Assembly: GCF_902829295.1 (NCBI RefSeq)
Contig: NZ_CADEPL010000019.1
Location: forward strand, 62,001-126,000
DNA from: Vogesella oryzae
GTDB taxonomy: Bacteria; Pseudomonadota; Gammaproteobacteria; Burkholderiales; Chromobacteriaceae
DNA: 64,000 bases
Reading direction: 5' to 3'
Part shown: in pieces, positions 1-64,000 of the stretch
How positions within the stretch are numbered: the stretch's first letter is position 1
Layout of the letters: each line of letters opens with the position of its first letter
Program-made: the position numbers and the translations under genes
The notes under the pieces: model-generated
The model's database searches: none
What the model saw: only the letters and a program-made list of their open reading frames with translations
What the model was told of the DNA's origin: nothing

Positions 1-1
1 G

Positions 2-1576
2 GTGGCCGGCCACACCAGCACCCGCTTCGTGGTACACGAGGAAGCACTGGTGTTCGCGCTGCCGCGCGATACCGTGCTGGCACTGACCGACAGCAACCCG
101 GGTTTCGGCGCCTTCTTCTTTGCCAGCATCTCGCAGAAATTCGGCGCCATGGCACGCGAATCCGGCAACCGCGAACTGCAGACCCTGCTGACCGCCACGG
201 TGCGCGATGCCTGCTCGCGACTGCCGGTATTCGCCGAGGGCCGCGACACTATTCTGGACGCGGCTCGGCTGATGAAGCAGCGCAAGAGCAAGTCGATTCT
301 GGTACGCCACGGCGAACGGCTCGGCATGTTCACCACCACCGATTTCCGCGACATCATTCTTGCCGACACCCCCTCCAGCACGCCGCTGCATCAGGTCTGC
401 CACTTCGACCTGATCACCGTCGACAGCGACGACTTCCTGTTCAACGCGCTGCTGACCATGACCCAGCGCAATATCCGCCGGCTGGTGGTAATGGAGCGCG
501 GCGAGCCGGTGGGTATTCTGGCGCAGGTGGACATCCTGTCCTACTTCTCCAACCACTCGCACCTGATCGCACAGCGGCTGGATCGCGCCGAATCGCTGGA
601 CGAGTTGGCCGCCATCGCTGAACAGATCACCCGGCTGGTCAGCATCCTGTCCAGCCACGGCGTCAAGGCGCCGCAGCTGGGGCGGCTGGTGCAGGCGCTG
701 AATGCGCGGCTGTTCGAGCGCGCCTGGCAGCTGATCGCACCGGCCGAACTGGTGGCCAACAGCTGCCTGCTGGTAATGGGCTCGGAAGGTCGCGGCGAGC
801 AGATCCTGAAAACCGACCAGGACAACGCACTGCTGATCCGCGACGGTTTCGAGCATCCGGCGATACAGGGTGCCTGCCAGACCTTCAGCGATACCCTGAC
901 TCGCTTTGGCTACCCGCCCTGCCCCGGCGGCATCATGGTGCGCAATCCGCAGTGGCGCCAACACGAGCAGGGCATGCGCGACCAGCTGTATCGCTGGGTG
1001 ATGGCGCCGGATGGCGATGCGCTGATGAACCTGGCCATTTTCATCGATGCCGAAGCGGTGGCCGGCGACCACAGCCTGTTGACGCAATGCCGGCAGTACC
1101 TGGACAGCCTGCTGTCGGACGACGAGAGCTTCTACGCCCGCTTCGCCCGCGCCATCGAGCAGTTCGATACCCCGCTGGGTTTCTTCGCCCAGTTACTGAC
1201 CAAGGAAAAAAACGGTGCCGCCACGCTGGACATCAAGAAAGGCGGCATTTTCCCCATCGTGCATGGCATCCGCGCGCTGGCGCTGCGCCACGGCATTCCG
1301 GCCTGCAATACCTTCGAACGGCTGCAGTTGTTGGCCGAGCGCGGCCTGCTGGAGCGCGAGCTGGCCAATGACGTCGGCGAGGCGCTGTCCTTCCTGCTGG
1401 GGCTGCGCCTGAGCCAGGGCCTGGCCGAACTGGCCGATGGCCGCAGCGCCAGCAACCTGATCCGCCCGGAACAGCTGTCGACACTGGAGCGCGACCTGCT
1501 GAAAGATGCGCTGGCGCTGGTAAAACGCTTCAAGGGCCACCTGCGCCACGTGTTCCGCCTGGGAGCCATCGCATGA
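2..1576 (+). CDS. CBS-pair / DUF294 putative nucleotidyltransferase, 5' partial
   Basis: Signal-transduction protein of the cNMP-binding/CBS/DUF294 class. The window opens inside the gene; the first in-frame start-like codon is GTG at position 2, but the segment before the CBS domains (residues 1-60, beginning with the tail of a cyclic-nucleotide-binding-like fold) is evidently cut. A pair of CBS domains spans roughly residues 65-185. A nucleotidyltransferase-like core follows with GSEGRGE (260-266) and TDQDN (271-275), the conserved DUF294 metal/nucleotide signature, then a helical C-terminal domain. Its stop overlaps the next start by four bases (ATGA), so the downstream exonuclease is translationally coupled. 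Related proteins often sit beside DnaQ-like exonucleases. Substrate and ligand are unknown. Confidence 0.85.
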   Translation: MAGHTSTRFVVHEEALVFALPRDTVLALTDSNPGFGAFFFASISQKFGAMARESGNRELQTLLTATVRDACSRLPVFAEGRDTILDAARLMKQRKSKSILVRHGERLGMFTTTDFRDIILADTPSSTPLHQVCHFDLITVDSDDFLFNALLTMTQRNIRRLVVMERGEPVGILAQVDILSYFSNHSHLIAQRLDRAESLDELAAIAEQITRLVSILSSHGVKAPQLGRLVQALNARLFERAWQLIAPAELVANSCLLVMGSEGRGEQILKTDQDNALLIRDGFEHPAIQGACQTFSDTLTRFGYPPCPGGIMVRNPQWRQHEQGMRDQLYRWVMAPDGDALMNLAIFIDAEAVAGDHSLLTQCRQYLDSLLSDDESFYARFARAIEQFDTPLGFFAQLLTKEKNGAATLDIKKGGIFPIVHGIRALALRHGIPACNTFERLQLLAERGLLERELANDVGEALSFLLGLRLSQGLAELADGRSASNLIRPEQLSTLERDLLKDALALVKRFKGHLRHVFRLGAIA

Positions 1577-2181
1577 TTCCGGCCATGAAACGGCAGCTGG
1601 CTCGCTGGCGCCTGAAGAACCCGGCGTTTGCGTACCTCCTGGAGCACGACGACAGCGAGCTGGTAAGCGTGGACTGTGAAACCACCAGCCTGAACGTAAA
1701 AGAAGCGGAGCTGCTGTCCATCGGCGCGGTAAAAATCCGCGGCCAACGCATCCTCAGCAGCGAATCGTTCTACGTGCTGGTAAAGCCGGAGCGCCGCCCG
1801 GAAGCCGACAGCGTGAAGATTCACGGCCTGCGCCCGCGCGATGTCAGCGACGGGCTGTCGCCGCAAGAAGCGGTGGCACAGTTGCTGGCCTTTATCGGTG
1901 GGCGGCCGCTGGTCGGCTACTACCTGGAATACGATGTGGCGGTGCTGAACAAATATGTCCGCGAGCTGGCCGGCATCGGCCTTCCCAACCGCCAGATCGA
2001 GATTTCCGGCCGCTTTTACGACTACAAACTGCGCCAGCAGCCGGACAGCAATGTGGACTTGCGCATGGCAACCCTGAACGAGGAGCTAGGGATTCCCGCC
2101 CTGCCACGCCATGATGCGCTGAACGATGCCATTACCGCCGGCATGATGTATCTGGCACTGAAAAAGCGCGGCTTCGGCTAG
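1573..2181 (+). CDS. DnaQ-like 3'-5' exonuclease
   Basis: 202-residue DEDD-superfamily exonuclease. Visible motifs are DCETTSLN near residue 35 (ExoI, DxE), HGLRP, YLEYDVAVLNKY (ExoII region) and RHDALNDA near residue 180 (ExoIII, a DEDDh-type H-x4-D). The length fits a stand-alone proofreading-type nuclease rather than the polymerase III epsilon subunit, which this gene need not be. The ATG overlaps the stop of the CBS/DUF294 gene (ATGA). A palindrome made of two dispersed 9-mers (2204-2221) lies 22 bp after the stop. Confidence 0.85.
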   Translation: MIPAMKRQLARWRLKNPAFAYLLEHDDSELVSVDCETTSLNVKEAELLSIGAVKIRGQRILSSESFYVLVKPERRPEADSVKIHGLRPRDVSDGLSPQEAVAQLLAFIGGRPLVGYYLEYDVAVLNKYVRELAGIGLPNRQIEISGRFYDYKLRQQPDSNVDLRMATLNEELGIPALPRHDALNDAITAGMMYLALKKRGFG

Positions 2182-2203
2182 CACCGCCTGCAGGCTTGCC
2201 GTT

Positions 2204-2221
2204 GCGGCCAACGTTGGCCGC
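2204..2221. repeat. Palindromic pair of the dispersed 9-mer
   Basis: GCGGCCAAC immediately followed by its reverse complement forms an 18-bp perfect palindrome just downstream of the exonuclease stop. The identical arrangement recurs at 62677-62694. Confidence 0.85.
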
Positions 2222-2243
2222 AACCACCACCAGTACATCCATG

Positions 2244-2267
2244 AAAAAAGGAGGGCCGCAGCCCTCC
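2244..2267 (-). terminator. Rho-independent terminator
   Basis: Stem GGAGGGC (2250-2256) pairs with GCCCTCC (2261-2267) around a 4-nt loop. The A-run at 2244-2249 gives the U-tract on the minus strand, so it ends the transcript of the Rossmann-fold gene at 2314-2688. Confidence 0.75.
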
Positions 2268-2313
2268 TTCAACATTGCCGGCCAGTCGCGTAACCGGCAA
2301 TGGCTCTAACCAT

Positions 2314-2688
2314 TCAGTAATCCAGCGAATCGTGACGGGTCTGCACCAGCTTGCCGGCCGACAGCGACATCAGCAGCAGCGCGATACGCTCGTGCATGAT
2401 CACGGTGTGGTTGTTACCGGCAAATTGCATGAAGCGGCGCAGATCCTCGCGCACTTTGCGCGAACCGGTCAGGTCGATAATGATATCCACCCGCTCGCCC
2501 TGCTCGGCCAGCTCGATGAAATTATCGGTTACCGGAATGCCGTACTCCTTAACCAGTGCCACCCCTGGCAACGCAAGGTTTAGCTCGGCCACCCCCACCA
2601 ATTCGACAAAATCCGAAGTCAGCAGCTGCTTCAACAGCGGCGTTGCCGTTTCACCAGCGCCCACCATTGCTACGCGAATTTTTTCCAT
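2314..2688 (-). CDS. Small Rossmann-fold (NAD-binding-like) protein
   Basis: 124-residue protein that is essentially one Rossmann half-domain: MEKIRVAMVGAGETATPLLKQ at the N-terminus has the GxGxxxT-type dinucleotide-binding loop, followed by alternating strands and helices ending in VDIIIDLTGS. It resembles the N-terminal domain of dihydrodipicolinate reductase or oxidoreductase families without a catalytic domain, so a sensor or regulatory role is as likely as an enzyme. Upstream of it on the same strand is ribokinase (83 bp gap); co-transcription is possible. No function is assigned. Confidence 0.6.
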   Translation of the reverse strand: MEKIRVAMVGAGETATPLLKQLLTSDFVELVGVAELNLALPGVALVKEYGIPVTDNFIELAEQGERVDIIIDLTGSRKVREDLRRFMQFAGNNHTVIMHERIALLLMSLSAGKLVQTRHDSLDY

Positions 2689-2771
2689 CTCGACCCCTAC
2701 CCGTGCTCATGCACAAAGCATTTGGAAGTCGGCATTCTAACTAGCGTGCCATGCGGCCAACTTGCGCCAGA

Positions 2772-3662
2772 TCAATTGGCATCGGTCATAAATGTCCGCA
2801 GCTCGTCAAGGTGCGGCATGCCGCCCTGCGCGCCCAGCCGCGTCACCGACAAGGCGCCGGCCGCCGCGGCATGCCGCATCGCCGCCTCCACGCCAAGCGG
2901 CAGAAACGCGGCCAAGGCACCGTTGAAGGTGTCGCCGGCACCGGTACTATCCACCGCCTCAACCTTGAAACCCGGTTGGTGCTGCAAGCTGCCATCGGCA
3001 CGGCAATACCAGGCGCCATGTTTACCGTGGGTCATCACGATCTTGCCCGGCAACTGTGGCAGCAAGCTATGCATATCCTCGCCCGGCCGGCCCAGCACCA
3101 CGGCCAGCTCGTGCTCGTTCGGCGTCAGCAACGCCACCTGTTGCAGCATAGCGGCCGGCAGAGCCTGGGCCGGGGCCGGATTGAGGATGACCGGCACCTT
3201 GTGGCGGGCGGCGACTTCCAGCACTGTCGCCACCGTCGGCAGCGGAATCTCCAGCTGGGTGAGAATCACGTCGGCCGTAGCCAGCTCCGCTTCGGCGGCG
3301 ACAATGTCGGCCGGCAATAGTGCATGGTTGGCCCCCGGCACCACCACGATGCTGTTTTCACCGCCACTGACGGTAATCAGCGCCACGCCGGTGGCGACAT
3401 CGGCACGGCCAACGTGGCGGGTATCGACGCCTTCGTCCTGCAGGCCAGCCAGTAATTGGTCGCCGAATGCGTCGCGGCCAACCTTGCCCACCATGCCGAC
3501 GGTGGCACCCAGCCGGCTGGCGGCCACGGCCTGATTGGCCCCCTTGCCACCGGCGACGGTCAGGAAGCGCTCGCCGCTGAGGGTCTCGCCCGGCGCCGGA
3601 AAGCGGCTGGCCACCACGACCAGATCCATGTTGATGCTGCCCACCACCACAACTTTGGTCAT
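2772..3662 (-). CDS. rbsK: Ribokinase (PfkB family)
   Basis: ATP-dependent phosphorylation of D-ribose to ribose 5-phosphate in the cytoplasm. The PfkB signatures are clear: NMDLV near the start, GGKGANQA (about residues 38-45), NPAPA, and the C-terminal ATP/anion-hole motif TGAGDTFNG with the catalytic Asp. About 296 residues is the usual size. I prefer the ATG at 3660-3662 (MTKVVVVG), preceded by GGAG, over an in-frame start 24 bp upstream. No ribose transporter or RbsR is adjacent, so it acts as a stand-alone salvage enzyme here. A dispersed 9-mer lies inside at 3474. Confidence 0.9.
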   Translation of the reverse strand: MTKVVVVGSINMDLVVVASRFPAPGETLSGERFLTVAGGKGANQAVAASRLGATVGMVGKVGRDAFGDQLLAGLQDEGVDTRHVGRADVATGVALITVSGGENSIVVVPGANHALLPADIVAAEAELATADVILTQLEIPLPTVATVLEVAARHKVPVILNPAPAQALPAAMLQQVALLTPNEHELAVVLGRPGEDMHSLLPQLPGKIVMTHGKHGAWYCRADGSLQHQPGFKVEAVDSTGAGDTFNGALAAFLPLGVEAAMRHAAAAGALSVTRLGAQGGMPHLDELRTFMTDAN

Positions 3663-3797
3663 TGCTCGTTGCTCCACGGAGATCATGCGCTAAAAAAAGG
3701 GGCAGCGATTATCCGGCGCTGCCGGCAATTACTCAAGCTGGCCCCCAGACAGCAGAAAGCCGCCTTGCGGCGGCCTGTTGCCCGTTATCGAAACGGG

Positions 3798-4049
3798 TCA
3801 ATGTAGTGCTTGCCGGGTTAGAAAGCGCAGATAACCCACACTTTCCAGCCAGTAGGCACCATCAGCCAACGGTGTGGCATCCTCCAGATCGGCGACGGTC
3901 AGCACCAGTTCGGCGCCGTCCAGCTGTGCCTCCACAGCCACATCGTCGTCTTCGGCGTAGTCCTCGGAGGCGAACATGTATTCCGGCTTGATCAGCTGGT
4001 TGTTGATCTGGATGTAATCGGACTGGTTCAGCAACTGCAGGATGTTCAT
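3798..4049 (-). CDS. Small acidic hypothetical protein
   Basis: 83 residues starting MNILQLLNQSDYIQIN, preceded by GGAGGGG about 7 nt upstream, which fixes the start against a longer reading frame opening at 4127. An acidic patch (SEDYAEDDDVAVEAQ) lies in the middle and the C-terminus reads SVGYLRFLTRQALH. No signal peptide or membrane segment. Not recognised. Confidence 0.6.
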   Translation of the reverse strand: MNILQLLNQSDYIQINNQLIKPEYMFASEDYAEDDDVAVEAQLDGAELVLTVADLEDATPLADGAYWLESVGYLRFLTRQALH

Positions 4050-4163
4050 GATGCGCCCCTCCAATTGCGGCCAGCCGGCTGGCCGCGGGTCAGTTTCACC
4101 CTGTCTGTGCCGGCCGGCTGCCGGCACATCTTACCTGTTCACCACCCGTTAACCCTCTGCATG

Positions 4164-4838
4164 CTAGACCCAGCCCCTCTCGGCCAGAGATTCGGCACGT
4201 GTGCCGGTGACAACAAAATGATCCAGTAACTTAATATCGACCAGTCCCAATGCCTGCTTTAACGTGGCAGTCAGCGCCCGGTCGGCGGCCGAAGGCTCGG
4301 CCAAACCTGAGGGGTGATTGTGCGCCACGATCACGGCACTGGCATTGTGCTGCAAGGCCCTGCGCACCACCTCGCGCGGGTAGACCCGTGTTTCGGTCAA
4401 AGTGCCACGTGATACTTCTTCGACTGCCAGCACCCGGTTTTGTGCCGTCAGGAACAGTACCACGAATACCTCCACATCATGACTGCCGATCGCCAGCCGC
4501 AGGTATTGCCGTACCGCATCCGGGCTATCCAGCACATCGCCCAACTGCATATCCTCTGCCAGCAGTCGACGTGCCAGCTCTTTCACCGCGGCAAACTGCG
4601 CATACTTGGCCGGCCCCATGCCGGTACAGCGGCCGATGTCTTCTTCTCCCGCTGCCAGCAATTTGCTCAGGCTGCCAAAGCGCTGCAGTAATTGCCGCGC
4701 CATGTCCACTGCCGACAAGCCACGCACTCCGGTGCGCAGGAAGATGGCGAGCAACTCGGCATCCGACAGTATCTGTGGTCCGCGCTGCAGCAGTTTTTCC
4801 CGCGGACGCTCGGCCGCCGGCCAGTGGGAGATGGACAT
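4164..4838 (-). CDS. radC: RadC family JAB/MPN+ protein
   Basis: 224-residue RadC homologue. An N-terminal helix-hairpin-helix part ([22 protein letters not shown], here residues 16-37; [10 protein letters not shown] near 90) is followed by the MPN+ metalloprotease-like domain with E in [15 protein letters not shown], the HNHPSG box and a trailing D ([10 protein letters not shown]). The full JAMM metal-ligand set E-HxH-S-D is present. Despite the historical name, a DNA-repair role is not established for the family. Divergent from coaBC, whose promoter must lie in the 150-bp gap. Confidence 0.92.
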
Positions 4839-4986
4839 CGCAGACTCCTGAATTTGGCTATAGCATGGTTTTTATCAGAATATTAATGACAAATCACTAT
4901 TATCTAATCCAGAGCTTAGCCACCGTAATGGGAGTGCTTCCGCTACAATTGCAGACGTGAGAAAAACACAGCTTTTCGAGACAGGC

Positions 4987-6174
4987 ATGGCGCAAAAAAA
5001 CATTCTTCTGGGCATTACCGGCGGCGTGGCAGCCTACAAGGCAGCCGAGCTGACCCGTCTGCTGGTGAAAGCAGGTCACCACGTAGAAGTGGTGATGAGC
5101 GAAAGCGCTACCCGTTTTGTTACTCCGCTGAGCTTCCAGGCATTGTCCGGTCACGCGGTGTACCACGACGTGTGGGACAGCCGCCCTGACAACGCCATGG
5201 CGCACATCGAAATGTCGCGCCGTGCCGATGCCTTCGTAATCGTACCGGCCACGGCCGACTGCATCTTCAAGCTGGCGCATGGCGCCTGTGACGACCTGAT
5301 TTCCACCATGGCGGCGGCACGCACCTGCCCGCTGATCGTGGTGCCGGCAATGAACCGCCAGATGTGGGACAACCCGCCCAACCAACGCAACATCGCGCAA
5401 TTGCACGCCGATGGCGTGACGGTGTGGGGGCCGGCGCACGGCGTGCAGGCCTGTGGTGAAACCGGCCCCGGCCGCATGCTGGAGCCGGAAGAAGTATTCG
5501 AGCTGCTGCAGGGCTTCTTCGATGCCAAGCTATTGGCCGGCAAGAAAGTACTGCTGACCGCCGGCCCGACATTCGAGCCGATCGACGCGGTGCGCGGCAT
5601 CACCAACATCAGCTCCGGCAAGATGGGCTACGCTCTGGCACGCGCCTGCCGCGATGCCGGCGCCGAAGTCACCCTGGTGTCCGGCCCGACCGCCCTCGCC
5701 GCCCCGGTAGACGTCCGGCTACTGCCGGTACAAAGCGCGCAGGAAATGTACCAGGCGGTCTTGTCGGAGGTTGGCCGCAGCGATGTGTTTATCAGTGTGG
5801 CAGCGGTGGCCGATTACCGCGTGAAGAACCGCAGCGAGCACAAGCTGAAAAAAGGCGATGCCGTACCGGTTATCGAACTGGAAGAAAACCCGGACATTCT
5901 GGCCACAGTCGCCGGCCTGCCGGCGGCTCCGTTCTGCGTCGGCTTTGCGGCAGAAAGCCAGAACCTGCTGGACTTTGCCGAACAGAAGCGCAAACGCAAG
6001 AAAGTCCCGCTGCTGGTTGCCAATCTGGCCCAGCAAGCGATGGGTGCCGACCGCAATGAAGTGATTCTGCTGGACGATGATGGCCAGCACCCGTTGCCAG
6101 CCATGCCCAAAGACGACGTTGGCCGCGCCATCGTCGCCCATCTGGCCAAGCACCTGAACAACCGCCAACCCTGA
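4987..6174 (+). CDS. coaBC: Bifunctional phosphopantothenoylcysteine decarboxylase / phosphopantothenate-cysteine ligase
   Basis: Makes 4'-phosphopantetheine for coenzyme A. The N-terminal CoaC flavoprotein half shows LLGITGGVAAYKA, the catalytic-His segment MAHIEMSRRADAF, the substrate-binding VPAMNRQMWDNP and the active-site Cys in GVQACGETGPGRM. The CoaB half begins near residue 186 with LLTAGPTFEPIDAVRGITN and SSGKMGYALA. About 395 residues is typical. The ATG at 4987 (MAQKNILLG) fits the family; an in-frame GTG lies 30 bp upstream. dut follows after 10 bp, the usual coaBC-dut pairing. Confidence 0.95.
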   Translation: MAQKNILLGITGGVAAYKAAELTRLLVKAGHHVEVVMSESATRFVTPLSFQALSGHAVYHDVWDSRPDNAMAHIEMSRRADAFVIVPATADCIFKLAHGACDDLISTMAAARTCPLIVVPAMNRQMWDNPPNQRNIAQLHADGVTVWGPAHGVQACGETGPGRMLEPEEVFELLQGFFDAKLLAGKKVLLTAGPTFEPIDAVRGITNISSGKMGYALARACRDAGAEVTLVSGPTALAAPVDVRLLPVQSAQEMYQAVLSEVGRSDVFISVAAVADYRVKNRSEHKLKKGDAVPVIELEENPDILATVAGLPAAPFCVGFAAESQNLLDFAEQKRKRKKVPLLVANLAQQAMGADRNEVILLDDDGQHPLPAMPKDDVGRAIVAHLAKHLNNRQP

Positions 6175-6184
6175 TTTTTAACTG

Positions 6185-6637
6185 ATGAAACCTGTACTCG
6201 ACGTCAAGATTCTCGATTCCCGCCTGCACGACTGTCTGCCGGCCTACGCCACCAGCGGCTCTGCCGGTCTCGACCTGCGCGCCGCCATCGATAACGAGAT
6301 GGTGATTGAACCCGGCCAGACGGTGCTGGTACCGACCGGTATGGCCATCCATCTGGCCGACCCGACGCTGGCGGCCATGATCCTGCCGCGCTCTGGCCTC
6401 GGCCACAAACACGGTATCGTACTGGGCAATCTGGTGGGGCTGATCGACTCCGACTACCAGGGCCAGCTGATGGTCTCGGTGTGGAACCGCGGCGATACCG
6501 CGTTCAAACTCGCGCCGCTGGAGCGCATCGCGCAGATGATCATCGTGCCGGTGGTACAGGTTGCCCTGAACATTGTCGAAGACTTCGATGCCTCTGAGCG
6601 TGGCGTTGGCGGCTTTGGCAGCACCGGCCGCGGTTAA
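6185..6637 (+). CDS. dut: dUTP pyrophosphatase
   Basis: Hydrolyses dUTP to dUMP and PPi, keeping uracil out of DNA and feeding thymidylate synthesis; trimeric dUTPase fold. Motifs: LDLRA (I), [10 protein letters not shown] (II), [11 protein letters not shown] with the catalytic Asp (III), ERIAQMII (IV) and the glycine-rich tail [12 protein letters not shown] (V). The 150-residue length is typical. Ten bases after coaBC and 27 bp before the next GGDEF gene. Confidence 0.96.
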
Positions 6638-6664
6638 GCCCCACACTCCACTTGGTAAGGTGAT

Positions 6665-7648
6665 ATGAGCAGCAGCGAGGCCTCCATCAGCATTGCCCAT
6701 CTGGTGCAACAGCTGGCCAAAATGAGTGCCCAGCGGGAGCAAAACGAGCTGGAGCACAGCCTGCTGGAGCTGATCAGCGTGCTGCTGCCTGATCACCGCA
6801 TCCGGTTTTACAGCCTGCGCGGCAACGATCAGGAGCTGCAAGTCCACCTGCTGCACCGGCTGGACAAAGTCGATGGCTATCGCAAGGCCAGCACCGGCTG
6901 GCAGCCGCCGGATGAGCTTATGCGCCAGGCCATTCTGCGCAGCGATGACGACCCTACCCCGTGGCACCTGGACGGCCAGACCTGGCAGGTTATCCGCCAG
7001 CGCAACCGCCGCATGGCTCTGCTGCTACTGGAAGGGCAACCGCTGGACGAGCAGGAACAGGGGTTTCTGGCGGCTATCGTACTGATCCACGAGAACTACC
7101 TGCGTCTGCTGTACGACGCCGAGCGCGACATGCTGACCGGTCTCTTGAACCGGCGCACCTTTGATAACCGGCTCTACGAATTACTGTCCATGCCGGACTC
7201 CGGCTACTCGCTGGCCCTGATGGATATTGACCACTTCAAACAGATCAATGACCGCTACGGCCATATCGTCGGCGATGAAGTGTTGCTACGCATCTCCCAA
7301 CTGATGACCAGCACGCTGGGACAGAAAGCCCGGCTGTACCGCTACGGTGGCGAGGAATTTGCCGCCATCATCTCGCCGCGTACCAGCGATGTCGGTGAAC
7401 TGCTGGAGCTGCTCAAGCAGACGATCGCCGAGACTGTTTTTCCGCAGGTAGGCCAGGTAACCCTCAGCATCGGCCATGTCCGCATCGAGCGGCAACCCTT
7501 GCCCGCCAACGTCGTGGAACAGGCAGACAAGGCGCTGTATTTCGCCAAGGAGCATGGCCGTAACCTGGTTGCCGATTACGCCTCGTTGCAACAACAAGGG
7601 CTGGCCAAACCCGATAGTTGGCCGCAAGGCGATATCGAACTGTTCTGA
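6665..7648 (+). CDS. GGDEF-domain diguanylate cyclase
   Basis: 327 residues. The N-terminal half (about 1-155) is a GAF-like sensor fold with no membrane segment. The GGDEF domain follows with DMLTGLLNRRTFD, LMDIDHFKQINDRYGH and the active-site loop RYGGEEFAAI (GGEEF, catalytically competent), predicted to make c-di-GMP. TAAGGTGAT precedes the ATG. No obvious RxxD inhibitory site at the usual spacing. Possibly co-transcribed with coaBC-dut. It ends at a bidirectional terminator. Confidence 0.88.
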   Translation: MSSSEASISIAHLVQQLAKMSAQREQNELEHSLLELISVLLPDHRIRFYSLRGNDQELQVHLLHRLDKVDGYRKASTGWQPPDELMRQAILRSDDDPTPWHLDGQTWQVIRQRNRRMALLLLEGQPLDEQEQGFLAAIVLIHENYLRLLYDAERDMLTGLLNRRTFDNRLYELLSMPDSGYSLALMDIDHFKQINDRYGHIVGDEVLLRISQLMTSTLGQKARLYRYGGEEFAAIISPRTSDVGELLELLKQTIAETVFPQVGQVTLSIGHVRIERQPLPANVVEQADKALYFAKEHGRNLVADYASLQQQGLAKPDSWPQGDIELF

Positions 7649-7672
7649 GCACACCACTGGCTACACACAAAA

Positions 7673-7696
7673 AAAGCCCCGCTTGCGCGGGGCTTT
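7673..7696. terminator. Bidirectional terminator
   Basis: AAAGCCCCGC (7673-7682), a 4-nt loop, and GCGGGGCTTT (7687-7696), flanked by an A-run on the left and a T-run on the right. It sits between the convergent GGDEF gene and the ABC transporter operon. Confidence 0.85.
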
Positions 7697-7712
7697 TTAC
7701 TGCGGCGGAATG

Positions 7713-8540
7713 TCATTCCGCCAGACTGGTGCGCATGCGCTCTGCGCGGCCACGCAACCACTCCAGCGACAGCAGCAGGGCGATGGAGAACAGGATCAGC
7801 ACCGTGGCAGCAGCAGCGATGGCCGGGCTGATGTTTTCCTTGATGCCGCTGAACATCTGGCGCGGCAGCGTGGTCTGTTCCGGACCGGCCAGGAACAGCG
7901 TCACCACCACTTCGTCAAACGAGGTGGCAAAAGCAAACAGCGCACCGGAAATCACGCCCGGCGCGATCAGCGGCAGCACTACCCGACGATAGGTGGTAAT
8001 GGCGTTGCCACCCAGGCTGGCACTGGCGCGGATCAGGTTGTTGTTGAACCCGCGCAGCGTTGCCGACACGGTAATCACCACAAACGGCACGCCCAAGGCG
8101 GTGTGCACCAGAATCAGCGCCGGATAGCTGTTGGACAGGCCCAGCGGGGCGAAGAACAGATAGGCACCGACACCGACGATCACCACCGGCACCACCATCG
8201 GCGAAATCAGCACCGTCATCAGCAACGACTTGCCCGGAAAGTCAGACGAAGTCAGCCCGACGGCGGCCAACGTGCCCAGCGAGGTTGCCAGCAGCGTTGC
8301 CGCCGGCGCCACGATGAAGCTGTTCTTCAACGAATGCAGCCACACGCCGTTGCCGAAAAACTCCTGGTACCAGCGCAGCGAGAAGGAGTGGATCGGATAC
8401 AGCAGGAAGCTATCGGACGAGAACGACAGCGGCACAATCACCAGCAGCGGCGACACCAGGAAAATCAGGATCAGCACACACAGGGTACGGAAGGTCCAGA
8501 ACCAGATGCGTTCGATCGGGGAAGCATAATTCGGCAGCAT
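7713..8540 (-). CDS. Polyamine-type ABC transporter permease (PotI/PotC-like)
   Basis: 275-residue inner-membrane permease with about six transmembrane helices. It carries the EAA-type coupling loop ASASLGGNAITTYRRVVLPLIAPGVISG, which contacts the ATPase, and the PotC/PotI-like C-terminal half AFATSFDEVVVTLFLAG. Last gene of the operon, 3 bp after the first permease. Substrate inferred as spermidine/putrescine or a related cation from family similarity only. Confidence 0.85.
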   Translation of the reverse strand: MLPNYASPIERIWFWTFRTLCVLILIFLVSPLLVIVPLSFSSDSFLLYPIHSFSLRWYQEFFGNGVWLHSLKNSFIVAPAATLLATSLGTLAAVGLTSSDFPGKSLLMTVLISPMVVPVVIVGVGAYLFFAPLGLSNSYPALILVHTALGVPFVVITVSATLRGFNNNLIRASASLGGNAITTYRRVVLPLIAPGVISGALFAFATSFDEVVVTLFLAGPEQTTLPRQMFSGIKENISPAIAAAATVLILFSIALLLSLEWLRGRAERMRTSLAE

Positions 8541-8543
8541 GAT

Positions 8544-9818
8544 TTACCCCAGACTCAGACGGTTGGCACCCACCAGCTTGCTGTACACCGCGTACAGCGT
8601 CATGGTGGCAATAAGCAGCAGGCTACCCAGCGCTGCGGCCATACCCCAGTTGATGGTGACGTTGGTATAGAACGCCACGTAGTAGCTCACCATCTGCTCT
8701 TCCGGGCTACCCAGCAGTGCCGGGGTGATGTAGTAGCCGATACACATGATGAATACCAGCAAGGCACCGGCAGCCACGCCCGCCACAGTCTGCGGGAAGT
8801 AGATTTTCCAGAAGGCGGCAAACGGATGGTCACCCAGCGAGATGGCGGCACGCATATAGGTCTGCGGAATGCTCTTCATCACGCTATAGGCCGGCAGAAT
8901 CACGAACGGCAGCAGGATGTGCACCATGGCGATGTATACACCGACGCGGTTGAACGCCAGCTGCAACGGCTCGTGGATCAACCCCAGATTCATCAGCGCG
9001 CTGTTGATCAGGCCTTCGCGCTGCAGCAGCACGATCCACGACGCCACGCGCACCAGTACCGAGGTCCAGAACGGCAGCAACACCAGAATCATCAGCAGGT
9101 TGCTCTTGCGAGCCGGCAGGTTAGCCAGCCAGTAAGCCAGCGGGTAACCCAGCAGCAGACAGAACACGGTCACCCACAGGCTGATCCACAGCGTACGGCC
9201 GAAGATATTCAGGAAGGCGCGCTCTTCTACGGGCGCCAGTTCCGGCGTACCGGCCTTGGTCTCGCGCAAATCGAGCGAGCTGTACAGATAGAACGGTGTC
9301 CACGACTTGGCATTCTTGGCAATCACATGCCAGTGATCCGGGTCGCCCCAGCGCTCGTCGATCTGGATGAAGCGGTCACGTACCGATTCACCTGCGGCCA
9401 ACTCCAGCGGCATTTTGCGCGCGGTTTTTTGCAGCAGGGAACGGAAGCCGGTGATATCCATGTTCAGCCGCTTGGCGACTTCGAAAATGGTCTTGTTTTC
9501 CTTGGCCACCAGCAGGTCTTGCGACATGGCGCGGAACACATCCTCGGATGGCAGCGCGCGACGATCCCAGCCGGCAATTGCCTTGGTGGTTTGTGGCAGG
9601 TAGGAAACGACTTCCGGATTGTCCACACTGCGCTTGAGCAGGGTAGCAATCGGAATCACAAAGGTCAGCAGCAGGAAAATTGCCAGCGGGGCAATCAGTG
9701 CCACCGCCTTCAATTGCTTGTTACGGCGCTCGCGCGCCAGCTTCAGCTTGAGCGGCTCGCCATCGGCAGCCGTCAGCGGCGCATTGACGGAAAGGGATTC
9801 GGACATAGTGGGCATCAC
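8544..9818 (-). CDS. Polyamine-type ABC transporter permease (PotH/PotB-like) with large periplasmic insert
   Basis: 424 residues, longer than the roughly 300 of PotB/PotH. After the first transmembrane helix (about 38-60, IAPLAIFLLLTFVIPIATLL) comes an extra segment of about 130 mostly hydrophilic residues, then the usual permease core with five helices and the coupling loop MRAAISLGDHPFAAFWKIYFPQT. The insert is known in a subset of this family. The start could be the ATG at 9818 or the internal MSESLSV 12 bp later. 152 bp separate it from the binding-protein gene. Confidence 0.85.
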   Translation of the reverse strand: MMPTMSESLSVNAPLTAADGEPLKLKLARERRNKQLKAVALIAPLAIFLLLTFVIPIATLLKRSVDNPEVVSYLPQTTKAIAGWDRRALPSEDVFRAMSQDLLVAKENKTIFEVAKRLNMDITGFRSLLQKTARKMPLELAAGESVRDRFIQIDERWGDPDHWHVIAKNAKSWTPFYLYSSLDLRETKAGTPELAPVEERAFLNIFGRTLWISLWVTVFCLLLGYPLAYWLANLPARKSNLLMILVLLPFWTSVLVRVASWIVLLQREGLINSALMNLGLIHEPLQLAFNRVGVYIAMVHILLPFVILPAYSVMKSIPQTYMRAAISLGDHPFAAFWKIYFPQTVAGVAAGALLVFIMCIGYYITPALLGSPEEQMVSYYVAFYTNVTINWGMAAALGSLLLIATMTLYAVYSKLVGANRLSLG

Positions 9819-9869
9819 TTCCGGAGAGTCCCGCCACCGCAGTGGCGGAACGAATCAGCAAAGATCTCT

Positions 9870-9950
9870 GGTCTGGCGGGGACACCAGACCGGACAGATA
9901 GCGGCGAGCAGGGGCCAGCCACACCGGCGTGCGGCCGGCGGTCCCTGCTC
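9870..9950 (-). promoter_or_regulatory. Two intergenic stem-loops in the pot-type operon
   Basis: GGTCTGG (9870-9876) pairs with CCAGACC (9885-9891), and GAGCAGGG (9906-9913) pairs with CCCTGCTC (9943-9950). They sit between the binding-protein gene and the first permease with no U-tract. This is the usual place for mRNA-stabilising or partial-termination hairpins that raise binding protein above permease. Confidence 0.5.
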
Positions 9951-9970
9951 TGCTAACTGCCTGACAACGC

Positions 9971-11008
9971 TTAGCGGGCAGCCCAGGCGTTGAAGCGCTC
10001 TTCCAGACTTTCGCCGTTATCCACCCAGAAGTTCACGTCCAGCGGAACGGCGTTCTTCAGGTTGGCAGGCCAGGTCGGCAGGTTGGCCGCAGACTTCGGA
10101 TCAACTTTCTGCACTGCCTTCAGGTTGGTCGGACCGTAGGCGATCTTGTTGGAATACACCGCCTGGTTTTCCGGCTTGCTGGCGTGCTTGATGAAATCCA
10201 TGGCTTCCTTCAGCTTCGGGGAGCCTTTCGGCACCGCCCAGGAATCCACGTCATACACGCTGCCGGCCCATACCACTTTCAGGTTCTTGCCTTCCTTCTG
10301 CGCGGTGTCGATACGGCCGTTGTAAGCCGAGCTCATCACTACGTCGCCGGAGGCCAGGAATTGCGGCGGCTGCGCACCGGCTTCCCACCACTGGATGTTC
10401 GGCTTCAGCTGATCCAGTTTCTTGAAGGCGCGATCCACACCGGCCTTGGTAGCCAGCACCTTGTACACGTCAGCCGGCTTTACACCGTCTGCCATCAGCG
10501 CGAATTCCAGGGTGTACTTGGCACCCTTGCGCAGGCCACGCTTGCCCGGGAATTTCTTCACATCCCAGAAGTCAGCCCAGCTCTTCGGGGCTTCCTTGAG
10601 CTTGTCGGCGTTGTAGGCCAGCGCGGTGGACCAAACGAAGATACCTACGCCACACTCGGAAACCGCCGGCTTCACGAAATCGGCCTTGTTGCCGACCTGT
10701 GCCCAGTTGATCTTCTCGAACATGCCTTCTTCACAACCACGCAGCAGTTCCGGAGACTCAACCTCGACAACGTCCCAGGTCACTTTCTTGGTGTCTACCA
10801 TGGCCTTGATCTTGGCCATCTCACCGTTGTAATCACCCGCAGTAATCTTGTTACCAGTCGCTTTCTCGAAGGTCTGGTAGTACGCAGCAGTCTGCGCATC
10901 CTTGTTGGCACCGCCAAAGGAAATCACAGTAAGGTCCTTCGCCATGGCCGGCGCAGCAAATGCGACAGCAACGGACAGCACGGCAAGGCGGGGGGCAAAT
11001 TTGGTCAT
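9971..11008 (-). CDS. Polyamine-type periplasmic substrate-binding protein (PotD/PotF/YdcS-like)
   Basis: 345 residues with a Sec signal peptide (MTKFAPRLAVLSVAVAFAAPAMA, cleavage after AMA). The mature part begins KDLTVISFGGANKDAQ and keeps family blocks such as WDVVEVESPELLRGCEEG, VWSTALAYNADKL, WWEAGAQPPQFLASGDVVMSSAYNGR. It would deliver its ligand to the two permeases. 163 bp separate it from the ATPase gene. YdcS-type members have been linked to other ligands, so polyamine specificity is inference. Confidence 0.88.
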   Translation of the reverse strand: MTKFAPRLAVLSVAVAFAAPAMAKDLTVISFGGANKDAQTAAYYQTFEKATGNKITAGDYNGEMAKIKAMVDTKKVTWDVVEVESPELLRGCEEGMFEKINWAQVGNKADFVKPAVSECGVGIFVWSTALAYNADKLKEAPKSWADFWDVKKFPGKRGLRKGAKYTLEFALMADGVKPADVYKVLATKAGVDRAFKKLDQLKPNIQWWEAGAQPPQFLASGDVVMSSAYNGRIDTAQKEGKNLKVVWAGSVYDVDSWAVPKGSPKLKEAMDFIKHASKPENQAVYSNKIAYGPTNLKAVQKVDPKSAANLPTWPANLKNAVPLDVNFWVDNGESLEERFNAWAAR

Positions 11009-11171
11009 GGATAACTCCTCGAAGTTTGCACGTTTGCAGACAACAGTTAGCGACCCGTTTTAACAGGCCTTGTTTTGGTACTGGGTTGGGTACTACGGGT
11101 GGTTCATCCGTCAGACACAGCGATCAGCACGCCAGCACACAAGCCCGAGGCATGTGCGCCGGCACGCCGGA

Positions 11172-12287
11172 TCAATGTGCGATAACAGCCGAATCCAGGG
11201 CGCGAATGTCTTGCGACATCCAGCCCACATTGAGGGTGTCACCCACCTGCCAGCGGCTGTCCAGCTCGCCTACCGGCACTTTCACCATGAAGCCGCTTTG
11301 TCCGGCAACATCCAGACGCAGGCGGACATGGTCACCAAAGTAGATGAACTCGGCCAGACGTGCCGGCAAGCGGTTCTCGCAAGACTCGGCAAACTGGTTC
11401 AGGCGTACACGCTCCGGACGAATCGACATGGAAGTCGGCTCACCGGCGCGATCGACACAAATAGCGGAAGCCCGCACGGTATCGCCGGAAGCCAGGCGCA
11501 CTACCGCGCTGCCCTGCTCCACTGCCACGACTTCGCCATGCAGCGTGTTGTTTTCGCCAATGAAGTTGGCGACAAAGGAATTGACCGGCTTCTCGTACAG
11601 CACGTTGGCCGCATCGATCTGCTGGATGATGCCGTCCTTGAATACCGCAACGCGGTCGGACATGGTCAGCGCTTCACTCTGGTCGTGGGTCACATACACC
11701 ACGGTAATACCCAGCGTGTCGTGAATATGTTTGATTTCCAGCTGCATGTGTTCGCGCAGCTGCTTGTCCAGTGCACCCAGCGGCTCGTCCATCAGCACCA
11801 GCTGCGGTTCGAACACCAGCGCGCGTGCCAGCGCCACGCGCTGCTGCTGACCACCGGACATCTGGCCCGGATAGCGATTGGCAAGATTACCCAGCTGCAC
11901 CATGTCCAGTGCCTTTTTGACACGGGCGGCAACATCGCTCTTGCTCATCTTGCGGATGGTCAGCGGGTAGGCCAGGTTTTCAGCTACGGTCATGTGGGGG
12001 AACAGCGCGTAGTTCTGGAACACCATGCCGATGTTGCGTTTGTGCGGGGGCACGTTATTCAGCAACTGGCCGCCAAGACGGATTTCACCGTGGGTGGGGG
12101 TTTCAAAGCCGGCCAGCATCATCAGGCAGGTGGTTTTGCCGGAACCGGACGGCCCCAGCATGGTAAGGAATTCGCCACGGCGAATGTCCAGGTCCAGGCT
12201 CTTAACAATCAGAGATTCGCCGTCGTAGCTTTTCTGCACGCCACGAAAGCTGACTAAGACATCCGATGCCGGTTGTTGCTCGCTCAT
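11172..12287 (-). CDS. Polyamine-type ABC transporter ATP-binding protein (PotA/PotG-like)
   Basis: 371 residues. Walker A GPSGSGKTT (about 45-53), Q-loop VFQNYALFPHM, ABC signature MSGGQQQR, Walker B LVLMDEPLGALD and H-loop VTHDQ are all intact. A C-terminal TOBE-like regulatory domain (about 250-371) fits the PotA/MalK class. First gene of the operon ATPase, binding protein, permease, permease; its promoter should lie in 12288-12400. Confidence 0.9.
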   Translation of the reverse strand: MSEQQPASDVLVSFRGVQKSYDGESLIVKSLDLDIRRGEFLTMLGPSGSGKTTCLMMLAGFETPTHGEIRLGGQLLNNVPPHKRNIGMVFQNYALFPHMTVAENLAYPLTIRKMSKSDVAARVKKALDMVQLGNLANRYPGQMSGGQQQRVALARALVFEPQLVLMDEPLGALDKQLREHMQLEIKHIHDTLGITVVYVTHDQSEALTMSDRVAVFKDGIIQQIDAANVLYEKPVNSFVANFIGENNTLHGEVVAVEQGSAVVRLASGDTVRASAICVDRAGEPTSMSIRPERVRLNQFAESCENRLPARLAEFIYFGDHVRLRLDVAGQSGFMVKVPVGELDSRWQVGDTLNVGWMSQDIRALDSAVIAH

Positions 12288-12835
12288 CCTGCTTTCTCCA
12301 CTTGTTCCGCTTGGCGGAATCTTGTTTCAGTTTTATTAGGCTAATCGCCATCGGCGGGGATGTAAAGCATGCAAGTGCTTACTTGATGCAGCGGCCAACC
12401 TGTCCCGCAGCACAGCCGTTGATTAATTTAACCACACCGTTTAAGAAAACAAGCAGGCGCCCTGCACAAATTTGCGAGAAACCTTTTGCGGATTGCGCTT
12501 CAAACTTTGACAGCCCTGCAGCGGTGCATGTTATTTACATTTGTTAGCATTATTCACCAAGCACTGCCGGGCTTTTTGCAATGAAATGCACCACTAGCGG
12601 GCATTAAATGCACCAGCCAATGAAACAACTGTTTTGTTGTCGGCATACAACAAAACAGTCAGTTCCCTGTCGCAGAACAATCCTGCAGAGCGTATCGCCA
12701 GCGAGCTACGCCTTGTCTGACACATGAAACCACAGCCAAACCGGCTGGCAAATACACGCGACGCCCCCCCCCTCGCGACCATCACTTCGCAAGCGCTTAC
12801 CACCCCCTTCCTCGATCGGTACTGGCGAAAAAAAA
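12288..12835. other. Intergenic region upstream of the transporter operon
   Basis: About 550 bp without a convincing gene. It must carry the operon promoter. Two items stand out: a dispersed 9-mer at 12391-12399, and a perfect inverted repeat with 13-bp arms, 12628-12640 and 12647-12659 (ACTGTTTTGTTGT and its complement, 6-nt loop). The hairpin has no U-tract and could be an operator or RNA structure. Short reading frames across 12594-12918 look like noise. Confidence 0.5.
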
Positions 12836-12859
12836 AAGCCGACCCGCAAGGGTCGGCTT
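12836..12859 (-). terminator. Rho-independent terminator
   Basis: AAGCCGACCC / GGGTCGGCTT with a 4-nt loop. The preceding plus-strand A-run (12828-12837) is the minus-strand U-tract. It closes the transcript of the 70-residue gene and lolC remnant. Confidence 0.85.
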
Positions 12860-12868
12860 AAGGGAGTA

Positions 12869-12961
12869 CACCGACAACAGGGAGATAAAGGAGATAAAAC
12901 CGTTGCGCCGCCGGGCACGCAGATAGCGCAGACCGATGAAGGCCTCGTAGTTAAGGGACAT
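12869..12961 (-). pseudogene. lolC/lolE 5' remnant
   Basis: From the ATG at 12959-12961 the reading frame gives MSLNYEAFIGLRYLRARRRN then GFISFISLLSV, the N-terminus of the LolC/LolE lipoprotein-releasing permease (cytoplasmic start and beginning of the first membrane helix). After about 31 codons similarity stops and the frame runs into the terminator at 12836-12859. It has its own AAGG ribosome-binding site and begins 3 bp after the preceding stop, as an operon gene would. The rest of the gene is absent, so a deletion or rearrangement endpoint lies near 12868. Confidence 0.6.
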
Positions 12962-12964
12962 GGA

Positions 12965-13177
12965 TCAGCCTTGGTAGGGGTTTTCCAGCCGCTGCATCAG
13001 CGCCACCAGAAAGCCGCGCACCTGCTGCTCGTCGCAGCCCATCAGGATGGCATCCTCGAACGCGTCTTGCGCCATCTGCGCCAGTTCTTCCATGTTTTCG
13101 GTCATGACCTTCACCTTCTCGGTGCAGGACACCACGCTGCCATCGGGGGCGTGCCAGATCGGCAAATCCAGATTCAT
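12965..13177 (-). CDS. Small acidic hypothetical protein
   Basis: 70 residues beginning MNLDLPIWHAPDG, with AAGGTGAAGC just before the ATG. The C-terminal half is helical and acidic (MEELAQMAQDAFEDAILMG then EQQVRGFLVALMQRLENPY). It lies directly upstream of the lolC remnant. Not recognised, but the ribosome-binding site, spacing and composition argue it is real. Confidence 0.6.
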   Translation of the reverse strand: MNLDLPIWHAPDGSVVSCTEKVKVMTENMEELAQMAQDAFEDAILMGCDEQQVRGFLVALMQRLENPYQG

Positions 13178-13270
13178 GCTTCACCTTGCAAATGTCGATG
13201 CCCGCGACAGCGGGCATCCGGTCTGGTTCTTGCCCCGGAGCCAAAGCCCGGAGCGGTCAAATCGTTAATT

Positions 13271-14026
13271 TCAGTGTTTTTTCACTGGCCGTTTTTTCTT
13301 GCTGGCCGGTGCCGTACTCTTGCCGCGCGTTTTCTTGCTGGCGGCCTCGCTCTTGCTGCTTTTGGCCTTGCCCTTGGTTTTGGCGCTGGTTTTGACGGTG
13401 CCCTTGGCACTGCGCTTGGCAACCGCGCCGGCCGTCTTGGCCGCCACGGCGGTGTCCGGCCGCTTAGCCGTGGTGACCGCGGCATCATCAGCAGCGGCAA
13501 GCTGGGTACCCCGCGCCACGCGGCGCGCGCCATTGTAACGGCTAACCCAGTAGCTCTGGCTCATGTTGCCCACTTCCACACTCTTGCCGGTGCGCGGCGA
13601 ATGGATGAACTTGTTGTTCCCCAGGAAAATACCCACGTGCGAGTAACGGAAGCCTCGGGTATTGAAGAAGACCAGATCGCCCGGCTTGAGTTCATCGCGT
13701 GAAACCTCGCGGCCAACCTGTGCCATCTCGGCAGCAGTGCGCGGCAGATTCACATGCAGCGATTTCTTGAATACGTACTGGATGAAACCGGAGCAATCCA
13801 GCCCGGTTTCCGGATTGCTGCCGCCAAAGCGGTAGGCCACACCCAGCAGGCTCATGGCCTGCAGCAGCAAATCACCGGCGGCCTCTTCGCCCGGGCTGGC
13901 AAAACGGGCAATCGGATCGGCGCTTTCATCGGCCGTGCGGCTATCTGCGCTCTTATCCGGTGCCGCATTGGCCAGCGCCATGCAGGCAGCCAGCACACAG
14001 GCCAGCAAGTATTGATGAAATTTCAT
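13271..14026 (-). CDS. NlpC/P60 (C40) cell-wall hydrolase with basic tail
   Basis: 251 residues. A Sec signal peptide (about 1-22, ending ANA) is followed by an NlpC/P60 papain-like domain with catalytic Cys in GLDCSGFIQYV (about 81) and His in YSHVGIFLG. Likely a periplasmic gamma-D-glutamyl-meso-diaminopimelate endopeptidase (Spr/MepS-like). The last 70 residues are an unusual Lys/Ala/Ser low-complexity tail (repeats of AKxxxKSK, ending KKKRPVKKH), histone H1-like, which may bind peptidoglycan, teichoic-type anions or nucleic acid. Such tails are absent from E. coli MepS. Confidence 0.88.
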   Translation of the reverse strand: MKFHQYLLACVLAACMALANAAPDKSADSRTADESADPIARFASPGEEAAGDLLLQAMSLLGVAYRFGGSNPETGLDCSGFIQYVFKKSLHVNLPRTAAEMAQVGREVSRDELKPGDLVFFNTRGFRYSHVGIFLGNNKFIHSPRTGKSVEVGNMSQSYWVSRYNGARRVARGTQLAAADDAAVTTAKRPDTAVAAKTAGAVAKRSAKGTVKTSAKTKGKAKSSKSEAASKKTRGKSTAPASKKKRPVKKH

Positions 14027-14273
14027 AGCTTAATAGGGACAAGCTTCCGCGCCGCCGGTTCTATGAGTGCCGGCATTCCTGCGCCCGGAAGGCTGATTCT
14101 GAACAAAACGACCTGCACGATACCATCTAGCGCCGTGGCAACCAAGCCGCAATCGCAGTAGCACAGGCCTCGCAGCGGCAGCGCTATTGTGGAGCGGTAC
14201 TGAATCTTCGATACTTGTTTGCCATTTTTTGCCACCTCCGCGCCAGCTGGCGCCTGCCCTGATCGGTTCTGCC

Positions 14274-15956
14274 ATGCTCAGAGAAACGCTGATTGCCATG
14301 CGTGACTTGCCCCGTCTGAAAGAAATCAGCGGCATCCTTTTCCGTCACGGCCTCGGCGAATTCGCGCAGCGGCTGCGGCTGCCGCGTGCGGTGGAGAAAG
14401 CCGGCCAGTGGCTGAACATCCCGTTTCCCGACCCGGCCAACGCCATCCCGACGCCCATCCGCCTGCGCAAGGCCTTCGAGGAACTGGGACCAACCTTCAT
14501 CAAGCTGGGGCAGATTCTCTCCACCCGTGTCGACATGTTTGCGCCGGAGTGGATTACCGAATTCGAAAAGCTGCAGAACACCGTGCCGCCGATCCCGGAT
14601 GCGCAGCTGGCCGCCACACTGAAACAGGCGCTGGGCGCCGCGCCAACGGACATCTTTGCCGAGTTCGACCATACCCCGATCGGCTCGGCATCCATCGCCC
14701 AGGTACACCGTGCGGTGCTGAAGGATGGCACCGTGGTGGCGGTAAAACTGCGCCGGCCGGGCATCGTGGAGAAAGTGGAAGCCGACCTGCGCATTCTCGA
14801 ACATCTGGCCAACCTGATCGAACTGGAGTTTCCGGATGCACGCCGCTTCCAGCCGTCGGAAATCGTGGTGCAGTTTGCGCGCTCGCTGCGCCGCGAGCTG
14901 GACCTGGCGGTCGAGGCCCGCAATATGGAGCGCTTCGCCAAGGACTTTGCCGGCGACCCGCACGTACGGGTGCCGCGCGTGCACTGGGAGTACACCAAAC
15001 CGGCGGTCAACGTGCAGGACTTTGTCGACGGCCTGCCGGCCACGCCGGTCGAGGCGCTGCCCGCTGCCGGCCTCAACCCGCCATTACTGGCCAAGCGCGG
15101 CGCCGATGCGGTGCTGAAGATGATCCTGCTCAACGGCTTCTTTCATGCCGACCCGCACCCGGGCAATGTGTTTTTCCTGCCGGAGGACATCATCGCCTTC
15201 ATCGACTTCGGCATGGTTGGCCGCCTGTCGCACAAACGGCGCGACGAAATTGTCGACCTGCTGGCGGCACTGTCGGAACGCGACGAGCGCGGCATGATGA
15301 ACGTGCTGCTGGAGTGGACCGGCAGCACACCGGTGGACGAGGAGCAGTTTGCCGAGGACATCGGCGAGATGCTGTTCCAGTACGACCATGTGCCGCTGAA
15401 AAACCTCAATATGTCACAGCTGATCAACGACATCATGGCGCTGATCCGCGACCACGGCATCGTGTTGCCACCGGACATGGCGATGCTGTTCAAGGCGCTG
15501 CTGACCCTGGAAGGGCTGGGCCGCCAGCTGGACCCGGACTTCCAGCTGGTAGAACACCTGGCGCCGTTCGTGCGCCAGCTGATCCTGGCGCGCTACGATC
15601 CGCGCAACTTCCTGATGCGCAGCAAGCAGACCCTGCGCGAAGGCTTCGCCATGATCAGCGACCTGCCGCGCGACATCATCCGCATCGGCAAGGACATCCG
15701 TCACGGCAAGTTCCGTATCAATCTCGACCTCAAGCGACTGGAGCAGTTCGGCCACCAGCTGGACAAGAGCGTCAACCGCCTGACCATGGGCATCGTTACC
15801 GGCTGCCTGATCATCGGCTCCTCGATCGTGATGACGGTAAAGGGCGGCCCGACGCTGTTCGGGCTGCCATTCTTCGGCTTTCTCGGCTTCATGGTGGCGT
15901 TCTTCAACAGCATGTGGCTAATCTGGTCGATCTGGCGCGCCGGCAAAAATCTATGA
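14274..15956 (+). CDS. ubiB: UbiB, ABC1/ADCK-type protein kinase-like ubiquinone biosynthesis factor
   Basis: About 560 residues from MLRETLIAMRDLPRLKEI. Hallmarks of UbiB: the KxGQ motif in FIKLGQILSTR, GSASIAQVH in place of the glycine-rich loop, the ATP-binding Lys in VVAVKLRRPG, HADPHPGN and IDFGMVG. Two C-terminal membrane segments (about 505-555) anchor it in the inner membrane. It supports ubiquinone synthesis through ATPase activity. An in-frame start 87 bp upstream exists, but the family begins near the chosen ATG; the ribosome-binding site is weak. Confidence 0.92.
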   Translation: MLRETLIAMRDLPRLKEISGILFRHGLGEFAQRLRLPRAVEKAGQWLNIPFPDPANAIPTPIRLRKAFEELGPTFIKLGQILSTRVDMFAPEWITEFEKLQNTVPPIPDAQLAATLKQALGAAPTDIFAEFDHTPIGSASIAQVHRAVLKDGTVVAVKLRRPGIVEKVEADLRILEHLANLIELEFPDARRFQPSEIVVQFARSLRRELDLAVEARNMERFAKDFAGDPHVRVPRVHWEYTKPAVNVQDFVDGLPATPVEALPAAGLNPPLLAKRGADAVLKMILLNGFFHADPHPGNVFFLPEDIIAFIDFGMVGRLSHKRRDEIVDLLAALSERDERGMMNVLLEWTGSTPVDEEQFAEDIGEMLFQYDHVPLKNLNMSQLINDIMALIRDHGIVLPPDMAMLFKALLTLEGLGRQLDPDFQLVEHLAPFVRQLILARYDPRNFLMRSKQTLREGFAMISDLPRDIIRIGKDIRHGKFRINLDLKRLEQFGHQLDKSVNRLTMGIVTGCLIIGSSIVMTVKGGPTLFGLPFFGFLGFMVAFFNSMWLIWSIWRAGKNL

Positions 15957-16081
15957 CACCTGCGATTAGCCGGGCAGCCTGCCCCGCCATCCGGATATTT
16001 GATAGCAAGCAACGGAAACAGCACTAAGTCTTTGCTGTAAATGGCCGATATATCCGGCATCGCCGGAGCAGGAGTCGCGCC

Positions 16082-17104
16082 ATGAAGATCGATGCCATGT
16101 CACTGGCACTGGATAGCCGCCACCAGTTGCAGCAGACCCAAAGCGAGACGCAGAAATTGCAGATCTGGCGACAGCCAGCACCTGCGGCCAACCCTGTGGC
16201 CGCGCCAGACGACAGCGTATCGATCAGCGCCGCCGGCAAGACCGCCAGCCAGGATGACAGCAGCCTGCAGGATGGGCTCTCGCCGGTGATGGCGATGGTG
16301 CGCAGCCTGCTGGAAAAAACCTTCGGCATCCGCATCCGCCTGCAAGACGTCCAGGCACACCCCGCCAACAGCAGTGACAGCAACGTTGCGGCCAACGTTG
16401 CCGCACCGGATAGCAACACTACCTCCCCTCCTCCTACCCCGTCATGGGGAATGCGCCTGCAGCGCGAATTCCACTACCAGGAGCAGGAGTCACTACAGTT
16501 TTCCGCCAGCGGCAATATCACCACCAGCGACGGGCGGCAGCTTAGCTTCCAGCTGGACATCCAGCTGCAGCGCAGCCTGGAGCTCCACAGCAATGAAACC
16601 CTCAACTTTGGTGCCGCCGCCAAGGACCCGTTAATGCTGACACTGGGTAGCGATGCCGGTGTGCTTTCCGGCGCCAGCGTGGCGTTCGATCTGGAGGGCA
16701 ACGGCACTATGGATGCCCTGCCGATGGTTGCCAATGGTGGCTGGCTGGTACTGGATCGCAACGGCGACGGCAAGGTCAACGACCGCAGCGAGCTGTTCGG
16801 GCCACAAAGCGGCAACGGTTTTGCCGAGCTGGCGCAACTGGATGCTGACGGCAACGGCGCCATCGACGAAGGCGACCCGCTGTTTGCCCGCCTGCAGCTC
16901 TGGCAGGGTCGACACGACGGCCAGGATCAGCTGGTATCGCTGCTGGATCAGGGCATCGGCGCCCTACTGCTGCCCAATGTGGCGGCGGATTACCGTTACA
17001 GCGATGCCCAGGGCAATACCCAGGCACAGATGCGCAAGGCCGGGGTATATCTCAACGAGGACGGTAGCGCCGGACTGGTTTCCCAGCTCGATCTCACGGC
17101 CTGA
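16082..17104 (+). CDS. Hypothetical protein with EF-hand-like calcium-binding repeats
   Basis: 340 residues, no signal peptide. The N-terminus (MKIDAMSLALDSRH...) and a Ser/Gln-rich first 150 residues resemble secreted or flagellum-associated proteins of gamma- and beta-proteobacteria. Two acidic loops fit calcium-binding D-x-D/N-x-D/N-G patterns: DRNGDGKVNDRSELFG (about 225-240) and DADGNGAIDEGD (about 256-267); a third degenerate one is DLEGNGTMDALP. Function unknown. Two dispersed 9-mers (16194, 16388) lie in the coding part. Confidence 0.6.
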   Translation: MKIDAMSLALDSRHQLQQTQSETQKLQIWRQPAPAANPVAAPDDSVSISAAGKTASQDDSSLQDGLSPVMAMVRSLLEKTFGIRIRLQDVQAHPANSSDSNVAANVAAPDSNTTSPPPTPSWGMRLQREFHYQEQESLQFSASGNITTSDGRQLSFQLDIQLQRSLELHSNETLNFGAAAKDPLMLTLGSDAGVLSGASVAFDLEGNGTMDALPMVANGGWLVLDRNGDGKVNDRSELFGPQSGNGFAELAQLDADGNGAIDEGDPLFARLQLWQGRHDGQDQLVSLLDQGIGALLLPNVAADYRYSDAQGNTQAQMRKAGVYLNEDGSAGLVSQLDLTA

Positions 17105-17230
17105 AGCAAGACGGCCGGCGGGAGACGCGTCGCCAAGCCGGCAGGCACAGCAAATCCCTGCGGCGGGCTGCAGCACGAGCCGTTGCCAAGCCGGCATGGC
17201 TGTTGCGAATTTGCCAGTACTAAAACCGCA

Positions 17231-17250
17231 AATACGAATAATTCTTGATT
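17231..17250. promoter_or_regulatory. Possible Fur-box-like palindrome
   Basis: AATACGAATAATTCTTGATT, 53 bp before the DUF2325 start, has the palindromic core GAATAATTC common to Fur boxes but imperfect flanks. Weak; offered only because it is the most AT-rich, symmetrical element in the 198-bp gap. Confidence 0.2.
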
Positions 17251-17302
17251 AGATTTAGATCACTGGCTACCATGCCGTCATTGATCTCGTCAGGACAACA
17301 CC

Positions 17303-17650
17303 ATGAATGCAATGCTGGTCGGCGCCGATACCCTGGGCAACATCCCGGGCGTGCTCGATTCTTTCGGCATCAACATCCACAAGCACCTGAGTGGCCGCAA
17401 CAGCTCGCACCAGCGCAAGCTGGATCGCCTGCCGGCCGGCACCGAGCTGTTGATCCTGTTCACCGACTTTCTGGGCCACAACGTGATGAAGCACTTCCGC
17501 GAGCTGGCCAACGAGGAAAAGGTCAAGTTCATCGCCTGCCGCCGCTCGGTGTGTTCGCTGAAACAGTCGCTGGAGTGCGTGGGCTTCAGTGAGCGTTGTG
17601 CCAGCTGTCCCAACGCCTGCGCCGCGCGGCAGGGCAAACGCAAGCACTAG
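17303..17650 (+). CDS. DUF2325 domain protein
   Basis: 115 residues starting MNAMLVGADTLGNIP. DUF2325 proteins are small Rossmann-like folds; this one matches throughout (LLILFTDFLGHNVMKHF, KFIACRRSVCSLKQ) and ends with a Cys cluster, CVGFSERCASCPNACA, suitable for metal or Fe-S binding. Family function is unknown, though members are often near iron or stress genes. A longer frame opening at 17245 is less likely than the ATG at 17303. Confidence 0.8.
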   Translation: MNAMLVGADTLGNIPGVLDSFGINIHKHLSGRNSSHQRKLDRLPAGTELLILFTDFLGHNVMKHFRELANEEKVKFIACRRSVCSLKQSLECVGFSERCASCPNACAARQGKRKH

Positions 17651-17719
17651 CCCGCCGCAAACAGCAAGGGCAAGCCGCATGGCTTGCCCCTGGTTCTGGC
17701 GATGCGGCCAACCTTGCCG

Positions 17720-17893
17720 CTATCGTTCCCGCCCCTGGCGGATGCCCTGACGCAACTGCTGCATCTGCTGGCGGAAATTCCGGCAATTGCGGCACAACAG
17801 CAGATGCATCGACAGTTGCAGTTGCTCGGCCCGGCTCAGCGGCCGGTCCATGGCTTCGGAAATCAGGCGGCTAGCCTGCCGGCAATCCATCAT
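17720..17893 (-). CDS. Small zinc-binding anti-sigma-like protein
   Basis: 57 residues: MMDCRQASRLISEAMDRPLS, then the zinc anti-sigma motif H-x3-C-x2-C (HLLLCRNC, residues 30-37) and a basic tail. Its ATG overlaps the sigma-factor stop by three bases (ATGA), so the two are coupled and likely form a pair in which the ZAS protein sequesters the sigma factor. Unlike RseA-type anti-sigmas it has no membrane helix, so it would respond to a cytoplasmic cue such as redox or zinc. Confidence 0.75.
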   Translation of the reverse strand: MMDCRQASRLISEAMDRPLSRAEQLQLSMHLLLCRNCRNFRQQMQQLRQGIRQGRER

Positions 17894-18447
17894 GTGGCCT
17901 CCCGCTGGAACCAGCGTATTTCCAGGCATTCGCGCAGACTCAGCCGCGCCCGGTACAGCATCACTGAACAATTGGTCGCCGTAATGTCCAGATTCTGACA
18001 AATCTCGGCGATATCCATATCCATCACCTCGCGCATGGCAAACACCATGGCGGTGCGCTTGGGCATCACCTGTGCGCATTGCTGGTAGACCTGCCAGAAC
18101 TGCTGCGCCAGCAGACTTTCTTCCGGGGCGCCCCACGCCCGTACCGCATGCGCCCAGTGGCCGCTACCGTCGAACACGGCATCCAGATCGGCCAGGTCCA
18201 GGTCCTCGCCCAGGTCAATGGTGCTCTCGCGCGATTGCCGGCGCACCACATCGATCAGTTTGAATCGCAATATCGAGGTCAGCCAGGTGCGCAAGCTGGC
18301 GCCACCGGCAAAACGTTCGCGGCCCTGCAATGCGGCCAACAGCGTGTCCTGTACCGCGTCTTCGGCAGCGGCCGCATCCTGCAACTGGCTGCGGGCGTAG
18401 CGCAACAGATAGGGACGCTCGGCTTCGATTTCGTGATCAGAGGGCAT
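17890..18447 (-). CDS. ECF-type RNA polymerase sigma factor
   Basis: 185 residues. Region 2 is ERPYLLRYARSQL...EDAVQDTLLAAL with -10 recognition in FKLIDVVRRQSRE; region 4 is MPKRTAMVFAMREVMDMDIAEICQNL with the helix-turn-helix following. A longer than usual acidic linker (DLGEDLDLADLDAVFDGSG) separates them. Starts 8 bp after radA and overlaps the downstream anti-sigma gene. The target regulon cannot be read from the window. Confidence 0.9.
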   Translation of the reverse strand: MPSDHEIEAERPYLLRYARSQLQDAAAAEDAVQDTLLAALQGRERFAGGASLRTWLTSILRFKLIDVVRRQSRESTIDLGEDLDLADLDAVFDGSGHWAHAVRAWGAPEESLLAQQFWQVYQQCAQVMPKRTAMVFAMREVMDMDIAEICQNLDITATNCSVMLYRARLSLRECLEIRWFQREAT

Positions 18448-18455
18448 CGGCTCTC

Positions 18456-19820
18456 CTAGCGGCGAATGCAGTAATCAACTGCTTCGGACAAACGATCGAC
18501 ACCGATAATCTCCAAACCGTCGATAGGCTGGCGCGGCGCGTTGGCACTGGGCACGATGGCACGGGTAAAGCCCAGCTTGGCAGCCTCTTTCAGCCGCTCC
18601 TGGCCGCGCGCCACCGGGCGCACCTCGCCGGACAGCCCCACCTCGCCGAACACCACCAGTTTTTCCGGCAGCGGCTTGTTGCGCTGCGAGGACACCATCG
18701 ACAGGATCACCGCCAGATCGGCGGCCGGCTCCATGATTTTCACCCCGCCCACCGCATTCAGGAACACATCCTGGTCGAAACAGGCCACGCTGGCATGGCG
18801 ATGCAGCACCGCCAGCAGCATCGCCAGCCGGTTCTGCTCCAGGCCGACGGTCAGCCGCTTGGGCTGGAAGCCGTGCGCGTCGTCCACCAGCGCCTGGATT
18901 TCCACCAGCAGCGGGCGACTGCCCTCCTGCGTCACCAGCACGCAGGAGCCGGAGACATCATCGCGATAGCTGGACAGAAAAATCGCCGACGGGTTGGACA
19001 CCCCGCGCAGGCCGCGGTCGGTCATCGCGAACACGCCCAGTTCGTTGGCCGCACCAAAGCGGTTCTTGATAGCGCGGATCATGCGGTGACTGGAATGGCT
19101 GTCGCCCTCGAAATACAGCACCGTGTCCACGATGTGCTCCAGCACGCGCGGGCCGGCGATCGAACCTTCCTTGGTGACATGCCCCACCAGAATGATGGTG
19201 ATGCCGCTTTGCTTGGCGATGCGGGTCAGCTGCGCCGCACACTCGCGCACCTGCGACACAGAGCCGGGGGCCGAAGTCACCTGGTCGGAATACAGCGTCT
19301 GGATGGAGTCGATCACCGCTACGTCCGGCTTTTCCTGCTGCAAGGTGGCGATAATGGCTTCCAGCCGGATTTCGGACAGCAGCCGCACGCGGGCGGCATC
19401 CACCGCCAGCCGCGAGGCGCGCAGCGCAATCTGCTGCGGCGATTCCTCGCCGGATACGTACAGTACCTTGCGATTGCCACCCATAGTCGCCAGCGCCTGC
19501 AGTAACAAAGTGGATTTGCCGATGCCCGGGTCGCCGCCCAACAGCACCACCGCGCCGCGCACGATGCCGCCACCAAGCACACGGTCCAGCTCATCGATAC
19601 CGCTGGACTCGCGCGGCACTTCGGTCGCCTGCACCTCGGCCAGCACCTGTACCGGCTGCGTCTGCGCCGTCCAGCTTTGATAACGCGGGTTGGCCGCTGC
19701 CGGCGCGGCGACGGTTTCGCTCAGGCTGTTCCAGGCTCCGCAATGCGGGCACTGGCCCTGCCATTTGGGCGAACTGCCGCCGCATTCGCCGCACTGGTAA
19801 ATCGTTTTTTGTTTTGCCAT
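18456..19820 (-). CDS. radA: DNA repair ATPase RadA
   Basis: 454-residue RadA/Sms. N-terminal C4 zinc finger (CGECGGSSPKWQGQCPHCGAW), RecA-like core with Walker A GGDPGIGKSTLL (about 95-106), Walker B-type VAVIDSIQT, the RadA-specific KNRFG motif and a C-terminal Lon-protease-like domain. It promotes branch migration and recombination-intermediate processing, and in naturally competent bacteria helps integrate incoming DNA, which is of interest given the uptake-sequence-like repeats here. Fifth or sixth gene of a tight minus-strand operon. Confidence 0.96.
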   Translation of the reverse strand: MAKQKTIYQCGECGGSSPKWQGQCPHCGAWNSLSETVAAPAAANPRYQSWTAQTQPVQVLAEVQATEVPRESSGIDELDRVLGGGIVRGAVVLLGGDPGIGKSTLLLQALATMGGNRKVLYVSGEESPQQIALRASRLAVDAARVRLLSEIRLEAIIATLQQEKPDVAVIDSIQTLYSDQVTSAPGSVSQVRECAAQLTRIAKQSGITIILVGHVTKEGSIAGPRVLEHIVDTVLYFEGDSHSSHRMIRAIKNRFGAANELGVFAMTDRGLRGVSNPSAIFLSSYRDDVSGSCVLVTQEGSRPLLVEIQALVDDAHGFQPKRLTVGLEQNRLAMLLAVLHRHASVACFDQDVFLNAVGGVKIMEPAADLAVILSMVSSQRNKPLPEKLVVFGEVGLSGEVRPVARGQERLKEAAKLGFTRAIVPSANAPRQPIDGLEIIGVDRLSEAVDYCIRR

Positions 19821-19825
19821 GAAAA

Positions 19826-20446
19826 TCAGTGTGCCGCGGCAGGATGTTCCTGCGGGGCTTTGGCAGCAGACTGGCTGCTGTTGAGATCGCTGAGGATGTT
19901 AAGCAGACGGTTGTCGCGCGTGGCCTGTTCGTCCTTGCGGGGAACAGGTTTGGGTTTCTCGTTGCCGCGCACGGTGGACAGGATTGAATCGATCAGCGGG
20001 TCATTCTTGGCCATTGCCTCCGCCTCGGCATTGGTCAACGGCTTGCGCGCTGGCGGCGCCGCACGCGCCACAGCCGCAGGCGGCGGGACTGCGGCCTGCG
20101 GTGGCGGCACTACGGCGTAACTACTTTTTTTTTGAGCCGTAGCATCCGCATGCCCATTGGCGGCGGGAGCCGGCGCCGAAGCGACCGGCGGTGGCTGCTC
20201 AGCCGGCGGCACCATGGTCTCCAGCTTGTTCTTGGCCATGTAATCCTGCATCTCGCGCCAACCGGCAAAAATCTGCGCCTTGTCGGCATCCGGATTCCGG
20301 CTGTAGCACTCCTCCAGCGAGCGACCGGTCTGGCGGCACGAGGCCCCGATCGCTTTGTTGGATTCAGCTGCCAGACCACTGACGTTCATGACCCAGTTAC
20401 ACCCGGTCAGTAACAGCAGCGCCGGCAACAGCAGATATGCCCGCAT
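19826..20446 (-). CDS. Hypothetical lipoprotein
   Basis: 206 residues. The signal peptide ends in lipobox LLTGC (Cys16), so the protein is lipid-anchored. The first 80 residues contain three Cys (SCRQTGRSLEECYSR) and look folded; the middle is a Pro/Ala-rich linker (PPPVASAPAPAANG, PPPQAAVPPPAAVARAAPP). 5 bp upstream of radA and 9 bp downstream of the SDR gene. Not recognised. Confidence 0.7.
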   Translation of the reverse strand: MRAYLLLPALLLLTGCNWVMNVSGLAAESNKAIGASCRQTGRSLEECYSRNPDADKAQIFAGWREMQDYMAKNKLETMVPPAEQPPPVASAPAPAANGHADATAQKKSSYAVVPPPQAAVPPPAAVARAAPPARKPLTNAEAEAMAKNDPLIDSILSTVRGNEKPKPVPRKDEQATRDNRLLNILSDLNSSQSAAKAPQEHPAAAH

Positions 20447-20455
20447 CGTTTGTCC

Positions 20456-21208
20456 CTATTTCTTGTTGCGCAGATCCAGCTCGATAACTTCACCGCTGCG
20501 ACCGCTACTGGCCGCGCCAAGCCAGTACAACATGTGCGGCATCAGGTCCACCAGATTGCCGCGCTCGCTCTTGTCTTCACCCGGATGGGTACGGGTGCGG
20601 AATGGTGAATTGACCGCGCCCGGCACCAACAGGTTCACCCGCAGGTTGGGATACATGTCCCACTCCGATGCGGCCACCTGCATCAGATAATTCAGGCCGG
20701 CCTTGGAAGCACCAAACGCCCCCCAGAACGGGCCGGCTTTCTGGCCATGGGTTTCGCCCACGAACACCACGCTGGCGTCTTCCGCCGCCTTCAGCAGCGG
20801 CAGACAGGCGCGGGTCAAGGCAAACGGCGCTACCGTATTGATACGGTACTGGTTCATCCATTCGTCGATGCGCTGGTCGGTCAGCGGCGACAGCGCAAAG
20901 AAGTGCTGGGCGCAATGCACAATGCCATCCAGACGCCCCACCGCATGCTTGATCTGGTAAGCCAGCGTATTGAACGCGTCGTCGGTGGCTTCCAGCAAAT
21001 CCAGCGGAATAGCTACCGGCTCCGGCGAGCCCTGCGCCACGATGTCGTCGTACACCTTCTCCAGTCCGCGCACGCTACGCGCCAGCAGCACCACGGTTGC
21101 GCCATGCTTTGCCGCGGCAAGAGCCGTCTCGCGGCCAACCCCTTGCGTGGCGCCGGTCACCAGAATCACGCGGCCGGCCAGATAATTATCGTCAAAAGTT
21201 TGCATCAT
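20456..21208 (-). CDS. SDR-family protein lacking the catalytic tyrosine
   Basis: About 250 residues, closest in feel to YciK-type short-chain dehydrogenases. The NAD(P)-binding loop TGATQGVG and the NxxA-region are present, but the active-site YxxxK reads FGASK (Tyr replaced by Phe) and the usual catalytic Ser region reads VVFVGETHGQ. It is therefore probably inactive as an oxidoreductase, or uses other residues. The start overlaps the hpnE stop (ATGATGC, 21203-21208), placing it inside the squalene operon. Confidence 0.8.
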   Translation of the reverse strand: MMQTFDDNYLAGRVILVTGATQGVGRETALAAAKHGATVVLLARSVRGLEKVYDDIVAQGSPEPVAIPLDLLEATDDAFNTLAYQIKHAVGRLDGIVHCAQHFFALSPLTDQRIDEWMNQYRINTVAPFALTRACLPLLKAAEDASVVFVGETHGQKAGPFWGAFGASKAGLNYLMQVAASEWDMYPNLRVNLLVPGAVNSPFRTRTHPGEDKSERGNLVDLMPHMLYWLGAASSGRSGEVIELDLRNKK

Positions 21209-22479
21209 GTTCTTGTTGTCCAGTCCTGCATAAGGGCACCGGCGGCGGCAATGCCGCTGCGTACCGCTCCTTCGAGGGTAGCCGGGTAGTCGGCACACAG
21301 CCAGTCACCCGCCAGATAGCCCGATTTTACGGGAAGTCGCACATCGGGGCGCGGCAACGCAACGTTGGCCGCAAAGGTAGCGCGGCGCTCGGTAATCACG
21401 CGCCCGCCGAGCAATGAAGGCAAGTCAGGCACCGCACGGCGCAGTTCCTGCTCGACCTGCGCCAGCAATGCATCGTGTGTCAGGTTGTCATGCGCCCCTT
21501 CGGCACTGATTACTACCGACACCAGCCCGGCCTCCCCGCTCAATGCCTCGCGATCAAACCACCATTGCCCCAGCCCTTGCGCCTGCCCGGTCATCACCGC
21601 CGGCAAAGTCACCCTGCCGGCGAACTGCAGGTATACGGTGGTTATCGGCTGGTATTGCCATGCCTTGAGCAAGTTTGTCAGTGCCGGGGCATTCACCAGG
21701 CGTAAAGCATGGTACGGCGCGGTGGCGACAATGATGGCATCGAAGCTTTCACCGTCCACCATCTGCGCCGTAAGATCCAGTGCCGTGACGCGCTTACCCA
21801 GCCGGATATCGCCGCCGTGTGCGGCCAACCACTGCACGGCCGGCGCGGCAAACAAGGCGCCCAGATCGACACGCGGCAGCAGCAGCCGGCTATCCTCGCC
21901 ACGTGACGAGCCGAGGCTGTCGCGCAGCACATTGGCCAGCAATTGCATGGAAGCTTGCGCCGGCGGGGTATTGAGCGTGGCCAGAATCAGCGGCGACCAG
22001 AAACACTGCAACAGCCGCTCGCTCTGGCCATGCTGTTGCAGCCAACGTTGCGCGGCAACATCCTGCCCGATTTGCCAGCGCCGCACCCTGAGCCAGGTCA
22101 ACAGCCGCAACATGGCCAGCTTGTCGCGCCAGCGCAGCCCGTTAGCCACCAGCAGCCCGGCCAGCAGATGCCACGGCGCCGGCCAGTCCGGGCATCGCAT
22201 GGAAATACCGTCAATTTGCTGCCAGGCCAGCGGCTGTGCGGCCAACGTCTGCTGCGGATCGACCCCCACTTTGCGCATCAGCCGCAGACATTCGCGATAC
22301 GCGCCGATCAGGATGTGCTGGCCGTTATCCAGCCGCATGCCATCCAGCTCCACGCTACGGGCGCGACCACCGGGCACGCGACCGGCTTCAAACACCACAA
22401 CGTTGGCCGCATCGGCCAGCTCGATCGCGGCGGCGAGGCCGGCCCAGCCGGCACCAATGATAGCAACGCGCGGTTTCAC
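21205..22479 (-). CDS. hpnE: Hydroxysqualene dehydroxylase HpnE
   Basis: FAD-dependent amine-oxidase-fold enzyme that reduces hydroxysqualene to squalene. Dinucleotide-binding motif VAIIGAGWAGLAAAIEL near the N-terminus, then GGRARSVELDGMRLDNGQHILIGAY, and a C-terminal FAD motif GYLAGDWLCADYPATLEGAVRSG. I choose GTG at 22477-22479, which overlaps the hpnD stop as GTGA, exactly like the hpnC/hpnD overlap; a further in-frame ATG lies 30 bp upstream. Confidence 0.92.
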   Translation of the reverse strand: MKPRVAIIGAGWAGLAAAIELADAANVVVFEAGRVPGGRARSVELDGMRLDNGQHILIGAYRECLRLMRKVGVDPQQTLAAQPLAWQQIDGISMRCPDWPAPWHLLAGLLVANGLRWRDKLAMLRLLTWLRVRRWQIGQDVAAQRWLQQHGQSERLLQCFWSPLILATLNTPPAQASMQLLANVLRDSLGSSRGEDSRLLLPRVDLGALFAAPAVQWLAAHGGDIRLGKRVTALDLTAQMVDGESFDAIIVATAPYHALRLVNAPALTNLLKAWQYQPITTVYLQFAGRVTLPAVMTGQAQGLGQWWFDREALSGEAGLVSVVISAEGAHDNLTHDALLAQVEQELRRAVPDLPSLLGGRVITERRATFAANVALPRPDVRLPVKSGYLAGDWLCADYPATLEGAVRSGIAAAGALMQDWTTRT

Positions 22480-23321
22480 GGCTTGTAGCCGAAGTTCCAG
22501 GTCTTCCATGCCAGCCAGATCTTACGCCCCGGCGACAGCGACAGCCGCTGGTTCAGCACCTTGCCCGGGCCATCCAGCGCGATTTCGTCCAGTGTGGCGC
22601 GGTAGATCGCTGCCATCACCAGGCCGATGCGCTGCGCCTTGCGATCCGCCGCCGGCAGCAGCTGCCAGGCCTTGCGATAATGCTCATGCGCGCGTGCGAT
22701 CTGAAACTGCATCAGCTCGGCAAACTGCGGGCTTTCCTTATAGGCAAAGATATCCGCCGCCGGCACGCCAAAGCGCTGCAGGTCTTCTACCGGCAGGTAC
22801 AGCCGGCCGCGGCGCGCATCCTCGCCCACATCGCGAATGATGTTAGTGAGCTGGAATGCCAGCCCCAGCTCGTGGGCGTACTTCAGCGTGGCGCGGTCGC
22901 TATAGCCGAAAATCTGTGCCGACAACTGCCCCACCACCCCGGCAACGCGGTGACAGTACAGCTGCAGATCGGCAAAGCGGTTGTAACGCGGCACATCCAG
23001 ATCCATCTGCATGCCGTCGATGATCTCGGCCAACCACTCCTGCGGCAGATCGAACGCAGCCACATGCGGCTGCAGCGCGCGCATTACCGGGTGAGTCGGC
23101 TGGCCTTCGTACAAAGCGGCCAGCTCGCTGCGCCACCATGCCAGCGTGGTACGCGCCACGTTGTCATCGTGAATCTCGTCCACCACGTCATCCACCTCGC
23201 GGCAGAAGGCATACAGCGCCACCATGGCATCGCGCTTGTCCCTGGGCAGGTAGCGGAAGCTGGCGTAAAAGCTGGAACCGCTCTTGGCGGCCTTGTCTTC
23301 ACAATATTGCTGCGGGGTCAC
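22476..23321 (-). CDS. hpnD: Presqualene diphosphate synthase HpnD
   Basis: Condenses two farnesyl diphosphates to presqualene diphosphate. Trans-isoprenyl-diphosphate synthase fold with two Asp-rich motifs, REVDDVVDE and NIIRDVGEDARRGR. The GTG start (VTPQQYCEDKAAKSG) overlaps the hpnC stop as GTGA. About 280 residues is normal. Works with HpnC and HpnE to make squalene. Confidence 0.93.
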   Translation of the reverse strand: MTPQQYCEDKAAKSGSSFYASFRYLPRDKRDAMVALYAFCREVDDVVDEIHDDNVARTTLAWWRSELAALYEGQPTHPVMRALQPHVAAFDLPQEWLAEIIDGMQMDLDVPRYNRFADLQLYCHRVAGVVGQLSAQIFGYSDRATLKYAHELGLAFQLTNIIRDVGEDARRGRLYLPVEDLQRFGVPAADIFAYKESPQFAELMQFQIARAHEHYRKAWQLLPAADRKAQRIGLVMAAIYRATLDEIALDGPGKVLNQRLSLSPGRKIWLAWKTWNFGYKP

Positions 23322-24154
23322 GCCCGTCTCCCTTTTCTGGCATACGGCGCCCACAGCGCCTTGCCGATAATCACCGGCCAGTCTTTCCAGCCCAATACCG
23401 GGCGATGGTTGAACACATCACCGCGGGCATCGTGAATTTTTTTCAGAATGCGCTCGCCGCCCAGCACGATCATGCGCAGCTCGAAACCAAATCGCCCCTT
23501 CAGCTTGAGGGCCAATGGCGAGCCGGCCTGCAACATCGCCAGTGCGCGTTTGACTTCCTTGTCCATCAGCATCGGCCACACGCCACCGGCATCGCTGCGC
23601 GCAATCTGCTCTTCACTGATGCGCAGTTTTGCCAGATCATCCTGCGGGATGTACACCCGCCCCTTCTGCCAGTCGATCGCCACATCCTGCCAGAAGTTGA
23701 TCAGCTGCAACGCCGTGCAGATGCCATCGCTCATAGCCAAGCTGCGGCTGTCGTGCTCGCCGTACAGCGCCAGCATCAGCCGCCCCACCGGGTTGGCCGA
23801 ACGGCGGCAGTAATCCACCAGTTCGGCAAAATTTTGATAGCGGGTCTTTTCCACGTCCTGGCTGAAGGCCGACAGCAGATCATAGAACGGCTGCAGCGGC
23901 AGTTTTCTTTCGGAGATCACCCGAGCCAGCGCCTGCATCAACGGCTGCTCTGGCATGGCACCGGCCGCGATACGATCCAGCTCCACACGTAGCGCCTGCA
24001 ATGCGGCCAACCTTTCCACCGCCGGCGCATCGCCCTCATCGGCGATATCGTCGGCATGGCGGGCAAAGTGATAGATCACATGCACCGCCTTGCGCATCCG
24101 GCGCGGCAGGGCCAGCGAACCTACCGGGAAATTTTCGTAGTGATCGACCGCCAT
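23318..24154 (-). CDS. hpnC: Hydroxysqualene synthase HpnC
   Basis: Converts presqualene diphosphate to hydroxysqualene. Same fold as HpnD: ARHADDIADEGDAP carries the first Asp-rich motif and INFWQDVAIDWQKGRVYIP the second. 278 residues. First gene of the operon; promoter expected in 24155-24290. No squalene-hopene cyclase lies in the window, so the final product (hopanoid or squalene itself) cannot be settled here. Confidence 0.93.
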   Translation of the reverse strand: MAVDHYENFPVGSLALPRRMRKAVHVIYHFARHADDIADEGDAPAVERLAALQALRVELDRIAAGAMPEQPLMQALARVISERKLPLQPFYDLLSAFSQDVEKTRYQNFAELVDYCRRSANPVGRLMLALYGEHDSRSLAMSDGICTALQLINFWQDVAIDWQKGRVYIPQDDLAKLRISEEQIARSDAGGVWPMLMDKEVKRALAMLQAGSPLALKLKGRFGFELRMIVLGGERILKKIHDARGDVFNHRPVLGWKDWPVIIGKALWAPYARKGRRA

Positions 24155-24296
24155 CGGCGCCCATCCATCTGCATTGGCAAACGCGCATTATATGCGAAGC
24201 CAACAGGACGCCTCCCATTGCTTGCAAAATTAATGCTTGACGTCAGCCACCCTGCCAACTAAACTGCGCTCCGCGTTGAACAACGCAGCCTCTTGT

Positions 24297-24372
<76 letters not shown>

Positions 24373-24382
24373 CGAATACAAA

Positions 24383-24408
24383 AAATCCGACTTCGGTCGG
24401 ATTTTTTT
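24383..24408 (+). terminator. Stem-loop with T-run between the two tRNAs
   Basis: AAATCCGAC / GTCGGATTT around a 4-nt loop, then a T-run. A strong terminator shape between tRNA-Ala and tRNA-Glu, absent from the copy at 44877. Confidence 0.8.
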
Positions 24409-24409
24409 C

Positions 24410-24485
24410 GTCCCCATCGTCTAGAGGCCTAGGACACCGCCCTTTCACGGCGATAACCGGGGTTCGACTCCCCGTGGGGACGCCA
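24410..24485 (+). tRNA. tRNA-Glu (anticodon TTC), probable integration site
   Basis: 76 nt with encoded CCA. Acceptor GTCCCCA/TGGGGAC, anticodon loop CTTTCAC (TTC), T-loop GTTCGACTC. Its 3' end marks the left boundary of an integrated element whose recombinase gene reads back into it from the other strand. An identical tRNA-Glu lies at 44879. Confidence 0.96.
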
Positions 24486-26066
24486 TATGCGTATGAAGGA
24501 AGGCACCGATTCGGTGCCTTTTTTCATTTCCAGCACCGTCTGCGCCAGTTCGGCATAATCCCCGCTCATCACAGCCTCTCCCATTGCCGTGATTCGTATG
24601 TCACGTAGCAGCACCCGCAGATACTGCTTGGCAAACACCTTGTCCACCAGTAGTCGATCACGCAGCACCTGACAGAACAAGCCAATCTGTTGCTGGGTGA
24701 TCTTCTCGACAGGAGCAATCTGTACTCGCTTTATGCCCGCCAGCTCGACCAGCTGCGCCTCGCGCTCCGCCTTCAGTCTGTCCAGCCGTGAACGAATCGA
24801 CTGGTCTGCCACTGGCAGCGCGCCAGTCTCGATTGCATCCAGCAATCGTGCCTGCCGTGCCTCGATGTCAGCCAGCGTGCGCTGAACCTGAGTGTAGCGA
24901 TCCTGCTGTCCTGACTTGCGCAGGCTAAGTTGCTGCCGCCATTCCTCTAGTAAGCCGCTGATCCGTTCCGGTATTAGCCACTGTTCGGCAAAGAAATGCA
25001 GTACGGCATTGTCAAGCTTGTCCATTGGCAGGCATTTGCTTGGACAGATGTCATTCTGCTTGTTATGCCGGTTGTTGCACTTGTAGTAGCGGTAGCGGCC
25101 GCTCTTGCCGGTAACTATCGTCATCGCCGCTCCGCAATGTCCACACCGCAGCAAGCCCGTTAACAAGGTTTCGCTGCTGACGAGGCGGGGAGCCACCTTC
25201 GACGGCGCACGAGCGCTGCGCAGCGCTCGCACGTCGTCAAAGGTAGCGCGATCTATGATCGGTTCTACTTCCTGCTTTACCCACTGCTCTGGCGGGTTCT
25301 TTTTGCGACTCTTGGCGGGGGTTACGTTGAAGTAGCGCTCGCCCACATACAACGGCTTAGACAAAATGGTATGCACCTGCTGGATACGCCACGGCCTGCC
25401 ACGCATCAATAGACCCCGTTCCATCAAGTGAGCCGCAATCTCCTTGAGGCCCATCGGTCTGCCTTGATAGCCATGTAAGTACAGGTCGTAGATTTGGCGC
25501 ACCAACGCCGCCTCTGGTTCGTAAACGGCTAGACGCTTCTTGTGCCTGCCACGTGAAGTGGTGGCTTCCGCCTCCACCGTGCAATAGCCGAACGGTGGCA
25601 GGGAGCCGTTGTTGAATCCCTGCCGTGCGTTCTCTTTCATTGCGCGGGAGGTGTGCTTACCGTTCTCCTTGCTCTGGTACTCGTCAAACACACTGAAAAT
25701 CTTGCGTGCCATTTCGCCGGCAGGGTCGTCACCTGTCATCTGGGTGATGGAAATCAGCTTCACCCCGAACTTGGCCAGCTTGCGCTCGTACAACCCCATG
25801 CTCACCGAGTCGCGGAAGAAGCGCGACAGGCTATGCACCACGATGGCCTCAAACGGAGGCGGCGACCGCAACGCCTCTTGCATCATCTCTTGCAGCACGG
25901 GACGACGGTCATCGGTAGCAGACGCGCCCGGCTCGACATACTCGTGACTAATGACATACCCCTGCCGTTCGCACCATTCACGCATCTGGCGCAGTTGGTC
26001 GGGTATCGATAAATCGTTGTCTGCCTGACGGACAGTGGAAACACGGGCATACAGGGCAACAGCCAT
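24429..26066 (-). CDS. Large serine recombinase (integrase)
   Basis: 545 residues from MAVALYARVSTVRQ. Resolvase-type catalytic domain with the nucleophilic Ser in YARVSTVRQ (about residue 10) and Arg in LSRFFRDS; a recombinase domain (QGFNNGSLPPFGY, LKEIAAHLMERGL, VHTILSKPLYVG); a zinc ribbon CGHCG...YYKCNN...CPSKC; and a coiled-coil region. This is the large serine recombinase layout of phages and integrative elements. GAGG precedes the chosen ATG. The last 20-odd codons run through a terminator hairpin and antisense to tRNA-Glu, ending GESNPGYRRERAVS, so the C-terminus is set by the attachment junction. Confidence 0.93.
   Translation of the reverse strand: MAVALYARVSTVRQADNDLSIPDQLRQMREWCERQGYVISHEYVEPGASATDDRRPVLQEMMQEALRSPPPFEAIVVHSLSRFFRDSVSMGLYERKLAKFGVKLISITQMTGDDPAGEMARKIFSVFDEYQSKENGKHTSRAMKENARQGFNNGSLPPFGYCTVEAEATTSRGRHKKRLAVYEPEAALVRQIYDLYLHGYQGRPMGLKEIAAHLMERGLLMRGRPWRIQQVHTILSKPLYVGERYFNVTPAKSRKKNPPEQWVKQEVEPIIDRATFDDVRALRSARAPSKVAPRLVSSETLLTGLLRCGHCGAAMTIVTGKSGRYRYYKCNNRHNKQNDICPSKCLPMDKLDNAVLHFFAEQWLIPERISGLLEEWRQQLSLRKSGQQDRYTQVQRTLADIEARQARLLDAIETGALPVADQSIRSRLDRLKAEREAQLVELAGIKRVQIAPVEKITQQQIGLFCQVLRDRLLVDKVFAKQYLRVLLRDIRITAMGEAVMSGDYAELAQTVLEMKKGTESVPSFIRIWRPHGESNPGYRRERAVS
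24500..24524 (+). terminator. Hairpin downstream of tRNA-Glu
   Basis: AAGGCACCGA / TCGGTGCCTT followed by T's. It terminates tRNA-Glu transcription and is also translated on the other strand as part of the recombinase C-terminus. Confidence 0.75.
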
Positions 26067-26168
26067 GGCATCCTCACAATAGCGATACACCGCCAGCGCG
26101 CCTTGCCAAGCTGGCCCACGCGGCGCAAGCGCTCGCGTTGGCCAGCCGGCAAGGCTAGGCGGCTGGGT

Positions 26169-26321
26169 TTAGTCCTTGTCGATGCTTTGCAGCAGGGACG
26201 GCAGCAAGTCCGGCAGATATAGCGTCCATTGCCTTAGCTCGGCCTGACGCAACTCCGGACTGGTCTCATGCCCGTAGAAAGCCAGCTCGTACGGCAACTG
26301 ATTTTGGCGAGGGGTTTTCAT
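26169..26321 (-). CDS. 50-residue hypothetical protein of the element
   Basis: Reads MKTPRQNQLPYELAFYGHET then SPELRQAELRQWTLYLPDLL and ends PSLLQSIDKD. Its ATG overlaps the stop of the upstream Rep gene (TTATGAAAA), so it is translationally coupled to Rep; the recombinase gene follows 102 bp later. The Rep, small ORF, recombinase order on one strand suggests a single mobility operon. An excisionase or copy-control role is possible but unsupported. Confidence 0.55.
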   Translation of the reverse strand: MKTPRQNQLPYELAFYGHETSPELRQAELRQWTLYLPDLLPSLLQSIDKD

Positions 26322-27460
26322 AAGCCTAGCCTCATTTCCGTTACCCGTTTTTCCACATCGCTGCGCCAGGTCGCTGCGTCATGCACCCGTTGCAGCAGGC
26401 GGTCTATCTTGCCCACTGCTTCATCCAGAGCCATGAACTCTCGCCCGCTGCGCAGGCACTCGATGGCCGCCACCCGCTTGGCGTAGCCGTACAGGCTGAC
26501 GCCGATGCGCATTAACCGCTCATCCAGCACCATCTTCGGGTCAATCTCACGGTAGACTCCTTGCCCATCCAGCAGCTCAATCTGCTGCAACAAGTCCAGC
26601 CACAGCGGATGCAGCGGCCAGCGTGAACGATTGCTATCGCCAGAAGGCACGCGCAGGCTGTCATGTTCGTTCGCCAGATAGCGCAGGCAGTCTGCCTGTC
26701 GCTCGAACAGGTCATCCATGGTGCGGATGCCAAAGCGCTTGAGAATGGCTTTGCGTACCTGCCATTCGATACGCCACACGCCTTGCTCCACACCCCACAG
26801 CGGAAGGAACCATACCTTGTCACTCTGCTGGGCAATCTCAGCCACCTTGTCGTACACCCGCAGCATCACATCACCCTTACCGAAGGCAAAGGTCTGCTCC
26901 TGCCCGTTCTCGCGGTACTGGCTATCCTTGCCCGCCAAGCTGACAAAGCTCTGCAAGTCGAAGTCCCGCTTAGGTAGGAAGTAATCAAAGGTGAAATCTA
27001 CCCGCGACAGCGACGGCGGTTTGACACTGGCTAGCCCCACCCCATCCGCCCATTGCAGGAAGCGCTGGTGCAAGGCCATGGCACCGTGCTGCCACAGCGC
27101 CTGACTGCGGTAGGTGACAAAGAACGACGGGTTGTTGAACTCGCCGAACTCCACCTTGAAGTCCGCATTCTCCATCACCAGCGGATAGCCGGAGCCGCTG
27201 CCGTACGGCTTGAGCGACCACGGCATGCCGCCAACAATCAGCACGCAGGCATCCCGCTGCTTGGCTTGGCGCAAGCGTTCTTTCTCAATGCTCAGGAAGG
27301 TGAAGTCGAGTGTGCAGTGTGCCGCACGATGCAGGTAGTAGGCGCACTGCACAGTGTCATGGCCGGCAAGCAGAAAGCGTGTTTCGCACGCCAACTGCTC
27401 CTGCTCGATATGCGTAGTCAGAGACATGATGGCTCCATTCAGGTTCGGGAATGGAGCCAT
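26318..27460 (-). CDS. Rolling-circle-type replication initiator (Rep_trans-like)
   Basis: 380 residues; an internal ATG at 27425-27427 (MSLTTHIEQEQ) is an alternative start. Blocks typical of the replication initiation factor family are visible: SRVDFTFDYFL, DVMLRVYDKVAEI (with the conserved YDK), and WRIEWQVRKAILKRFGI. Such proteins nick a double-strand origin and drive rolling-circle replication of phages, plasmids and integrative elements. Its first 11 codons lie in a perfect hairpin (27429-27460). Codon use and GC are closer to the host than to the AT-rich cargo. A tyrosine nucleophile cannot be assigned with certainty. Confidence 0.7.
   Translation of the reverse strand: MAPFPNLNGAIMSLTTHIEQEQLACETRFLLAGHDTVQCAYYLHRAAHCTLDFTFLSIEKERLRQAKQRDACVLIVGGMPWSLKPYGSGSGYPLVMENADFKVEFGEFNNPSFFVTYRSQALWQHGAMALHQRFLQWADGVGLASVKPPSLSRVDFTFDYFLPKRDFDLQSFVSLAGKDSQYRENGQEQTFAFGKGDVMLRVYDKVAEIAQQSDKVWFLPLWGVEQGVWRIEWQVRKAILKRFGIRTMDDLFERQADCLRYLANEHDSLRVPSGDSNRSRWPLHPLWLDLLQQIELLDGQGVYREIDPKMVLDERLMRIGVSLYGYAKRVAAIECLRSGREFMALDEAVGKIDRLLQRVHDAATWRSDVEKRVTEMRLGL
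27429..27460. repeat. Perfect inverted repeat at the Rep start
   Basis: 12-bp arms ATGGCTCCATTC (27429-27440) and its complement (27449-27460) with an 8-nt loop. The upstream ATG of Rep is within the outer arm and the second ATG is just past the inner one. Candidate nicking hairpin, operator or translational control element. Confidence 0.7.
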
Positions 27461-27920
27461 AGCATCAGCCGAAGGCTGAACAACTCCAAACCCTTGTTAG
27501 CAAAGGGGAAGTTGTCATGTCGGCTGGTAAGTGAATAGCGGTTTTAAGTAATGCCGGGGACTCGTCAGAGGTCTTTTGCCTACGCGGTTCGCGTTCAGGT
27601 CTTCAGCCTTCGCTCTCTTTAGCGATCAGGACTTCATGCCTCGCCACTTCGGTTCGATTGATCACCAACTATGGGTAGTGGTATTGCCGTTGACATAGAA
27701 CAGCATAGCCGCCACTATCGATAAGAACAAGGGCATTTTGCGGGACGTAGCCGTAGCCCCCCGTGTTACCAAGCTGGGAGGCGGAATTTGTAAAGCACAC
27801 ATGTTTACCAAAGCTATAGCAAATAAAAAAATCCTGCCAATCTATTTATCAAAACAAACAGCAGCTTTTAATATTTTAAAGTAAGCTAATTAGCAATAGC
27901 AACACACTAAAGGAATAACT
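27461..27920. other. Non-coding region between Rep and the cargo genes
   Basis: About 460 bp with no credible gene; GC falls steadily from left to right. The left 300 bp is structured: CGAAGGCTGAA (27470-27480) is complementary to TTCAGCCTTCG (27602-27612), and a CACCA...TGGTA-type hairpin lies near 27663-27684. It lies next to a rolling-circle-type initiator and could hold the element's replication or transfer origin. The right 140 bp is AT-rich and probably carries the cargo promoter. Confidence 0.4.
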
Positions 27921-29441
27921 ATGGATTCTTTCGAAATATCAAATTTAAAAAGCTTTAAAAACACTGGCAAGATAAAAATAAAACCGATCACAATATTTGT
28001 CGGAGAGAATAGCTCAGGCAAAAGCAGCATACTACGATCAATACCGCTATTCAAACAGAGCATGGAAGAAAAGACGCTTGGGAGTATATTGTGGTCAGGT
28101 AAATATGTGGACTTTGGAACATTTACCGAATCGCTAAACATGCTCGCCCACAAAGAAGATAGCGTAGACAACAAAGAAATTTCATTTAAGTTTGACTACA
28201 AAACCACCTCAATACAAAGACGGAGAAGTCAAAAAGAAAGCAAAGAGGTAATACCTGTAAGCTTAACGATCAGTGTAAGCGAAGAGGAATATGATAGCAA
28301 AAGCTACACCCTACTCACAATAAAAATTCACAACAATGTCATTAGCATTAAAACAAGGCCTAATTCAAAGCCTGAAGAAATCATAATAAATTCACATAAT
28401 TTCACAAAAGAAATCCTCGAAAATTATGTGTTTTTCAAAGATTTTTCTGTTATTCCATCCGCACGTAGATACTATCAAATGGAGCGGGAGAATAGAAATG
28501 TTGTAGCATCAATGCTAATGTCGAAAATTAAAGAAATAACGCATCACCGAACATCAGAGAAAACAATAGAAAATATAGCGCAATATTTTAAATATGATTC
28601 CGATCATGTGCTATTACGACAGCTAAAGAGCTCATATTTAACTGGAGTACATGGCGCACATGTTACAAGCACATGGAACCCTGAAACCGAAAGATTTAAA
28701 GCAATTAAGAATCTAGTAATTGCAAACAATCTTGCAGACATTCTCGATTCAGTTTCACACTATTTTGTAATGTTTTTCCATGAATCCCGTTACATAACTC
28801 CACTGCGAGCAGCTGCAGATCGTTATTATCGAATAAAAAACATTTCTATTGACCAACTAGATCCGAACGGTAGCAATTTGGCGATGTACTTGAACGCCAT
28901 GAGACCAACCGACATTGAAGAGCTAAACCATTGGCTGAAAAGGGAATTAAAGTTCAAAATAAAAATAGAGTCGACAAGAGGACATGCTTCGATTTTTATC
29001 GTAGATGAAAATGAATCAATCACAAATATTGCTGACAATGGTTTTGGTTTTTCACAAATATTGCCAATATTAATACAAGTTTGGCACGTAACCAATAGTA
29101 AGAACAAAAGAACGGCATGGATGAACATTCCAACATCAATAGTAATTGAACAACCCGAGTTACACCTTCATCCTAAGATGCAATCTAAGGTGGGAGAGGC
29201 GCTTTGCAAAACAATAGAAATTGCTAAGAACTCCGGAATTGACTTGCGCTTACTTATTGAGACTCATAGTGAACAAATAATTAACTCGATTGGTCGAAGT
29301 ATTGAAAACAAAACAATAACAAAAGATGATGCCGGCATTTATTTGGTGGAAAAAAAGAACTTCGCTTCAATTAGAGAAGCTCACTACGATGAAGGCGGGT
29401 TTTTGAACAATTGGCCGTATGGCTTTTTTGATGGAGAGTGA
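27921..29441 (+). CDS. SMC/ABC-like ATPase with DUF3696-type C-terminus, putative defence ATPase
   Basis: 506 residues. Walker A GENSSGKSS (28-36) near the N-terminus, a signature-like DNGFGFSQILP segment (about 373-383), Walker B IVIEQPELHLHP (408-418), and H-loop ETHSEQII (448-455): the AAA_15/AAA_21 layout used by OLD, Septu and PARIS ATPases. The C-terminus EGGFLNNWPYGFFDGE matches the DUF3696 ending. No TOPRIM domain is fused, and the next gene supplies one. Base composition is about 35 % GC, far below the neighbours, and the gene overlaps the next by 23 bp at most. Likely senses phage and controls the partner nuclease; this is inference from family and layout. Confidence 0.8.
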   Translation: MDSFEISNLKSFKNTGKIKIKPITIFVGENSSGKSSILRSIPLFKQSMEEKTLGSILWSGKYVDFGTFTESLNMLAHKEDSVDNKEISFKFDYKTTSIQRRRSQKESKEVIPVSLTISVSEEEYDSKSYTLLTIKIHNNVISIKTRPNSKPEEIIINSHNFTKEILENYVFFKDFSVIPSARRYYQMERENRNVVASMLMSKIKEITHHRTSEKTIENIAQYFKYDSDHVLLRQLKSSYLTGVHGAHVTSTWNPETERFKAIKNLVIANNLADILDSVSHYFVMFFHESRYITPLRAAADRYYRIKNISIDQLDPNGSNLAMYLNAMRPTDIEELNHWLKRELKFKIKIESTRGHASIFIVDENESITNIADNGFGFSQILPILIQVWHVTNSKNKRTAWMNIPTSIVIEQPELHLHPKMQSKVGEALCKTIEIAKNSGIDLRLLIETHSEQIINSIGRSIENKTITKDDAGIYLVEKKNFASIREAHYDEGGFLNNWPYGFFDGE

Positions 29442-30543
29442 TGTGCTATTTCACATATCCAAATCCATCGCAGAAAACATTGCAAATAATGTTAACTACG
29501 TAGAGTCAATTGATTTTGTACACAGCTTGATTGAAGCCAGAAAAAAAGGATTAATCTTAGTTTCTGCCCATGAGATGACGCTAGATATTATTTTCCACCA
29601 CTTGGCTGCCCAAGGAAACAATAGGGCTGCAGAAATAATTAGAAAAATAAAAATTAAACAGCGTCAAAAAAAATCACTTCTAAAATCGTTAACAAAAATC
29701 ATTTATGTTACGGGGAAAACCACAAAACCTAGAAAACTAGGAAATTTACTTGTGGTAAGTTGCAACTCAATAAACAAATCAAACTTCCTTTATCCTCCAT
29801 ATTTACTGGCGGAAAATCTGTCTGACTGCGAGTTTTACTCGACGGTAATAGCGGATAATTTTTTTGATGATCAATGTTTTGACTTGTCTAGATTAAAAAC
29901 TCATAAGTCAAGATATACTGGCGGCGGTGGCAATACGATATCAAATCAGTACGATTATTACAAAAATCAAGGACTTGACCTCTGCCTTTGTATTGCAGAT
30001 TCGGATAGAAAATTCCCGCAAGATGGACTAGGCGACACTGCCAAATTCATAGTGGATTCAGATGCAAAAAATCCCAGTAATTATTGCGAGGCAATTATAA
30101 TAAACACATACTCCATTGAGAACATTCTTCCAATTAAAATAACAGAAATGGAATACATAAAAGACAAAGGGAAAGATCAAATAGAAGAGTTCAGTAAAAT
30201 AAAAAAAATATATGATGATGTCAGCTGGAAATTCTTGCCTTTAAAAAAGGGAGTGGCTGGGGCAGATTTAAAATCTCAAACACCCTATTCCAATTACTGG
30301 AATGGTGTGTTAGAAAAATTAAAAATAAGCACAAACTGCTGCTCTCAGGATAAATCAAACTGCAACTGCAAAATTGTACCAAGCCTTAGCAGCAAGCTGC
30401 TTGCTTCATTATTATCCAATAATACAATTGACTGGAGAGAGGCGCTATCCAACGAGGAAAATGAACACATGAGAGACACCTACAGAAAAATCGTATTGAA
30501 TGTAAAATCCTGGTTATGCACCGGCGAAGTAATGCGTTCCTAG
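29419..30543 (+). CDS. TOPRIM-like (DUF4435/RloB-like) putative effector nuclease
   Basis: 374 residues from the ATG at 29419; later starts at 29431 (ATG) or 29443 (GTG, best spaced from GGAG) are possible. After a helical N-terminal extension of about 100 residues the order of motifs fits a TOPRIM fold: YLLAENLSDCEFY (128-140, acidic strand then D and FY), TGGGGN (167-172), LCLCIADSDRKFP (188-200, DxD), and TYSIENILP (230-238), as in DUF4435 and OLD-type nucleases. A Cys cluster CCSQDKSNCNCK follows. AT-rich like its partner. Probably the toxic nuclease arm of the two-gene system; the assignment rests on motif reading, not alignment. Confidence 0.6.
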   Translation: MAFLMESDVLFHISKSIAENIANNVNYVESIDFVHSLIEARKKGLILVSAHEMTLDIIFHHLAAQGNNRAAEIIRKIKIKQRQKKSLLKSLTKIIYVTGKTTKPRKLGNLLVVSCNSINKSNFLYPPYLLAENLSDCEFYSTVIADNFFDDQCFDLSRLKTHKSRYTGGGGNTISNQYDYYKNQGLDLCLCIADSDRKFPQDGLGDTAKFIVDSDAKNPSNYCEAIIINTYSIENILPIKITEMEYIKDKGKDQIEEFSKIKKIYDDVSWKFLPLKKGVAGADLKSQTPYSNYWNGVLEKLKISTNCCSQDKSNCNCKIVPSLSSKLLASLLSNNTIDWREALSNEENEHMRDTYRKIVLNVKSWLCTGEVMRS

Positions 30544-30704
30544 AGGTGTAATTTATTACTCCATAAATGCACACGGCTCTCTTTTGTAATTACTTGGCAA
30601 GTGGAGGATTTACTCCACTTGCCGTCAAATTCAATATCTACAGGTGCATTGGGGCGACAAATATGCCACTTAATTTTTTTGTCATTCTGGTAATTAATTG
30701 GCAT
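30540..30704 (-). CDS. Small hypothetical ORF, doubtful
   Basis: 54 codons beginning MPINYQNDKKIKWHICRPNA with GAGG about 9 nt before the ATG. The composition (W, H, C, charged) is protein-like, but the frame contains a perfect 11-bp inverted repeat and convergently overlaps the end of the TOPRIM gene. Could be a remnant or noise. Confidence 0.25.
   Translation of the reverse strand: MPINYQNDKKIKWHICRPNAPVDIEFDGKWSKSSTCQVITKESRVHLWSNKLHL
30596..30623. terminator. Inverted repeat after the cargo operon
   Basis: GGCAAGTGGAG / CTCCACTTGCC, perfect 11-bp arms around a 6-nt loop, 53 bp after the TOPRIM stop. No long T-run, so termination is plausible rather than certain. Confidence 0.45.
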
Positions 30705-30941
30705 TAATGATGCCTCGCCTTGGATGAAGTTCGTGATCAATTAATCCACGCAGAATGCGGAGGCAAAAAATTTTCACGTGGAGATTTTAGTGCTTCGACT
30801 GGAAGATAAAAAGTTACCACGCATAACTTGTTTATAACATTAAGAAAATAATAGGATTACAGCTAAGTGTAGTCCCTACCAGAGCGCTTACTCTTTTGAC
30901 TGGAACATAAAAAATAGCGTTGAGTTCCAGTTACCTGCTTC

Positions 30942-30959
30942 ATCCCCCTTGGCACGCCA
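30942..30959. other. Candidate right attachment site (attR-like)
   Basis: ATCCCCCTTGGCACGCCA aligned with the last 18 bases of tRNA-Glu (24468-24485) agrees at 14 positions, including an identical ACGCCA end. It coincides with the shift from AT-rich to host-like sequence and is followed by a terminator, as the original tRNA 3' flank might be. Confidence 0.4.
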
Positions 30960-30969
30960 ACACAAACAA

Positions 30970-30993
30970 AAAAGCCACCCTCCGGTGGCTTTT
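30970..30993. terminator. Bidirectional-looking terminator hairpin
   Basis: AAAAGCCACC / GGTGGCTTTT with A-run and T-run on either side. May be the displaced original terminator of the tRNA-Glu transcript. Confidence 0.75.
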
Positions 30994-31269
30994 TTGTTTC
31001 CCACGTCCACGACCACAAGCAGCACACCGCAGAAAGCAGAGCGTCATGACGACGACTATGCTTCATACAGAGTCCCGCTCACCACCCTGCCGGCAGTTGC
31101 CATCGGTGCTTTACTGAACCCAGCCGGCATGCGATAACAAGGCACGCGGATCGCAGGTCACTCCTAGCGGCCACAGCACAAGCCTGGGTGAGCATGGCGT
31201 TAGCACCCCGAGTGTTTGAGTTGATTACCCATCCGTTTCTTATCCAAATCTCACTGGTGAAAAATCGCC

Positions 31270-34200
31270 ATGGATAACTCCGAAGTCAACCTCAAACTGA
31301 GCCACAGCAAGCCTCACAGCCTCGTTCGCCGGTCGTTATTCCTGCTGGCGTTACTACTGGTCGGGCTGGCGGTTTATCTGATAGTGGAAGAACTGCAAAC
31401 ATCGCGACTGCAGGCCCAGTACTTTTCCCGGATCGCCCATGACGCCAGGTTCGAACTCAAGCCAGGCAGCAGCAAATCCATCCGCTACCCCACCGCCAAC
31501 GGCCCCTACGATCTGCGGCTAGGTTACGCTGGCATGCCAACCTTTCTGCAGCGGCTGAACACACGCGGCTATACCGTCACCGCCCAGGCAGAACAGTCAG
31601 CTGGCATGACGGCATTGGCAGACCACGGCCTGACCGCACCACTACTACCGCTGGGTCTGTACCTACCCTATCGCGAGAAGGATCAGGCGGGGCTGACGCT
31701 GTACGACAGCTTTAACCAGCCTATCTACCAGGCACATTATCCGCAGCGCGTGTATCCGGATTTCGATGCCTTGCCGCCACTGCTGGTCAGCGGGCTGTTG
31801 TACATCGAAAACCACACCCTGCTGGACCAGGAAAATCCGCTGCGCAATCCGGCGGTGGAATGGTCACGCTTTACCAAGGCACTGTTCGACAAAGGCGTAC
31901 ACCTGCTTGATTCCGGTTATCGCCCGGCCGGGGCCAGCACCCTGGCAACACAGATCGAGAAATACCGCCATTCCCCCGAAGGACGCACCGCCTCGGACCA
32001 GGAAAAACTTCGCCAGATGCTTTCCGCCTCGGTTCGCGCCTATATGCACGGCGAGGACACCACCCAGGCCCGGCGACAACTGGTGCTGGCCTACCTCAAT
32101 ACCGTGCCGTTGGCCGCACGCTCGGGCTATGGCGAGATATCCGGCATCGGCGATGGCATGTGGGCGTGGTATGGCCGCAGCTTCGAGCAGGTAAACCGGG
32201 CACTGGCCGGCAATTCCACCACGCTGGCCAGCGAGCGCGCCACGGTCTTCAAGGAGGCGCTCAGTCTGATGATCTCGCAGCGCAGCCCGTCTACCCTGCT
32301 TAACGGCGACATGAAAGTGCTGGAAGGAATGACCGATGCCTACCTGCGGCTGATGGCCAAGGACAAGGCAATCACCCCCGAGCTGCGCGATGCCGCACTG
32401 AAGGTCTCGCTGCGACAGCAACGGGAGCTGGCGCGCCCCGCCAGTGCCCCGCCCATCAAGCAGAAAGGTGCCAATGCAGTTCGCATCAAGCTGGCCAACC
32501 TGCTTGGCGTGCCGCGCATGTACGACCTGGACCACCTCGACCTGAGCGCCAGCAGCACGCTGGACTTCCAGCTGCAGCAGGACATCACCGCCGAGCTGAT
32601 CAAACTGCGCGATCCGGAATACGCCAAGGCGGCCAACCTGCTTGACCAGCACCTGCTGCAGCAAGGCTCGCCGCAAGGCGTGACCTACAGCTTTACCCTG
32701 ATCGAGCGCACAGCCGACGGCAACAAGGTGCGGGTGCAGGCAGACAACTTTGACCAGCCATTCGACATCAACGAAGGCGCCAAGCTGGACCTCGGTTCCA
32801 CTGCCAAGCTGCGCACACTGGTGACTTACCTCGGCGTAATCAACGAACTGCACCAGCGCTACGGCGCGATGGACAGCCAGCAGCTGGCCGCCATCAAGCT
32901 CAGCGGCAAGGAACCGCTGCTGCAGCGCTGGGCCATCGACTACCTGCGCCAGACGCCGGACCACGATCTGACCGCCATGCTGGAGGCCTCTCTGCTGCGC
33001 ACCTACTCCGCCAGCCCGGCCGAAAACTTCTTTACCGGTGGCGGGATGCACACCTTCAACAACTTCGACAAGAATGACGACAGCAAGATACTGACCGTGC
33101 GCGAGGCCACCCGCCGCTCCGTCAACCTGGTCTACATCCGGTTGATGCGCGACATCGTCCGCTACTACATGGCACCGGCCAACGCGACCGTCGATGATGC
33201 CGCCGCGCGCAAAGACTATCTGCAACGCTTTGCCGACCGCGAAGGCCGCACCTTCCTCGCCGGCTTCTACAACAAATACCGTCACAAGACACTGGCCGAA
33301 ATCGACACCCTGCTGGTCGAACGCGCCCGCCAGAGCCCCAAAAAGCTGGCGGTGATCTTCCGCAGCCTCCAGCCGGAAGCCGATATGGCGCAATTCAGCG
33401 CCTTCCTGTCCCAGCATCTGACCGCTGCGCAAAAGCCGGATCAGAAAACCCTCGCCAAGCTGTATGACGAGTTTGCCCCCGGCCGCTTCAACCTGGCCGA
33501 CCGCGGTTATCTGGCCAATGTGCACCCGCTGGAGCTGTGGCTGGCAAGCTATCTGCATCGCCACCCCAATGCCGGCTGGTCCGAACTGGTCAGCGCCAGC
33601 ACCCAGCAACGGCAAGAGGTATACCAGTGGTTACTGGAGGGTAAAAACAAGGCCGGACAAGCCACCCGCATCAGCGAGATAAAAGAGATCGATGCCTTCA
33701 AGCAGATCCACAAGACCTGGCAGCAGCTTGGCTACCCGTTCGATTCGCTGGTGCCGTCCTATGCCACCGCCCTTGGCGCCTCTGCCGACCGGCCGGCATC
33801 GCTGGCCGAGCTGATGGGCATCCTGTCCAACGATGGCGTGCGGTTGCCAGTCGGCTATCTCGACACCATCCACTTTGCGGCCAACACCCCGTACGAAACC
33901 AAGCTGGCAAAAACTGCGGCCAACGGCAACCGGGTGCTGCCGCCAGAGATTCCGCAGGTCGTGCGCAAAGTATTGTCCGAGGTGGTGGACCAGGGTACCG
34001 CGCGCCGCGTCTCCGGCGCCTTCGATCTGGCGGATGGCACCCACATCCTGGTTGGCGGCAAGACCGGCACCGGCGACAACCGTTTCAAGGTGTTTGCCAA
34101 GGGCGGCGTGCTGACTTCGGAGCGGGTAGTCAGCCGCTCCGGCGCGTTTGTGTTCTATATCGGCGATCGCTACTTCGGCACCTTGGTCGCCTATGTCGCC

Positions 34201-34392
34201 GGCCCGCAAGCCGCCGATTACCAGTTCACCAGCGCACTACCGGTGCAAATCCTGAAGGTGCTGGCCCCCACGCTGAAGAAGCGGCTGACACTGCGTAACA
34301 GCCCGGCAGCGGAGCAGACACCACAGCCGGTCGCCAGCAGCCAGAACGACCGGCGCCCGTTCCGGCAACTGCCGGGTTTTGCCATCAACTGA
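31270..34392 (+). CDS. Class A penicillin-binding-protein-like transglycosylase/transpeptidase
   Basis: 1040 residues, a bitopic inner-membrane protein (one helix at about 24-46) facing the periplasm. GT51 transglycosylase domain: YIENHTLLD with the catalytic Glu, and GASTLATQIEKYRHS. A transpeptidase-type region follows with STAK (DLGSTAKLRTL, SxxK) and KTGTGDN (KTG). Spacing and surrounding sequence diverge from PBP1a/1b, and an Ala/Lys-rich insert separates the motifs, so it belongs to an unusual subgroup rather than being mrcA or mrcB. It would polymerise and perhaps crosslink peptidoglycan. Three dispersed 9-mers lie within it. Confidence 0.82.
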   Translation: MDNSEVNLKLSHSKPHSLVRRSLFLLALLLVGLAVYLIVEELQTSRLQAQYFSRIAHDARFELKPGSSKSIRYPTANGPYDLRLGYAGMPTFLQRLNTRGYTVTAQAEQSAGMTALADHGLTAPLLPLGLYLPYREKDQAGLTLYDSFNQPIYQAHYPQRVYPDFDALPPLLVSGLLYIENHTLLDQENPLRNPAVEWSRFTKALFDKGVHLLDSGYRPAGASTLATQIEKYRHSPEGRTASDQEKLRQMLSASVRAYMHGEDTTQARRQLVLAYLNTVPLAARSGYGEISGIGDGMWAWYGRSFEQVNRALAGNSTTLASERATVFKEALSLMISQRSPSTLLNGDMKVLEGMTDAYLRLMAKDKAITPELRDAALKVSLRQQRELARPASAPPIKQKGANAVRIKLANLLGVPRMYDLDHLDLSASSTLDFQLQQDITAELIKLRDPEYAKAANLLDQHLLQQGSPQGVTYSFTLIERTADGNKVRVQADNFDQPFDINEGAKLDLGSTAKLRTLVTYLGVINELHQRYGAMDSQQLAAIKLSGKEPLLQRWAIDYLRQTPDHDLTAMLEASLLRTYSASPAENFFTGGGMHTFNNFDKNDDSKILTVREATRRSVNLVYIRLMRDIVRYYMAPANATVDDAAARKDYLQRFADREGRTFLAGFYNKYRHKTLAEIDTLLVERARQSPKKLAVIFRSLQPEADMAQFSAFLSQHLTAAQKPDQKTLAKLYDEFAPGRFNLADRGYLANVHPLELWLASYLHRHPNAGWSELVSASTQQRQEVYQWLLEGKNKAGQATRISEIKEIDAFKQIHKTWQQLGYPFDSLVPSYATALGASADRPASLAELMGILSNDGVRLPVGYLDTIHFAANTPYETKLAKTAANGNRVLPPEIPQVVRKVLSEVVDQGTARRVSGAFDLADGTHILVGGKTGTGDNRFKVFAKGGVLTSERVVSRSGAFVFYIGDRYFGTLVAYVAGPQAADYQFTSALPVQILKVLAPTLKKRLTLRNSPAAEQTPQPVASSQNDRRPFRQLPGFAIN

Positions 34393-34690
34393 GCGCCGTG
34401 CCGGCGCGGCCAACCAGCCTCCGGCGGCCCGGCAATCCTCCGTGAGCACCCGGGATACTGCCCCCCTGTGCGGCCGGCAGGTTGGCCGCACAGTCGCTGC
34501 CGCCACACCGCTAATGGCAACACAGAGTCAGCCCTGCCTCCCGTGCCGGAAAAGCCGGAGCAGCCAGCCGCGCCACACTATAGTGAGGAAATAGCGGCCT
34601 GCCCGGCTTGCGCTCTCCCAGATGTGCGGCCGCCGCTGTCGGCGCCATGACTGCCGGCAAGCTTGCCTCACCCACACCCTGGACCAGCCC
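34393..34690. other. Intergenic region with two 9-mers
   Basis: 298 bp without a gene. 9-mers at 34406 (plus) and 34481 (minus); the second is part of hairpin TGTGCGGCC...GGCCGCACA (34468-34493), a possible terminator of the PBP-like gene without a T-run. Confidence 0.5.
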
Positions 34691-36175
34691 ATGCGCAACG
34701 CGCTTGCCAATCACCGCGTCAACCTGGCCACCATCGCCAGCTGGGCCATGTTCAGCCGCGGGCTGGCGCCGGAGTTTCCGCCTGCCGTCAACAAACAGCT
34801 CAACCAGATCAAAGGCCCGGCCCGTGCCGACGACAGCAGCATTCGCGACCTTAGCGGGCTGATGTGGTGCTCCATCGACAACGACGACTCGCGTGATCTT
34901 GACCAGCTCACGGCGATCGAGTGCCTGGCCCACGGCGCCAGGCGGGTGTTTGTCGCGGTAGCGGATGTCGATGCCCTGGTACCCAAGGGCACCGCCATTG
35001 ACGAGCATGCCCGCCTTAACACCACCACGGTCTACACCTCGGCGCGCATCTTTCCGATGCTGCCGGAGCGGCTGTCTACCGACCTGACCTCGCTCAACGT
35101 CAATGAAAACCGGCTGGCTCTGGTCAATGAAATGGCATTTTCCGGCGATGGCATCCTGGCACACGCCACGCTTTACCGCGCCATCGTCAGAAACAAGGCA
35201 CAGCTGGCGTATGACGCGGTATCGGCCTGGATTGAAGGTGACGGCGAACTGCCGGAAGCCGCCCGCGGCATCGCCGGCCTGCCGGCCTCCTTGCGCATGC
35301 AGGATGAGCTGGCGCAGAAGCTGCGCGTGTTGCGCCGGGCGCAAGGCTCGCTGGAGTTCGAGACATTTCAGCCCAAAGCCCTGTTCCAGGGCGACCGCAT
35401 CACCGAGATCCGCCAGCAGCAGCAAAACCGTGCCCGCCAGCTGATCGAAGAACTGATGATCGCCACCAATGGCTGTACCGCGCGTTTTCTGGCCGAACAA
35501 GGCAGCGCCTCGCTGCGCCGGGTGGTGCGCTCTCCCGAGCGCTGGCAGCGCATCGTGGAAGTCGCCCACGACTATGACGTAACCCTGCCCAAACAACCGG
35601 ACGGCCCCGCACTGGAAGCTTTTCTAGCCCGCCAGCACAAGGCTGACCCGCTGCACTTTCCCGATTTGTCGCTGGTAATCGTCAAACTGATGGGGGCTGG
35701 CGAATATGTTGTCGAGCGCCCCCATACCCTGGCTATCGGCCACTTTGGCCTGGCTGTGCAGGACTACATGCACTCCACCGCGCCCAACCGCCGCTACCCG
35801 GACCTGATCACCCTGCGCCTGATCAAGGCCGCGCTGGCCGGCCACCCGCCTCCTTACAGCAACGAGGAACTGGAAGAGCTGGCCAGCCACTGCACCGCCC
35901 AGGAAGATGCCGCCAAGAAAGTGGAGCGCCAGCTGCGGAAATCCGAGGCCGCACTGCTGTTGCACTCCCGTATCGGGCAGAAATTCGATGGAGTCGTTAC
36001 CGGGCTGGGCGACAGCGGCAGCTGGGTTCGTATTTTCGATCCGCCCGTCGAGGGACGCCTGCGGGGCACCCTGCCAGCACTAAAAGTGGGCCAGCTACTG
36101 CGGGTACAACTGGTAGCCACCTCGGTAGAACGCGGCTTCATCGACTTCGAGTTACCGCATCAGGCTGCGCGCTAG
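34691..36175 (+). CDS. RNB-domain 3'-5' exoribonuclease (RNase II/R-like)
   Basis: About 494 residues from MRNALANHRVNLATIASWAM. RNB catalytic motif IDNDDSRDLDQLTAIE holds the metal-binding Asp cluster (about residues 62-77), followed by VAVADVDALV, RLSTDLTSLNVNENRLALVNEM and the C-terminal S1-like domain (FDGVVTGLGDSGSWVRIFDPPVEG). Shorter than RNase R and lacking N-terminal cold-shock domains, so it is an RNase II-type or stand-alone RNB nuclease. An in-frame ATG 69 bp upstream gives a Cys-rich extension that looks spurious. Confidence 0.85.
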   Translation: MRNALANHRVNLATIASWAMFSRGLAPEFPPAVNKQLNQIKGPARADDSSIRDLSGLMWCSIDNDDSRDLDQLTAIECLAHGARRVFVAVADVDALVPKGTAIDEHARLNTTTVYTSARIFPMLPERLSTDLTSLNVNENRLALVNEMAFSGDGILAHATLYRAIVRNKAQLAYDAVSAWIEGDGELPEAARGIAGLPASLRMQDELAQKLRVLRRAQGSLEFETFQPKALFQGDRITEIRQQQQNRARQLIEELMIATNGCTARFLAEQGSASLRRVVRSPERWQRIVEVAHDYDVTLPKQPDGPALEAFLARQHKADPLHFPDLSLVIVKLMGAGEYVVERPHTLAIGHFGLAVQDYMHSTAPNRRYPDLITLRLIKAALAGHPPPYSNEELEELASHCTAQEDAAKKVERQLRKSEAALLLHSRIGQKFDGVVTGLGDSGSWVRIFDPPVEGRLRGTLPALKVGQLLRVQLVATSVERGFIDFELPHQAAR

Positions 36176-36327
36176 CCGATATTGCCCGCCACCGGCAGCA
36201 CCCTATCGTCTACAACGGATTAACAGCGGCACTTTCGCCGCCAGCCAGCAACATGGTGGCCGGCGCCGCACCACAGGCGCCGCCGCCGAGCAATACGCCA
36301 CTAGTTTGGCATCAACAGGTAACTGTG

Positions 36328-37282
36328 ATGCCCACCATTGCCAACACCTCCGCAGCAAGCACCGCCCCCACCGGCCCCGGCTTTCCCGTAGGCTGGTCGG
36401 TAGAGTCACGCTTGCGGCTGGCAGACTCGCTATTCAATAACGACAGCATCGCCATCTGCGTCACCGATACCGCGGAACGCATCGTCGACGTCAATCCGGC
36501 ACTGTGCCAGCTCACCGGCTTCAAGCGCCAGGAACTGCTGGGCAAGACGCCACGGGTCTTCAGTTCGCACTTTCACGACAAACTGTTTTTCGAACAGATC
36601 AAACAGGCACTCGCCACCAGCGGGCAGTGGCGTGGCGAGATATGGAACCGCCACCGCAATGGCGGGCTTTACGCCGTCCGGCTGGATATTGCCGCCGTGT
36701 ACGACCAGCAACAGGACATTACCCACTATGTCGGGGTGATGCTGGATATCACCCAGCGCAAGCTGCAGATGCAGGCACTGGAGAAAAGCGCCCACTTTGA
36801 CACCCTGACCGGTCTGCCCAACCGCCAGCTGTTCAGCGACCGCCTGCATCAGGCCATGGCGCATGGCAGACCGCAGCGGCACCATGCTCGCCATCGGCTT
36901 CCTCGACCTGGACGGTTTCAAGGAAATCAACGACCAGTATGGCCACCAGGCGGGCGATACCGTGCTGCAGGAGGTGGCCCGCCGCATGCAAGCCTCGATC
37001 CGCAGCGGCGATACCGCCGCCCGCTTTGGCGGTGACGAGTTCGCTGTCCTGCTGTGGGGCTTGCAGCAGCAAACCGAGTGCCACCATCTGCTGGAGCGCA
37101 TGTTGCAGGCCGTGCGCCAGCCGATCCCGCTGGAGCAGGACAGCGTGCAGCCGGCCGTCAGCATCGGCGTCGCGCTGTATCCGCTGGACGCCGCTGAGCC
37201 GGATGTCCTGCTGGCGCTGGCCGATACCGCGATGTACCAATCCAAAACCACGGGCGGCAACCGCATCAGCTACCACTCTTAG
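36328..37282 (+). pseudogene. PAS-GGDEF diguanylate cyclase, frameshifted
   Basis: The first frame encodes a PAS domain (about residues 30-150; DTAERIVDVNPALCQLTGFK, DITQRKLQM) and the opening of a GGDEF domain (FDTLTGLPNRQLFSDRLHQAMAH). At about 36862-36865 one extra G (GCATGGCAGA where GCATGCAGA would keep frame) shifts it. The remainder (IGFLDLDGFKEINDQYGHQ, active loop RFGGDEFAV, ending GNRISYHS at 37282) continues in the next frame. All motifs are otherwise intact, so this is either a very recent mutation or a sequencing error. AGGT precedes the ATG at 36328; another ATG lies at 36253. Confidence 0.85.
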
Positions 37283-37327
37283 CCATTGCCGGCGATCGGT
37301 ACCCATCCCTACCCCCGGGAGCACTTC

Positions 37328-37687
37328 ATGATCTTTACTTTTCACTCGCAGGCGGCAGGCAACCTGCTGATGTTCCGTAGCGACGCCGAAAATGTGCTGG
37401 CCTTGCTGGGCAAGGATGCCAAGCAGAGCAAAGGCGTGATTGCAGTGGCAGAAATGCCGGACGCCATCGTGACACTGCAACAAGCCATCCAGCACAGCCA
37501 GGCCCTGGCAGCAATACCGGAACCGGAACCCAAGCCGGAACAAAGCGCAGAACAGCAGCACAACAAGGACAATAGCGACGCCAAACCGGCAGAGACACCG
37601 GTCGCGTTTTATCAGCGCGCCCAGCCGTTGCTGGAAATGCTCAAACTCTCGCTGCGCGAAAACAAAGCCATCACCTGGGGGGTATGA
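37328..37687 (+). CDS. DUF1840 family protein
   Basis: 119 residues; GGGAG precedes the ATG by 6 nt. The family pattern is clear: MIFTFHSQAAGNLLMFRSDA then LALLGKDAKQSKGVIAVAEM followed by AIVTLQQAI. A Glu/Pro/Lys-rich linker (EPEPKPEQSAEQQ) separates this from a C-terminal segment RAQPLLEMLKLSLRENKAITWGV that is also typical. Cytoplasmic, function unknown. Confidence 0.8.
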   Translation: MIFTFHSQAAGNLLMFRSDAENVLALLGKDAKQSKGVIAVAEMPDAIVTLQQAIQHSQALAAIPEPEPKPEQSAEQQHNKDNSDAKPAETPVAFYQRAQPLLEMLKLSLRENKAITWGV

Positions 37688-37893
37688 AGCGGCACGGGTT
37701 GGCCGCAACGTGCTATTGCCAGCGCCCATCCTCCCTGCCCCCCGCAACGGCCGGTGCGGCCAACCTGTAGCCGGTATTGCGCCGGCTGCAGTCACAGTCC
37801 AGAAACCCTGCGCTGGTGTGCTATCAGCCCTCCCTCCCCCTTTCTACGATGGTGACAGCCTGACGGCTGACAACCATAAAAGGGAGAGACATC

Positions 37894-39234
37894 GTGGCAA
37901 GCATCATCAATGAAAGCGGGGCGCACAGCGACCCGGACTTTACCCGCGGGCCGGTTCCGGCCGCAGCCCGCATGGGACGGCTGGGCCTGAGCATGGCCTG
38001 GTGGTCGGTGTGCAGCGCCATGTTCTGGCTGGTGGTTTCCGCCACCCTGGCACTGAACTACGGCACGGTGAACACGCTGATCGGGCTGGCGCTGTCGGCG
38101 GTGTGCTATAGCGCGATCAATGCGGTAATCAGCCGCTACGCCATCAAGAGCGGGCTGTCGGTGGCGCTGTTCTCGCGCACGCTGTTCGGCCAGTCCGGTT
38201 CGGCGCTGGCCACGCTGATCTTCTTTGCCACCGCCATCTACTACGCGGTGTTCGAAGGCTCGGTGATTGCGGTGGCGATCCAGAACTATTTCCCCTCACT
38301 CAGCATCGAGCAGGCCTACCTGCTGGTGGTGGTGTACAGCGTGCCGCTGGTGTTCGGCTCGGTGCAGCGCTGGCTGGACAAGCTCAACGGCGTGCTGCTG
38401 CCGTTCTATCTACTGGGCTTGGCCGCAGCGGTGATTCTTACCATCAGCGAGTTCGGTTACAGCGCTGCCTGGCTGCAACTGGCGCCGGCCGGCGGCGCCC
38501 CGGCCGACGGCTGGGGGCACTGCTTCAGCTACTTCATGGGGGTGTGGATCCTGATGATGTACACCTGGGACTACGCCCGCTTCGGCCGCGAGGAAGACAG
38601 CGACTACCACGCCCGGCTCAACTTCGGGCTGCCGTTCTACCTGTTTACCTTCCTGCTCAACGGCATGGCCGGCATCTTCCTGGCCAGCAGCATCCCGACC
38701 AGCGGCGGGGTGAGCGAGGTGTCGGTGGTGCTGGCACTGCTCAAGCTGATGGGCTTTGCCGGCCTGGCCTTCGTGTGGGTCAGCCAGACGCGCATCAACA
38801 CCGCCAACTTCTACCTGGCGACGATAAACATGCAGAGCTTCTTCGACCGCGCTTTTGGCATCCGCCTGCCCAAGGTGGCCTGGGGCGTGGTGGTGGGCGG
38901 CATCGTCTACCTGCTGATGCTGGGCAATGTGTTCAGCGTGATCCTGCAGGCGCTGGCCTACCAGGGCATTTTCGTGGTGGCCTGGGTGGGCATTGCCCTG
39001 GCGCACATCCTGCTGGGGCTGGGCGCCAGCGTGGATGACGGCACGCCGGCCATTCGCCGCGAGGGTATTACCAGCTGGTTCGTGGCTACCGGTGTCGGCA
39101 TTGCGCTGATGGAAGTCGGCGGCACGCTGGCCGGCTTCTCCGCCCCGGCGACCTTTGTGGTGTCCTTCCTGCTGTATCGCTATCTGCAACGCGCGGCCGC
39201 CAGCCGCGAAACCGTGCTAGATCGCGCGCAATAA
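37894..39234 (+). CDS. NCS1-type purine/cytosine/hydantoin permease
   Basis: 446 residues with about 12 transmembrane helices. GTG start preceded by AAGGGAGAG. Features of the cytosine permease (CodB-like) branch include LSMAWWSVCSAMFWLVV, SRYAIKSGLSVALFSRTLFG and a central MMYTWDYARFGREEDSDYH. It is followed 210 bp later by hyuB and hyuA, so its substrate is probably a hydantoin, creatinine-like or related cyclic amide. A strong terminator follows, so the transporter can be expressed separately from the enzymes. Confidence 0.85.
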   Translation: MASIINESGAHSDPDFTRGPVPAAARMGRLGLSMAWWSVCSAMFWLVVSATLALNYGTVNTLIGLALSAVCYSAINAVISRYAIKSGLSVALFSRTLFGQSGSALATLIFFATAIYYAVFEGSVIAVAIQNYFPSLSIEQAYLLVVVYSVPLVFGSVQRWLDKLNGVLLPFYLLGLAAAVILTISEFGYSAAWLQLAPAGGAPADGWGHCFSYFMGVWILMMYTWDYARFGREEDSDYHARLNFGLPFYLFTFLLNGMAGIFLASSIPTSGGVSEVSVVLALLKLMGFAGLAFVWVSQTRINTANFYLATINMQSFFDRAFGIRLPKVAWGVVVGGIVYLLMLGNVFSVILQALAYQGIFVVAWVGIALAHILLGLGASVDDGTPAIRREGITSWFVATGVGIALMEVGGTLAGFSAPATFVVSFLLYRYLQRAAASRETVLDRAQ

Positions 39235-39254
39235 GCTTCGTTCGCTCCTCGTTA

Positions 39255-39285
39255 GCCCCGCCCAGTGCGGGGCGTTTTTTTTTTT
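39255..39285 (+). terminator. Rho-independent terminator after the permease
   Basis: GCCCCGC / GCGGGGC around a 5-nt loop, then G and an 11-nt T-run. Confidence 0.9.
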
Positions 39286-39443
39286 GCCGCAACTCATGCA
39301 CGCACAGACCAAGCATCCTGCGCTGTGGTGCAAGAGCCGTGTGCGGCAAGGGCATAAGGTACAGACACAAGGCCGGCAATCCCCCGCCGGACCAAGCCCC
39401 TTGCGGCCAACCTTGCTGGCCGCAGGACAAACGGAGACGCACC

Positions 39444-41228
39444 ATGACGCAAGCCCCTCACCACGCCGGCCGGGTAGACCCGATCACCCTGGCCGTGATA
39501 CGCGGCGCGCTGGAAACCACGCAGCGGGAAATGACGCTGACGCTGGAAAAAACCGGCCGCTCCAGCGTATTCAACCTGGCGCACGACTACAGCAATGCGC
39601 TGTTCGACCACCTGCCGGAGATGATCCTGCAGGGCCAGGACATACCCATCCACCTGGGTTCGCTGATTCCGGCGATGAAAGCCGTGGCCGGTTTCTTTGG
39701 CGACGACATCCACGAAGGTGACGTGATCTACCACAACGACCCGGCCTACCAGGGCAGCCACATCCTGGACTGCTGCATGTACAAGCCGGTGTTCTATAAC
39801 GGCGAGCTGGTGTTCTGGACAGTGTGCAAGGGCCACCTCACCGACATCGGCGGCCCGGTGCCAGCCGGCTACAACCCGGCGGCCAAGGAAATCTACGCCG
39901 AGGGCCTGCGCATTCCGCCGGTGAAGCTGTGGGAGCAGGGCCGCCGCCGTGACGACGTGGTGAACCTGCTGCTGTCGAACATGCGCGCCCGCCGTGACCA
40001 GGAAGGCGACCTGAACGCCCAGTTCGGCGCCTGCCGCGTGGGCGAGCGCAACCTGATCGCGTTGCTGGACAAATACGGCGTTGACACCGTGCGCGCGGCC
40101 ATTGCCGAGCTGAAGGACATGGCCGACCGCCACATGCGCTCGCTGGTCCGCTCGATTCCCGACGGGGTGTATCACGGCGAGGCGGTGCTGGAAGACGCCG
40201 GTCACGGCCTGGGCGCACTCACCATCCGCACCACCGCCACGGTGAAGGATGACACCGTGCACATCCGCGTCGACAGCCCGCCGCAGGTGCCCTACTTCAT
40301 CAACTCCTACGCCGGCAACTCCATGTCCGGCATCTACCTGGGGCTGATGATGTTTGCCCAGGTGCCGCCACCGTACAACGAAGGCCTGTACCGCTGCGTC
40401 AGCGTGGACCTGGGGCCCAAGGGCACGCTGTGCAATGCGGTAGAACCGGCGCCGCACGTTAACTGCACCACCACGCCGATGGAAACGCTCACCGACGCGG
40501 TGCGCATGGCGTTCGAGGCCGCCGCGCCGGAGCGCGTCACCGCCTCCTGGGGCCACGCCAGCGGCATCAATATCGCCGGCATCAACCCGGCCACCGGCGA
40601 GCAATACGTGACCATGGTGCTGGCGTCCATCATTTCCGGCGCCGGCGCCACCCGCTACATGGACGGCTGGCACGCCTGCGGCCCGCTGTGCTGCTTCGGC
40701 GCGCTCAGCTCCGGTGACATCGAACTGCTGGAATACGCCTACCCCATCATCATCCACCGCTACGGCCTGCAGGAAGACAGCGGCGGCGCCGGGCGCTACC
40801 GCGGCGGCAGCGGCACGGTGTGGGAGGTGGAACCGATTGACCACGAGATGACCATCATCGCCTTCGGCGAAGGCCGCCAGATCGGCACCATGGGCGCCGC
40901 CGGCGCGGTGGACGCACTGCCGGAACGCAAGCTGGGCCGGCTGGAAATCGACAAGCCGGGCGAGCACATCGTGCACCGCCAGAACGTGATCACCACCATC
41001 CAGCCGGGCGAGCGCGCCCGCAATGTGAACCCGGGCGGCGGCGGCTACGGCCTGCCGTGGCAGCGCCCGGCCGAGGAAGTGCTGCGCGACGTGTGTAACG
41101 GCCTGGTGTCCATCGACGCCGCCGCCACCGAATACGGCGTGATTCTCGACAGCTGCGGCCAACATGTGGATGCCGCCGCCACCGCCGCTGCCCGTCAGCG
41201 CATGAACCAACAGGGAGTACAGGCATGA
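39444..41228 (+). CDS. hyuB: Hydantoinase/oxoprolinase subunit B
   Basis: About 594 residues from MTQAPHHAGRVDPITLAVIR; GGAG lies 8 nt upstream. Typical HyuB blocks include DPITLAVIRGALE, HDYSNALFDHLPEM, DVIYHNDPAYQGSHILD, GHLTDIGGPVPAGYN and the C-terminal NVNPGGGGYGLPWQRP. Forms an ATP-dependent hydantoinase with HyuA, opening a cyclic amide such as N-methylhydantoin or 5-oxoproline. Overlaps hyuA by 4 bp (ATGA). Here B precedes A; the reverse order is the commoner one. Confidence 0.9.
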   Translation: MTQAPHHAGRVDPITLAVIRGALETTQREMTLTLEKTGRSSVFNLAHDYSNALFDHLPEMILQGQDIPIHLGSLIPAMKAVAGFFGDDIHEGDVIYHNDPAYQGSHILDCCMYKPVFYNGELVFWTVCKGHLTDIGGPVPAGYNPAAKEIYAEGLRIPPVKLWEQGRRRDDVVNLLLSNMRARRDQEGDLNAQFGACRVGERNLIALLDKYGVDTVRAAIAELKDMADRHMRSLVRSIPDGVYHGEAVLEDAGHGLGALTIRTTATVKDDTVHIRVDSPPQVPYFINSYAGNSMSGIYLGLMMFAQVPPPYNEGLYRCVSVDLGPKGTLCNAVEPAPHVNCTTTPMETLTDAVRMAFEAAAPERVTASWGHASGINIAGINPATGEQYVTMVLASIISGAGATRYMDGWHACGPLCCFGALSSGDIELLEYAYPIIIHRYGLQEDSGGAGRYRGGSGTVWEVEPIDHEMTIIAFGEGRQIGTMGAAGAVDALPERKLGRLEIDKPGEHIVHRQNVITTIQPGERARNVNPGGGGYGLPWQRPAEEVLRDVCNGLVSIDAAATEYGVILDSCGQHVDAAATAAARQRMNQQGVQA

Positions 41229-43309
41229 AACAGCGATTCCGACTGGGCGTAGACGCCGGCGGCACCTTCACCGACTTCGTACTGGCAGAAAAAGACGGCC
41301 CGCTGCGCCTGTTCAAGAGCCCGTCCACCCCGGACGACGGCACCCGCGCCATTGCCGCCGGCCTGCAGCAGATGGCCGAGGCGCTGGATATGTCCGCCAG
41401 CCAGATCGTGCAGAACTGTGACCTGTGCATCAACGGCACTACCGTGGCGCTGAACGCGCTGATCGAGCTCAAGGGCGTGAAAGTGGGCCTGCTGTGCACC
41501 GCCGGCCACGAGGACAGCATCGAGATCCGCCTTGGCCACAAGGAAGAAGGCTACCGCTACGACGCCAGCTACCCGCCGGCACCGCAGCTGGTGCCGCGCC
41601 AGCTGCGCCGCGCGGTGCGTGGCCGCGTGCTGTCCGATGGCAGCGTGCATGAGCCGCTAAACGAAGACGACATCCTGGCTGCCATCGAGGTGTTCCGCGC
41701 CGAGCAGGTGCAGAGCGTGGCGATCAGCTTCGTGTGGTCGGTACGCAACCCGGCGCACGAGCGCCGCGCCCGCGAGCTGGTGGAGCAGCACCTGCCCGGC
41801 GTGTTCGTGTGCTGCGGCAGCGAGGTCTACCCGCAGGTGCGCGAATACACCCGCACCTCCACCACGGTGGTAAACGCCTACCTCAGCCCGGTAATGGGCC
41901 GTTATGTGCAGCGCATCGACCAGTTCTTTGCCGAACACGGCGCCCGCGCCCCGGTGCGCTACTACCAGAGCAACGGCGGCCTGGCACTGGGCACGGTGAT
42001 GCGCGAACGCGCGGTGAACGCCATCAACTCCGGCCCGGCCTCGGCGCCGCAGGCCGGGCTGTACATCGCCAAACCGTTCGGCATCGACAACGTGATCACC
42101 GTGGACATGGGTGGCACCTCGTTTGACATCACCCTGGCCAAGGGTGGCCAGACGCAGCTGAACCGCAACTTCGACTTCCTGCGCCACCGCATCGGCGTGC
42201 CGATGATCCACGTGGAAACGCTGGGGGCCGGCGGCGGCTCCATCGCCCACATCAACACCTTCGGCATGCTGGAAGTGGGCCCGCACAGTGCCGGCGCCAC
42301 CCCGGGCCCGGCCTGCTACGGCAAGGGCGGCGAGCAGGCCACCGTGACCGACGGCAACCTGGCGCTGGGCTATCTGCGGCCAAACGCGGTGCTGGGCGGC
42401 ACCATCCGCCTGGACCAGGATAAGGCACGCAACGTAATTGCGGCCAACGTGGCCGAGCCGCTGGGCATCAGCGTGGAAAAAGCCGCATTCGGCATCAACA
42501 CGCTGGTGAACATGAACATGGCCAACGGTATCCGCCGCATCTCCATCGAACAGGGCTACGACCCGCGCGACTTCGCGCTGATCTGCGCCGGTGGCGCCAC
42601 CGGCATGCACATCACCGCGCTGGCCGAGGAACTGGGGGTGGAAACCGTGCTGGTGCCCAAATCCGCCTCCTGCCTGTGCGCCTTCGGCCAGGTGATCTCC
42701 GACGTGAAGTACAACTTCCTGGCCAGCGCACCGATGCGCCTGCACCGCGAGGCGGACCTGGCCGAGCTGAACCGGCTGTTCGCCGACATGGAACAGCGCG
42801 GCCGCCAGCTGCTGCTGGACGACGGCTTCGATGCCGCCGACATCCGCGTGCACCGCAGCGTGGAAATGCGCTACATGGGGCAGATTCACGAATGCACGGT
42901 GGACATTGCCGGCGGCGAGCTCACCGCCGCCAGCGTGGACGCCATCCTGGCGGCGTTCCATGCCCGCCATGAGGCGCTGTTCACCTACAGCGAGCCGCAC
43001 AACCCGGTAGAGCTGGTGAACCTGGAATGCACCCTCACCGGTCTGGTGGACAAGCCGGCGCTGCCCAGCCTGGCACAGGACGCCGACAGCATTCGCGACG
43101 CGCATGACGGCTTCCGCCCGATGCTGTTCGACGACAGCGGCCGCTGGGTGGAAACCCCGGTGTACCGTGGCGAGCAACTGCTGGCCGGCAGCCGCATCGT
43201 CGGCCCCGCCGCCATCGAGGAACCCACCACCACTGTGGTGATTCGTCCCGGCTGGCAGGCGGAATTGCACACTTCCGGCACATATAAACTGACGCGCTGG
43301 GCCGAATAG
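41225..43309 (+). CDS. hyuA: Hydantoinase/oxoprolinase subunit A
   Basis: 694 residues. Actin-like ATPase fold: phosphate-1 loop LGVDAGGTFTDFVL at the start, VDMGGTSFDITLAKGG (phosphate-2), a glycine-rich ETLGAGGGSIAH, and CAGGATGMHITALAEELG. Provides ATP-driven ring opening with HyuB. No N-carbamoyl-amidase (hyuC) is nearby, so the ring-opened product must be handled elsewhere. Confidence 0.92.
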   Translation: MKQRFRLGVDAGGTFTDFVLAEKDGPLRLFKSPSTPDDGTRAIAAGLQQMAEALDMSASQIVQNCDLCINGTTVALNALIELKGVKVGLLCTAGHEDSIEIRLGHKEEGYRYDASYPPAPQLVPRQLRRAVRGRVLSDGSVHEPLNEDDILAAIEVFRAEQVQSVAISFVWSVRNPAHERRARELVEQHLPGVFVCCGSEVYPQVREYTRTSTTVVNAYLSPVMGRYVQRIDQFFAEHGARAPVRYYQSNGGLALGTVMRERAVNAINSGPASAPQAGLYIAKPFGIDNVITVDMGGTSFDITLAKGGQTQLNRNFDFLRHRIGVPMIHVETLGAGGGSIAHINTFGMLEVGPHSAGATPGPACYGKGGEQATVTDGNLALGYLRPNAVLGGTIRLDQDKARNVIAANVAEPLGISVEKAAFGINTLVNMNMANGIRRISIEQGYDPRDFALICAGGATGMHITALAEELGVETVLVPKSASCLCAFGQVISDVKYNFLASAPMRLHREADLAELNRLFADMEQRGRQLLLDDGFDAADIRVHRSVEMRYMGQIHECTVDIAGGELTAASVDAILAAFHARHEALFTYSEPHNPVELVNLECTLTGLVDKPALPSLAQDADSIRDAHDGFRPMLFDDSGRWVETPVYRGEQLLAGSRIVGPAAIEEPTTTVVIRPGWQAELHTSGTYKLTRWAE

Positions 43310-43321
43310 CCGATGATTTAA

Positions 43322-43587
43322 GAGCCTGTTCAACGTCTTTTCGCGGTTGCGGCCGGATTCTGCCGGATGCAGCGCCAGGAGAAGCTCCCGCCGCAGTGTC
43401 ATTCACTGCCAGGGAGATTCGACGCCGTGATGCGCCGACAGAACCCGGCCCCGCAGGGCTGGCCCGGCAAACGGCCATCTGCGGCGTTGGCCGGTTTGGC
43501 CTTAGAACGACTAAGGCCGGCACCGTCCGCCTGGCATCTGACCATTTGCCGGGCCAGCGCAGTCGCGAAAAGACGTTGAGCAGGCTC
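43322..43587. mobile_element. 266-bp MITE with 24-bp terminal inverted repeats
   Basis: Left end GAGCCTGTTCAACGTC... (43322-43345) and right end (43564-43587) are inverted copies differing at one base. The element is flanked by direct TAA repeats (43319-43321 and 43588-43590), a 3-bp target duplication as made by IS5-family (IS1031-type) transposases, whose ends also often start GAGCCTG. No transposase is inside, so it would move in trans. It sits 9 bp after the hyuA stop and may affect expression of the AraC gene. Confidence 0.8.
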
Positions 43588-43693
43588 TAAGCAGCAAGAC
43601 CGCAGCCGGCCCCGTGCCGGCTGCCGCGCTGCCGAACCCGTTGCCATGACGACGGGCGGAGCGATCCGCAGCGCGATACCAGAGGAGACAAGC

Positions 43694-44650
43694 ATGAAGC
43701 AGCATTACAGCACCGCCGGTTCAGGCCCGATCGAGCGCATGCGCAGCTGGCAGGACGTGATCCGCAGCACCTATTTCGACCTGCAGCTGGATTTTCGCGA
43801 TGCGGCCAACTTCGAAGCCTGCCTCACCCGCTGGAGCCTGGGCGAGCTGTCGCTGTCGCGCCTCAGTTCCAGCCCGCTGCGCTACCGCCGCAGCAGCGGC
43901 GAAAGTGCCGACAGCCGCGACGAGCAGTTCCTGGTGTCGCTGCCACGGCAAAGCGATATCCGCTTCAGCCAGATGGGGCGCGATGCGCACTGCGCCCCCG
44001 GCCAGTTCCTGCTGGAACGCAGCCTGGACCCGTACGAATTCAGCCACAGCCGCGACAACAATCTGTGGGTGCTGAAGATACCCGGCACGCTGCTACGCCA
44101 TCGCCTGCGCAATCCGGAGCGCTTCTGCGCGCTGACTTTCGACGGCAGCAGCGGCATCGGCGCGCTGTTCACCGGCTATGTCAACGCGGTGGGCAGCCAG
44201 CTGGAACAGGGCCAGGAAGTGCTGCACCCGCTGGTGGGCCAGCAGTTGCTGGAGCTGTTCGTCGCCTGTACCGAAAACAGCCCGGCAGTGCTGGATTCAG
44301 CAGGCTCCGGCGTGCGAGCCGCCCACCTGCAGCGCATCGAACAGCATGTGCGCCGCAACCTGGCCGATACCAGCCTGGACCCGGAACAGATTGCCCGTGC
44401 CTGCCGCATTTCCACCCGCTACCTGCACGACCTGTTTCGCGACACCGGCCAGACTTTCAGCCACTGGCTGCGCGAACAACGGCTGGAAGGCGCGCGCCAG
44501 GCACTGGTACGCCAGCCGCGTTTGAGTCTGGCTCAAATCGCCTATCAGTGGGGATTTACCGACCAGTCGCATTTTTGCCGGGTTTTCAAACAGCGCTACG
44601 GCATTACGCCGCGCTCGGCACGCGAGCAGCAGTTGCAGCTCCATCACTAA
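43694..44650 (+). CDS. AraC-family transcriptional regulator
   Basis: 318 residues; AGAGGAGAC precedes the ATG (MKQHYSTAGSG). The N-terminal half is an AraC-binding-like sensor domain (about 35-200); the C-terminal double helix-turn-helix is clear (RRNLADTSLDPEQIARACRI, then SLAQIAYQWGFTDQSHFCRVFKQRYGITPRSARE). Next to hyuBA on the same strand, it is a good candidate regulator of hydantoin catabolism, although the MITE now lies between them. Confidence 0.88.
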   Translation: MKQHYSTAGSGPIERMRSWQDVIRSTYFDLQLDFRDAANFEACLTRWSLGELSLSRLSSSPLRYRRSSGESADSRDEQFLVSLPRQSDIRFSQMGRDAHCAPGQFLLERSLDPYEFSHSRDNNLWVLKIPGTLLRHRLRNPERFCALTFDGSSGIGALFTGYVNAVGSQLEQGQEVLHPLVGQQLLELFVACTENSPAVLDSAGSGVRAAHLQRIEQHVRRNLADTSLDPEQIARACRISTRYLHDLFRDTGQTFSHWLREQRLEGARQALVRQPRLSLAQIAYQWGFTDQSHFCRVFKQRYGITPRSAREQQLQLHH

Positions 44651-44800
44651 AAAATCATTGCAATCAGCACCTTGCAAACCAAAGCTTGCAAAGCCACAGA
44701 AAAATGCAAAAAGATTGCAGAAAAACGCTTGACGACAATTATCGCTCACGTTAAAGTGCGCACCTCTTCGCGATGCAGCGATGCAAAACGAAGAACCTGT

Positions 44801-44876
<76 letters not shown>

Positions 44877-44878
44877 CA

Positions 44879-44954
44879 GTCCCCATCGTCTAGAGGCCTA
44901 GGACACCGCCCTTTCACGGCGATAACCGGGGTTCGACTCCCCGTGGGGACGCCA
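44879..44954 (+). tRNA. tRNA-Glu (anticodon TTC)
   Basis: 76 nt, identical to 24410-24485; 2 bp after the preceding tRNA-Ala. No integrated element at its 3' end here. Confidence 0.97.
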
Positions 44955-44958
44955 ATCT

Positions 44959-45034
<76 letters not shown>

Positions 45035-45041
45035 GATAAAG

Positions 45042-45070
45042 AAAAAACCGGTCTTCGTGACCGGTTTTTT
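45042..45070 (+). terminator. Terminator of the second tRNA cluster
   Basis: AAAAAACCGGTC / GACCGGTTTTTT, perfect 12-bp arms around a 5-nt loop. Confidence 0.9.
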
Positions 45071-45115
45071 CATTTCTGCCCTGCTCCACCGATTTTCGTC
45101 ACCCCACGCCACATC

Positions 45116-45637
45116 TCAGGCTGACAGGCTGCGCTCGCTTTCTTCCAGGCTAGCGGCCAACTGCTGCCAGTCATCCGGCTCGGCACTGTGCTGCAACACC
45201 CGCAACAGGAAGTGGCAACTGGCAAACAACGGCCGCAATCGCCCCCGTGCCTCATCCTGTTGCTGCGGTAACTGCTGCCGTAGCCGCGGCCACAGCATGA
45301 CCAGTCGCGCCAGCACTGCCGCCACCTGCTCCAGCTCGGCAAACAGGCCATGTGCCGGACGTCCGCCGGCGAGCAACGCCCGCTCCTTCAGATCATCGAT
45401 TCGCTCTTGCAGCAGCCGCAGCAGTGCCGCGAGCTGGGCCTGCAACTGCTCCGGCATAGCATCGCGCGCCGGCTGCCCATCCGGATCCAGCACCAGGGCA
45501 TGCTGCGCCAGCAGGCTGGCATGGAAGTCACTCCCCCGCTCGGCCAGCGGCTGCGGCAACGCATGGCGGGGTAATGGCGGATGCGGCAGATGCTCGCTGA
45601 CGACACCAGACGGAGTTACCGGATCAATACGCGCCAT
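45116..45637 (-). CDS. Hypothetical Leu/Gln-rich helical protein
   Basis: 173 residues beginning MARIDPVTPSGVVSEHLPHP. After a Pro-rich start the rest is helical with many Leu, Gln, Ala and Arg (QAQLAALLRLLQERIDDLKE, LRQQLPQQQDEARGRLRPLF). No signal peptide or membrane helix. 33 bp downstream of ribA on the same strand. Not recognised. Confidence 0.55.
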   Translation of the reverse strand: MARIDPVTPSGVVSEHLPHPPLPRHALPQPLAERGSDFHASLLAQHALVLDPDGQPARDAMPEQLQAQLAALLRLLQERIDDLKERALLAGGRPAHGLFAELEQVAAVLARLVMLWPRLRQQLPQQQDEARGRLRPLFASCHFLLRVLQHSAEPDDWQQLAASLEESERSLSA

Positions 45638-45670
45638 CTTCTCTCCCGCCCTGCCGCCACAGCGGCCAGA

Positions 45671-46276
45671 CTAGAAACCGAACAAATGCCCCAGCTTGGC
45701 CTGCTTGGTATTCAGGTAGTGATCGTTGTACTCATTGCGGCCAACCTGCAGCGGCACACGCTCCACTACATTGATGCCGGCCTGCTGCAAGGTTGCCACC
45801 TTGCGCGGATTGTTAGTCATGATGCGCACGGCCGGCACATCCAGCAGCGACAACATTTCACGGGCAATGCGGAAGTCGCGCATGTCGGCAGGGAAGCCCA
45901 GCTGCTCGTTGGCCTCCACCGTATCGGCACCACCATCCTGCAGCTTGTAGGCGCGAATCTTGTTCAACAGCCCAATGCCGCGCCCTTCCTGGCGCAGATA
46001 CAGCAAAACACCCCGACCTTCCTTGGCGATGGCGTCCAGCGCCGCTTCCAGCTGGAAGCCGCAATCGCAACGCAGCGAAAACAGCGCGTCGCCGGTGAGG
46101 CACTCGGAATGCACCCGTGCCAGCGGCGCCTCGCCTTGCAGCTCGCCCAGGGTCAGCGCCACATGCTCGCGGCCGCCCTCTTCCTCGAATCCGTGCATGT
46201 CGAACACGCCGAACGGGGTCGGCAGCCGGCAGCTGGCCACCAGCGTAACGCGCGGCGCCTTATCGGTTTGACTCAA
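45671..46276 (-). CDS. ribA: GTP cyclohydrolase II
   Basis: First step of riboflavin synthesis, GTP to 2,5-diamino-6-ribosylamino-pyrimidinone phosphate. 201 residues, stand-alone RibA. Zinc ligands in [22 protein letters not shown] (three Cys), catalytic motif [21 protein letters not shown] and [16 protein letters not shown] are all present. No RibB fusion and no FMN riboswitch seen upstream. Confidence 0.96.
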
Positions 46277-46359
46277 AATGAACTCCGGTTATCCATGACA
46301 GCAGCGGCATGGTAACGACCGCGACTGCACCTACAAAGCGCAATGTTTTGCAGGCTTTA

Positions 46360-47067
46360 TCAAAAATTTTCAACAGGGGTCGCAGCCAACGCTGCAAAGG
46401 GTTGCGCCAATGCCAGCGCCAGAGCGGCCAATACTGCCTGCCGCTGTTCATCAAAAAATCCGGCGCTGCCATCTTCGGCATCCAGGATGCCCAGCACCGT
46501 GCCGTCAGCATCCAGCACCGGCAGACACACCTCGCTCTGCACCTTGGGGTCACACTCGTAATAGGCGCCACCAGCCTGCTGCCAAGCGCGCACGTCGGCA
46601 ATGACCGCACCCTTGCCACTCAGGCCAACCCGACTGTTGTTGCTGAACAGGGCAAAATCATCAGTCAGCGGGAATTCGGCACGACTGGACAAGCCGCGAT
46701 ACGCCAGTTTCACCAGCCGCGGCAGGCCGTCACGCTCGAAACGGCAGTACACCCCGAGCCAGTCGGCCGGCACCAGCCGCAGGGTTGCCTGCACCAGGGC
46801 ATCCAGCGCACGCAACTGCTCTTCCGCAGCACTACTGCGACCACCCAGCCACGGCGAGATGTCGTATGGCTCGGCCTCCAGCTCGTCTACCAGCGAACAG
46901 CTGCCACCCTCTCCCAGTTTGGGCACCCGGTAACGGTAAAGTTCATCCGCTCCGCGAGGTTCCACCGCCTGCGTCAGCGCTTGCTGCAGCGCGGCAACGC
47001 CTTGTTGCACCACGGGTAACGACAGCGCCAGTCCGGCGTGCTGAAGATAGGATGCGGCATACTGCAT
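46360..47067 (-). CDS. GAF-domain protein
   Basis: 235 residues with one GAF domain across the C-terminal two thirds (ADWLGVYCRFERDGLPRLVKL, then SEVCLPVLDADGTVLGILDA, EDGSAGFFDEQRQAVLAAL). The pattern with Cys at CDPKVQSEVCLPV resembles the free-methionine-R-sulfoxide reductase/GAF class, but the N-terminal 90 residues are additional, so a signalling sensor is as likely. Divergent from nothing; it is the gene immediately upstream of ribA on the same strand (83 bp). Confidence 0.7.
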   Translation of the reverse strand: MQYAASYLQHAGLALSLPVVQQGVAALQQALTQAVEPRGADELYRYRVPKLGEGGSCSLVDELEAEPYDISPWLGGRSSAAEEQLRALDALVQATLRLVPADWLGVYCRFERDGLPRLVKLAYRGLSSRAEFPLTDDFALFSNNSRVGLSGKGAVIADVRAWQQAGGAYYECDPKVQSEVCLPVLDADGTVLGILDAEDGSAGFFDEQRQAVLAALALALAQPFAALAATPVENF

Positions 47068-47193
47068 GGTTGGCCACTCCGGCTAAGTAATTTAGTCGGG
47101 TATTATCGCCCTTTTTCGCCCCCGAACTCCAGCCATATACCCGACGCCGGCCGGAAAAACCATCGCACCCCAGCCGCCCCGGCACAAAAGACT

Positions 47194-47229
47194 GCGGCCA
47201 ACCTGCCGCAGAAACGGAAGGTTGGCCGC
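47194..47229. repeat. Inverted pair of the dispersed 9-mer
   Basis: GCGGCCAAC at 47194-47202 and GTTGGCCGC at 47221-47229, with ACTGCGGCCAACCT and AGGTTGGCCGCAGT as extended 14-bp arms, between the GAF gene and the next GGDEF gene. Hairpin-capable. Confidence 0.85.
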
Positions 47230-47273
47230 AGTCCAGTCAAGCCGCCATGACCTCAACGGCTTGCCATCGAAGA

Positions 47274-48476
47274 TCAGGCCACCGCCGGCGCCGGCGAGGA
47301 CACCAGCCAGCAGTGCTGCTCCATATTGCGGGTGACCAGCCGGTTGCGGCCATTCTGCTTGGCCTGATACATCCGGCTATCGGCCAGCTCCAGCAGTTGG
47401 CGCCAGTCATTCACGCCATCTTCCTGCCACTCGGCCACCCCGATGCTGGCCGTCAGCGGCTCGCCATCCGGGCGCAAGCCCAAGCCACCCTGGCGCAGCC
47501 GCCCCAGCGCATGCACCGCCTGGCTGGCGGTAGTGTTGGGCAACAGCAGCAGGAATTCTTCGCCGCCCCAGCGCACCAGCACATCGCCCTTGCGCAATTG
47601 TTCCACCACCAGTTCGGCCAGCGTTTGCAATGCGCAGTCACCGGCATGGTGGCCAAAGCGGTCATTGATGCTCTTGAAGTGATCGATATCGATGAAGGCC
47701 ACGCTGAGCGGACTCTGGCAGCGCATCGCCAGCGTCGCCTGCAATTCCAGCACCTCTTCGCCACTGCGGCGCGAGAAGGCACCAGTCAGCGGGTCACGTA
47801 CCGCCTGCTGCACCAGCGCAATCATGAACGCCAGCTGGCTGATACAGGCCAGCGCCGCCACGCCGGCAATCAGCACCTGCAACCAGAAACTCCCCCAGAA
47901 CGACGGCCAGTCCACCGAGGTCCATTCCAGCATGCCGCCCAGAATGTGGGCCGCCAGCGCCGGCAGCGCAAAACCGATACATTCGGCCAGCGTCAGCGGA
48001 AATATCGCCAGGCCGGCCAGCAGCACGAATGGCAGGAAGGCATAGCCGGTGCCGATGGCTGCCGAAATCCCCTGCAGATGATGGTTGAGCAGCAGCAGGT
48101 GCGATACCACATAGAACACCGACGGAATGGCAAACAGGCAGGCCATGCCCCCCCATGCCTGCAGCAGGGTACTGCCGGCACGGTAATGCCGGTGCAAGGC
48201 CATGAACGCCAGCGATGCCAGCAGTCGCGCCACCGCCAGCTGCCAGCTCAGCGCCAGCGGCAGCACCAGCAAGTCGACGACAATCCACAGCGGCGTCAGG
48301 ATGGCAAACAGACAGGCAACCAGCCGCACCCGATTGACGATAATGCGGGCACGCCTGCCGTTCATCAGCGGCATGTGGCCATACGGCGACAGCAGCCAGC
48401 GCGCCTCGCTGTGATTCACCTCTCCGGGCAACAGGCCTACCAGCCTGAGCCACAACTGCCTGGACAAACCACCCAT
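47274..48476 (-). CDS. Membrane-bound GGDEF diguanylate cyclase
   Basis: 400 residues. About six transmembrane helices (residues 48-225) form an N-terminal sensor module, then DPLTGAFSRRSGEE, FIDIDHFKSINDRFGHHAGD and active-site loop RWGGEEFLLLL. GGEEF is catalytically competent. Third GGDEF gene of the window. 151 bp separate it from alr on the same strand. Confidence 0.88.
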   Translation of the reverse strand: MGGLSRQLWLRLVGLLPGEVNHSEARWLLSPYGHMPLMNGRRARIIVNRVRLVACLFAILTPLWIVVDLLVLPLALSWQLAVARLLASLAFMALHRHYRAGSTLLQAWGGMACLFAIPSVFYVVSHLLLLNHHLQGISAAIGTGYAFLPFVLLAGLAIFPLTLAECIGFALPALAAHILGGMLEWTSVDWPSFWGSFWLQVLIAGVAALACISQLAFMIALVQQAVRDPLTGAFSRRSGEEVLELQATLAMRCQSPLSVAFIDIDHFKSINDRFGHHAGDCALQTLAELVVEQLRKGDVLVRWGGEEFLLLLPNTTASQAVHALGRLRQGGLGLRPDGEPLTASIGVAEWQEDGVNDWRQLLELADSRMYQAKQNGRNRLVTRNMEQHCWLVSSPAPAVA

Positions 48477-48627
48477 CAGTCATCCCTCCTAGGACAAGCC
48501 AAGCATTATCAGTAGCTCCCCGCTCCCGATGTTTGCCCGAAGTCAACTAGCAGCCATTACAGGCAAAACAAAACCGGCGACACCACAAGTGCCGCCGGCC
48601 ACACATAAAACGCCCGTTTTAAAACGC

Positions 48628-49695
48628 TTAACTATAGATAAAGTGCGCGCGTTTCACATTGCACAGCACTTCATAGCTGATGGTGCCGGCCTTGGCCGCC
48701 ACCTCGCCGACACTGATGCTGTCGCCCCACAGCTCCACCTCGCTACCGATACCGGCCTGCGGCAAATCGGTGAGGTCCACCGTCATCATGTCCATCGACA
48801 CCCGGCCGATCACCTGGCTACGGACGCCGTCGATCAGCACCGGACTGCCGGTAGACGCCAGTCGCGGATAACCGTCGGCGTAGCCACAGGCCATCAGACC
48901 GACACGGGTTGGCCGCGAAGTAATAAAGGTCGCGCCATAGCCCACCGGCTCGCCGGCAGCAAGCTCGCGCACCCCGAAAATACGGGTAGTCAGACGCATT
49001 ACCGGCTTGAGGCCGGCAGCGGCGGCATCGTCATCCGGCAGCGGCGAGGAGCCGTACAGCATGATGCCTGGACGCCCCCAATCGCGGTGTGCGCCCTTGT
49101 GGATCATGATTCCGGCAGAGTTGGCCACACTCACATCGCCAGCCAGCCCGGCGGTCGCGGCATCGAATGCGGCAATCTGCGCAGCGGTGGCATCGCAACC
49201 CGGTTCGTCGGCGCGGGCGAAGTGGGTCATCTTGACGATGCCATCCACCTTGCCGCTCTGCAGCAGGCGCTGGTAGGCGGCGGCATAGTCGGCGGGGAAG
49301 AAGCCGGCGCGATGCATGCCGGAATCCATCTTCAGCCATACACGGTACGGCTTGTCGGCAGGAGCGGCCAACAGCATTTCCAGTTGCTCGCGATTCTGCA
49401 CCACCAGCCACAGATCATGCGCCTGCACCTCGGCCAGCTCGGCAGCCTCGAACACCCCTTCCAGCAACAGGATCGGGCCCCGGATACCGGCCGCGCGCAG
49501 TTGCAGCGCTTCTTCCAGACAGGCAACAGCAAAACCGTCGGCAATATCGGCCACTGTCTGGGCGCAGCGTACCGCGCCGTGGCCATAGGCATTGGCCTTC
49601 ACCACGGCCAGCGCGCGGCCACCGTGACGCTGGCGCGCCTGCAGGTAGTTGTGACGAAAATGATCAAGTCGGACGTTGGCAATCAGGGGACGCAT
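48628..49695 (-). CDS. alr: Alanine racemase (catabolic DadX-like context)
   Basis: PLP enzyme interconverting L- and D-alanine. From MRPLIANVRLDHFRHNY; PLP Lys in VVKANAYGHGAV (about residue 34), the second catalytic base region in YGATFITSRPTRVG / MACGYADGYPR, and RVSMDMMTVDLTD. About 355 residues. Immediately downstream of dadA (132 bp) on the same strand, so it probably supplies D-alanine to DadA, a dadAX-type arrangement. A longer frame starts 51 bp upstream. Confidence 0.93.
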   Translation of the reverse strand: MRPLIANVRLDHFRHNYLQARQRHGGRALAVVKANAYGHGAVRCAQTVADIADGFAVACLEEALQLRAAGIRGPILLLEGVFEAAELAEVQAHDLWLVVQNREQLEMLLAAPADKPYRVWLKMDSGMHRAGFFPADYAAAYQRLLQSGKVDGIVKMTHFARADEPGCDATAAQIAAFDAATAGLAGDVSVANSAGIMIHKGAHRDWGRPGIMLYGSSPLPDDDAAAAGLKPVMRLTTRIFGVRELAAGEPVGYGATFITSRPTRVGLMACGYADGYPRLASTGSPVLIDGVRSQVIGRVSMDMMTVDLTDLPQAGIGSEVELWGDSISVGEVAAKAGTISYEVLCNVKRAHFIYS

Positions 49696-49827
49696 CGTTT
49701 CGTTCTCGGGAAATAGGCCGCTACCGGCCATAAAAAAACCTGCCACGTACTACGGTGGCGGCAACGCCGGAACAACACCGGCATTGCCACATCAGACCGC
49801 GATACGGGGCAGGAATTCAGGCGCGAA

Positions 49828-51135
49828 TCAGGCCTTGGCCAGCGTCGGCTGGAACATCGGCACGACCAGGGTCTGGCCGCTCTTGGCATAACGCTGCATG
49901 GACAGGCCATCAATGCTGATTTCCGGCTGTGCACCGACAATCTGGTCGGCCAGTACTTTGCCGGAGCCGGCACACATGGTCCAGCCCAGCGTGCCGTGGC
50001 CGGTATTCAGCGACAGGTTGCCAAAACGGGTGCCACCGATGATAGGCGTGCCATCCGGCGTCATCGGGCGCAGGCCAGTCCAGAACTCGGCACGGGACAC
50101 GTCGCCCCCCTCCGGATAAAGATCGGTCACCACCATTTCCAGCGTGGCGCGGCGTTTCGGATTCAGGCTCAGGTCGAAGCCGGCCAGCTCGGCCATGCCG
50201 CCAACACGGATGCGATCATCGAAACGGGTAATGGCGATCTTGTAGGTCTCGTCCAGCACAGTGGATACCGGCGCGCCAGCAGCATTGGTGATCGGCACGG
50301 TCAGCGAGTAACCCTTGACCGGATAAACCGGAATATCGATACCCAGGGTTTTCACCATCTCGCGCGAATAGCTGCCGGTTGCCACTACGTAGTGGTCGGC
50401 GGTCAGCAATTCGCCTTCCACGCGCACGCCAGTCACCTTGTCGCCGTAAGTCTGGATACCGTCGATGCTCTTGCCCCACAGGAACTTGACGCCGTTGGCC
50501 GCACACATTTCGGCCAGACGGGTGGTGAACAGCTGGCAGTCACCGGTATCGTCGTTAGGCAGACGCAGACCGCCCTTGAGCTTGTGCTTGGTCTTGGCCA
50601 GCGCCGGTTCGATACGGGCACAGCCATCGGCGTCCAGTACCTGGTACTCCACGCCGCATTCCTTCAGCACTTCGATGTCCTTGCCCATCGCGTCAACTTG
50701 CTGCTGGCTGCGGAACAGCTGCAGCGTGCCGCCGTTGCGGCCTTCGAAGTTGATGCCGGTCTCGGCCTTCAGCTCGCGGATCTTGTCGCGGCTGTATTCG
50801 GCCAGACGCATCATGCGTCCCTTGTTGACGTTGTAAGCCTGGTAGTTGCAGTTGGCGAACATGCGCGCCATCCATTCCCACTGGTAGGTACTGCCATCAA
50901 CACGGATCGCCAGCGGAGCATGCTTCTGAAACAGCCACTTCAGTGCCTTCATCGGGATACCCGGCGCAGCCCACGGTGCGGCATAGCCCGGAGAGATCTG
51001 GCCGGCATTGCCGAAGCTGGTTTCCAGCGCCGGACCCGGCTGACGCTCGATCACGGTAACGTCCACCCCGGCCTTGGCCAGGTACCAAGCAGTGGAAATA
51101 CCCACTACACCACCACCCAATACGATGACTTTCAT
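49828..51135 (-). CDS. dadA: D-amino acid dehydrogenase small subunit
   Basis: FAD enzyme that deaminates D-alanine and other D-amino acids and feeds electrons to the quinone pool. 435 residues; N-terminal FAD motif [20 protein letters not shown], family blocks [22 protein letters not shown] and the C-terminal [19 protein letters not shown]. Transcribed divergently from an Lrp/AsnC-type regulator 169 bp away, as with the DadR/Lrp control of dad genes elsewhere. Confidence 0.95.
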
Positions 51136-51304
51136 GTGCTCCTCCAGATCCCTGCATGACGGTTTGAATCCGTCTGTTTGCTATACATTCGACCACCTGG
51201 ACACCGTCCAGTGAATTTCCGTAGTATATTGATTGAATGACAGTTTTTTTCACTTAGTTTAAATATTGACTAAGTGTATTTTCTCGAAAAATTGGTGGTT
51301 AACA

Positions 51305-51802
51305 GTGAAATCTCCAAACAAAAATATTGCACCGCAGCGCCAGCTGGATCGTATCGATCTGAAAATCCTGCACCACCTGCAAGCCAATGCCCGCATCTCG
51401 ATGACCGAGCTGGCCGAAACGGTAGGCCTGTCCACCACGCCATGCACCGAGCGGGTGCGTCGCCTGGAGCGCGACGGCGTGATCGAGGGCTACCATGCCC
51501 GTCTCAACCCGCAGGCACTGGGCGCCAGCCTGCTGGTATTTGTTGAGATCAAGTTGTCCGCCAAATCCGGCGACATCTTCGACGCCTTCCGCCGCGAGGT
51601 ACAAAAGCTGCCGGACGTGCTGGAATGCCACCTGGTCTCCGGCGAATACGATTACCTGCTCAAGGTGCGACTGCCGGACATGTCCATGTACCGCAAAGTG
51701 CTGGGCGACATCCTGCTCAAATTGCCGCAAGCCAATGAGTCCCGCAGCTACGTGGTGATGGAGGAGGTCAAGGAAACCGCCCTGCTGCCGCTGGGCAACT
51801 GA
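51305..51802 (+). CDS. Lrp/AsnC-family regulator, likely controller of dadA-alr
   Basis: 165 residues from a GTG at 51305 (VKSPNKNIAPQRQLDRIDLK), preceded by GGTGG. N-terminal winged helix-turn-helix (LDRIDLKILHHLQANARISM then VGLSTTPCTERVRRLERDGV) and C-terminal RAM ligand-binding domain (LNPQALGASLLVFVEIKL, HLVSGEYDYLLKVRLPDMS). Divergent to dadA, so it probably acts there in response to alanine or leucine. Confidence 0.9.
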   Translation: MKSPNKNIAPQRQLDRIDLKILHHLQANARISMTELAETVGLSTTPCTERVRRLERDGVIEGYHARLNPQALGASLLVFVEIKLSAKSGDIFDAFRREVQKLPDVLECHLVSGEYDYLLKVRLPDMSMYRKVLGDILLKLPQANESRSYVVMEEVKETALLPLGN

Positions 51803-51810
51803 CCCGGCCG

Positions 51811-51908
51811 GCGCACCAAATCGGCGCAAACCATTGTTTGCGCACCGAATTAGCGCCTTGCCAGCACCATCGTCGTACGTCATTTGGCAAAAACACCTAT
51901 TTGGTGCC
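51811..51908 (+). promoter_or_regulatory. Three NtrC-like enhancer sites
   Basis: Imperfect dyads of the GCACC-N5-GGTGC type: around 51812-51828 (GCACCAAATCGGCGC), 51839-51855 (GCACCGAATTAGCGC) and 51892-51908 (AACACCTATTTGGTGCC). They line up upstream of the sigma-54 promoter of amtB. Confidence 0.6.
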
Positions 51909-51920
51909 TTGCTGGCGGGC

Positions 51921-51936
51921 TGGCACCGTTATTGCT
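51921..51936 (+). promoter_or_regulatory. Sigma-54 (RpoN) promoter of amtB
   Basis: TGGCACCGTTATTGCT is a full match to TGGCAC-N5-TTGCT, 39 bp before the amtB start. Indicates nitrogen-limitation control through NtrC. Confidence 0.85.
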
Positions 51937-51975
51937 CATGAATGCCCCAATAACTCGCATAACAGGGACAAACTC

Positions 51976-53175
51976 ATGACCGCCATTACTCCTAATGACG
52001 TGCTGTTTCTATTACTAGGCGCAGTGATGATTCTGGCCATGCATGCCGGCTTTGCCTTTCTGGAGCTGGGCACGGTGCGCAAGAAGAATCAGGTCAATGC
52101 CCTGGTAAAAATCCTCACCGACTTTGCCGTTTCCGCCATCGCCTACTTCTTTGTCGGCTATAGCGTGGCCTATGGCGTAAATTTTTTTGGCGACGTGAAT
52201 CACATCAGCCAGTACAACGGCTATGAACTGGTGAAATTCTTCTTCCTGCTGACCTTCGCCGCCGCCATTCCGGCCATCGTTTCCGGCGGCATTGCCGAAC
52301 GCGCCAAGTTCCACCCGCAATCGGCGGCCACCTTCCTGCTGGTCGGGCTGGTCTATCCGTTTTTCGAAGGTATTGCCTGGAATGGCCACTTTGGCGTGCA
52401 GGACTGGCTTGCGGCCAACCTTGGCGCCCAGTTCCACGACTTTGCCGGCTCGGTGGTCGTCCATGCCGTCGGCGGCTGGATCGGCCTGGCTGCCGTGCTG
52501 CATCTGGGCGCCCGTCGCGGCCGTTACAACAAGGAAGGACGCATCGCCGCGCACCCGCCGTCCTCCATCCCCTTTCTGGCATTGGGAGCCTGGATTCTGA
52601 TCGTCGGCTGGTTCGGTTTTAACGTGATGAGCGCGCAGAAAATCGCCGGCATCTCCGGCCTGGTCGCCATCAACTCGCTGATGGCGATGGTCGGCGGCAC
52701 GCTGACGGCAATGTGGCTGGGCAAGAACGACCCGGGCTTCATCCACAACGGCCCGCTGGCCGGTCTGGTGGCGGTATGTGCCGGCTCCGACATCATGCAT
52801 CCTATCGGTGCCCTGGTCGTGGGCGGGGTCGCCGGCGCCATGTTCGTGTGGCTGTTCACCCTGACGCAGAACCGCTGGAAAATCGACGACGTGCTGGGCG
52901 TATGGCCGCTGCATGGCCTGTGCGGTACCTGGGGCGGCATCGCGGCCGGCATCTTCGGCCAGCATGCACTGGGCGGGGCCGGTGGTGTCAGCCTGGCTTC
53001 CCAGTTGCTGGGCTCGCTGGGTGGCATTGCTGTCGGCTTCGGTGGCGGTTATCTGGTCTATGGCCTGCTGAAGAAAACCGTGGGCATCCGCCTGAGCGAC
53101 GAGGAAGAATTCAACGGCGCCGACTTGTCGATCCACCAGATTACTGCCACGCCGGAGCGTGAAGCCAACTGGTAA
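51976..53175 (+). CDS. amtB: Ammonium transporter
   Basis: 399 residues with 11 predicted helices. The ATG at 51976 has AGGGA before it; a longer frame would run back through the promoter. Amt signatures: ALVKILTDFAVSAIAYFFVG, the Trp/His channel residues in VVHAVGGWIGLAAVLHLGAR (first pore His) and DDVLGVWPLHGLCGTWGGIA (second pore His). No glnK precedes it, though Amt genes are usually paired with a PII gene. Confidence 0.95.
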   Translation: MTAITPNDVLFLLLGAVMILAMHAGFAFLELGTVRKKNQVNALVKILTDFAVSAIAYFFVGYSVAYGVNFFGDVNHISQYNGYELVKFFFLLTFAAAIPAIVSGGIAERAKFHPQSAATFLLVGLVYPFFEGIAWNGHFGVQDWLAANLGAQFHDFAGSVVVHAVGGWIGLAAVLHLGARRGRYNKEGRIAAHPPSSIPFLALGAWILIVGWFGFNVMSAQKIAGISGLVAINSLMAMVGGTLTAMWLGKNDPGFIHNGPLAGLVAVCAGSDIMHPIGALVVGGVAGAMFVWLFTLTQNRWKIDDVLGVWPLHGLCGTWGGIAAGIFGQHALGGAGGVSLASQLLGSLGGIAVGFGGGYLVYGLLKKTVGIRLSDEEEFNGADLSIHQITATPEREANW

Positions 53176-53195
53176 CCGGTAGAACCTCGCCATGA

Positions 53196-53215
53196 GTTGG
53201 CCGCATGCGGCCAAC
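53196..53215. repeat. Back-to-back pair of the dispersed 9-mer
   Basis: GTTGGCCGC, AT, GCGGCCAAC: a 20-bp palindrome 21 bp after the amtB stop, in the opposite polarity to the pairs at 2204 and 62677. Confidence 0.85.
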
Positions 53216-53239
53216 TGCCGATTGTGCTAGCTGCAGCTA

Positions 53240-53286
53240 CCATGCAACAAGCCGCCCGGTGTGAGTCGCGGCGGCTTGTTGCATGG
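53240..53286. terminator. Long stem-loop between convergent genes
   Basis: Perfect 16-bp arms CCATGCAACAAGCCGC (53240-53255) and complement (53271-53286) with a 15-nt loop, 5 bp before the convergent protease stop. No T-run; probably a shared terminator. Confidence 0.6.
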
Positions 53287-53290
53287 AGGG

Positions 53291-54151
53291 TTAGGGTTGT
53301 GAGTGTGATTCGAAGCGATGGTCACAAGAACGGCAACGCTGCACAGCTTCCTGCGTCCAGTAGACATGAGTAACTGTCTTGCTGCCATTGCTGTTTTCGC
53401 GCTCATAGGTCGAACTACGGCCATTGGCAGACTGGCGGACCAGCGTCCCCCAACTCAGCGGATCGTCACTGATGTCGACCCCTGCCGCACTGGCACCACC
53501 GCTCGCTGCGGCTAACGTGGTTGTCGAGTCTTGGTGCGAATAGATAATGCCAAGCTCTTCGAAGTCATGGTCATTCGGCCGCGTACTCTGGTCGCTGCCA
53601 GCATTCACACCGGTATTCGAGAAGTAGTCCATACAGCTATTCTGTGAGCTGCCATCGGTGGATTGGTGATCCAGTCCGAAGGTATGCGCCACTTCCTGGC
53701 ACACCACATGCTGCCTTTCGTTTGGGTTGTTGTACGTCTTCAGATTGAAGTAGGAGTCGTTCATCTTGGCAGTACCCTGGGTAATATGCACCCCACCGGT
53801 AATGTTGATCGATGCCAACCCCAGCCAACCGTTGTAGCCGTATTTGCCATTGCAGACCTGGGTAGTGCCAGCCACCATAGAGCACGTACGTTTGCTGGAT
53901 CGCCCACCGACTAACGACACCAGCAATGGCGTGCTGGCCGAACTATTCCAGTCATTTGCAGCCTGGTTCAAATGAGTGATCCAGTCGACGCTAGTCATAT
54001 TGTTCCCCACCTTCAAGGTGAAAGAATAGGTAGTGCGTGCCCAGTGATAGCCGCCCCAGGAGTGGGTCGCCTCGCTCACGGCGGGTGCCAGCGCCAAGAG
54101 CACCCCCAGCAATACGGCCAGGCGCTGCGGTCTGTATCCGGTAATCAGCAT
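53291..54151 (-). CDS. Secreted zincin-type metalloprotease homologue with QExxH motif
   Basis: 286 residues with a Sec signal peptide (ending SEATHS region, about residue 28). The metzincin-like zinc site reads CQEVAHTFGLDHQ (about 147-159): an extended HExxHxxGxxH pattern in which the first His is Gln. The same QExxHtfGLdH form occurs in a recognisable group of bacterial secreted proteins, so it may be genuine rather than decay. Several Cys suggest periplasmic or extracellular disulfides; VQRCRSCDHRFESHSQP ends the protein. Substrate unknown. Confidence 0.65.
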   Translation of the reverse strand: MLITGYRPQRLAVLLGVLLALAPAVSEATHSWGGYHWARTTYSFTLKVGNNMTSVDWITHLNQAANDWNSSASTPLLVSLVGGRSSKRTCSMVAGTTQVCNGKYGYNGWLGLASINITGGVHITQGTAKMNDSYFNLKTYNNPNERQHVVCQEVAHTFGLDHQSTDGSSQNSCMDYFSNTGVNAGSDQSTRPNDHDFEELGIIYSHQDSTTTLAAASGGASAAGVDISDDPLSWGTLVRQSANGRSSTYERENSNGSKTVTHVYWTQEAVQRCRSCDHRFESHSQP

Positions 54152-54351
54152 GGTGGTTTCCTTTCAACTCGGCGAGACCGGCAAGCTGCCCGCCGTAATG
54201 ATTGATTGCCCCTTACTGGATACCTGCCGGCAATGCCGGCGCATAGCCGATTGTTTTTCTTCGTTATAGCGCGCCAGCAGCCAGTCCTGCGCCACAAAAA
54301 ACATGGCCCGCAGTGCGGGCCATGGTCTGCTGGAAATACAGCGCAGCGTGA

Positions 54352-56367
54352 TCAGTAGTCGTACTCCGGCGATTGCTTGTAATAGTCGAAGCAGCGTTGC
54401 AGCTGGGCGCGCTTGCCGGCATCCAGCGCCACGAACTCCAGCCCGTAATTGCAACTATCCTTGCCGTCGGTCTTGCGCAGGATACGGGCAGCGACAGCCA
54501 ATGGCTCCTGTTCGTCGTAGACCTCGCGCTCTTCATGCGGAATGCGGATCAGCAGATGTACACGCTCGCCCTCCCGTACCTGCAATTGGGCCGGCACACG
54601 CAGCTGCATGCCACTCATGCTGAAGTCGGCGGTGGTTGCCAGCTGGCTGCAGTGGCCATCATCCACAGTAACCAGCAGGTTGTGCGCCACCCGCGGCTCG
54701 CGACGCAGCTCGTTGGCCGCAGGCTGCGGCTTGGGCGCATCCTCGAAGTGGAAGTTCTGCATGATCTGCCGCAGCCGTTCGGCGACCTGGAACAGATCGG
54801 CACTCACCACGCTGGTGGTACGGATCTCGGTGGTATTCATTTCCAGCGTGTGCAGCAGCTCCTGCAAACAGGCTTCCAGATGGCGCAGTTTGCTCATCTG
54901 TTGCTGGCTGACGGTAGCAATCTCACCGGCCAGCGCATAGTTGTTGTCGATGTCCTGCATGATCAGGCCAAACACCTGATTGGCACCATCGGCCTTGTCC
55001 ATGCTCAGGCTGGTGCGCTGGATGATGGCTTCCATCGCGGCCGCATTATCGGCAATCAACCGCGCCAGGTTGCTGATAATGCCATTGATATTGCCAGTGG
55101 CCTGCCCGGCACGTTGCGCCAGACTGCGGACTTCGTCAGCCACGACCGCGAAGCCACGGCCTGCCTCGCCGGCGCGCGCCGCCTCGATGGCTGCGTTCAG
55201 CGCCAGCAGATTGGTCTGCTCGGTAATGCCGGCGATGGTGTCGGTAATGGCCTGGATCTGGCGGCTGGCCTCACCCAGTGCCTGCATCTGTCTTTCCGCC
55301 TGCTGCACTTCACTGACGGCACGCTGCATTTCCTCGATATTGTCGCGTATCGCCGTCACGCCTTGCTCGGCGCGTTGCTTGGCCTGCTCGGCACGATCGC
55401 TCACCGCCTGTGACAACTCCAGTACCGAGCTGGTGGTCACCGCCAGCTCGGCAGTGGCGCTATGCACTTCCACCGAGCGCTCCTCCTGCTGGCGTGCAGT
55501 ACCGGTGATGCGCTGCGAAATCTGGGAAATCTGGTAAGAAGACTGGGCGATTTGCCGCGACTCGACATCGATGCCACGCATATGGCTCGCCAGCGCACTG
55601 ACCATGCCCTGCATGCTGCCCAGCAGACTTCCTGCCACGCCGGAGCGGTTGTCGATACGGGTATCCAGCCGGCCTTCGGCCACATGGCGAGTCACCTGTA
55701 CGGCATAGGCAGGTTCATTACCCAGCATGGCAATGAGTTTGCGATAAAGATAGGCACCACTGGCCAGCAACAGCAGCAGCGAGGCGGCGGCACCGCCGGT
55801 ACTGACCCAGAACATCAGTCCCAGGTGTAATTGCTCATCCTGCCCGGCGGCTGCCGTCTGCTGGTCGAGCTGGGCCGCCAGTTTTTCCAGTTTGTCGCCC
55901 AGCGCATCGGTCTGGGCATCGAAACCGCCCGGCTCCTTCATCACGACATTGCCAGCTTCCCTCCCCTGCTGCACATACAACTGGACCATCTTTTCGCCCG
56001 TGTCGTACAGCTTGCCGACAAGGCTATCCGCTTCGGCCACGGCATCGCGATATTCCGGCGCCAAGGCTGCCAGGTGGGTCAGCTCTGTCTTGGCCGCATC
56101 GCGCTCGGCCCTGGCTTCGTTGAATTCGGCCGCCCCGACGGCTGCCGAATCGGTAAGAAACTGCTGAATCTGCACTACATGGTAACGGACATTCTTGAAG
56201 GCCTCGGAGGCCTGCTGCAGACGTTCCTTCTCCCGTGCCGAAACATCAAGCGAGTAATTGCCATACCAGACCACGGCAATGCCGATCAGCATGATCAGCG
56301 ATACCGCCGTTGCCAGTGTCAGCAACAAGCGCTTCAGGGAAGTAGAGGAACTCAGGGGGGCAGACAT
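54352..56367 (-). CDS. Methyl-accepting chemotaxis protein fused to a PilZ domain
   Basis: 671 residues. Transmembrane helices near 12-30 and 190-215 enclose a four-helix periplasmic sensor; then HAMP-like and MCP signalling domains with the hairpin tip [21 protein letters not shown]. The C-terminal 120 residues are a PilZ domain: RREPR (RxxxR) and DFSMSG (DxSxxG) are the c-di-GMP-binding motifs, both intact. A direct c-di-GMP input to chemotaxis or twitching is implied. The tail ends SPEYDY rather than a CheR-binding pentapeptide of the NWETF type. Confidence 0.88.
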
Positions 56368-56495
56368 AGGCGTGTTCCGTTGACATTGTTGTACTCAATG
56401 ATACAAACAACGCATTTCCGTTGTTAATTGCGAATTACACATTGCAATTAACATTAAACAATACCGCAACCGCCAGTAGATACCAGCCAGGTTTT

Positions 56496-56669
56496 TCACG
56501 CCTCCGGCTCGTTGTTGCGCCGGGCAACCTCTTCGCCACGCATGCCACGCTTGAAACCGCGCACCGCCGCACCCAGGTCTTCGCCCGCGGTACGCAACTT
56601 GCTGCCACCAAACACCAGCAAAACCACCAGCAACACGATCAGCCAGTGCGCCAGACTGAATTCACCCAT
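56496..56669 (-). CDS. tatA: TatA/TatE twin-arginine translocase subunit
   Basis: 57 residues: [20 protein letters not shown] then [20 protein letters not shown], a textbook TatA with one N-terminal membrane helix, the FG hinge (20-21) and amphipathic helix. AAGGAAA precedes the ATG. No tatB or tatC follows, so this is an orphan copy. It lies 67 bp downstream of a HiPIP gene whose product carries a twin-arginine signal, an apt pairing. Confidence 0.9.
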
Positions 56670-56687
56670 TTCTGTTTCCTTGCATCA

Positions 56688-56722
56688 CAAAAAAACCACG
56701 GAGGCCATGCGGCCAACCGTGG
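56688..56722 (-). terminator. Hairpin containing a dispersed 9-mer
   Basis: CCACGG (56696-56701) pairs with CCGTGG (56717-56722); the loop holds GCGGCCAAC at 56709-56717, and the A-run before it is the minus-strand U-tract. Terminates or attenuates between the HiPIP gene and tatA. Confidence 0.6.
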
Positions 56723-56736
56723 CATCAGCCTGCCAA

Positions 56737-57045
56737 TCAGGCTTTCTTGGCGTAAACGTTACACCAGCCCTTGGCGGATACCAGCTTGCCGCCCAGCATC
56801 GGACAGGCGCCAAACGCATCGCCAGCCTTGCCCTGGAAGAACTGGCAATTGCTACAGGACTGGCCGGCCACAAATTTCGGGTGCTTGGCCTTGTCAATCT
56901 TGCCAGCATCGGCCACATAGCCCAGCGCTGCAGCAGCCGGGTCTTTCTCGTCAACCTTGGCCGGTGCAGCCAGCGCGGTACGGGCAACGGCCAGGGCAGA
57001 AACCACCCCTACACTTTTAATCAGAAAACTGCGGCGAGATTGCAT
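56737..57045 (-). CDS. High-potential iron-sulfur protein (HiPIP)
   Basis: 102 residues. Tat signal SRRSFLIKS followed by a hydrophobic stretch and AxA cleavage (TALAAPA). The mature part holds four Cys in HiPIP spacing: CSNCQFF, FGACPML, KGWCNVY, which ligate one 4Fe-4S cluster. Periplasmic electron carrier exported folded, which fits the neighbouring tatA. Confidence 0.92.
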   Translation of the reverse strand: MQSRRSFLIKSVGVVSALAVARTALAAPAKVDEKDPAAAALGYVADAGKIDKAKHPKFVAGQSCSNCQFFQGKAGDAFGACPMLGGKLVSAKGWCNVYAKKA

Positions 57046-57316
57046 GTTCGACTCCTGTAGGTACCGGCAACGCCGGTGATTGCTGAAAAAGACGGTACAG
57101 CCGGCAGCGCTGCTGCCGGAACATCACCCATCGCAGCCGGCATACGGCAGCGGGCGAGGCTGCCAATGTTGCACAGCAGCGCAAAAAAACCTTTGGCCAA
57201 TCTCAAGCTTTTTACAGAATCGCAGCACACGGCACCATACACCCAAAGTCGTAGGGGCTTGCAGCCCGCGCCGGCATGGCGATAATCGAAAGCTGATTTT
57301 CACCCACGAGGCCGTC

Positions 57317-57799
57317 ATGAGCTTGCAATCGGTACGAGCGTTCTTTGCAGAACGCCAACTGGATATCCCCATCATCGAACTGGACACCAGCACCGCTACC
57401 GTGGCGCTGGCGGCCGAAGCTCACGGCGTGGAACCGGGCCGTATCGCCAAAACCCTGGCTTTCCGCCTTGCCGACGGCCGTGTGGTACTGCTGGTGGCAC
57501 GCGGCGATGCCCGCATCGACAACCGCAAGTTCAAGGATGCCTTCGGCAAGGGCCGCATGCTGCCGGCGGAAGAAGTCCACCAGCTGACCGGCCATCCGGT
57601 TGGCGGGGTCTGCCCGTTTGGTCTGGCGCAAGCGCTGCCGGTCTTTGTCGACAGTTCGCTGCAGATTTACGACGAAGTACTGCCGGCAGCGGGGGATGTA
57701 CACACCGCCGTGCGCATCAGCCCTACCCTGCTGGCTGAAGTGGTAGCCGGCGAGTGGGTGGATGTCTGCCAAGAAGCCGCAACACTCGCCAGCGTGTGA
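57317..57799 (+). CDS. YbaK/ProX-type aminoacyl-tRNA deacylase
   Basis: 160 residues from MSLQSVRAFFAERQLDIPII, GAGG 6 nt upstream. Trans-editing fold of the YbaK/EbsC family: RIAKTLAFRLADGRVVLLVA with the key Lys, DARIDNRKFKDAFG, and TGHPVGGVCPFGL with the GxxPxG-type loop. Hydrolyses mischarged tRNA (for example Cys- or Ala-tRNA-Pro). The long upstream extension of the frame has no support. Confidence 0.88.
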   Translation: MSLQSVRAFFAERQLDIPIIELDTSTATVALAAEAHGVEPGRIAKTLAFRLADGRVVLLVARGDARIDNRKFKDAFGKGRMLPAEEVHQLTGHPVGGVCPFGLAQALPVFVDSSLQIYDEVLPAAGDVHTAVRISPTLLAEVVAGEWVDVCQEAATLASV

Positions 57800-57838
57800 A
57801 AAACGGGCCGATCACAGCCCTTCCCTCCGCACCAATGT

Positions 57839-59536
57839 CTAGGCAATCGGCGCTCTTGCCAGCCGGCCAAGCGGCTGGGGTGCTGCTGCCGAATGCCCGG
57901 TTGGTGACGGCAGCGTAAAGAAGGCGATGGCTGCCTTCAGCTCGTGCGCCATCTGCTCCAGCTGGCCGGCCGATACCGCAGTCTGCGTGGCCGCGGCACT
58001 GGTTTCCTCGGTCATCTGCGCCACCTGCTCCACATTGCCGGCAATGCTGGCTCCTGCCGCCTGCTGCTGCGCCAGTGCCACCGACACCGACTGGATGGCC
58101 TGATCGATGCGGCCAACGTTGCCGCTGATACCCGCCACTGCCGCCTGCGCCTGCTGCGTTTGCACCAGCCCGGTTTCCATCTGCGCCACGGTTTGATGAA
58201 TACCGCCGACCACCTGCTGACTGCTGGTCAGCATTTCGGCAATGATGCCGCTGATCTGGCTGGTGGACTGCGCGGTACGTTCCGACAACTTGCGCACCTC
58301 GTCCGCGACCACGGCAAAGCCGCGCCCTGCCTCGCCGGCCCGTGCCGCCTCGATGGCGGCATTCAGTGCCAGCAGATTGGTCTGTTCCGCTACGTCGCGG
58401 ATCACTTCCACCACGCCGGAAATCTGCTGCGACTTGCTGCCCAGCAGATTGGCCTGTTGCTGCGAATCGCGCACCAGCTGGCTTACCTGCTGGATGGTCT
58501 GCAAAGTACCGGCAATGATCTGTTCGCCCTCGCCAGCCAGCTTGCCGGCGCTATCGGCATCGCGCGCCACGTCACGGGTATTGTCGCTGACCGAGGCAAT
58601 ACTGACCGACAGCTGCTCCACCGAGGCGGACATCGCGGCTGCCGAGCGATTCTGCTCTTCGGCCGATACCGCCACCTGCTCCGAGGATGCGGCCAACTCG
58701 CTGGCATTGACCGACAAACGGGCAATGACCTGTTCCAGATTCTGCACCAGCCGGCACAGTGCGTGCTGCATCGCCGCCATCGACGCCACCACGCTGCAGT
58801 CATCCCCCTGGCGCACCGGCAGCGGCTGCCCCAGATCACCTGCGGCGATACGCCGTGCCAGCAGCACCACGTCCGCCGGCTCGCCGCCCAGCTGCCGCAG
58901 CAGGTTGCGGATGATGTACCAGCCCATGCCGCCGCCCAACAGCAACCCCAGCGTCATCAGCAGCACCGAAAGCTGCGCACTGTGCTGCGCCGCCGCCTCG
59001 GCGGTTGCATATTGTTCCGCCGCCACCCGCAGCTGCAGTGCGATCAGGGCGGCAATGCGGCCGGATACCGGGTCGATGGCCGGGTACAACTTGCGGTCAT
59101 TAAATTGCTGCAAGCCGGCTTGATCGTCCGCCTGCGCTAGCTGCTGCAACTGGCCAACTGCGGCATTGGCCAGTTGCATCGCCTGCTCGGTCTCGGTGAC
59201 CAGTTTCTGTTCTTCATCGGTCAGCAAAGTACTGCGATAAGCCTGCCATTGCTGGTCTATGCTGCCGCGGGCCGCGCCAAGGCTTTGCAGGAAACTGTCG
59301 CGGCTGATGGCACCGGCGCGCAGCTTGTGCGCGGCATCGACAATGCTCACCGCGTAGCCGTCCGCCACTTGCTTGAGCTGCTGCAGGGGCACCACGCGAT
59401 CGTTATAGGTACTGGAATAGTCGGCGAGGATGCGCTGCTGTACATACATGCCGTAGCCGCCCAGTACGGCGGCAATCAATAGCAATAGTGACAACAACAG
59501 GCCAAGGCGCTGGCCGATGGTAAGTGAGTGGGTCAT
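57839..59536 (-). CDS. Methyl-accepting chemotaxis protein
   Basis: About 565 residues from [24 protein letters not shown] lies 9 nt upstream. Four-helix-bundle periplasmic domain between two membrane helices (about 10-32 and 190-212), HAMP, then the signalling domain with tip [22 protein letters not shown]-terminus ends [10 protein letters not shown] without a CheR pentapeptide. The ligand is not predictable. Confidence 0.9.
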
Positions 59537-59885
59537 GGAGCTTGCTCCGTTGCGGTGGGATGGGATAACGGAAACTGCAATGCATGCCACTTCTAGTTAA
59601 ACGCCATAACATGACATGTCAAAGACATGTCTGCACCCTAAGTAATTGCACCTAGACCCGGTTTATTCCGGCCAAAAGCATGTGCCACCATTTCTCAGCC
59701 CGCTGGTGGCAGCAAATTGTCTATACCGCCAGTGGCAAGCCATTTCCACGGCATAAAATGGCGGCCAACGTCGCCAGCAGGTTGGCCGCAGCTCGGTGAC
59801 CGATGCAATATTTATTCCGTAAGCATTGGCGATATAAACAAAAAACCCGCACACGGCGGGTTTCCATACGAGCGGCCAACCGCAA
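59537..59885. other. Intergenic region with inverted 9-mer pair and gmhA terminator
   Basis: About 350 bp. 9-mers at 59761 (plus), 59781 (minus) and 59872 (plus); the first two form a hairpin-capable pair. AAACCCGC / GCGGGTTT (59843-59863) with an A-run to its left is the minus-strand terminator of gmhA. The left 200 bp should hold the MCP promoter. No gene seen. Confidence 0.6.
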
Positions 59886-60473
59886 TCAGGCATAGTTCTG
59901 CGGGAACAGCGCGCGCTCGACCGACTCGATCAGGATGTGGATCACCTTGATGTGCAACTCCTGCACCCGGTCGGCATACTGGCCACCCGGGGTGCACACG
60001 TCGATGTCCGCCAGCTGGCCGATCACCGAGCCGGGACGGCCGGTCAGCGCCACCACCACCATGCCCATTTCCTTGGCGGCCTTCACCGCCGCCAGCACGT
60101 TCTTGCTGCTGCCGCTGGTGCTGATCGCCAGCAGCACATCACCGGCGCCGGCATGCGCTTCCAGGTAACGCGAGAAGATCGCCTCGTAGCCATAGTCGTT
60201 ACCGACGCAGCTGATATGGCTCGGGTCGCTGATACTGGCCGCCGGCAACGCGCGGCGGTCGTTGCGGTAGCGACCGGACAGCTCCTCGGCAAAATGCATG
60301 GCATCGCACATCGACCCGCCATTACCGCAGCTGAACACCCGCTTGCCCTGCTGATACGCCGTCACCAGCGCATCGCCGGCGGCGTCGATGGCAGCCAGCG
60401 CTTGCGGGTTGGACAGCAGCGCATCCAGCGCGCTGCGTGCTTCGGTCAGGGTGGCAACGATATGCGGTTTCAT
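59886..60473 (-). CDS. gmhA: Sedoheptulose-7-phosphate isomerase
   Basis: First step of ADP-heptose synthesis for lipopolysaccharide core. 195 residues from MKPHIVATLTEARSALDALL; AAGG upstream. SIS fold with CGNGGSMCDAMHFAEELSGR, SISDPSHISCVGNDYG, AISTSGSSKNV and the late Glu/His pair QELHIKVIHILIE (active-site His). The motif GGSHCDAMHF of E. coli GmhA reads GGSMCDAMHF here. The paralogue DiaA is the alternative, but the sequence fits GmhA better. Confidence 0.88.
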   Translation of the reverse strand: MKPHIVATLTEARSALDALLSNPQALAAIDAAGDALVTAYQQGKRVFSCGNGGSMCDAMHFAEELSGRYRNDRRALPAASISDPSHISCVGNDYGYEAIFSRYLEAHAGAGDVLLAISTSGSSKNVLAAVKAAKEMGMVVVALTGRPGSVIGQLADIDVCTPGGQYADRVQELHIKVIHILIESVERALFPQNYA

Positions 60474-60477
60474 GATG

Positions 60478-61318
60478 TCAGCCTTGTTGGTCTTGATGGG
60501 CGGGCATTGTACCCGCCTCGCGCGGCCAGCGCAGCAGCAGATCCTGCCGCAAGCCGACCGCCAGCTGACCGCCGGTCTGCGGTGGCGGAGCCGCGCCCAG
60601 CTCGCGCGCGCCCAGCAGCAGCTGCCACGGCGCATCGTCGCCAGCCACCGTCACCTGCCAGCCATCGGCCTGCGGCGCCGTCGCCATCACCGGCCGCAGC
60701 GGTTGCCCGGCCCCGAGCATGAATGCCTGCGGCGGGATGGCGTAATGCTCGAACACATTACGGAAGCCGACAAAACGTGCCACCCAGCTGCTGGCCGGCC
60801 GCGCCAGAATGTCCGCCGGCGTGCCCTGCTGCACGATGCGGCCATGCTGCAGGATGGCGACCCGCTGCGCCAGGGTGAAAGCTTCGTGCCGATCGTGCGT
60901 CACCAGCAGCGCCGGCACCTGCAAGCCGGCCAGATGCCGCGCCACATCGGCCAGCAGCTGCTGCTTGAGATCGGTATCCAGGCTGGAGAACGGCTCGTCC
61001 AGCAGCAGCAACTGCGGCCGGCACACCAGCGCCCGCGCCAGCGCCACCCGCTGCCGCTCGCCGCCGGACAGGGTGTGGCAGGCGGCACTTCCGCGCCCGG
61101 CCAGACCTACCGCCGCCAGCATCGCCTCGGCCTGCTGCCGTGCGGTGCGGCGCGGGGTGCCGCGCTCGATCAAGCCGAACGCCACGTTGGCCGCGGCATC
61201 CAGATGCGGAAACAGCGCGTGATCCTGGAACATCATCGCCAGCTGTCGCCGCTCCGGCGGCAGTGCCAGCAGGTCGCCGCCATGCAGGCTTACCCGCCTG
61301 CATATCGTCGCCGGCTTC
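60478..61318 (-). pseudogene. ABC transporter ATP-binding protein, 5' truncated (ThiQ/PotA-like)
   Basis: Q-loop MMFQDHALFPHL, signature LSGGERQRVALARAL, Walker B LLLLDEPFSSLD and H-loop VTHDRH are intact, followed by a C-terminal accessory domain. There is no Walker A: recognisable homology begins only at about RVSLHGGDLLALPPERRQ, just inside the junction near 61319. The protein cannot bind ATP normally. The reading frame is open to 61395, but those first residues derive from the fused neighbour. Ends 5 bp before gmhA. Confidence 0.75.
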
Positions 61319-61337
61319 AGTTGTGTATAAGAGCCGG
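61319..61337. other. Tn5 mosaic-end-like 19-mer at a gene-fusion junction
   Basis: AGTTGTGTATAAGAGCCGG matches the 19-bp Tn5 mosaic end at 16 positions. It lies exactly between a 3'-truncated hydrolase gene and a 5'-truncated ABC ATPase gene. Could mark a transposon-related deletion or a library/assembly artefact from tagmentation. Confidence 0.5.
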
Positions 61338-61876
61338 GCCCCCACCTTGCCGTTACCCAGCCGCTGCAGGAAATACATGGCCTCGCGGGAGACATCGGCG
61401 GCCATCGCCGCGCTCAGACTGCTAAACATCTCGCGCGCCTTGTCCTCGTCCGCCGGTGTACCGCCCAGTGGCGACAGATAATCCGGCGCCAGTACCCAGT
61501 AACCCGCCAGTGCCAGCCGCCGGGCCACATCGCGGATATGCGGATTCAGGCCGCGGTTCTCGTGCACCAACACGACCCCCGGCATCGATTTACCGGCTGC
61601 CAGCGGCCGCACCAGATAGCCGGATAGCGGCACACCTTCGCGGTTGCCGAAGCTGACATCCTCCGCCTTGAGCCGGCTGTCGTCGGGCGCCGTCTCGCCG
61701 GCCTGCGCGTAATTGTTTTCCAGCAGCGGCAGCACCGCATAGGCCGCCGCCGCACTCCCCAGCAAGCGCGTCAGCCGGCCGATGAACTCGCGCCGTGACA
61801 GCGGCTGGTGGGTATAGCAGTCGTACAGATTGATGACCTCCTGCGACAACTCAGGCGGCGGACATTTCGGCTTCAT
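61337..61876 (-). pseudogene. Dienelactone hydrolase family protein, 3' truncated
   Basis: The first 180 residues survive: a Tat signal (SRREFIGRLTRLLGSAAAAY), then the alpha/beta hydrolase core with VVLVHENRGLNPHIRDVARRL and APDYLSPLGGTPADEDKAR. Similarity stops after NGKVGA, right before the nucleophile elbow (normally GxCxG) would appear, so the catalytic triad is missing. The frame then reads into the truncated ABC gene in the wrong phase. Full-length relatives are about 290 residues. Confidence 0.8.
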
Positions 61877-62160
61877 AGGCAGCTCCTATGCAGACAGACA
61901 CGTTGGCCGCATCCGGCCGGGCGGATGCGCAATGCAAGCGGCAGCGGCCGCACCGTTTTATAGGAAACCGTGACGGCAAAACGCAATGACAATTGCCTGT
62001 TGCGCGCCGCCACCCCCGCGTTGCCGGTATCAGCAAGGCAGTACGGCGGCGGCGCGCCCGGCAAGCCGGCACCGGAACTCGCCGGACAGACCATCGGTCT
62101 TACCGGAGTAGCGAATTGCTCGCTGCCTGCCTGACACCAGCAACTCACAGGGGACACATC
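61877..62160. other. Divergent intergenic region
   Basis: 284 bp between the divergent hydrolase and glycine-zipper lipoprotein genes, with one 9-mer at 61902 (minus). Promoters for both genes expected; none clearly matched. Confidence 0.4.
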
Positions 62161-62370
62161 ATGACACCCTTCCTGACGCGCACTACCCTCGTACTGGCGG
62201 CCATTGCCAGCCTGTCCGGCTGCGCCGGCATGACCCAGCGCCAGCAGAATGCCGCCATCGGCGCCGCGGTTGGCGGCGTTGCCGGCTCGGTACTGACCAA
62301 TGGCAGCACCGCCGGTACCATTGGCGGCGCCGCCATCGGCGGCATCATCGGCAATGGCGGCGTGAAATAA
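62161..62370 (+). CDS. Glycine-zipper lipoprotein (OsmB/YMGG-like)
   Basis: 69 residues; AGGGG 8 nt before the ATG. Lipobox LSGC (Cys21), then a glycine-zipper stretch GAAVGGVAGSVLT...GGAAIGGIIGNGG. Small outer-membrane lipoproteins of this type are often induced by osmotic or envelope stress. Confidence 0.8.
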   Translation: MTPFLTRTTLVLAAIASLSGCAGMTQRQQNAAIGAAVGGVAGSVLTNGSTAGTIGGAAIGGIIGNGGVK

Positions 62371-62527
62371 CCCCCGCCGCCGCCCGCAAACCGCCGCCCA
62401 CCTATGCGTGGCGGCGGTTTTTGCTTGCCGGCAACAGGCATGGAGAAAGCCGTGCCAGCCGCCATGCAGCATCTATACTGGCGGTAAGCTGCGACGCGAC
62501 GCCGCGGCTGCGTCAAGGAGCATCGCC

Positions 62528-62656
62528 ATGAGCAAGTCCAGACATAGCACCAAGGAAGCCAAGAAGCCGGCCATGCACACGGCCAAGGAAAAACGGGCCG
62601 CCAAGCACATGAAGAAACATGCCGCAGAAATGCCGCCCATCATCGTTCCACACTAA
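62528..62656 (+). CDS. Small basic protein
   Basis: 42 residues, nearly all Lys, His, Ala and Glu (MSKSRHSTKEAKKPAMHTAK then EKRAAKHMKKHAAEMPPIIV). AAGGAG 7 nt upstream of the ATG. Cytoplasmic; could bind nucleic acid. Similar tiny KHA-rich proteins exist in beta-proteobacteria without known function. Confidence 0.6.
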   Translation: MSKSRHSTKEAKKPAMHTAKEKRAAKHMKKHAAEMPPIIVPH

Positions 62657-62673
62657 ACGCCAGCAGCATGAAC

Positions 62674-62700
62674 AATGCGGCCAACGTTGGCCGCATTTTT
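62674..62700 (+). terminator. Terminator built from two dispersed 9-mers
   Basis: AATGCGGCCAAC followed by its exact complement (62674-62697), a 24-bp perfect palindrome, then a T-run. Lies 17 bp after the small basic protein gene. Confidence 0.75.
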
Positions 62701-62795
62701 GTTTGCCCAGCCGCAAAGCGATGCGGCCAGCCGGCACACCACCGCCAGCAAGCAGCGCCGCAGCGACTACCATCAAGGGTAAGGAGGGACACACC

Positions 62796-63023
62796 ATGAA
62801 ATGCTGGACTTACGACACCCGCTACGGTCCGTTCGAGATCGTGCCGCTGGATGGCAGCTACCACATCATGCACGAGGGCGAGGCGCTGGGCGCCTACCCC
62901 AGCCCGGAAGCCGCCGCCAAAGCCCTGGCCGCCGGCGACACCAGCTGGCCACCATTCGGCAACCCGCAGGATCTAGGCATCCCCGCCGACCTGCAGCAAT
63001 GGCATGCCCGGCAGCTGGTTTGA
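62796..63023 (+). CDS. Small hypothetical protein
   Basis: 75 residues from MKCWTYDTRYGPFEIVPLDG, AAGGAGGG upstream. Pattern Y-H-I-M-H-E-G-E-ALGAYPSPEAAAKALAAG with an aromatic C-terminus looks like a small conserved cytoplasmic family found in Neisseriales-like and Pseudomonas genomes. Function unknown. Confidence 0.65.
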   Translation: MKCWTYDTRYGPFEIVPLDGSYHIMHEGEALGAYPSPEAAAKALAAGDTSWPPFGNPQDLGIPADLQQWHARQLV

Positions 63024-63051
63024 ACTAGCGCACACACAGACCCGAGAAGGC

Positions 63052-63097
63052 AAAAAGGTTGGCCGCAAGTCCACACAGGCTTGCGGCCAACCTTTTT
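63052..63097. terminator. 9-mer hairpin with A- and T-runs
   Basis: 18-bp perfect arms AAAAAGGTTGGCCGCAAG (63052-63069) and complement (63080-63097) with a 10-nt loop. Works as a terminator on either strand and contains one 9-mer in each arm. Confidence 0.8.
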
Positions 63098-63390
63098 CTC
63101 CCCAAGCACCGCAACCAAACCATGCGCCGCCGAACCGACTTAGCCCACACCCGTTGGCGCGAGCCGGGCGAAACGGTGCGCCCCGGGTGTTAAGACGCTG
63201 CCTGAGCCGCGCGACGTTAGCGCGCGGTGAATCAGCGGCGCCCGGGGCGTATCGTTTGGCACAGGGTTGTGAGCAGCCGTCGGGTCGCCTTTCTTTGGGT
63301 ACTTTCTTTTGGCGAGGCAAAAGAAAGTATCCCGCCGCCGCGCGGAAAGCGGCACTTAAACAAACCGCGTAGCGGCACTACAAACAAAAC

Positions 63391-63430
63391 AAGGTTGGCC
63401 GCAATGCCATCTGGGCATGCGGCCAACCTT
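63391..63430. repeat. Second 9-mer hairpin near the right edge
   Basis: AAGGTTGGCCGCA (63391-63403) and its complement (63418-63430) enclose a 14-nt loop, itself partly paired (TGCC/GGCA). Confidence 0.8.
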
Positions 63431-63483
63431 GGTGATTGCGCGGTAACTGTTGGGTTTCATTTCATTCAACCCAACCTACGAGC

Positions 63484-64000
63484 TCAAGACCCTAACAAAC
63501 CTGCTGCCTTTGCTTTACCCTCACCCCAAAACGCAGATTCATCGTAATAATTTTTGTGATTCAAATCCATGAGCAGATCTTCATCAATATTTCTCAATAA
63601 GCTATATTTCTCAATCAATGGCTTAAACTTCTCCGCTCCAACCCCAGTCAAACCGTTATAAAAAAGTAAAACCAACTCATAAGAGGAGAGTTGTGCACGA
63701 AAAAGGCTAGTATAGAATCGCTTATCCACACCACTCAAACTTGTTGATTTATCTACAAAATCAACAACATAATACATGTTTCTAAAATAATGCTGCAATT
63801 CACTAGAGAATTTTTTAGTCAGTAAAGTTGCAGATTCCACACAAATCCCACGAGTATCATTTATTTTTTTCGCACCACCATCAGCATGATCACCTAGAAT
63901 TTTTTCATATAGAGATCTGAAATGACGATAGATATGATAAAAAGCGGGCTTTCCAGCCACCGTTACCTTTTTATCTTTAAAATAGTGCGTCGAAGAAACA
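63484..64000 (-). CDS. Putative phage abortive infection protein (AbiC-like), 5' partial
   Basis: The visible part matches the C-terminal region of the putAbiC family: HIYRHFRSLYEKILG, LQHYFRNMYYVVDFVDK, FRAQLSSYELVLLFYNGLTG and KFKPLIEKYSLLRNIDEDLL. A GTG at 63958-63960 is a possible start, but the frame stays open to the window edge and family members are longer with N-terminal membrane helices, so the gene is probably cut off. Markedly AT-rich, a sign of transfer. No repeats of the 9-mer inside. Confidence 0.65.
   Translation of the reverse strand, partial: VSSTHYFKDKKVTVAGKPAFYHIYRHFRSLYEKILGDHADGGAKKINDTRGICVESATLLTKKFSSELQHYFRNMYYVVDFVDKSTSLSGVDKRFYTSLFRAQLSSYELVLLFYNGLTGVGAEKFKPLIEKYSLLRNIDEDLLMDLNHKNYYDESAFWGEGKAKAAGLLGS

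What the first reader, a model, noticed from the sequence alone, without database searches (positions are those of the whole stretch)
62674..63430. Inverted 9-mer pairs double as transcription terminators
At 62674, 63052 and 63391, and also 2204, 47194, 53196 and 59761, two copies face each other to form stems, some with T-runs. The paired copies occur in both polarities (head-to-head and tail-to-tail) and with different loop lengths, so the motif rather than one hairpin is being reused. This is how DUS pairs are deployed in Neisseria.
Basis: partly seen in the sequence, partly recalled or inferred. Interest (0 to 1): 0.6.

Follow-up and report, generated by a model that had tools for sequence, protein, structure and literature searches.

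The report
Vogesella DNA-uptake-like tag, paired at gene ends
A short DNA word repeated thousands of times in Vogesella and, with changed endings, in several related genera looks like a self-recognition tag for taking up DNA, and facing pairs of it form hairpins at gene ends, where some probably also stop transcription.

Summary
In detail: all seven sites are facing pairs of GTTGGCCGC. The motif is genome-wide, with 2,273 exact GTTGGCCGCA in 3.4 Mb (reversed control 13). In a 756-kb sample facing neighbours within 40 bp outnumber same-strand ones 84 to 8; 66 lie in tandem or convergent gaps, 1 in a divergent gap, 13 inside called genes, 4 at sample edges. As terminators they are only partly supported: 17 of 66 gene-end pairs have four or more T's nearby (controls 27 of 279), as do 4 of the 7 listed sites. 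Neisseria favours one pair polarity; here both occur.

The larger find: the genus is Vogesella and the motif looks like a DNA uptake sequence with lineage dialects. CAAGGTTGGCCG is followed by CA in 13 of 13 Vogesella genomes, AA in 8 genomes, AG in 2; 38 of 61 family genomes have none at that level. All 23 bearers match a homologue of ComP, the Neisseria receptor, but so do 35 of the 38 others, mostly more weakly. The words lack the CTG core of known Neisseriaceae DUS. Uptake is untested. New variant of a known kind.

The parts
62676..62700 (+). zero-gap facing pair TGCGGCCAACGTTGGCCGCA followed by T5, about 20 nt after a 42-aa ORF (62528-62656)
   Evidence: z -4.3; no exact pair at this gene end in 5 of 5 congener hits, four of which align only over 95 of 129 nt
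63052..63097 (+). facing pair with 16-nt loop inside A5/T5: a bidirectional terminator-shaped hairpin after ORF 62796-63023
   Evidence: z -8.3; pair kept after the orthologous gene in all 6 congeners (of 12 searched) that had a hit to that gene; two pairs with changes on both sides, weak covariation
63390..63431 (+). facing pair with 16-nt loop, no T-run; similar pair with similar flanks seen in two congeners (L265, L267)
   Evidence: (z -7.0)
2201..2224 (+). zero-gap facing pair between convergent genes, no T-run; by eye, an ordinary terminator-shaped hairpin for the minus gene lies beside it
   Evidence: z -4.0
47190..47233 (-). facing pair with 18-nt loop followed by T4 on the minus strand, after gene 47274-48476(-)
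   Evidence: z -9.1
53195..53216 (+). facing pair GTTGGCCGCATGCGGCCAAC between convergent genes, no T-run
   Evidence: z -2.4
59761..59789 (-). facing pair with T4 nearby on the minus strand, after gene 59886-60473(-)
   Evidence: z -0.5, not better than shuffles
34406..34489 (.). wider facing pair (gap about 67), after gene 31270-34392(+)
37698..37764 (.). wider facing pair (gap 49), after gene 37328-37687(+)
1..64000 (.). 65 copies of GTTGGCCGC (26 on +, 39 on -) spread over the window, about one per kb
   Evidence: genome-wide counts
24003..32109 (.). longest motif-free stretch of the window (8.1 kb, G+C 0.49): serine recombinase, phage-replication-like protein and AAA ATPase beside tRNA genes; a probable acquired island that lacks the motif

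Best explanation
The 9-mer is the core of a DNA-uptake-sequence-like tag, consensus CAAGGTTGGCCGCA in Vogesella, present in thousands of copies so that free DNA of the same genus is recognised and taken up by type IV pili through a ComP-type minor pilin. Related lineages use the same stem of the word with other endings (CAAGGTTGGCCGAA and CAAGGTTGGCCGAGC), that is, dialects. Because the tag is tolerated in untranslated space between gene ends, copies gather there. Two facing copies make a strong hairpin, so pairs were kept next to stop codons, where a minority with a T-run probably act as intrinsic terminators and the rest may only trim or protect mRNA 3' ends. SHOWN by computation: abundance, dialects, pairing, gene-end bias, the ComP homologue, spacing more even than random, scarcity in low-G+C and island-like DNA. 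INFERRED: DNA uptake, recognition by ComP, and termination in the cell.
For: Abundance and lineage restriction: GTTGGCCGCA 1,871-2,895 copies in 13 of 13 genomes of the genus, at most 58 in 48 of 48 other family genomes, and at most 52 in the other 296 of 300 order genomes. Dialects: GTTGGCCGAA 183-2,168 in 8 genomes and GTTGGCCGAG 1,590-1,940 in 2; Vogesella genomes have 8-34 and 14-40 of these. Upstream flank C-A-A-G shared by all three. The dialect-agnostic 11-mer AAGGTTGGCCG is raised only in Vogesella (4 of 4 sampled) and G117 among 300 order genomes. The 69 stretches matching a paired 28-base pattern in 84,980 species came from Vogesella (57), Pseudogulbenkiania or Paludibacterium (7) and records titled Neisseriaceae bacterium or Beta proteobacterium (5). 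Receptor: a 141-aa prepilin-like protein whose best PDB hits are named ComP (2m3k E 1.5e-6, 5hz7 6.8e-6); in an AG genome the ortholog's top three hits are 2nba, 2m3k and 5hz7, E 2e-13 to 9e-12 (that 2nba is a ComP is recalled); matches in 23 of 23 dialect genomes; the 13 CA rows are one ComP clade (support 100/99). Pairing and gene ends in three dialects: opposite/same-strand neighbours 84/8 (own), 24/1 (congeners), 39/0 (AG), 16/1 (AA); pairs in divergent gaps 1 of 67, 1 of 20, 5 of 35, 0 of 14, each below expectation (p 3e-9, 0.039, 0.012, 0.029). T-runs of 4+ after 45 of 129 gene-end pairs against 76 of 774 controls, p = 5e-12 (convergent pairs had two chances there, and a per-side recount stays above control in all four sets, p 0.005 or less). 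Spacing more even than random (variance/mean 0.62 against 0.84, sd 0.06, in 60 simulations) and no significant strand bias (349:305). 7 of 8 2-kb bins under 50% G+C lack the motif, against 4-6% of 270 bins above 60%.
Against: No uptake, binding or RNA 3'-end experiment was available. ComP-like proteins also match in 35 of 38 family genomes without a dialect (weaker as a rule, and some of those hits may be other pilins), so the receptor alone does not predict the motif. The Vogesella protein scores below Pfam's cut-off for ComP_DUS (18.6 against 27.3 bits). ComEC was not found in 2 of 61 family genomes, and both are Vogesella drafts (G348, G349). The word lacks the CTG core of Neisseriaceae DUS. 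Dialect and genus nearly coincide, so ComP-dialect agreement is not independent of ancestry, and the tree has long branches. Most pairs here lack a T-run (49 of 66). Low motif count in low-G+C DNA is confounded with composition. The 62674 hairpin is not conserved. In the window's own genome only 17% of 9-mers have AAG before them, so the long consensus is loose there.
Confidence: 0.77

Rival explanations
1. The motif is only a family of intrinsic terminators: a favoured stem sequence amplified at gene ends, without any role in DNA uptake.
For: Pairs concentrate near stop codons and are T-enriched downstream; one hairpin is kept in six congeners.
Against: 501 of 772 copies lie inside called genes and about 168 of 772 are in facing pairs (84 pairs); 49 of 66 gene-end pairs have no T-run of 4 or more; 142 of 168 terminator-like hairpins at gene ends lack the motif; lineage dialects and even spacing are not explained.
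Confidence: 0.08
2. The motif is a binding or modification site unrelated to uptake (nucleoid protein, Chi-like or segregation signal, orphan methyltransferase site), which secondarily pairs.
For: Thousands of copies, spaced more evenly than random, would also suit a chromosome-organising site; GGCC is a common methylase core (recalled).
Against: No significant strand bias relative to G+C skew (349:305; 86:107; 68:75), which Chi or KOPS-type signals show (recalled); the word is not a palindrome; lineage-specific endings together with a ComP homologue fit uptake better. A nucleoid-protein or methylase site was not tested directly.
Confidence: 0.12
3. The pairs are a REP- or MITE-like mobile hairpin spread by a transposase.
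For: Inverted pairs in intergenic space, many copies.
Against: Information stops at about 14 bp and loops vary in length; most copies are unpaired and intragenic; both polarities and three dialects.
Confidence: 0.03

Closest known systems
DNA uptake sequence (DUS) dialects of Neisseriaceae (Frye 2013, PMC3630211, passages only)
   Same: Thousands of copies, dialects tied to lineage, a ComP receptor homologue, inverted pairs linked to terminators
   Different: No CTG core (stated as common to all eight described dialects, PMC12061091 passage); different genera; both pair polarities; uptake untested. The same paper reports no obvious DUS in five genomes including Lutiella nitroferrum 2002 and Pseudogulbenkiania sp. 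NH8B; its Table S1D of over-represented words could not be read here
Uptake signal sequence (USS) of Pasteurellaceae, AAGTGCGGT core
   Same: Short hyper-abundant word, partly in terminator hairpins (PMC1852404 passages)
   Different: Unrelated core sequence; gammaproteobacteria; different proposed receptor (ComN/PpdA, PMC12616744, title and start of abstract in the listing)
USS/DUS-pair intrinsic terminators (Kingsford 2007, PMC1852404, passages)
   Same: Facing copies at gene ends form terminator hairpins
   Different: About 55% of the Neisseria terminators they counted contain the tag and one polarity dominates; here 26 of 168 (15%) by my own rule and both polarities

Membership tests
Neisseriaceae DUS | Hyper-abundant word of about 10-12 bases in the genome | tested here: met
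   2,273 GTTGGCCGCA, reversed control 13
Neisseriaceae DUS | Invariant CTG core | tested here: not met
   Neither CTG nor CAG within CAAGGTTGGCCGCA, -AA or -AG(C) (consensus); core stated in PMC12061091 and PMC3630211
Neisseriaceae DUS | Lineage-restricted dialects | tested here: met
   CA 13 of 13 Vogesella, AA 8 genomes, AG 2 genomes, none at that level in 38 of 61
Neisseriaceae DUS | ComP receptor encoded | tested here: inconclusive
   Homologue by sequence: best PDB hits named ComP, match in 23 of 23 dialect genomes but also in 35 of 38 others; the Vogesella protein is below the Pfam cut-off; binding untested
Neisseriaceae DUS | Motif raises DNA uptake and transformation | not testable with these tools
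   needs an assay; nothing on it among the papers listed in searches (lists capped, papers not opened except PMC3630211, PMC2397512 and PMC12061091 passages)
Neisseriaceae DUS | Inverted pairs with one dominant polarity | tested here: not met
   49 against 35 (own), 14 against 10 (congeners), 17 against 22 (AG), 7 against 9 (AA); bias in Neisseria per PMC1852404
Neisseriaceae DUS | Absent from recently acquired DNA | tested here: inconclusive
   8.1-kb recombinase island is motif-free; low-G+C bins mostly empty, but G+C is a confounder
Pasteurellaceae USS | GCGGT core (AAGTGCGGT) | tested here: not met
   not contained in the consensus; USS words from the passages
Intrinsic (Rho-independent) terminators | G+C-rich hairpin just after a stop codon | tested here: met
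   tandem pairs: median 17 nt after the stop, 37 of 47 nearer the stop than the next start
Intrinsic (Rho-independent) terminators | T-tract right after the stem | tested here: inconclusive
   17 of 66 pairs against 27 of 279 controls in the own genome; 17 of 30 against 15 of 160 in the AG genome; per side 19 of 85 against 9.2% (own)
Intrinsic (Rho-independent) terminators | RNA 3' ends at the site | not testable with these tools
   no RNA data
Chi/KOPS-type oriented signals | Strand bias along the replichore | tested here: not met
   349:305 (p 0.09), 86:107 (p 0.15), 68:75 (p 0.62) relative to local G+C skew

The most novel reading that the evidence does not exclude
Chromobacteriaceae carry their own uptake-sequence system, distinct from the CTG-core DUS and the Pasteurellaceae USS: a shared CAAGGTTGGCCG stem with at least three lineage dialects (CA, AA, AG) read by orthologues of the ComP minor pilin, with facing pairs of the tag used as gene-end hairpins in all three dialects.
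Probability: 0.75. Interest if true: 0.72.

Novelty: new variant of a known kind. Interest (0 to 1): 0.66.

Why it matters
The papers seen here describe genomic uptake tags in two bacterial families, Neisseriaceae and Pasteurellaceae; I recall no third system of this kind. A further set of dialects with a different core, in relatives of Neisseria that have ComP homologues, would let one ask how the tag and its receptor change together: the conserved stem and variable ending can be compared with ComP sequences across 23 genomes, including named Vogesella species. It would also show that using paired tags at gene ends arises with a different core, and it gives a practical hint (add the motif) for transforming these bacteria.

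Tried and rejected
Rejected or weak: REP/MITE element (information ends at about 14 bp); oriented Chi/KOPS-like signal (no significant strand bias). Rfam at gathering threshold found only tRNAs in the window. A covariation test of the 63052 hairpin gave two pairs with changes on both sides, but 25 of 500 shuffles reach the observed score and 13 of 18 pairs never vary: weak. ComEC and DprA occur in 59 of 61 and 61 of 61 family genomes and so do not discriminate; the two genomes without ComEC are Vogesella drafts. The Pfam ComP_DUS model hits up to five pilin-like places per genome, so its 61 of 61 was not used as evidence. A word ACCAACTGA in one genus sample looks like tRNA sequence (from recall, not checked). 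A poly-C excess comes mostly from the start of one contig and was dropped. Samples of the genera without a dialect were small (25-60 kb each), so a different abundant word there cannot be excluded; small samples can miss: those of g140 (20 kb) and g141 (17 kb) did not show the AA word that whole-genome counts then found. Gene calls are my own dicodon-score caller, not a published one, and it missed at least one low-G+C gene of the window, so context counts are approximate. In one search convergent pairs were given two chances for a T-run and controls one; one search recounts per side. In one search collapsing close pairs itself lowers the variance; simulates this. ComP tree: L119 (G339) gave no parsable protein and was left out, and a first tree had only 19 rows because minus-strand loci were not parsed. 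No structure was predicted: the ComP loci came from the genome search, which the predictor's rule does not list, and tblastn found comP in none of the 69 loci from the DNA search.

Full report
WHAT WAS CLAIMED. Inverted pairs of a 9-mer at seven places in the window were said to double as transcription terminators, as DUS pairs do in Neisseria.

THE SITES ARE REAL. The 9-mer is GTTGGCCGC (complement GCGGCCAAC), with 65 copies in the window, 26 on plus and 39 on minus. All seven sites hold facing copies, and they are the seven facing pairs with a gap of 40 bp or less in the window. Both polarities occur: four GCGGCCAAC..GTTGGCCGC and three GTTGGCCGC..GCGGCCAAC. Six of seven fold better than shuffles; 59761 does not. 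Four of seven have a run of at least four T's after the stem on the transcribed strand (62674, 63052, 47194, 59761); 2204, 53196 and 63391 do not.

THE MOTIF IS GENOME-WIDE. The window's genome (G000, 3.415 Mb, 58 contigs) holds 2,273 GTTGGCCGCA against 13 of the reversed word and 1,141 GGTTGGCCGCA against 0. In 756 kb that I sampled (window plus stretches fetched) there are 772 copies of the 9-mer against 18 reversed: 501 in called genes (0.77 per kb) and 271 between them (2.67 per kb). With close pairs collapsed and bins under 57% G+C left out, copies are spaced more evenly than random: variance/mean 0.62 in 2-kb bins against 0.84 (sd 0.06, minimum 0.69 of 60) for random placement treated the same way. 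There is no significant strand bias relative to local G+C skew (349:305, p 0.09).

PAIRS AND GENE ENDS. Within 40 bp, neighbours face each other 84 times and point the same way 8 times (p = 4e-17); random redistribution within coding and intergenic space gives 27.7 facing pairs on average. Of the 84, 47 lie in tandem gaps, 19 in convergent gaps, 1 in a divergent gap, 13 inside called genes and 4 at sample edges, that is 16.2 per 10 kb of convergent, 8.5 of tandem and 0.36 of divergent intergenic space (1 divergent of 67, p = 3e-9). In tandem gaps the pair begins a median of 17 nt after the stop, and 37 of 47 are nearer the stop than the next start. The commonest arrangement is a zero-gap palindrome (28 of 84).

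ARE THEY TERMINATORS? Partly. A T-run of four or more within 14 nt follows 17 of 66 gene-end pairs, against 27 of 279 control windows (p = 0.0015); the corresponding figures are 6 of 19 against 21 of 140 in congeners (p = 0.098), 17 of 30 against 15 of 160 in the AG-dialect genome and 5 of 14 against 13 of 195 in the AA-dialect genome. That count gave convergent pairs two chances. Per side, the own genome has 14 of 47 single-direction pairs and 5 of 38 convergent sides (control 9.2%), congeners 2 of 12 and 6 of 14 (10.9%), AG 5 of 12 and 21 of 36 (10.6%), AA 3 of 9 and 3 of 10 (5.8%). Of 483 gene ends with room in the own sample, 168 have a terminator-like hairpin by my rule, and 26 of these hold the motif (22 as a pair); divergent upstream regions, the control, give 4 of 117. 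In congeners it is 8 of 76 (control hairpins 3 of 40), in AG 28 of 108 (1 of 59), in AA 6 of 60 (0 of 63). So motif pairs supply a minority of terminator-like hairpins, and most pairs here lack a T-run. In Neisseria about 55% of the terminators counted hold the tag and one polarity dominates (PMC1852404, passages); here polarity is 49 to 35.

CONSERVATION AT THE FINDING. Six of 12 congeners had a hit to the small gene before 63052, and in all six a facing pair follows it. The base pair beside the motif is G-C in two, C-G in four and unpaired in one of the seven sequences, and one inner pair is A-T, G-C or unpaired; with seven sequences the covariation is weak (25 of 500 shuffles as high). The T-run is kept only in the own genome and G350. 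The third hairpin (63391) has a similar pair with similar flanks in two congeners. The hairpin at 62674 is not conserved: of five congener hits to its gene, G350 has a single exact motif copy followed by an ordinary terminator-shaped hairpin and four, aligned over only 95 of 129 nt, show no motif in the next 110 nt.

THE ORGANISM AND THE DIALECTS. NCBI places Vogesella in Chromobacteriaceae, Neisseriales. The species of the window was not determined. GTTGGCCGCA has 1,871-2,895 copies in 13 of 13 genomes of this genus and at most 58 in 48 of 48 other genomes of the family. A k-mer screen of small samples of nine other genera turned up related words, then counted in all 61 family genomes: GTTGGCCGAA in G330 579, G331 2,168, G332 1,245, G339 1,851, G340 1,104, G341 183, G342 893 and G117 1,368; GTTGGCCGAG in G328 1,940 and G329 1,590. 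Thirty-eight genomes have none of the three at such levels: 19 in g2, 9 in g3, 4 in g135 and 6 in g139. Intermediate counts exist: G334 has 62 AA and 92 AG, G337 45 and 85, G330 also 165 AG, G328 and G329 77 and 78 AA. The flank C-A-A-G precedes the word in all three dialects, giving CAAGGTTGGCCG + CA, AA or AG(C); in the own genome this flank is loose (AAG before 17% of 9-mers). The 11-mer AAGGTTGGCCG is raised only in Vogesella (4 of 4 sampled, 549-1,052) and G117 (232) among 300 genomes of the order; the other 295 have at most 9. A paired 28-base pattern covering the three endings matched 69 stretches among 84,980 species: 57 in four Vogesella species, 7 in Pseudogulbenkiania or Paludibacterium, 5 in records titled Neisseriaceae bacterium or Beta proteobacterium, one of which has the contig length of G331 (the tool may leave out the window's own genome). 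Pairing replicates in the other dialects: facing to same-strand neighbours 39 to 0 (AG) and 16 to 1 (AA), 24 to 1 in congeners; divergent gaps hold 5 of 35, 0 of 14 and 1 of 20.

THE CANDIDATE RECEPTOR. G000:C22:14321-14743 encodes a 141-aa prepilin-like protein. Its best PDB sequence matches are entries named ComP (2m3k E 1.5e-6; 5hz7 6.8e-6; their neisserial source is recalled); Pfam ComP_DUS is its best Pfam match but below cut-off (18.6 against 27.3 bits). The ortholog in AG genome G328 has 2nba, 2m3k and 5hz7 as its top three hits (E 2e-13, 2.8e-12, 9.3e-12; 2nba as a ComP is recalled). Orthologues match in 23 of 23 dialect genomes and, more weakly as a rule, in 35 of 38 others, where some hits may be other pilins. 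In a 29-row ComP tree the 13 CA rows are one clade (100/99), the two AG rows one (91/79), and AA needs three changes; the tool warns of long branches. Dialect and genus nearly coincide, so this is agreement, not proof. The gene just upstream encodes a GspH-family (FimT-like) pilin. DprA (61 of 61) and ComEC (59 of 61, missing from two Vogesella drafts) are present across the family.

ISLANDS. The longest motif-free stretch of the window, 24003-32109 (8.1 kb, G+C 0.49), starts beside tRNA-Ala and tRNA-Glu genes and holds a serine recombinase, a phage-replication-like protein (just below cut-off) and an AAA ATPase with G+C 0.36. Of 2-kb bins, 7 of 8 under 50% G+C lack the motif, against 4-6% of 270 above 60%. 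Neisserial DUS are reported absent from recently acquired genes (PMC2397512 abstract), though here G+C is a confounder.

READING. Best supported: a DNA-uptake-sequence-like tag with dialects, read by a ComP-type minor pilin, whose facing pairs make hairpins at gene ends and, where a T-run follows, probably terminators. It works like DUS; it is not filed as a member of the Neisseriaceae DUS because the CTG core said to be common to all eight described dialects (PMC12061091 passage) is absent. Frye 2013 (PMC3630211 passages) found no obvious DUS in five genomes, among them Lutiella nitroferrum 2002 (I recall this as the strain now called Pseudogulbenkiania ferrooxidans 2002, which the pair pattern hit) and Pseudogulbenkiania sp. 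NH8B; its supplementary word list could not be read, so the AA word may already be printed there. Among the papers listed by full-text searches I saw none on uptake sequences in Vogesella or Chromobacteriaceae. These lists were capped (for instance 20 of 594, 15 of 193, 15 of 344), cover open-licence papers only, and apart from PMC3630211, PMC12061091, PMC12616744, PMC1852404 and PMC2397512 (passages) the papers were not opened.

CHECK. 

Noticed in passing
window 24003-32109: Probable acquired island beside tRNA-Ala/tRNA-Glu: serine recombinase (24429-26090-), phage CRI-like replication protein (26318-27460-, just below cut-off) and an AAA ATPase (27921-29441+) followed by a protein without Pfam match (29419-30543+), the last two at 36% G+C; possibly a defence pair (guess).
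   Followed up: partly
window 63484-63960 (-): Gene with a Pfam match to putAbiC (putative phage abortive infection protein) at the window's right end.
   Followed up: no
window 44801-45034 and 24297-24485: tRNA-Ala(ggc)/tRNA-Glu(ttc) genes occur twice in the window, 20 kb apart, with one extra tRNA-Ala.
   Followed up: no
window 63299-63331: An inverted repeat TACTTTCTTTTG..CAAAAGAAAGTA beside the finding; 4 half-elements in the 756-kb sample.
   Followed up: partly
G117 (labelled genus g3): Carries 1,368 copies of the AA dialect although 9 of 9 other genomes labelled with the same genus have none; a gain, a loss in the others, or a mislabelled genome.
   Followed up: no
Vogesella samples: Sub-flavours within the CA dialect: some species often have AAG before the motif (G343 61%, G345 56%, G027 46%), others including the window's genome seldom do (17% or less in own, G344, G346, G347, G349, G350), and the final A is near-strict in G350 (43 of 44) but not in the own genome (508 of 772).
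   Followed up: partly
L092/L090 (G000:C22): The comP homologue lies directly downstream of a GspH-family (FimT-like) minor pilin gene.
   Followed up: no
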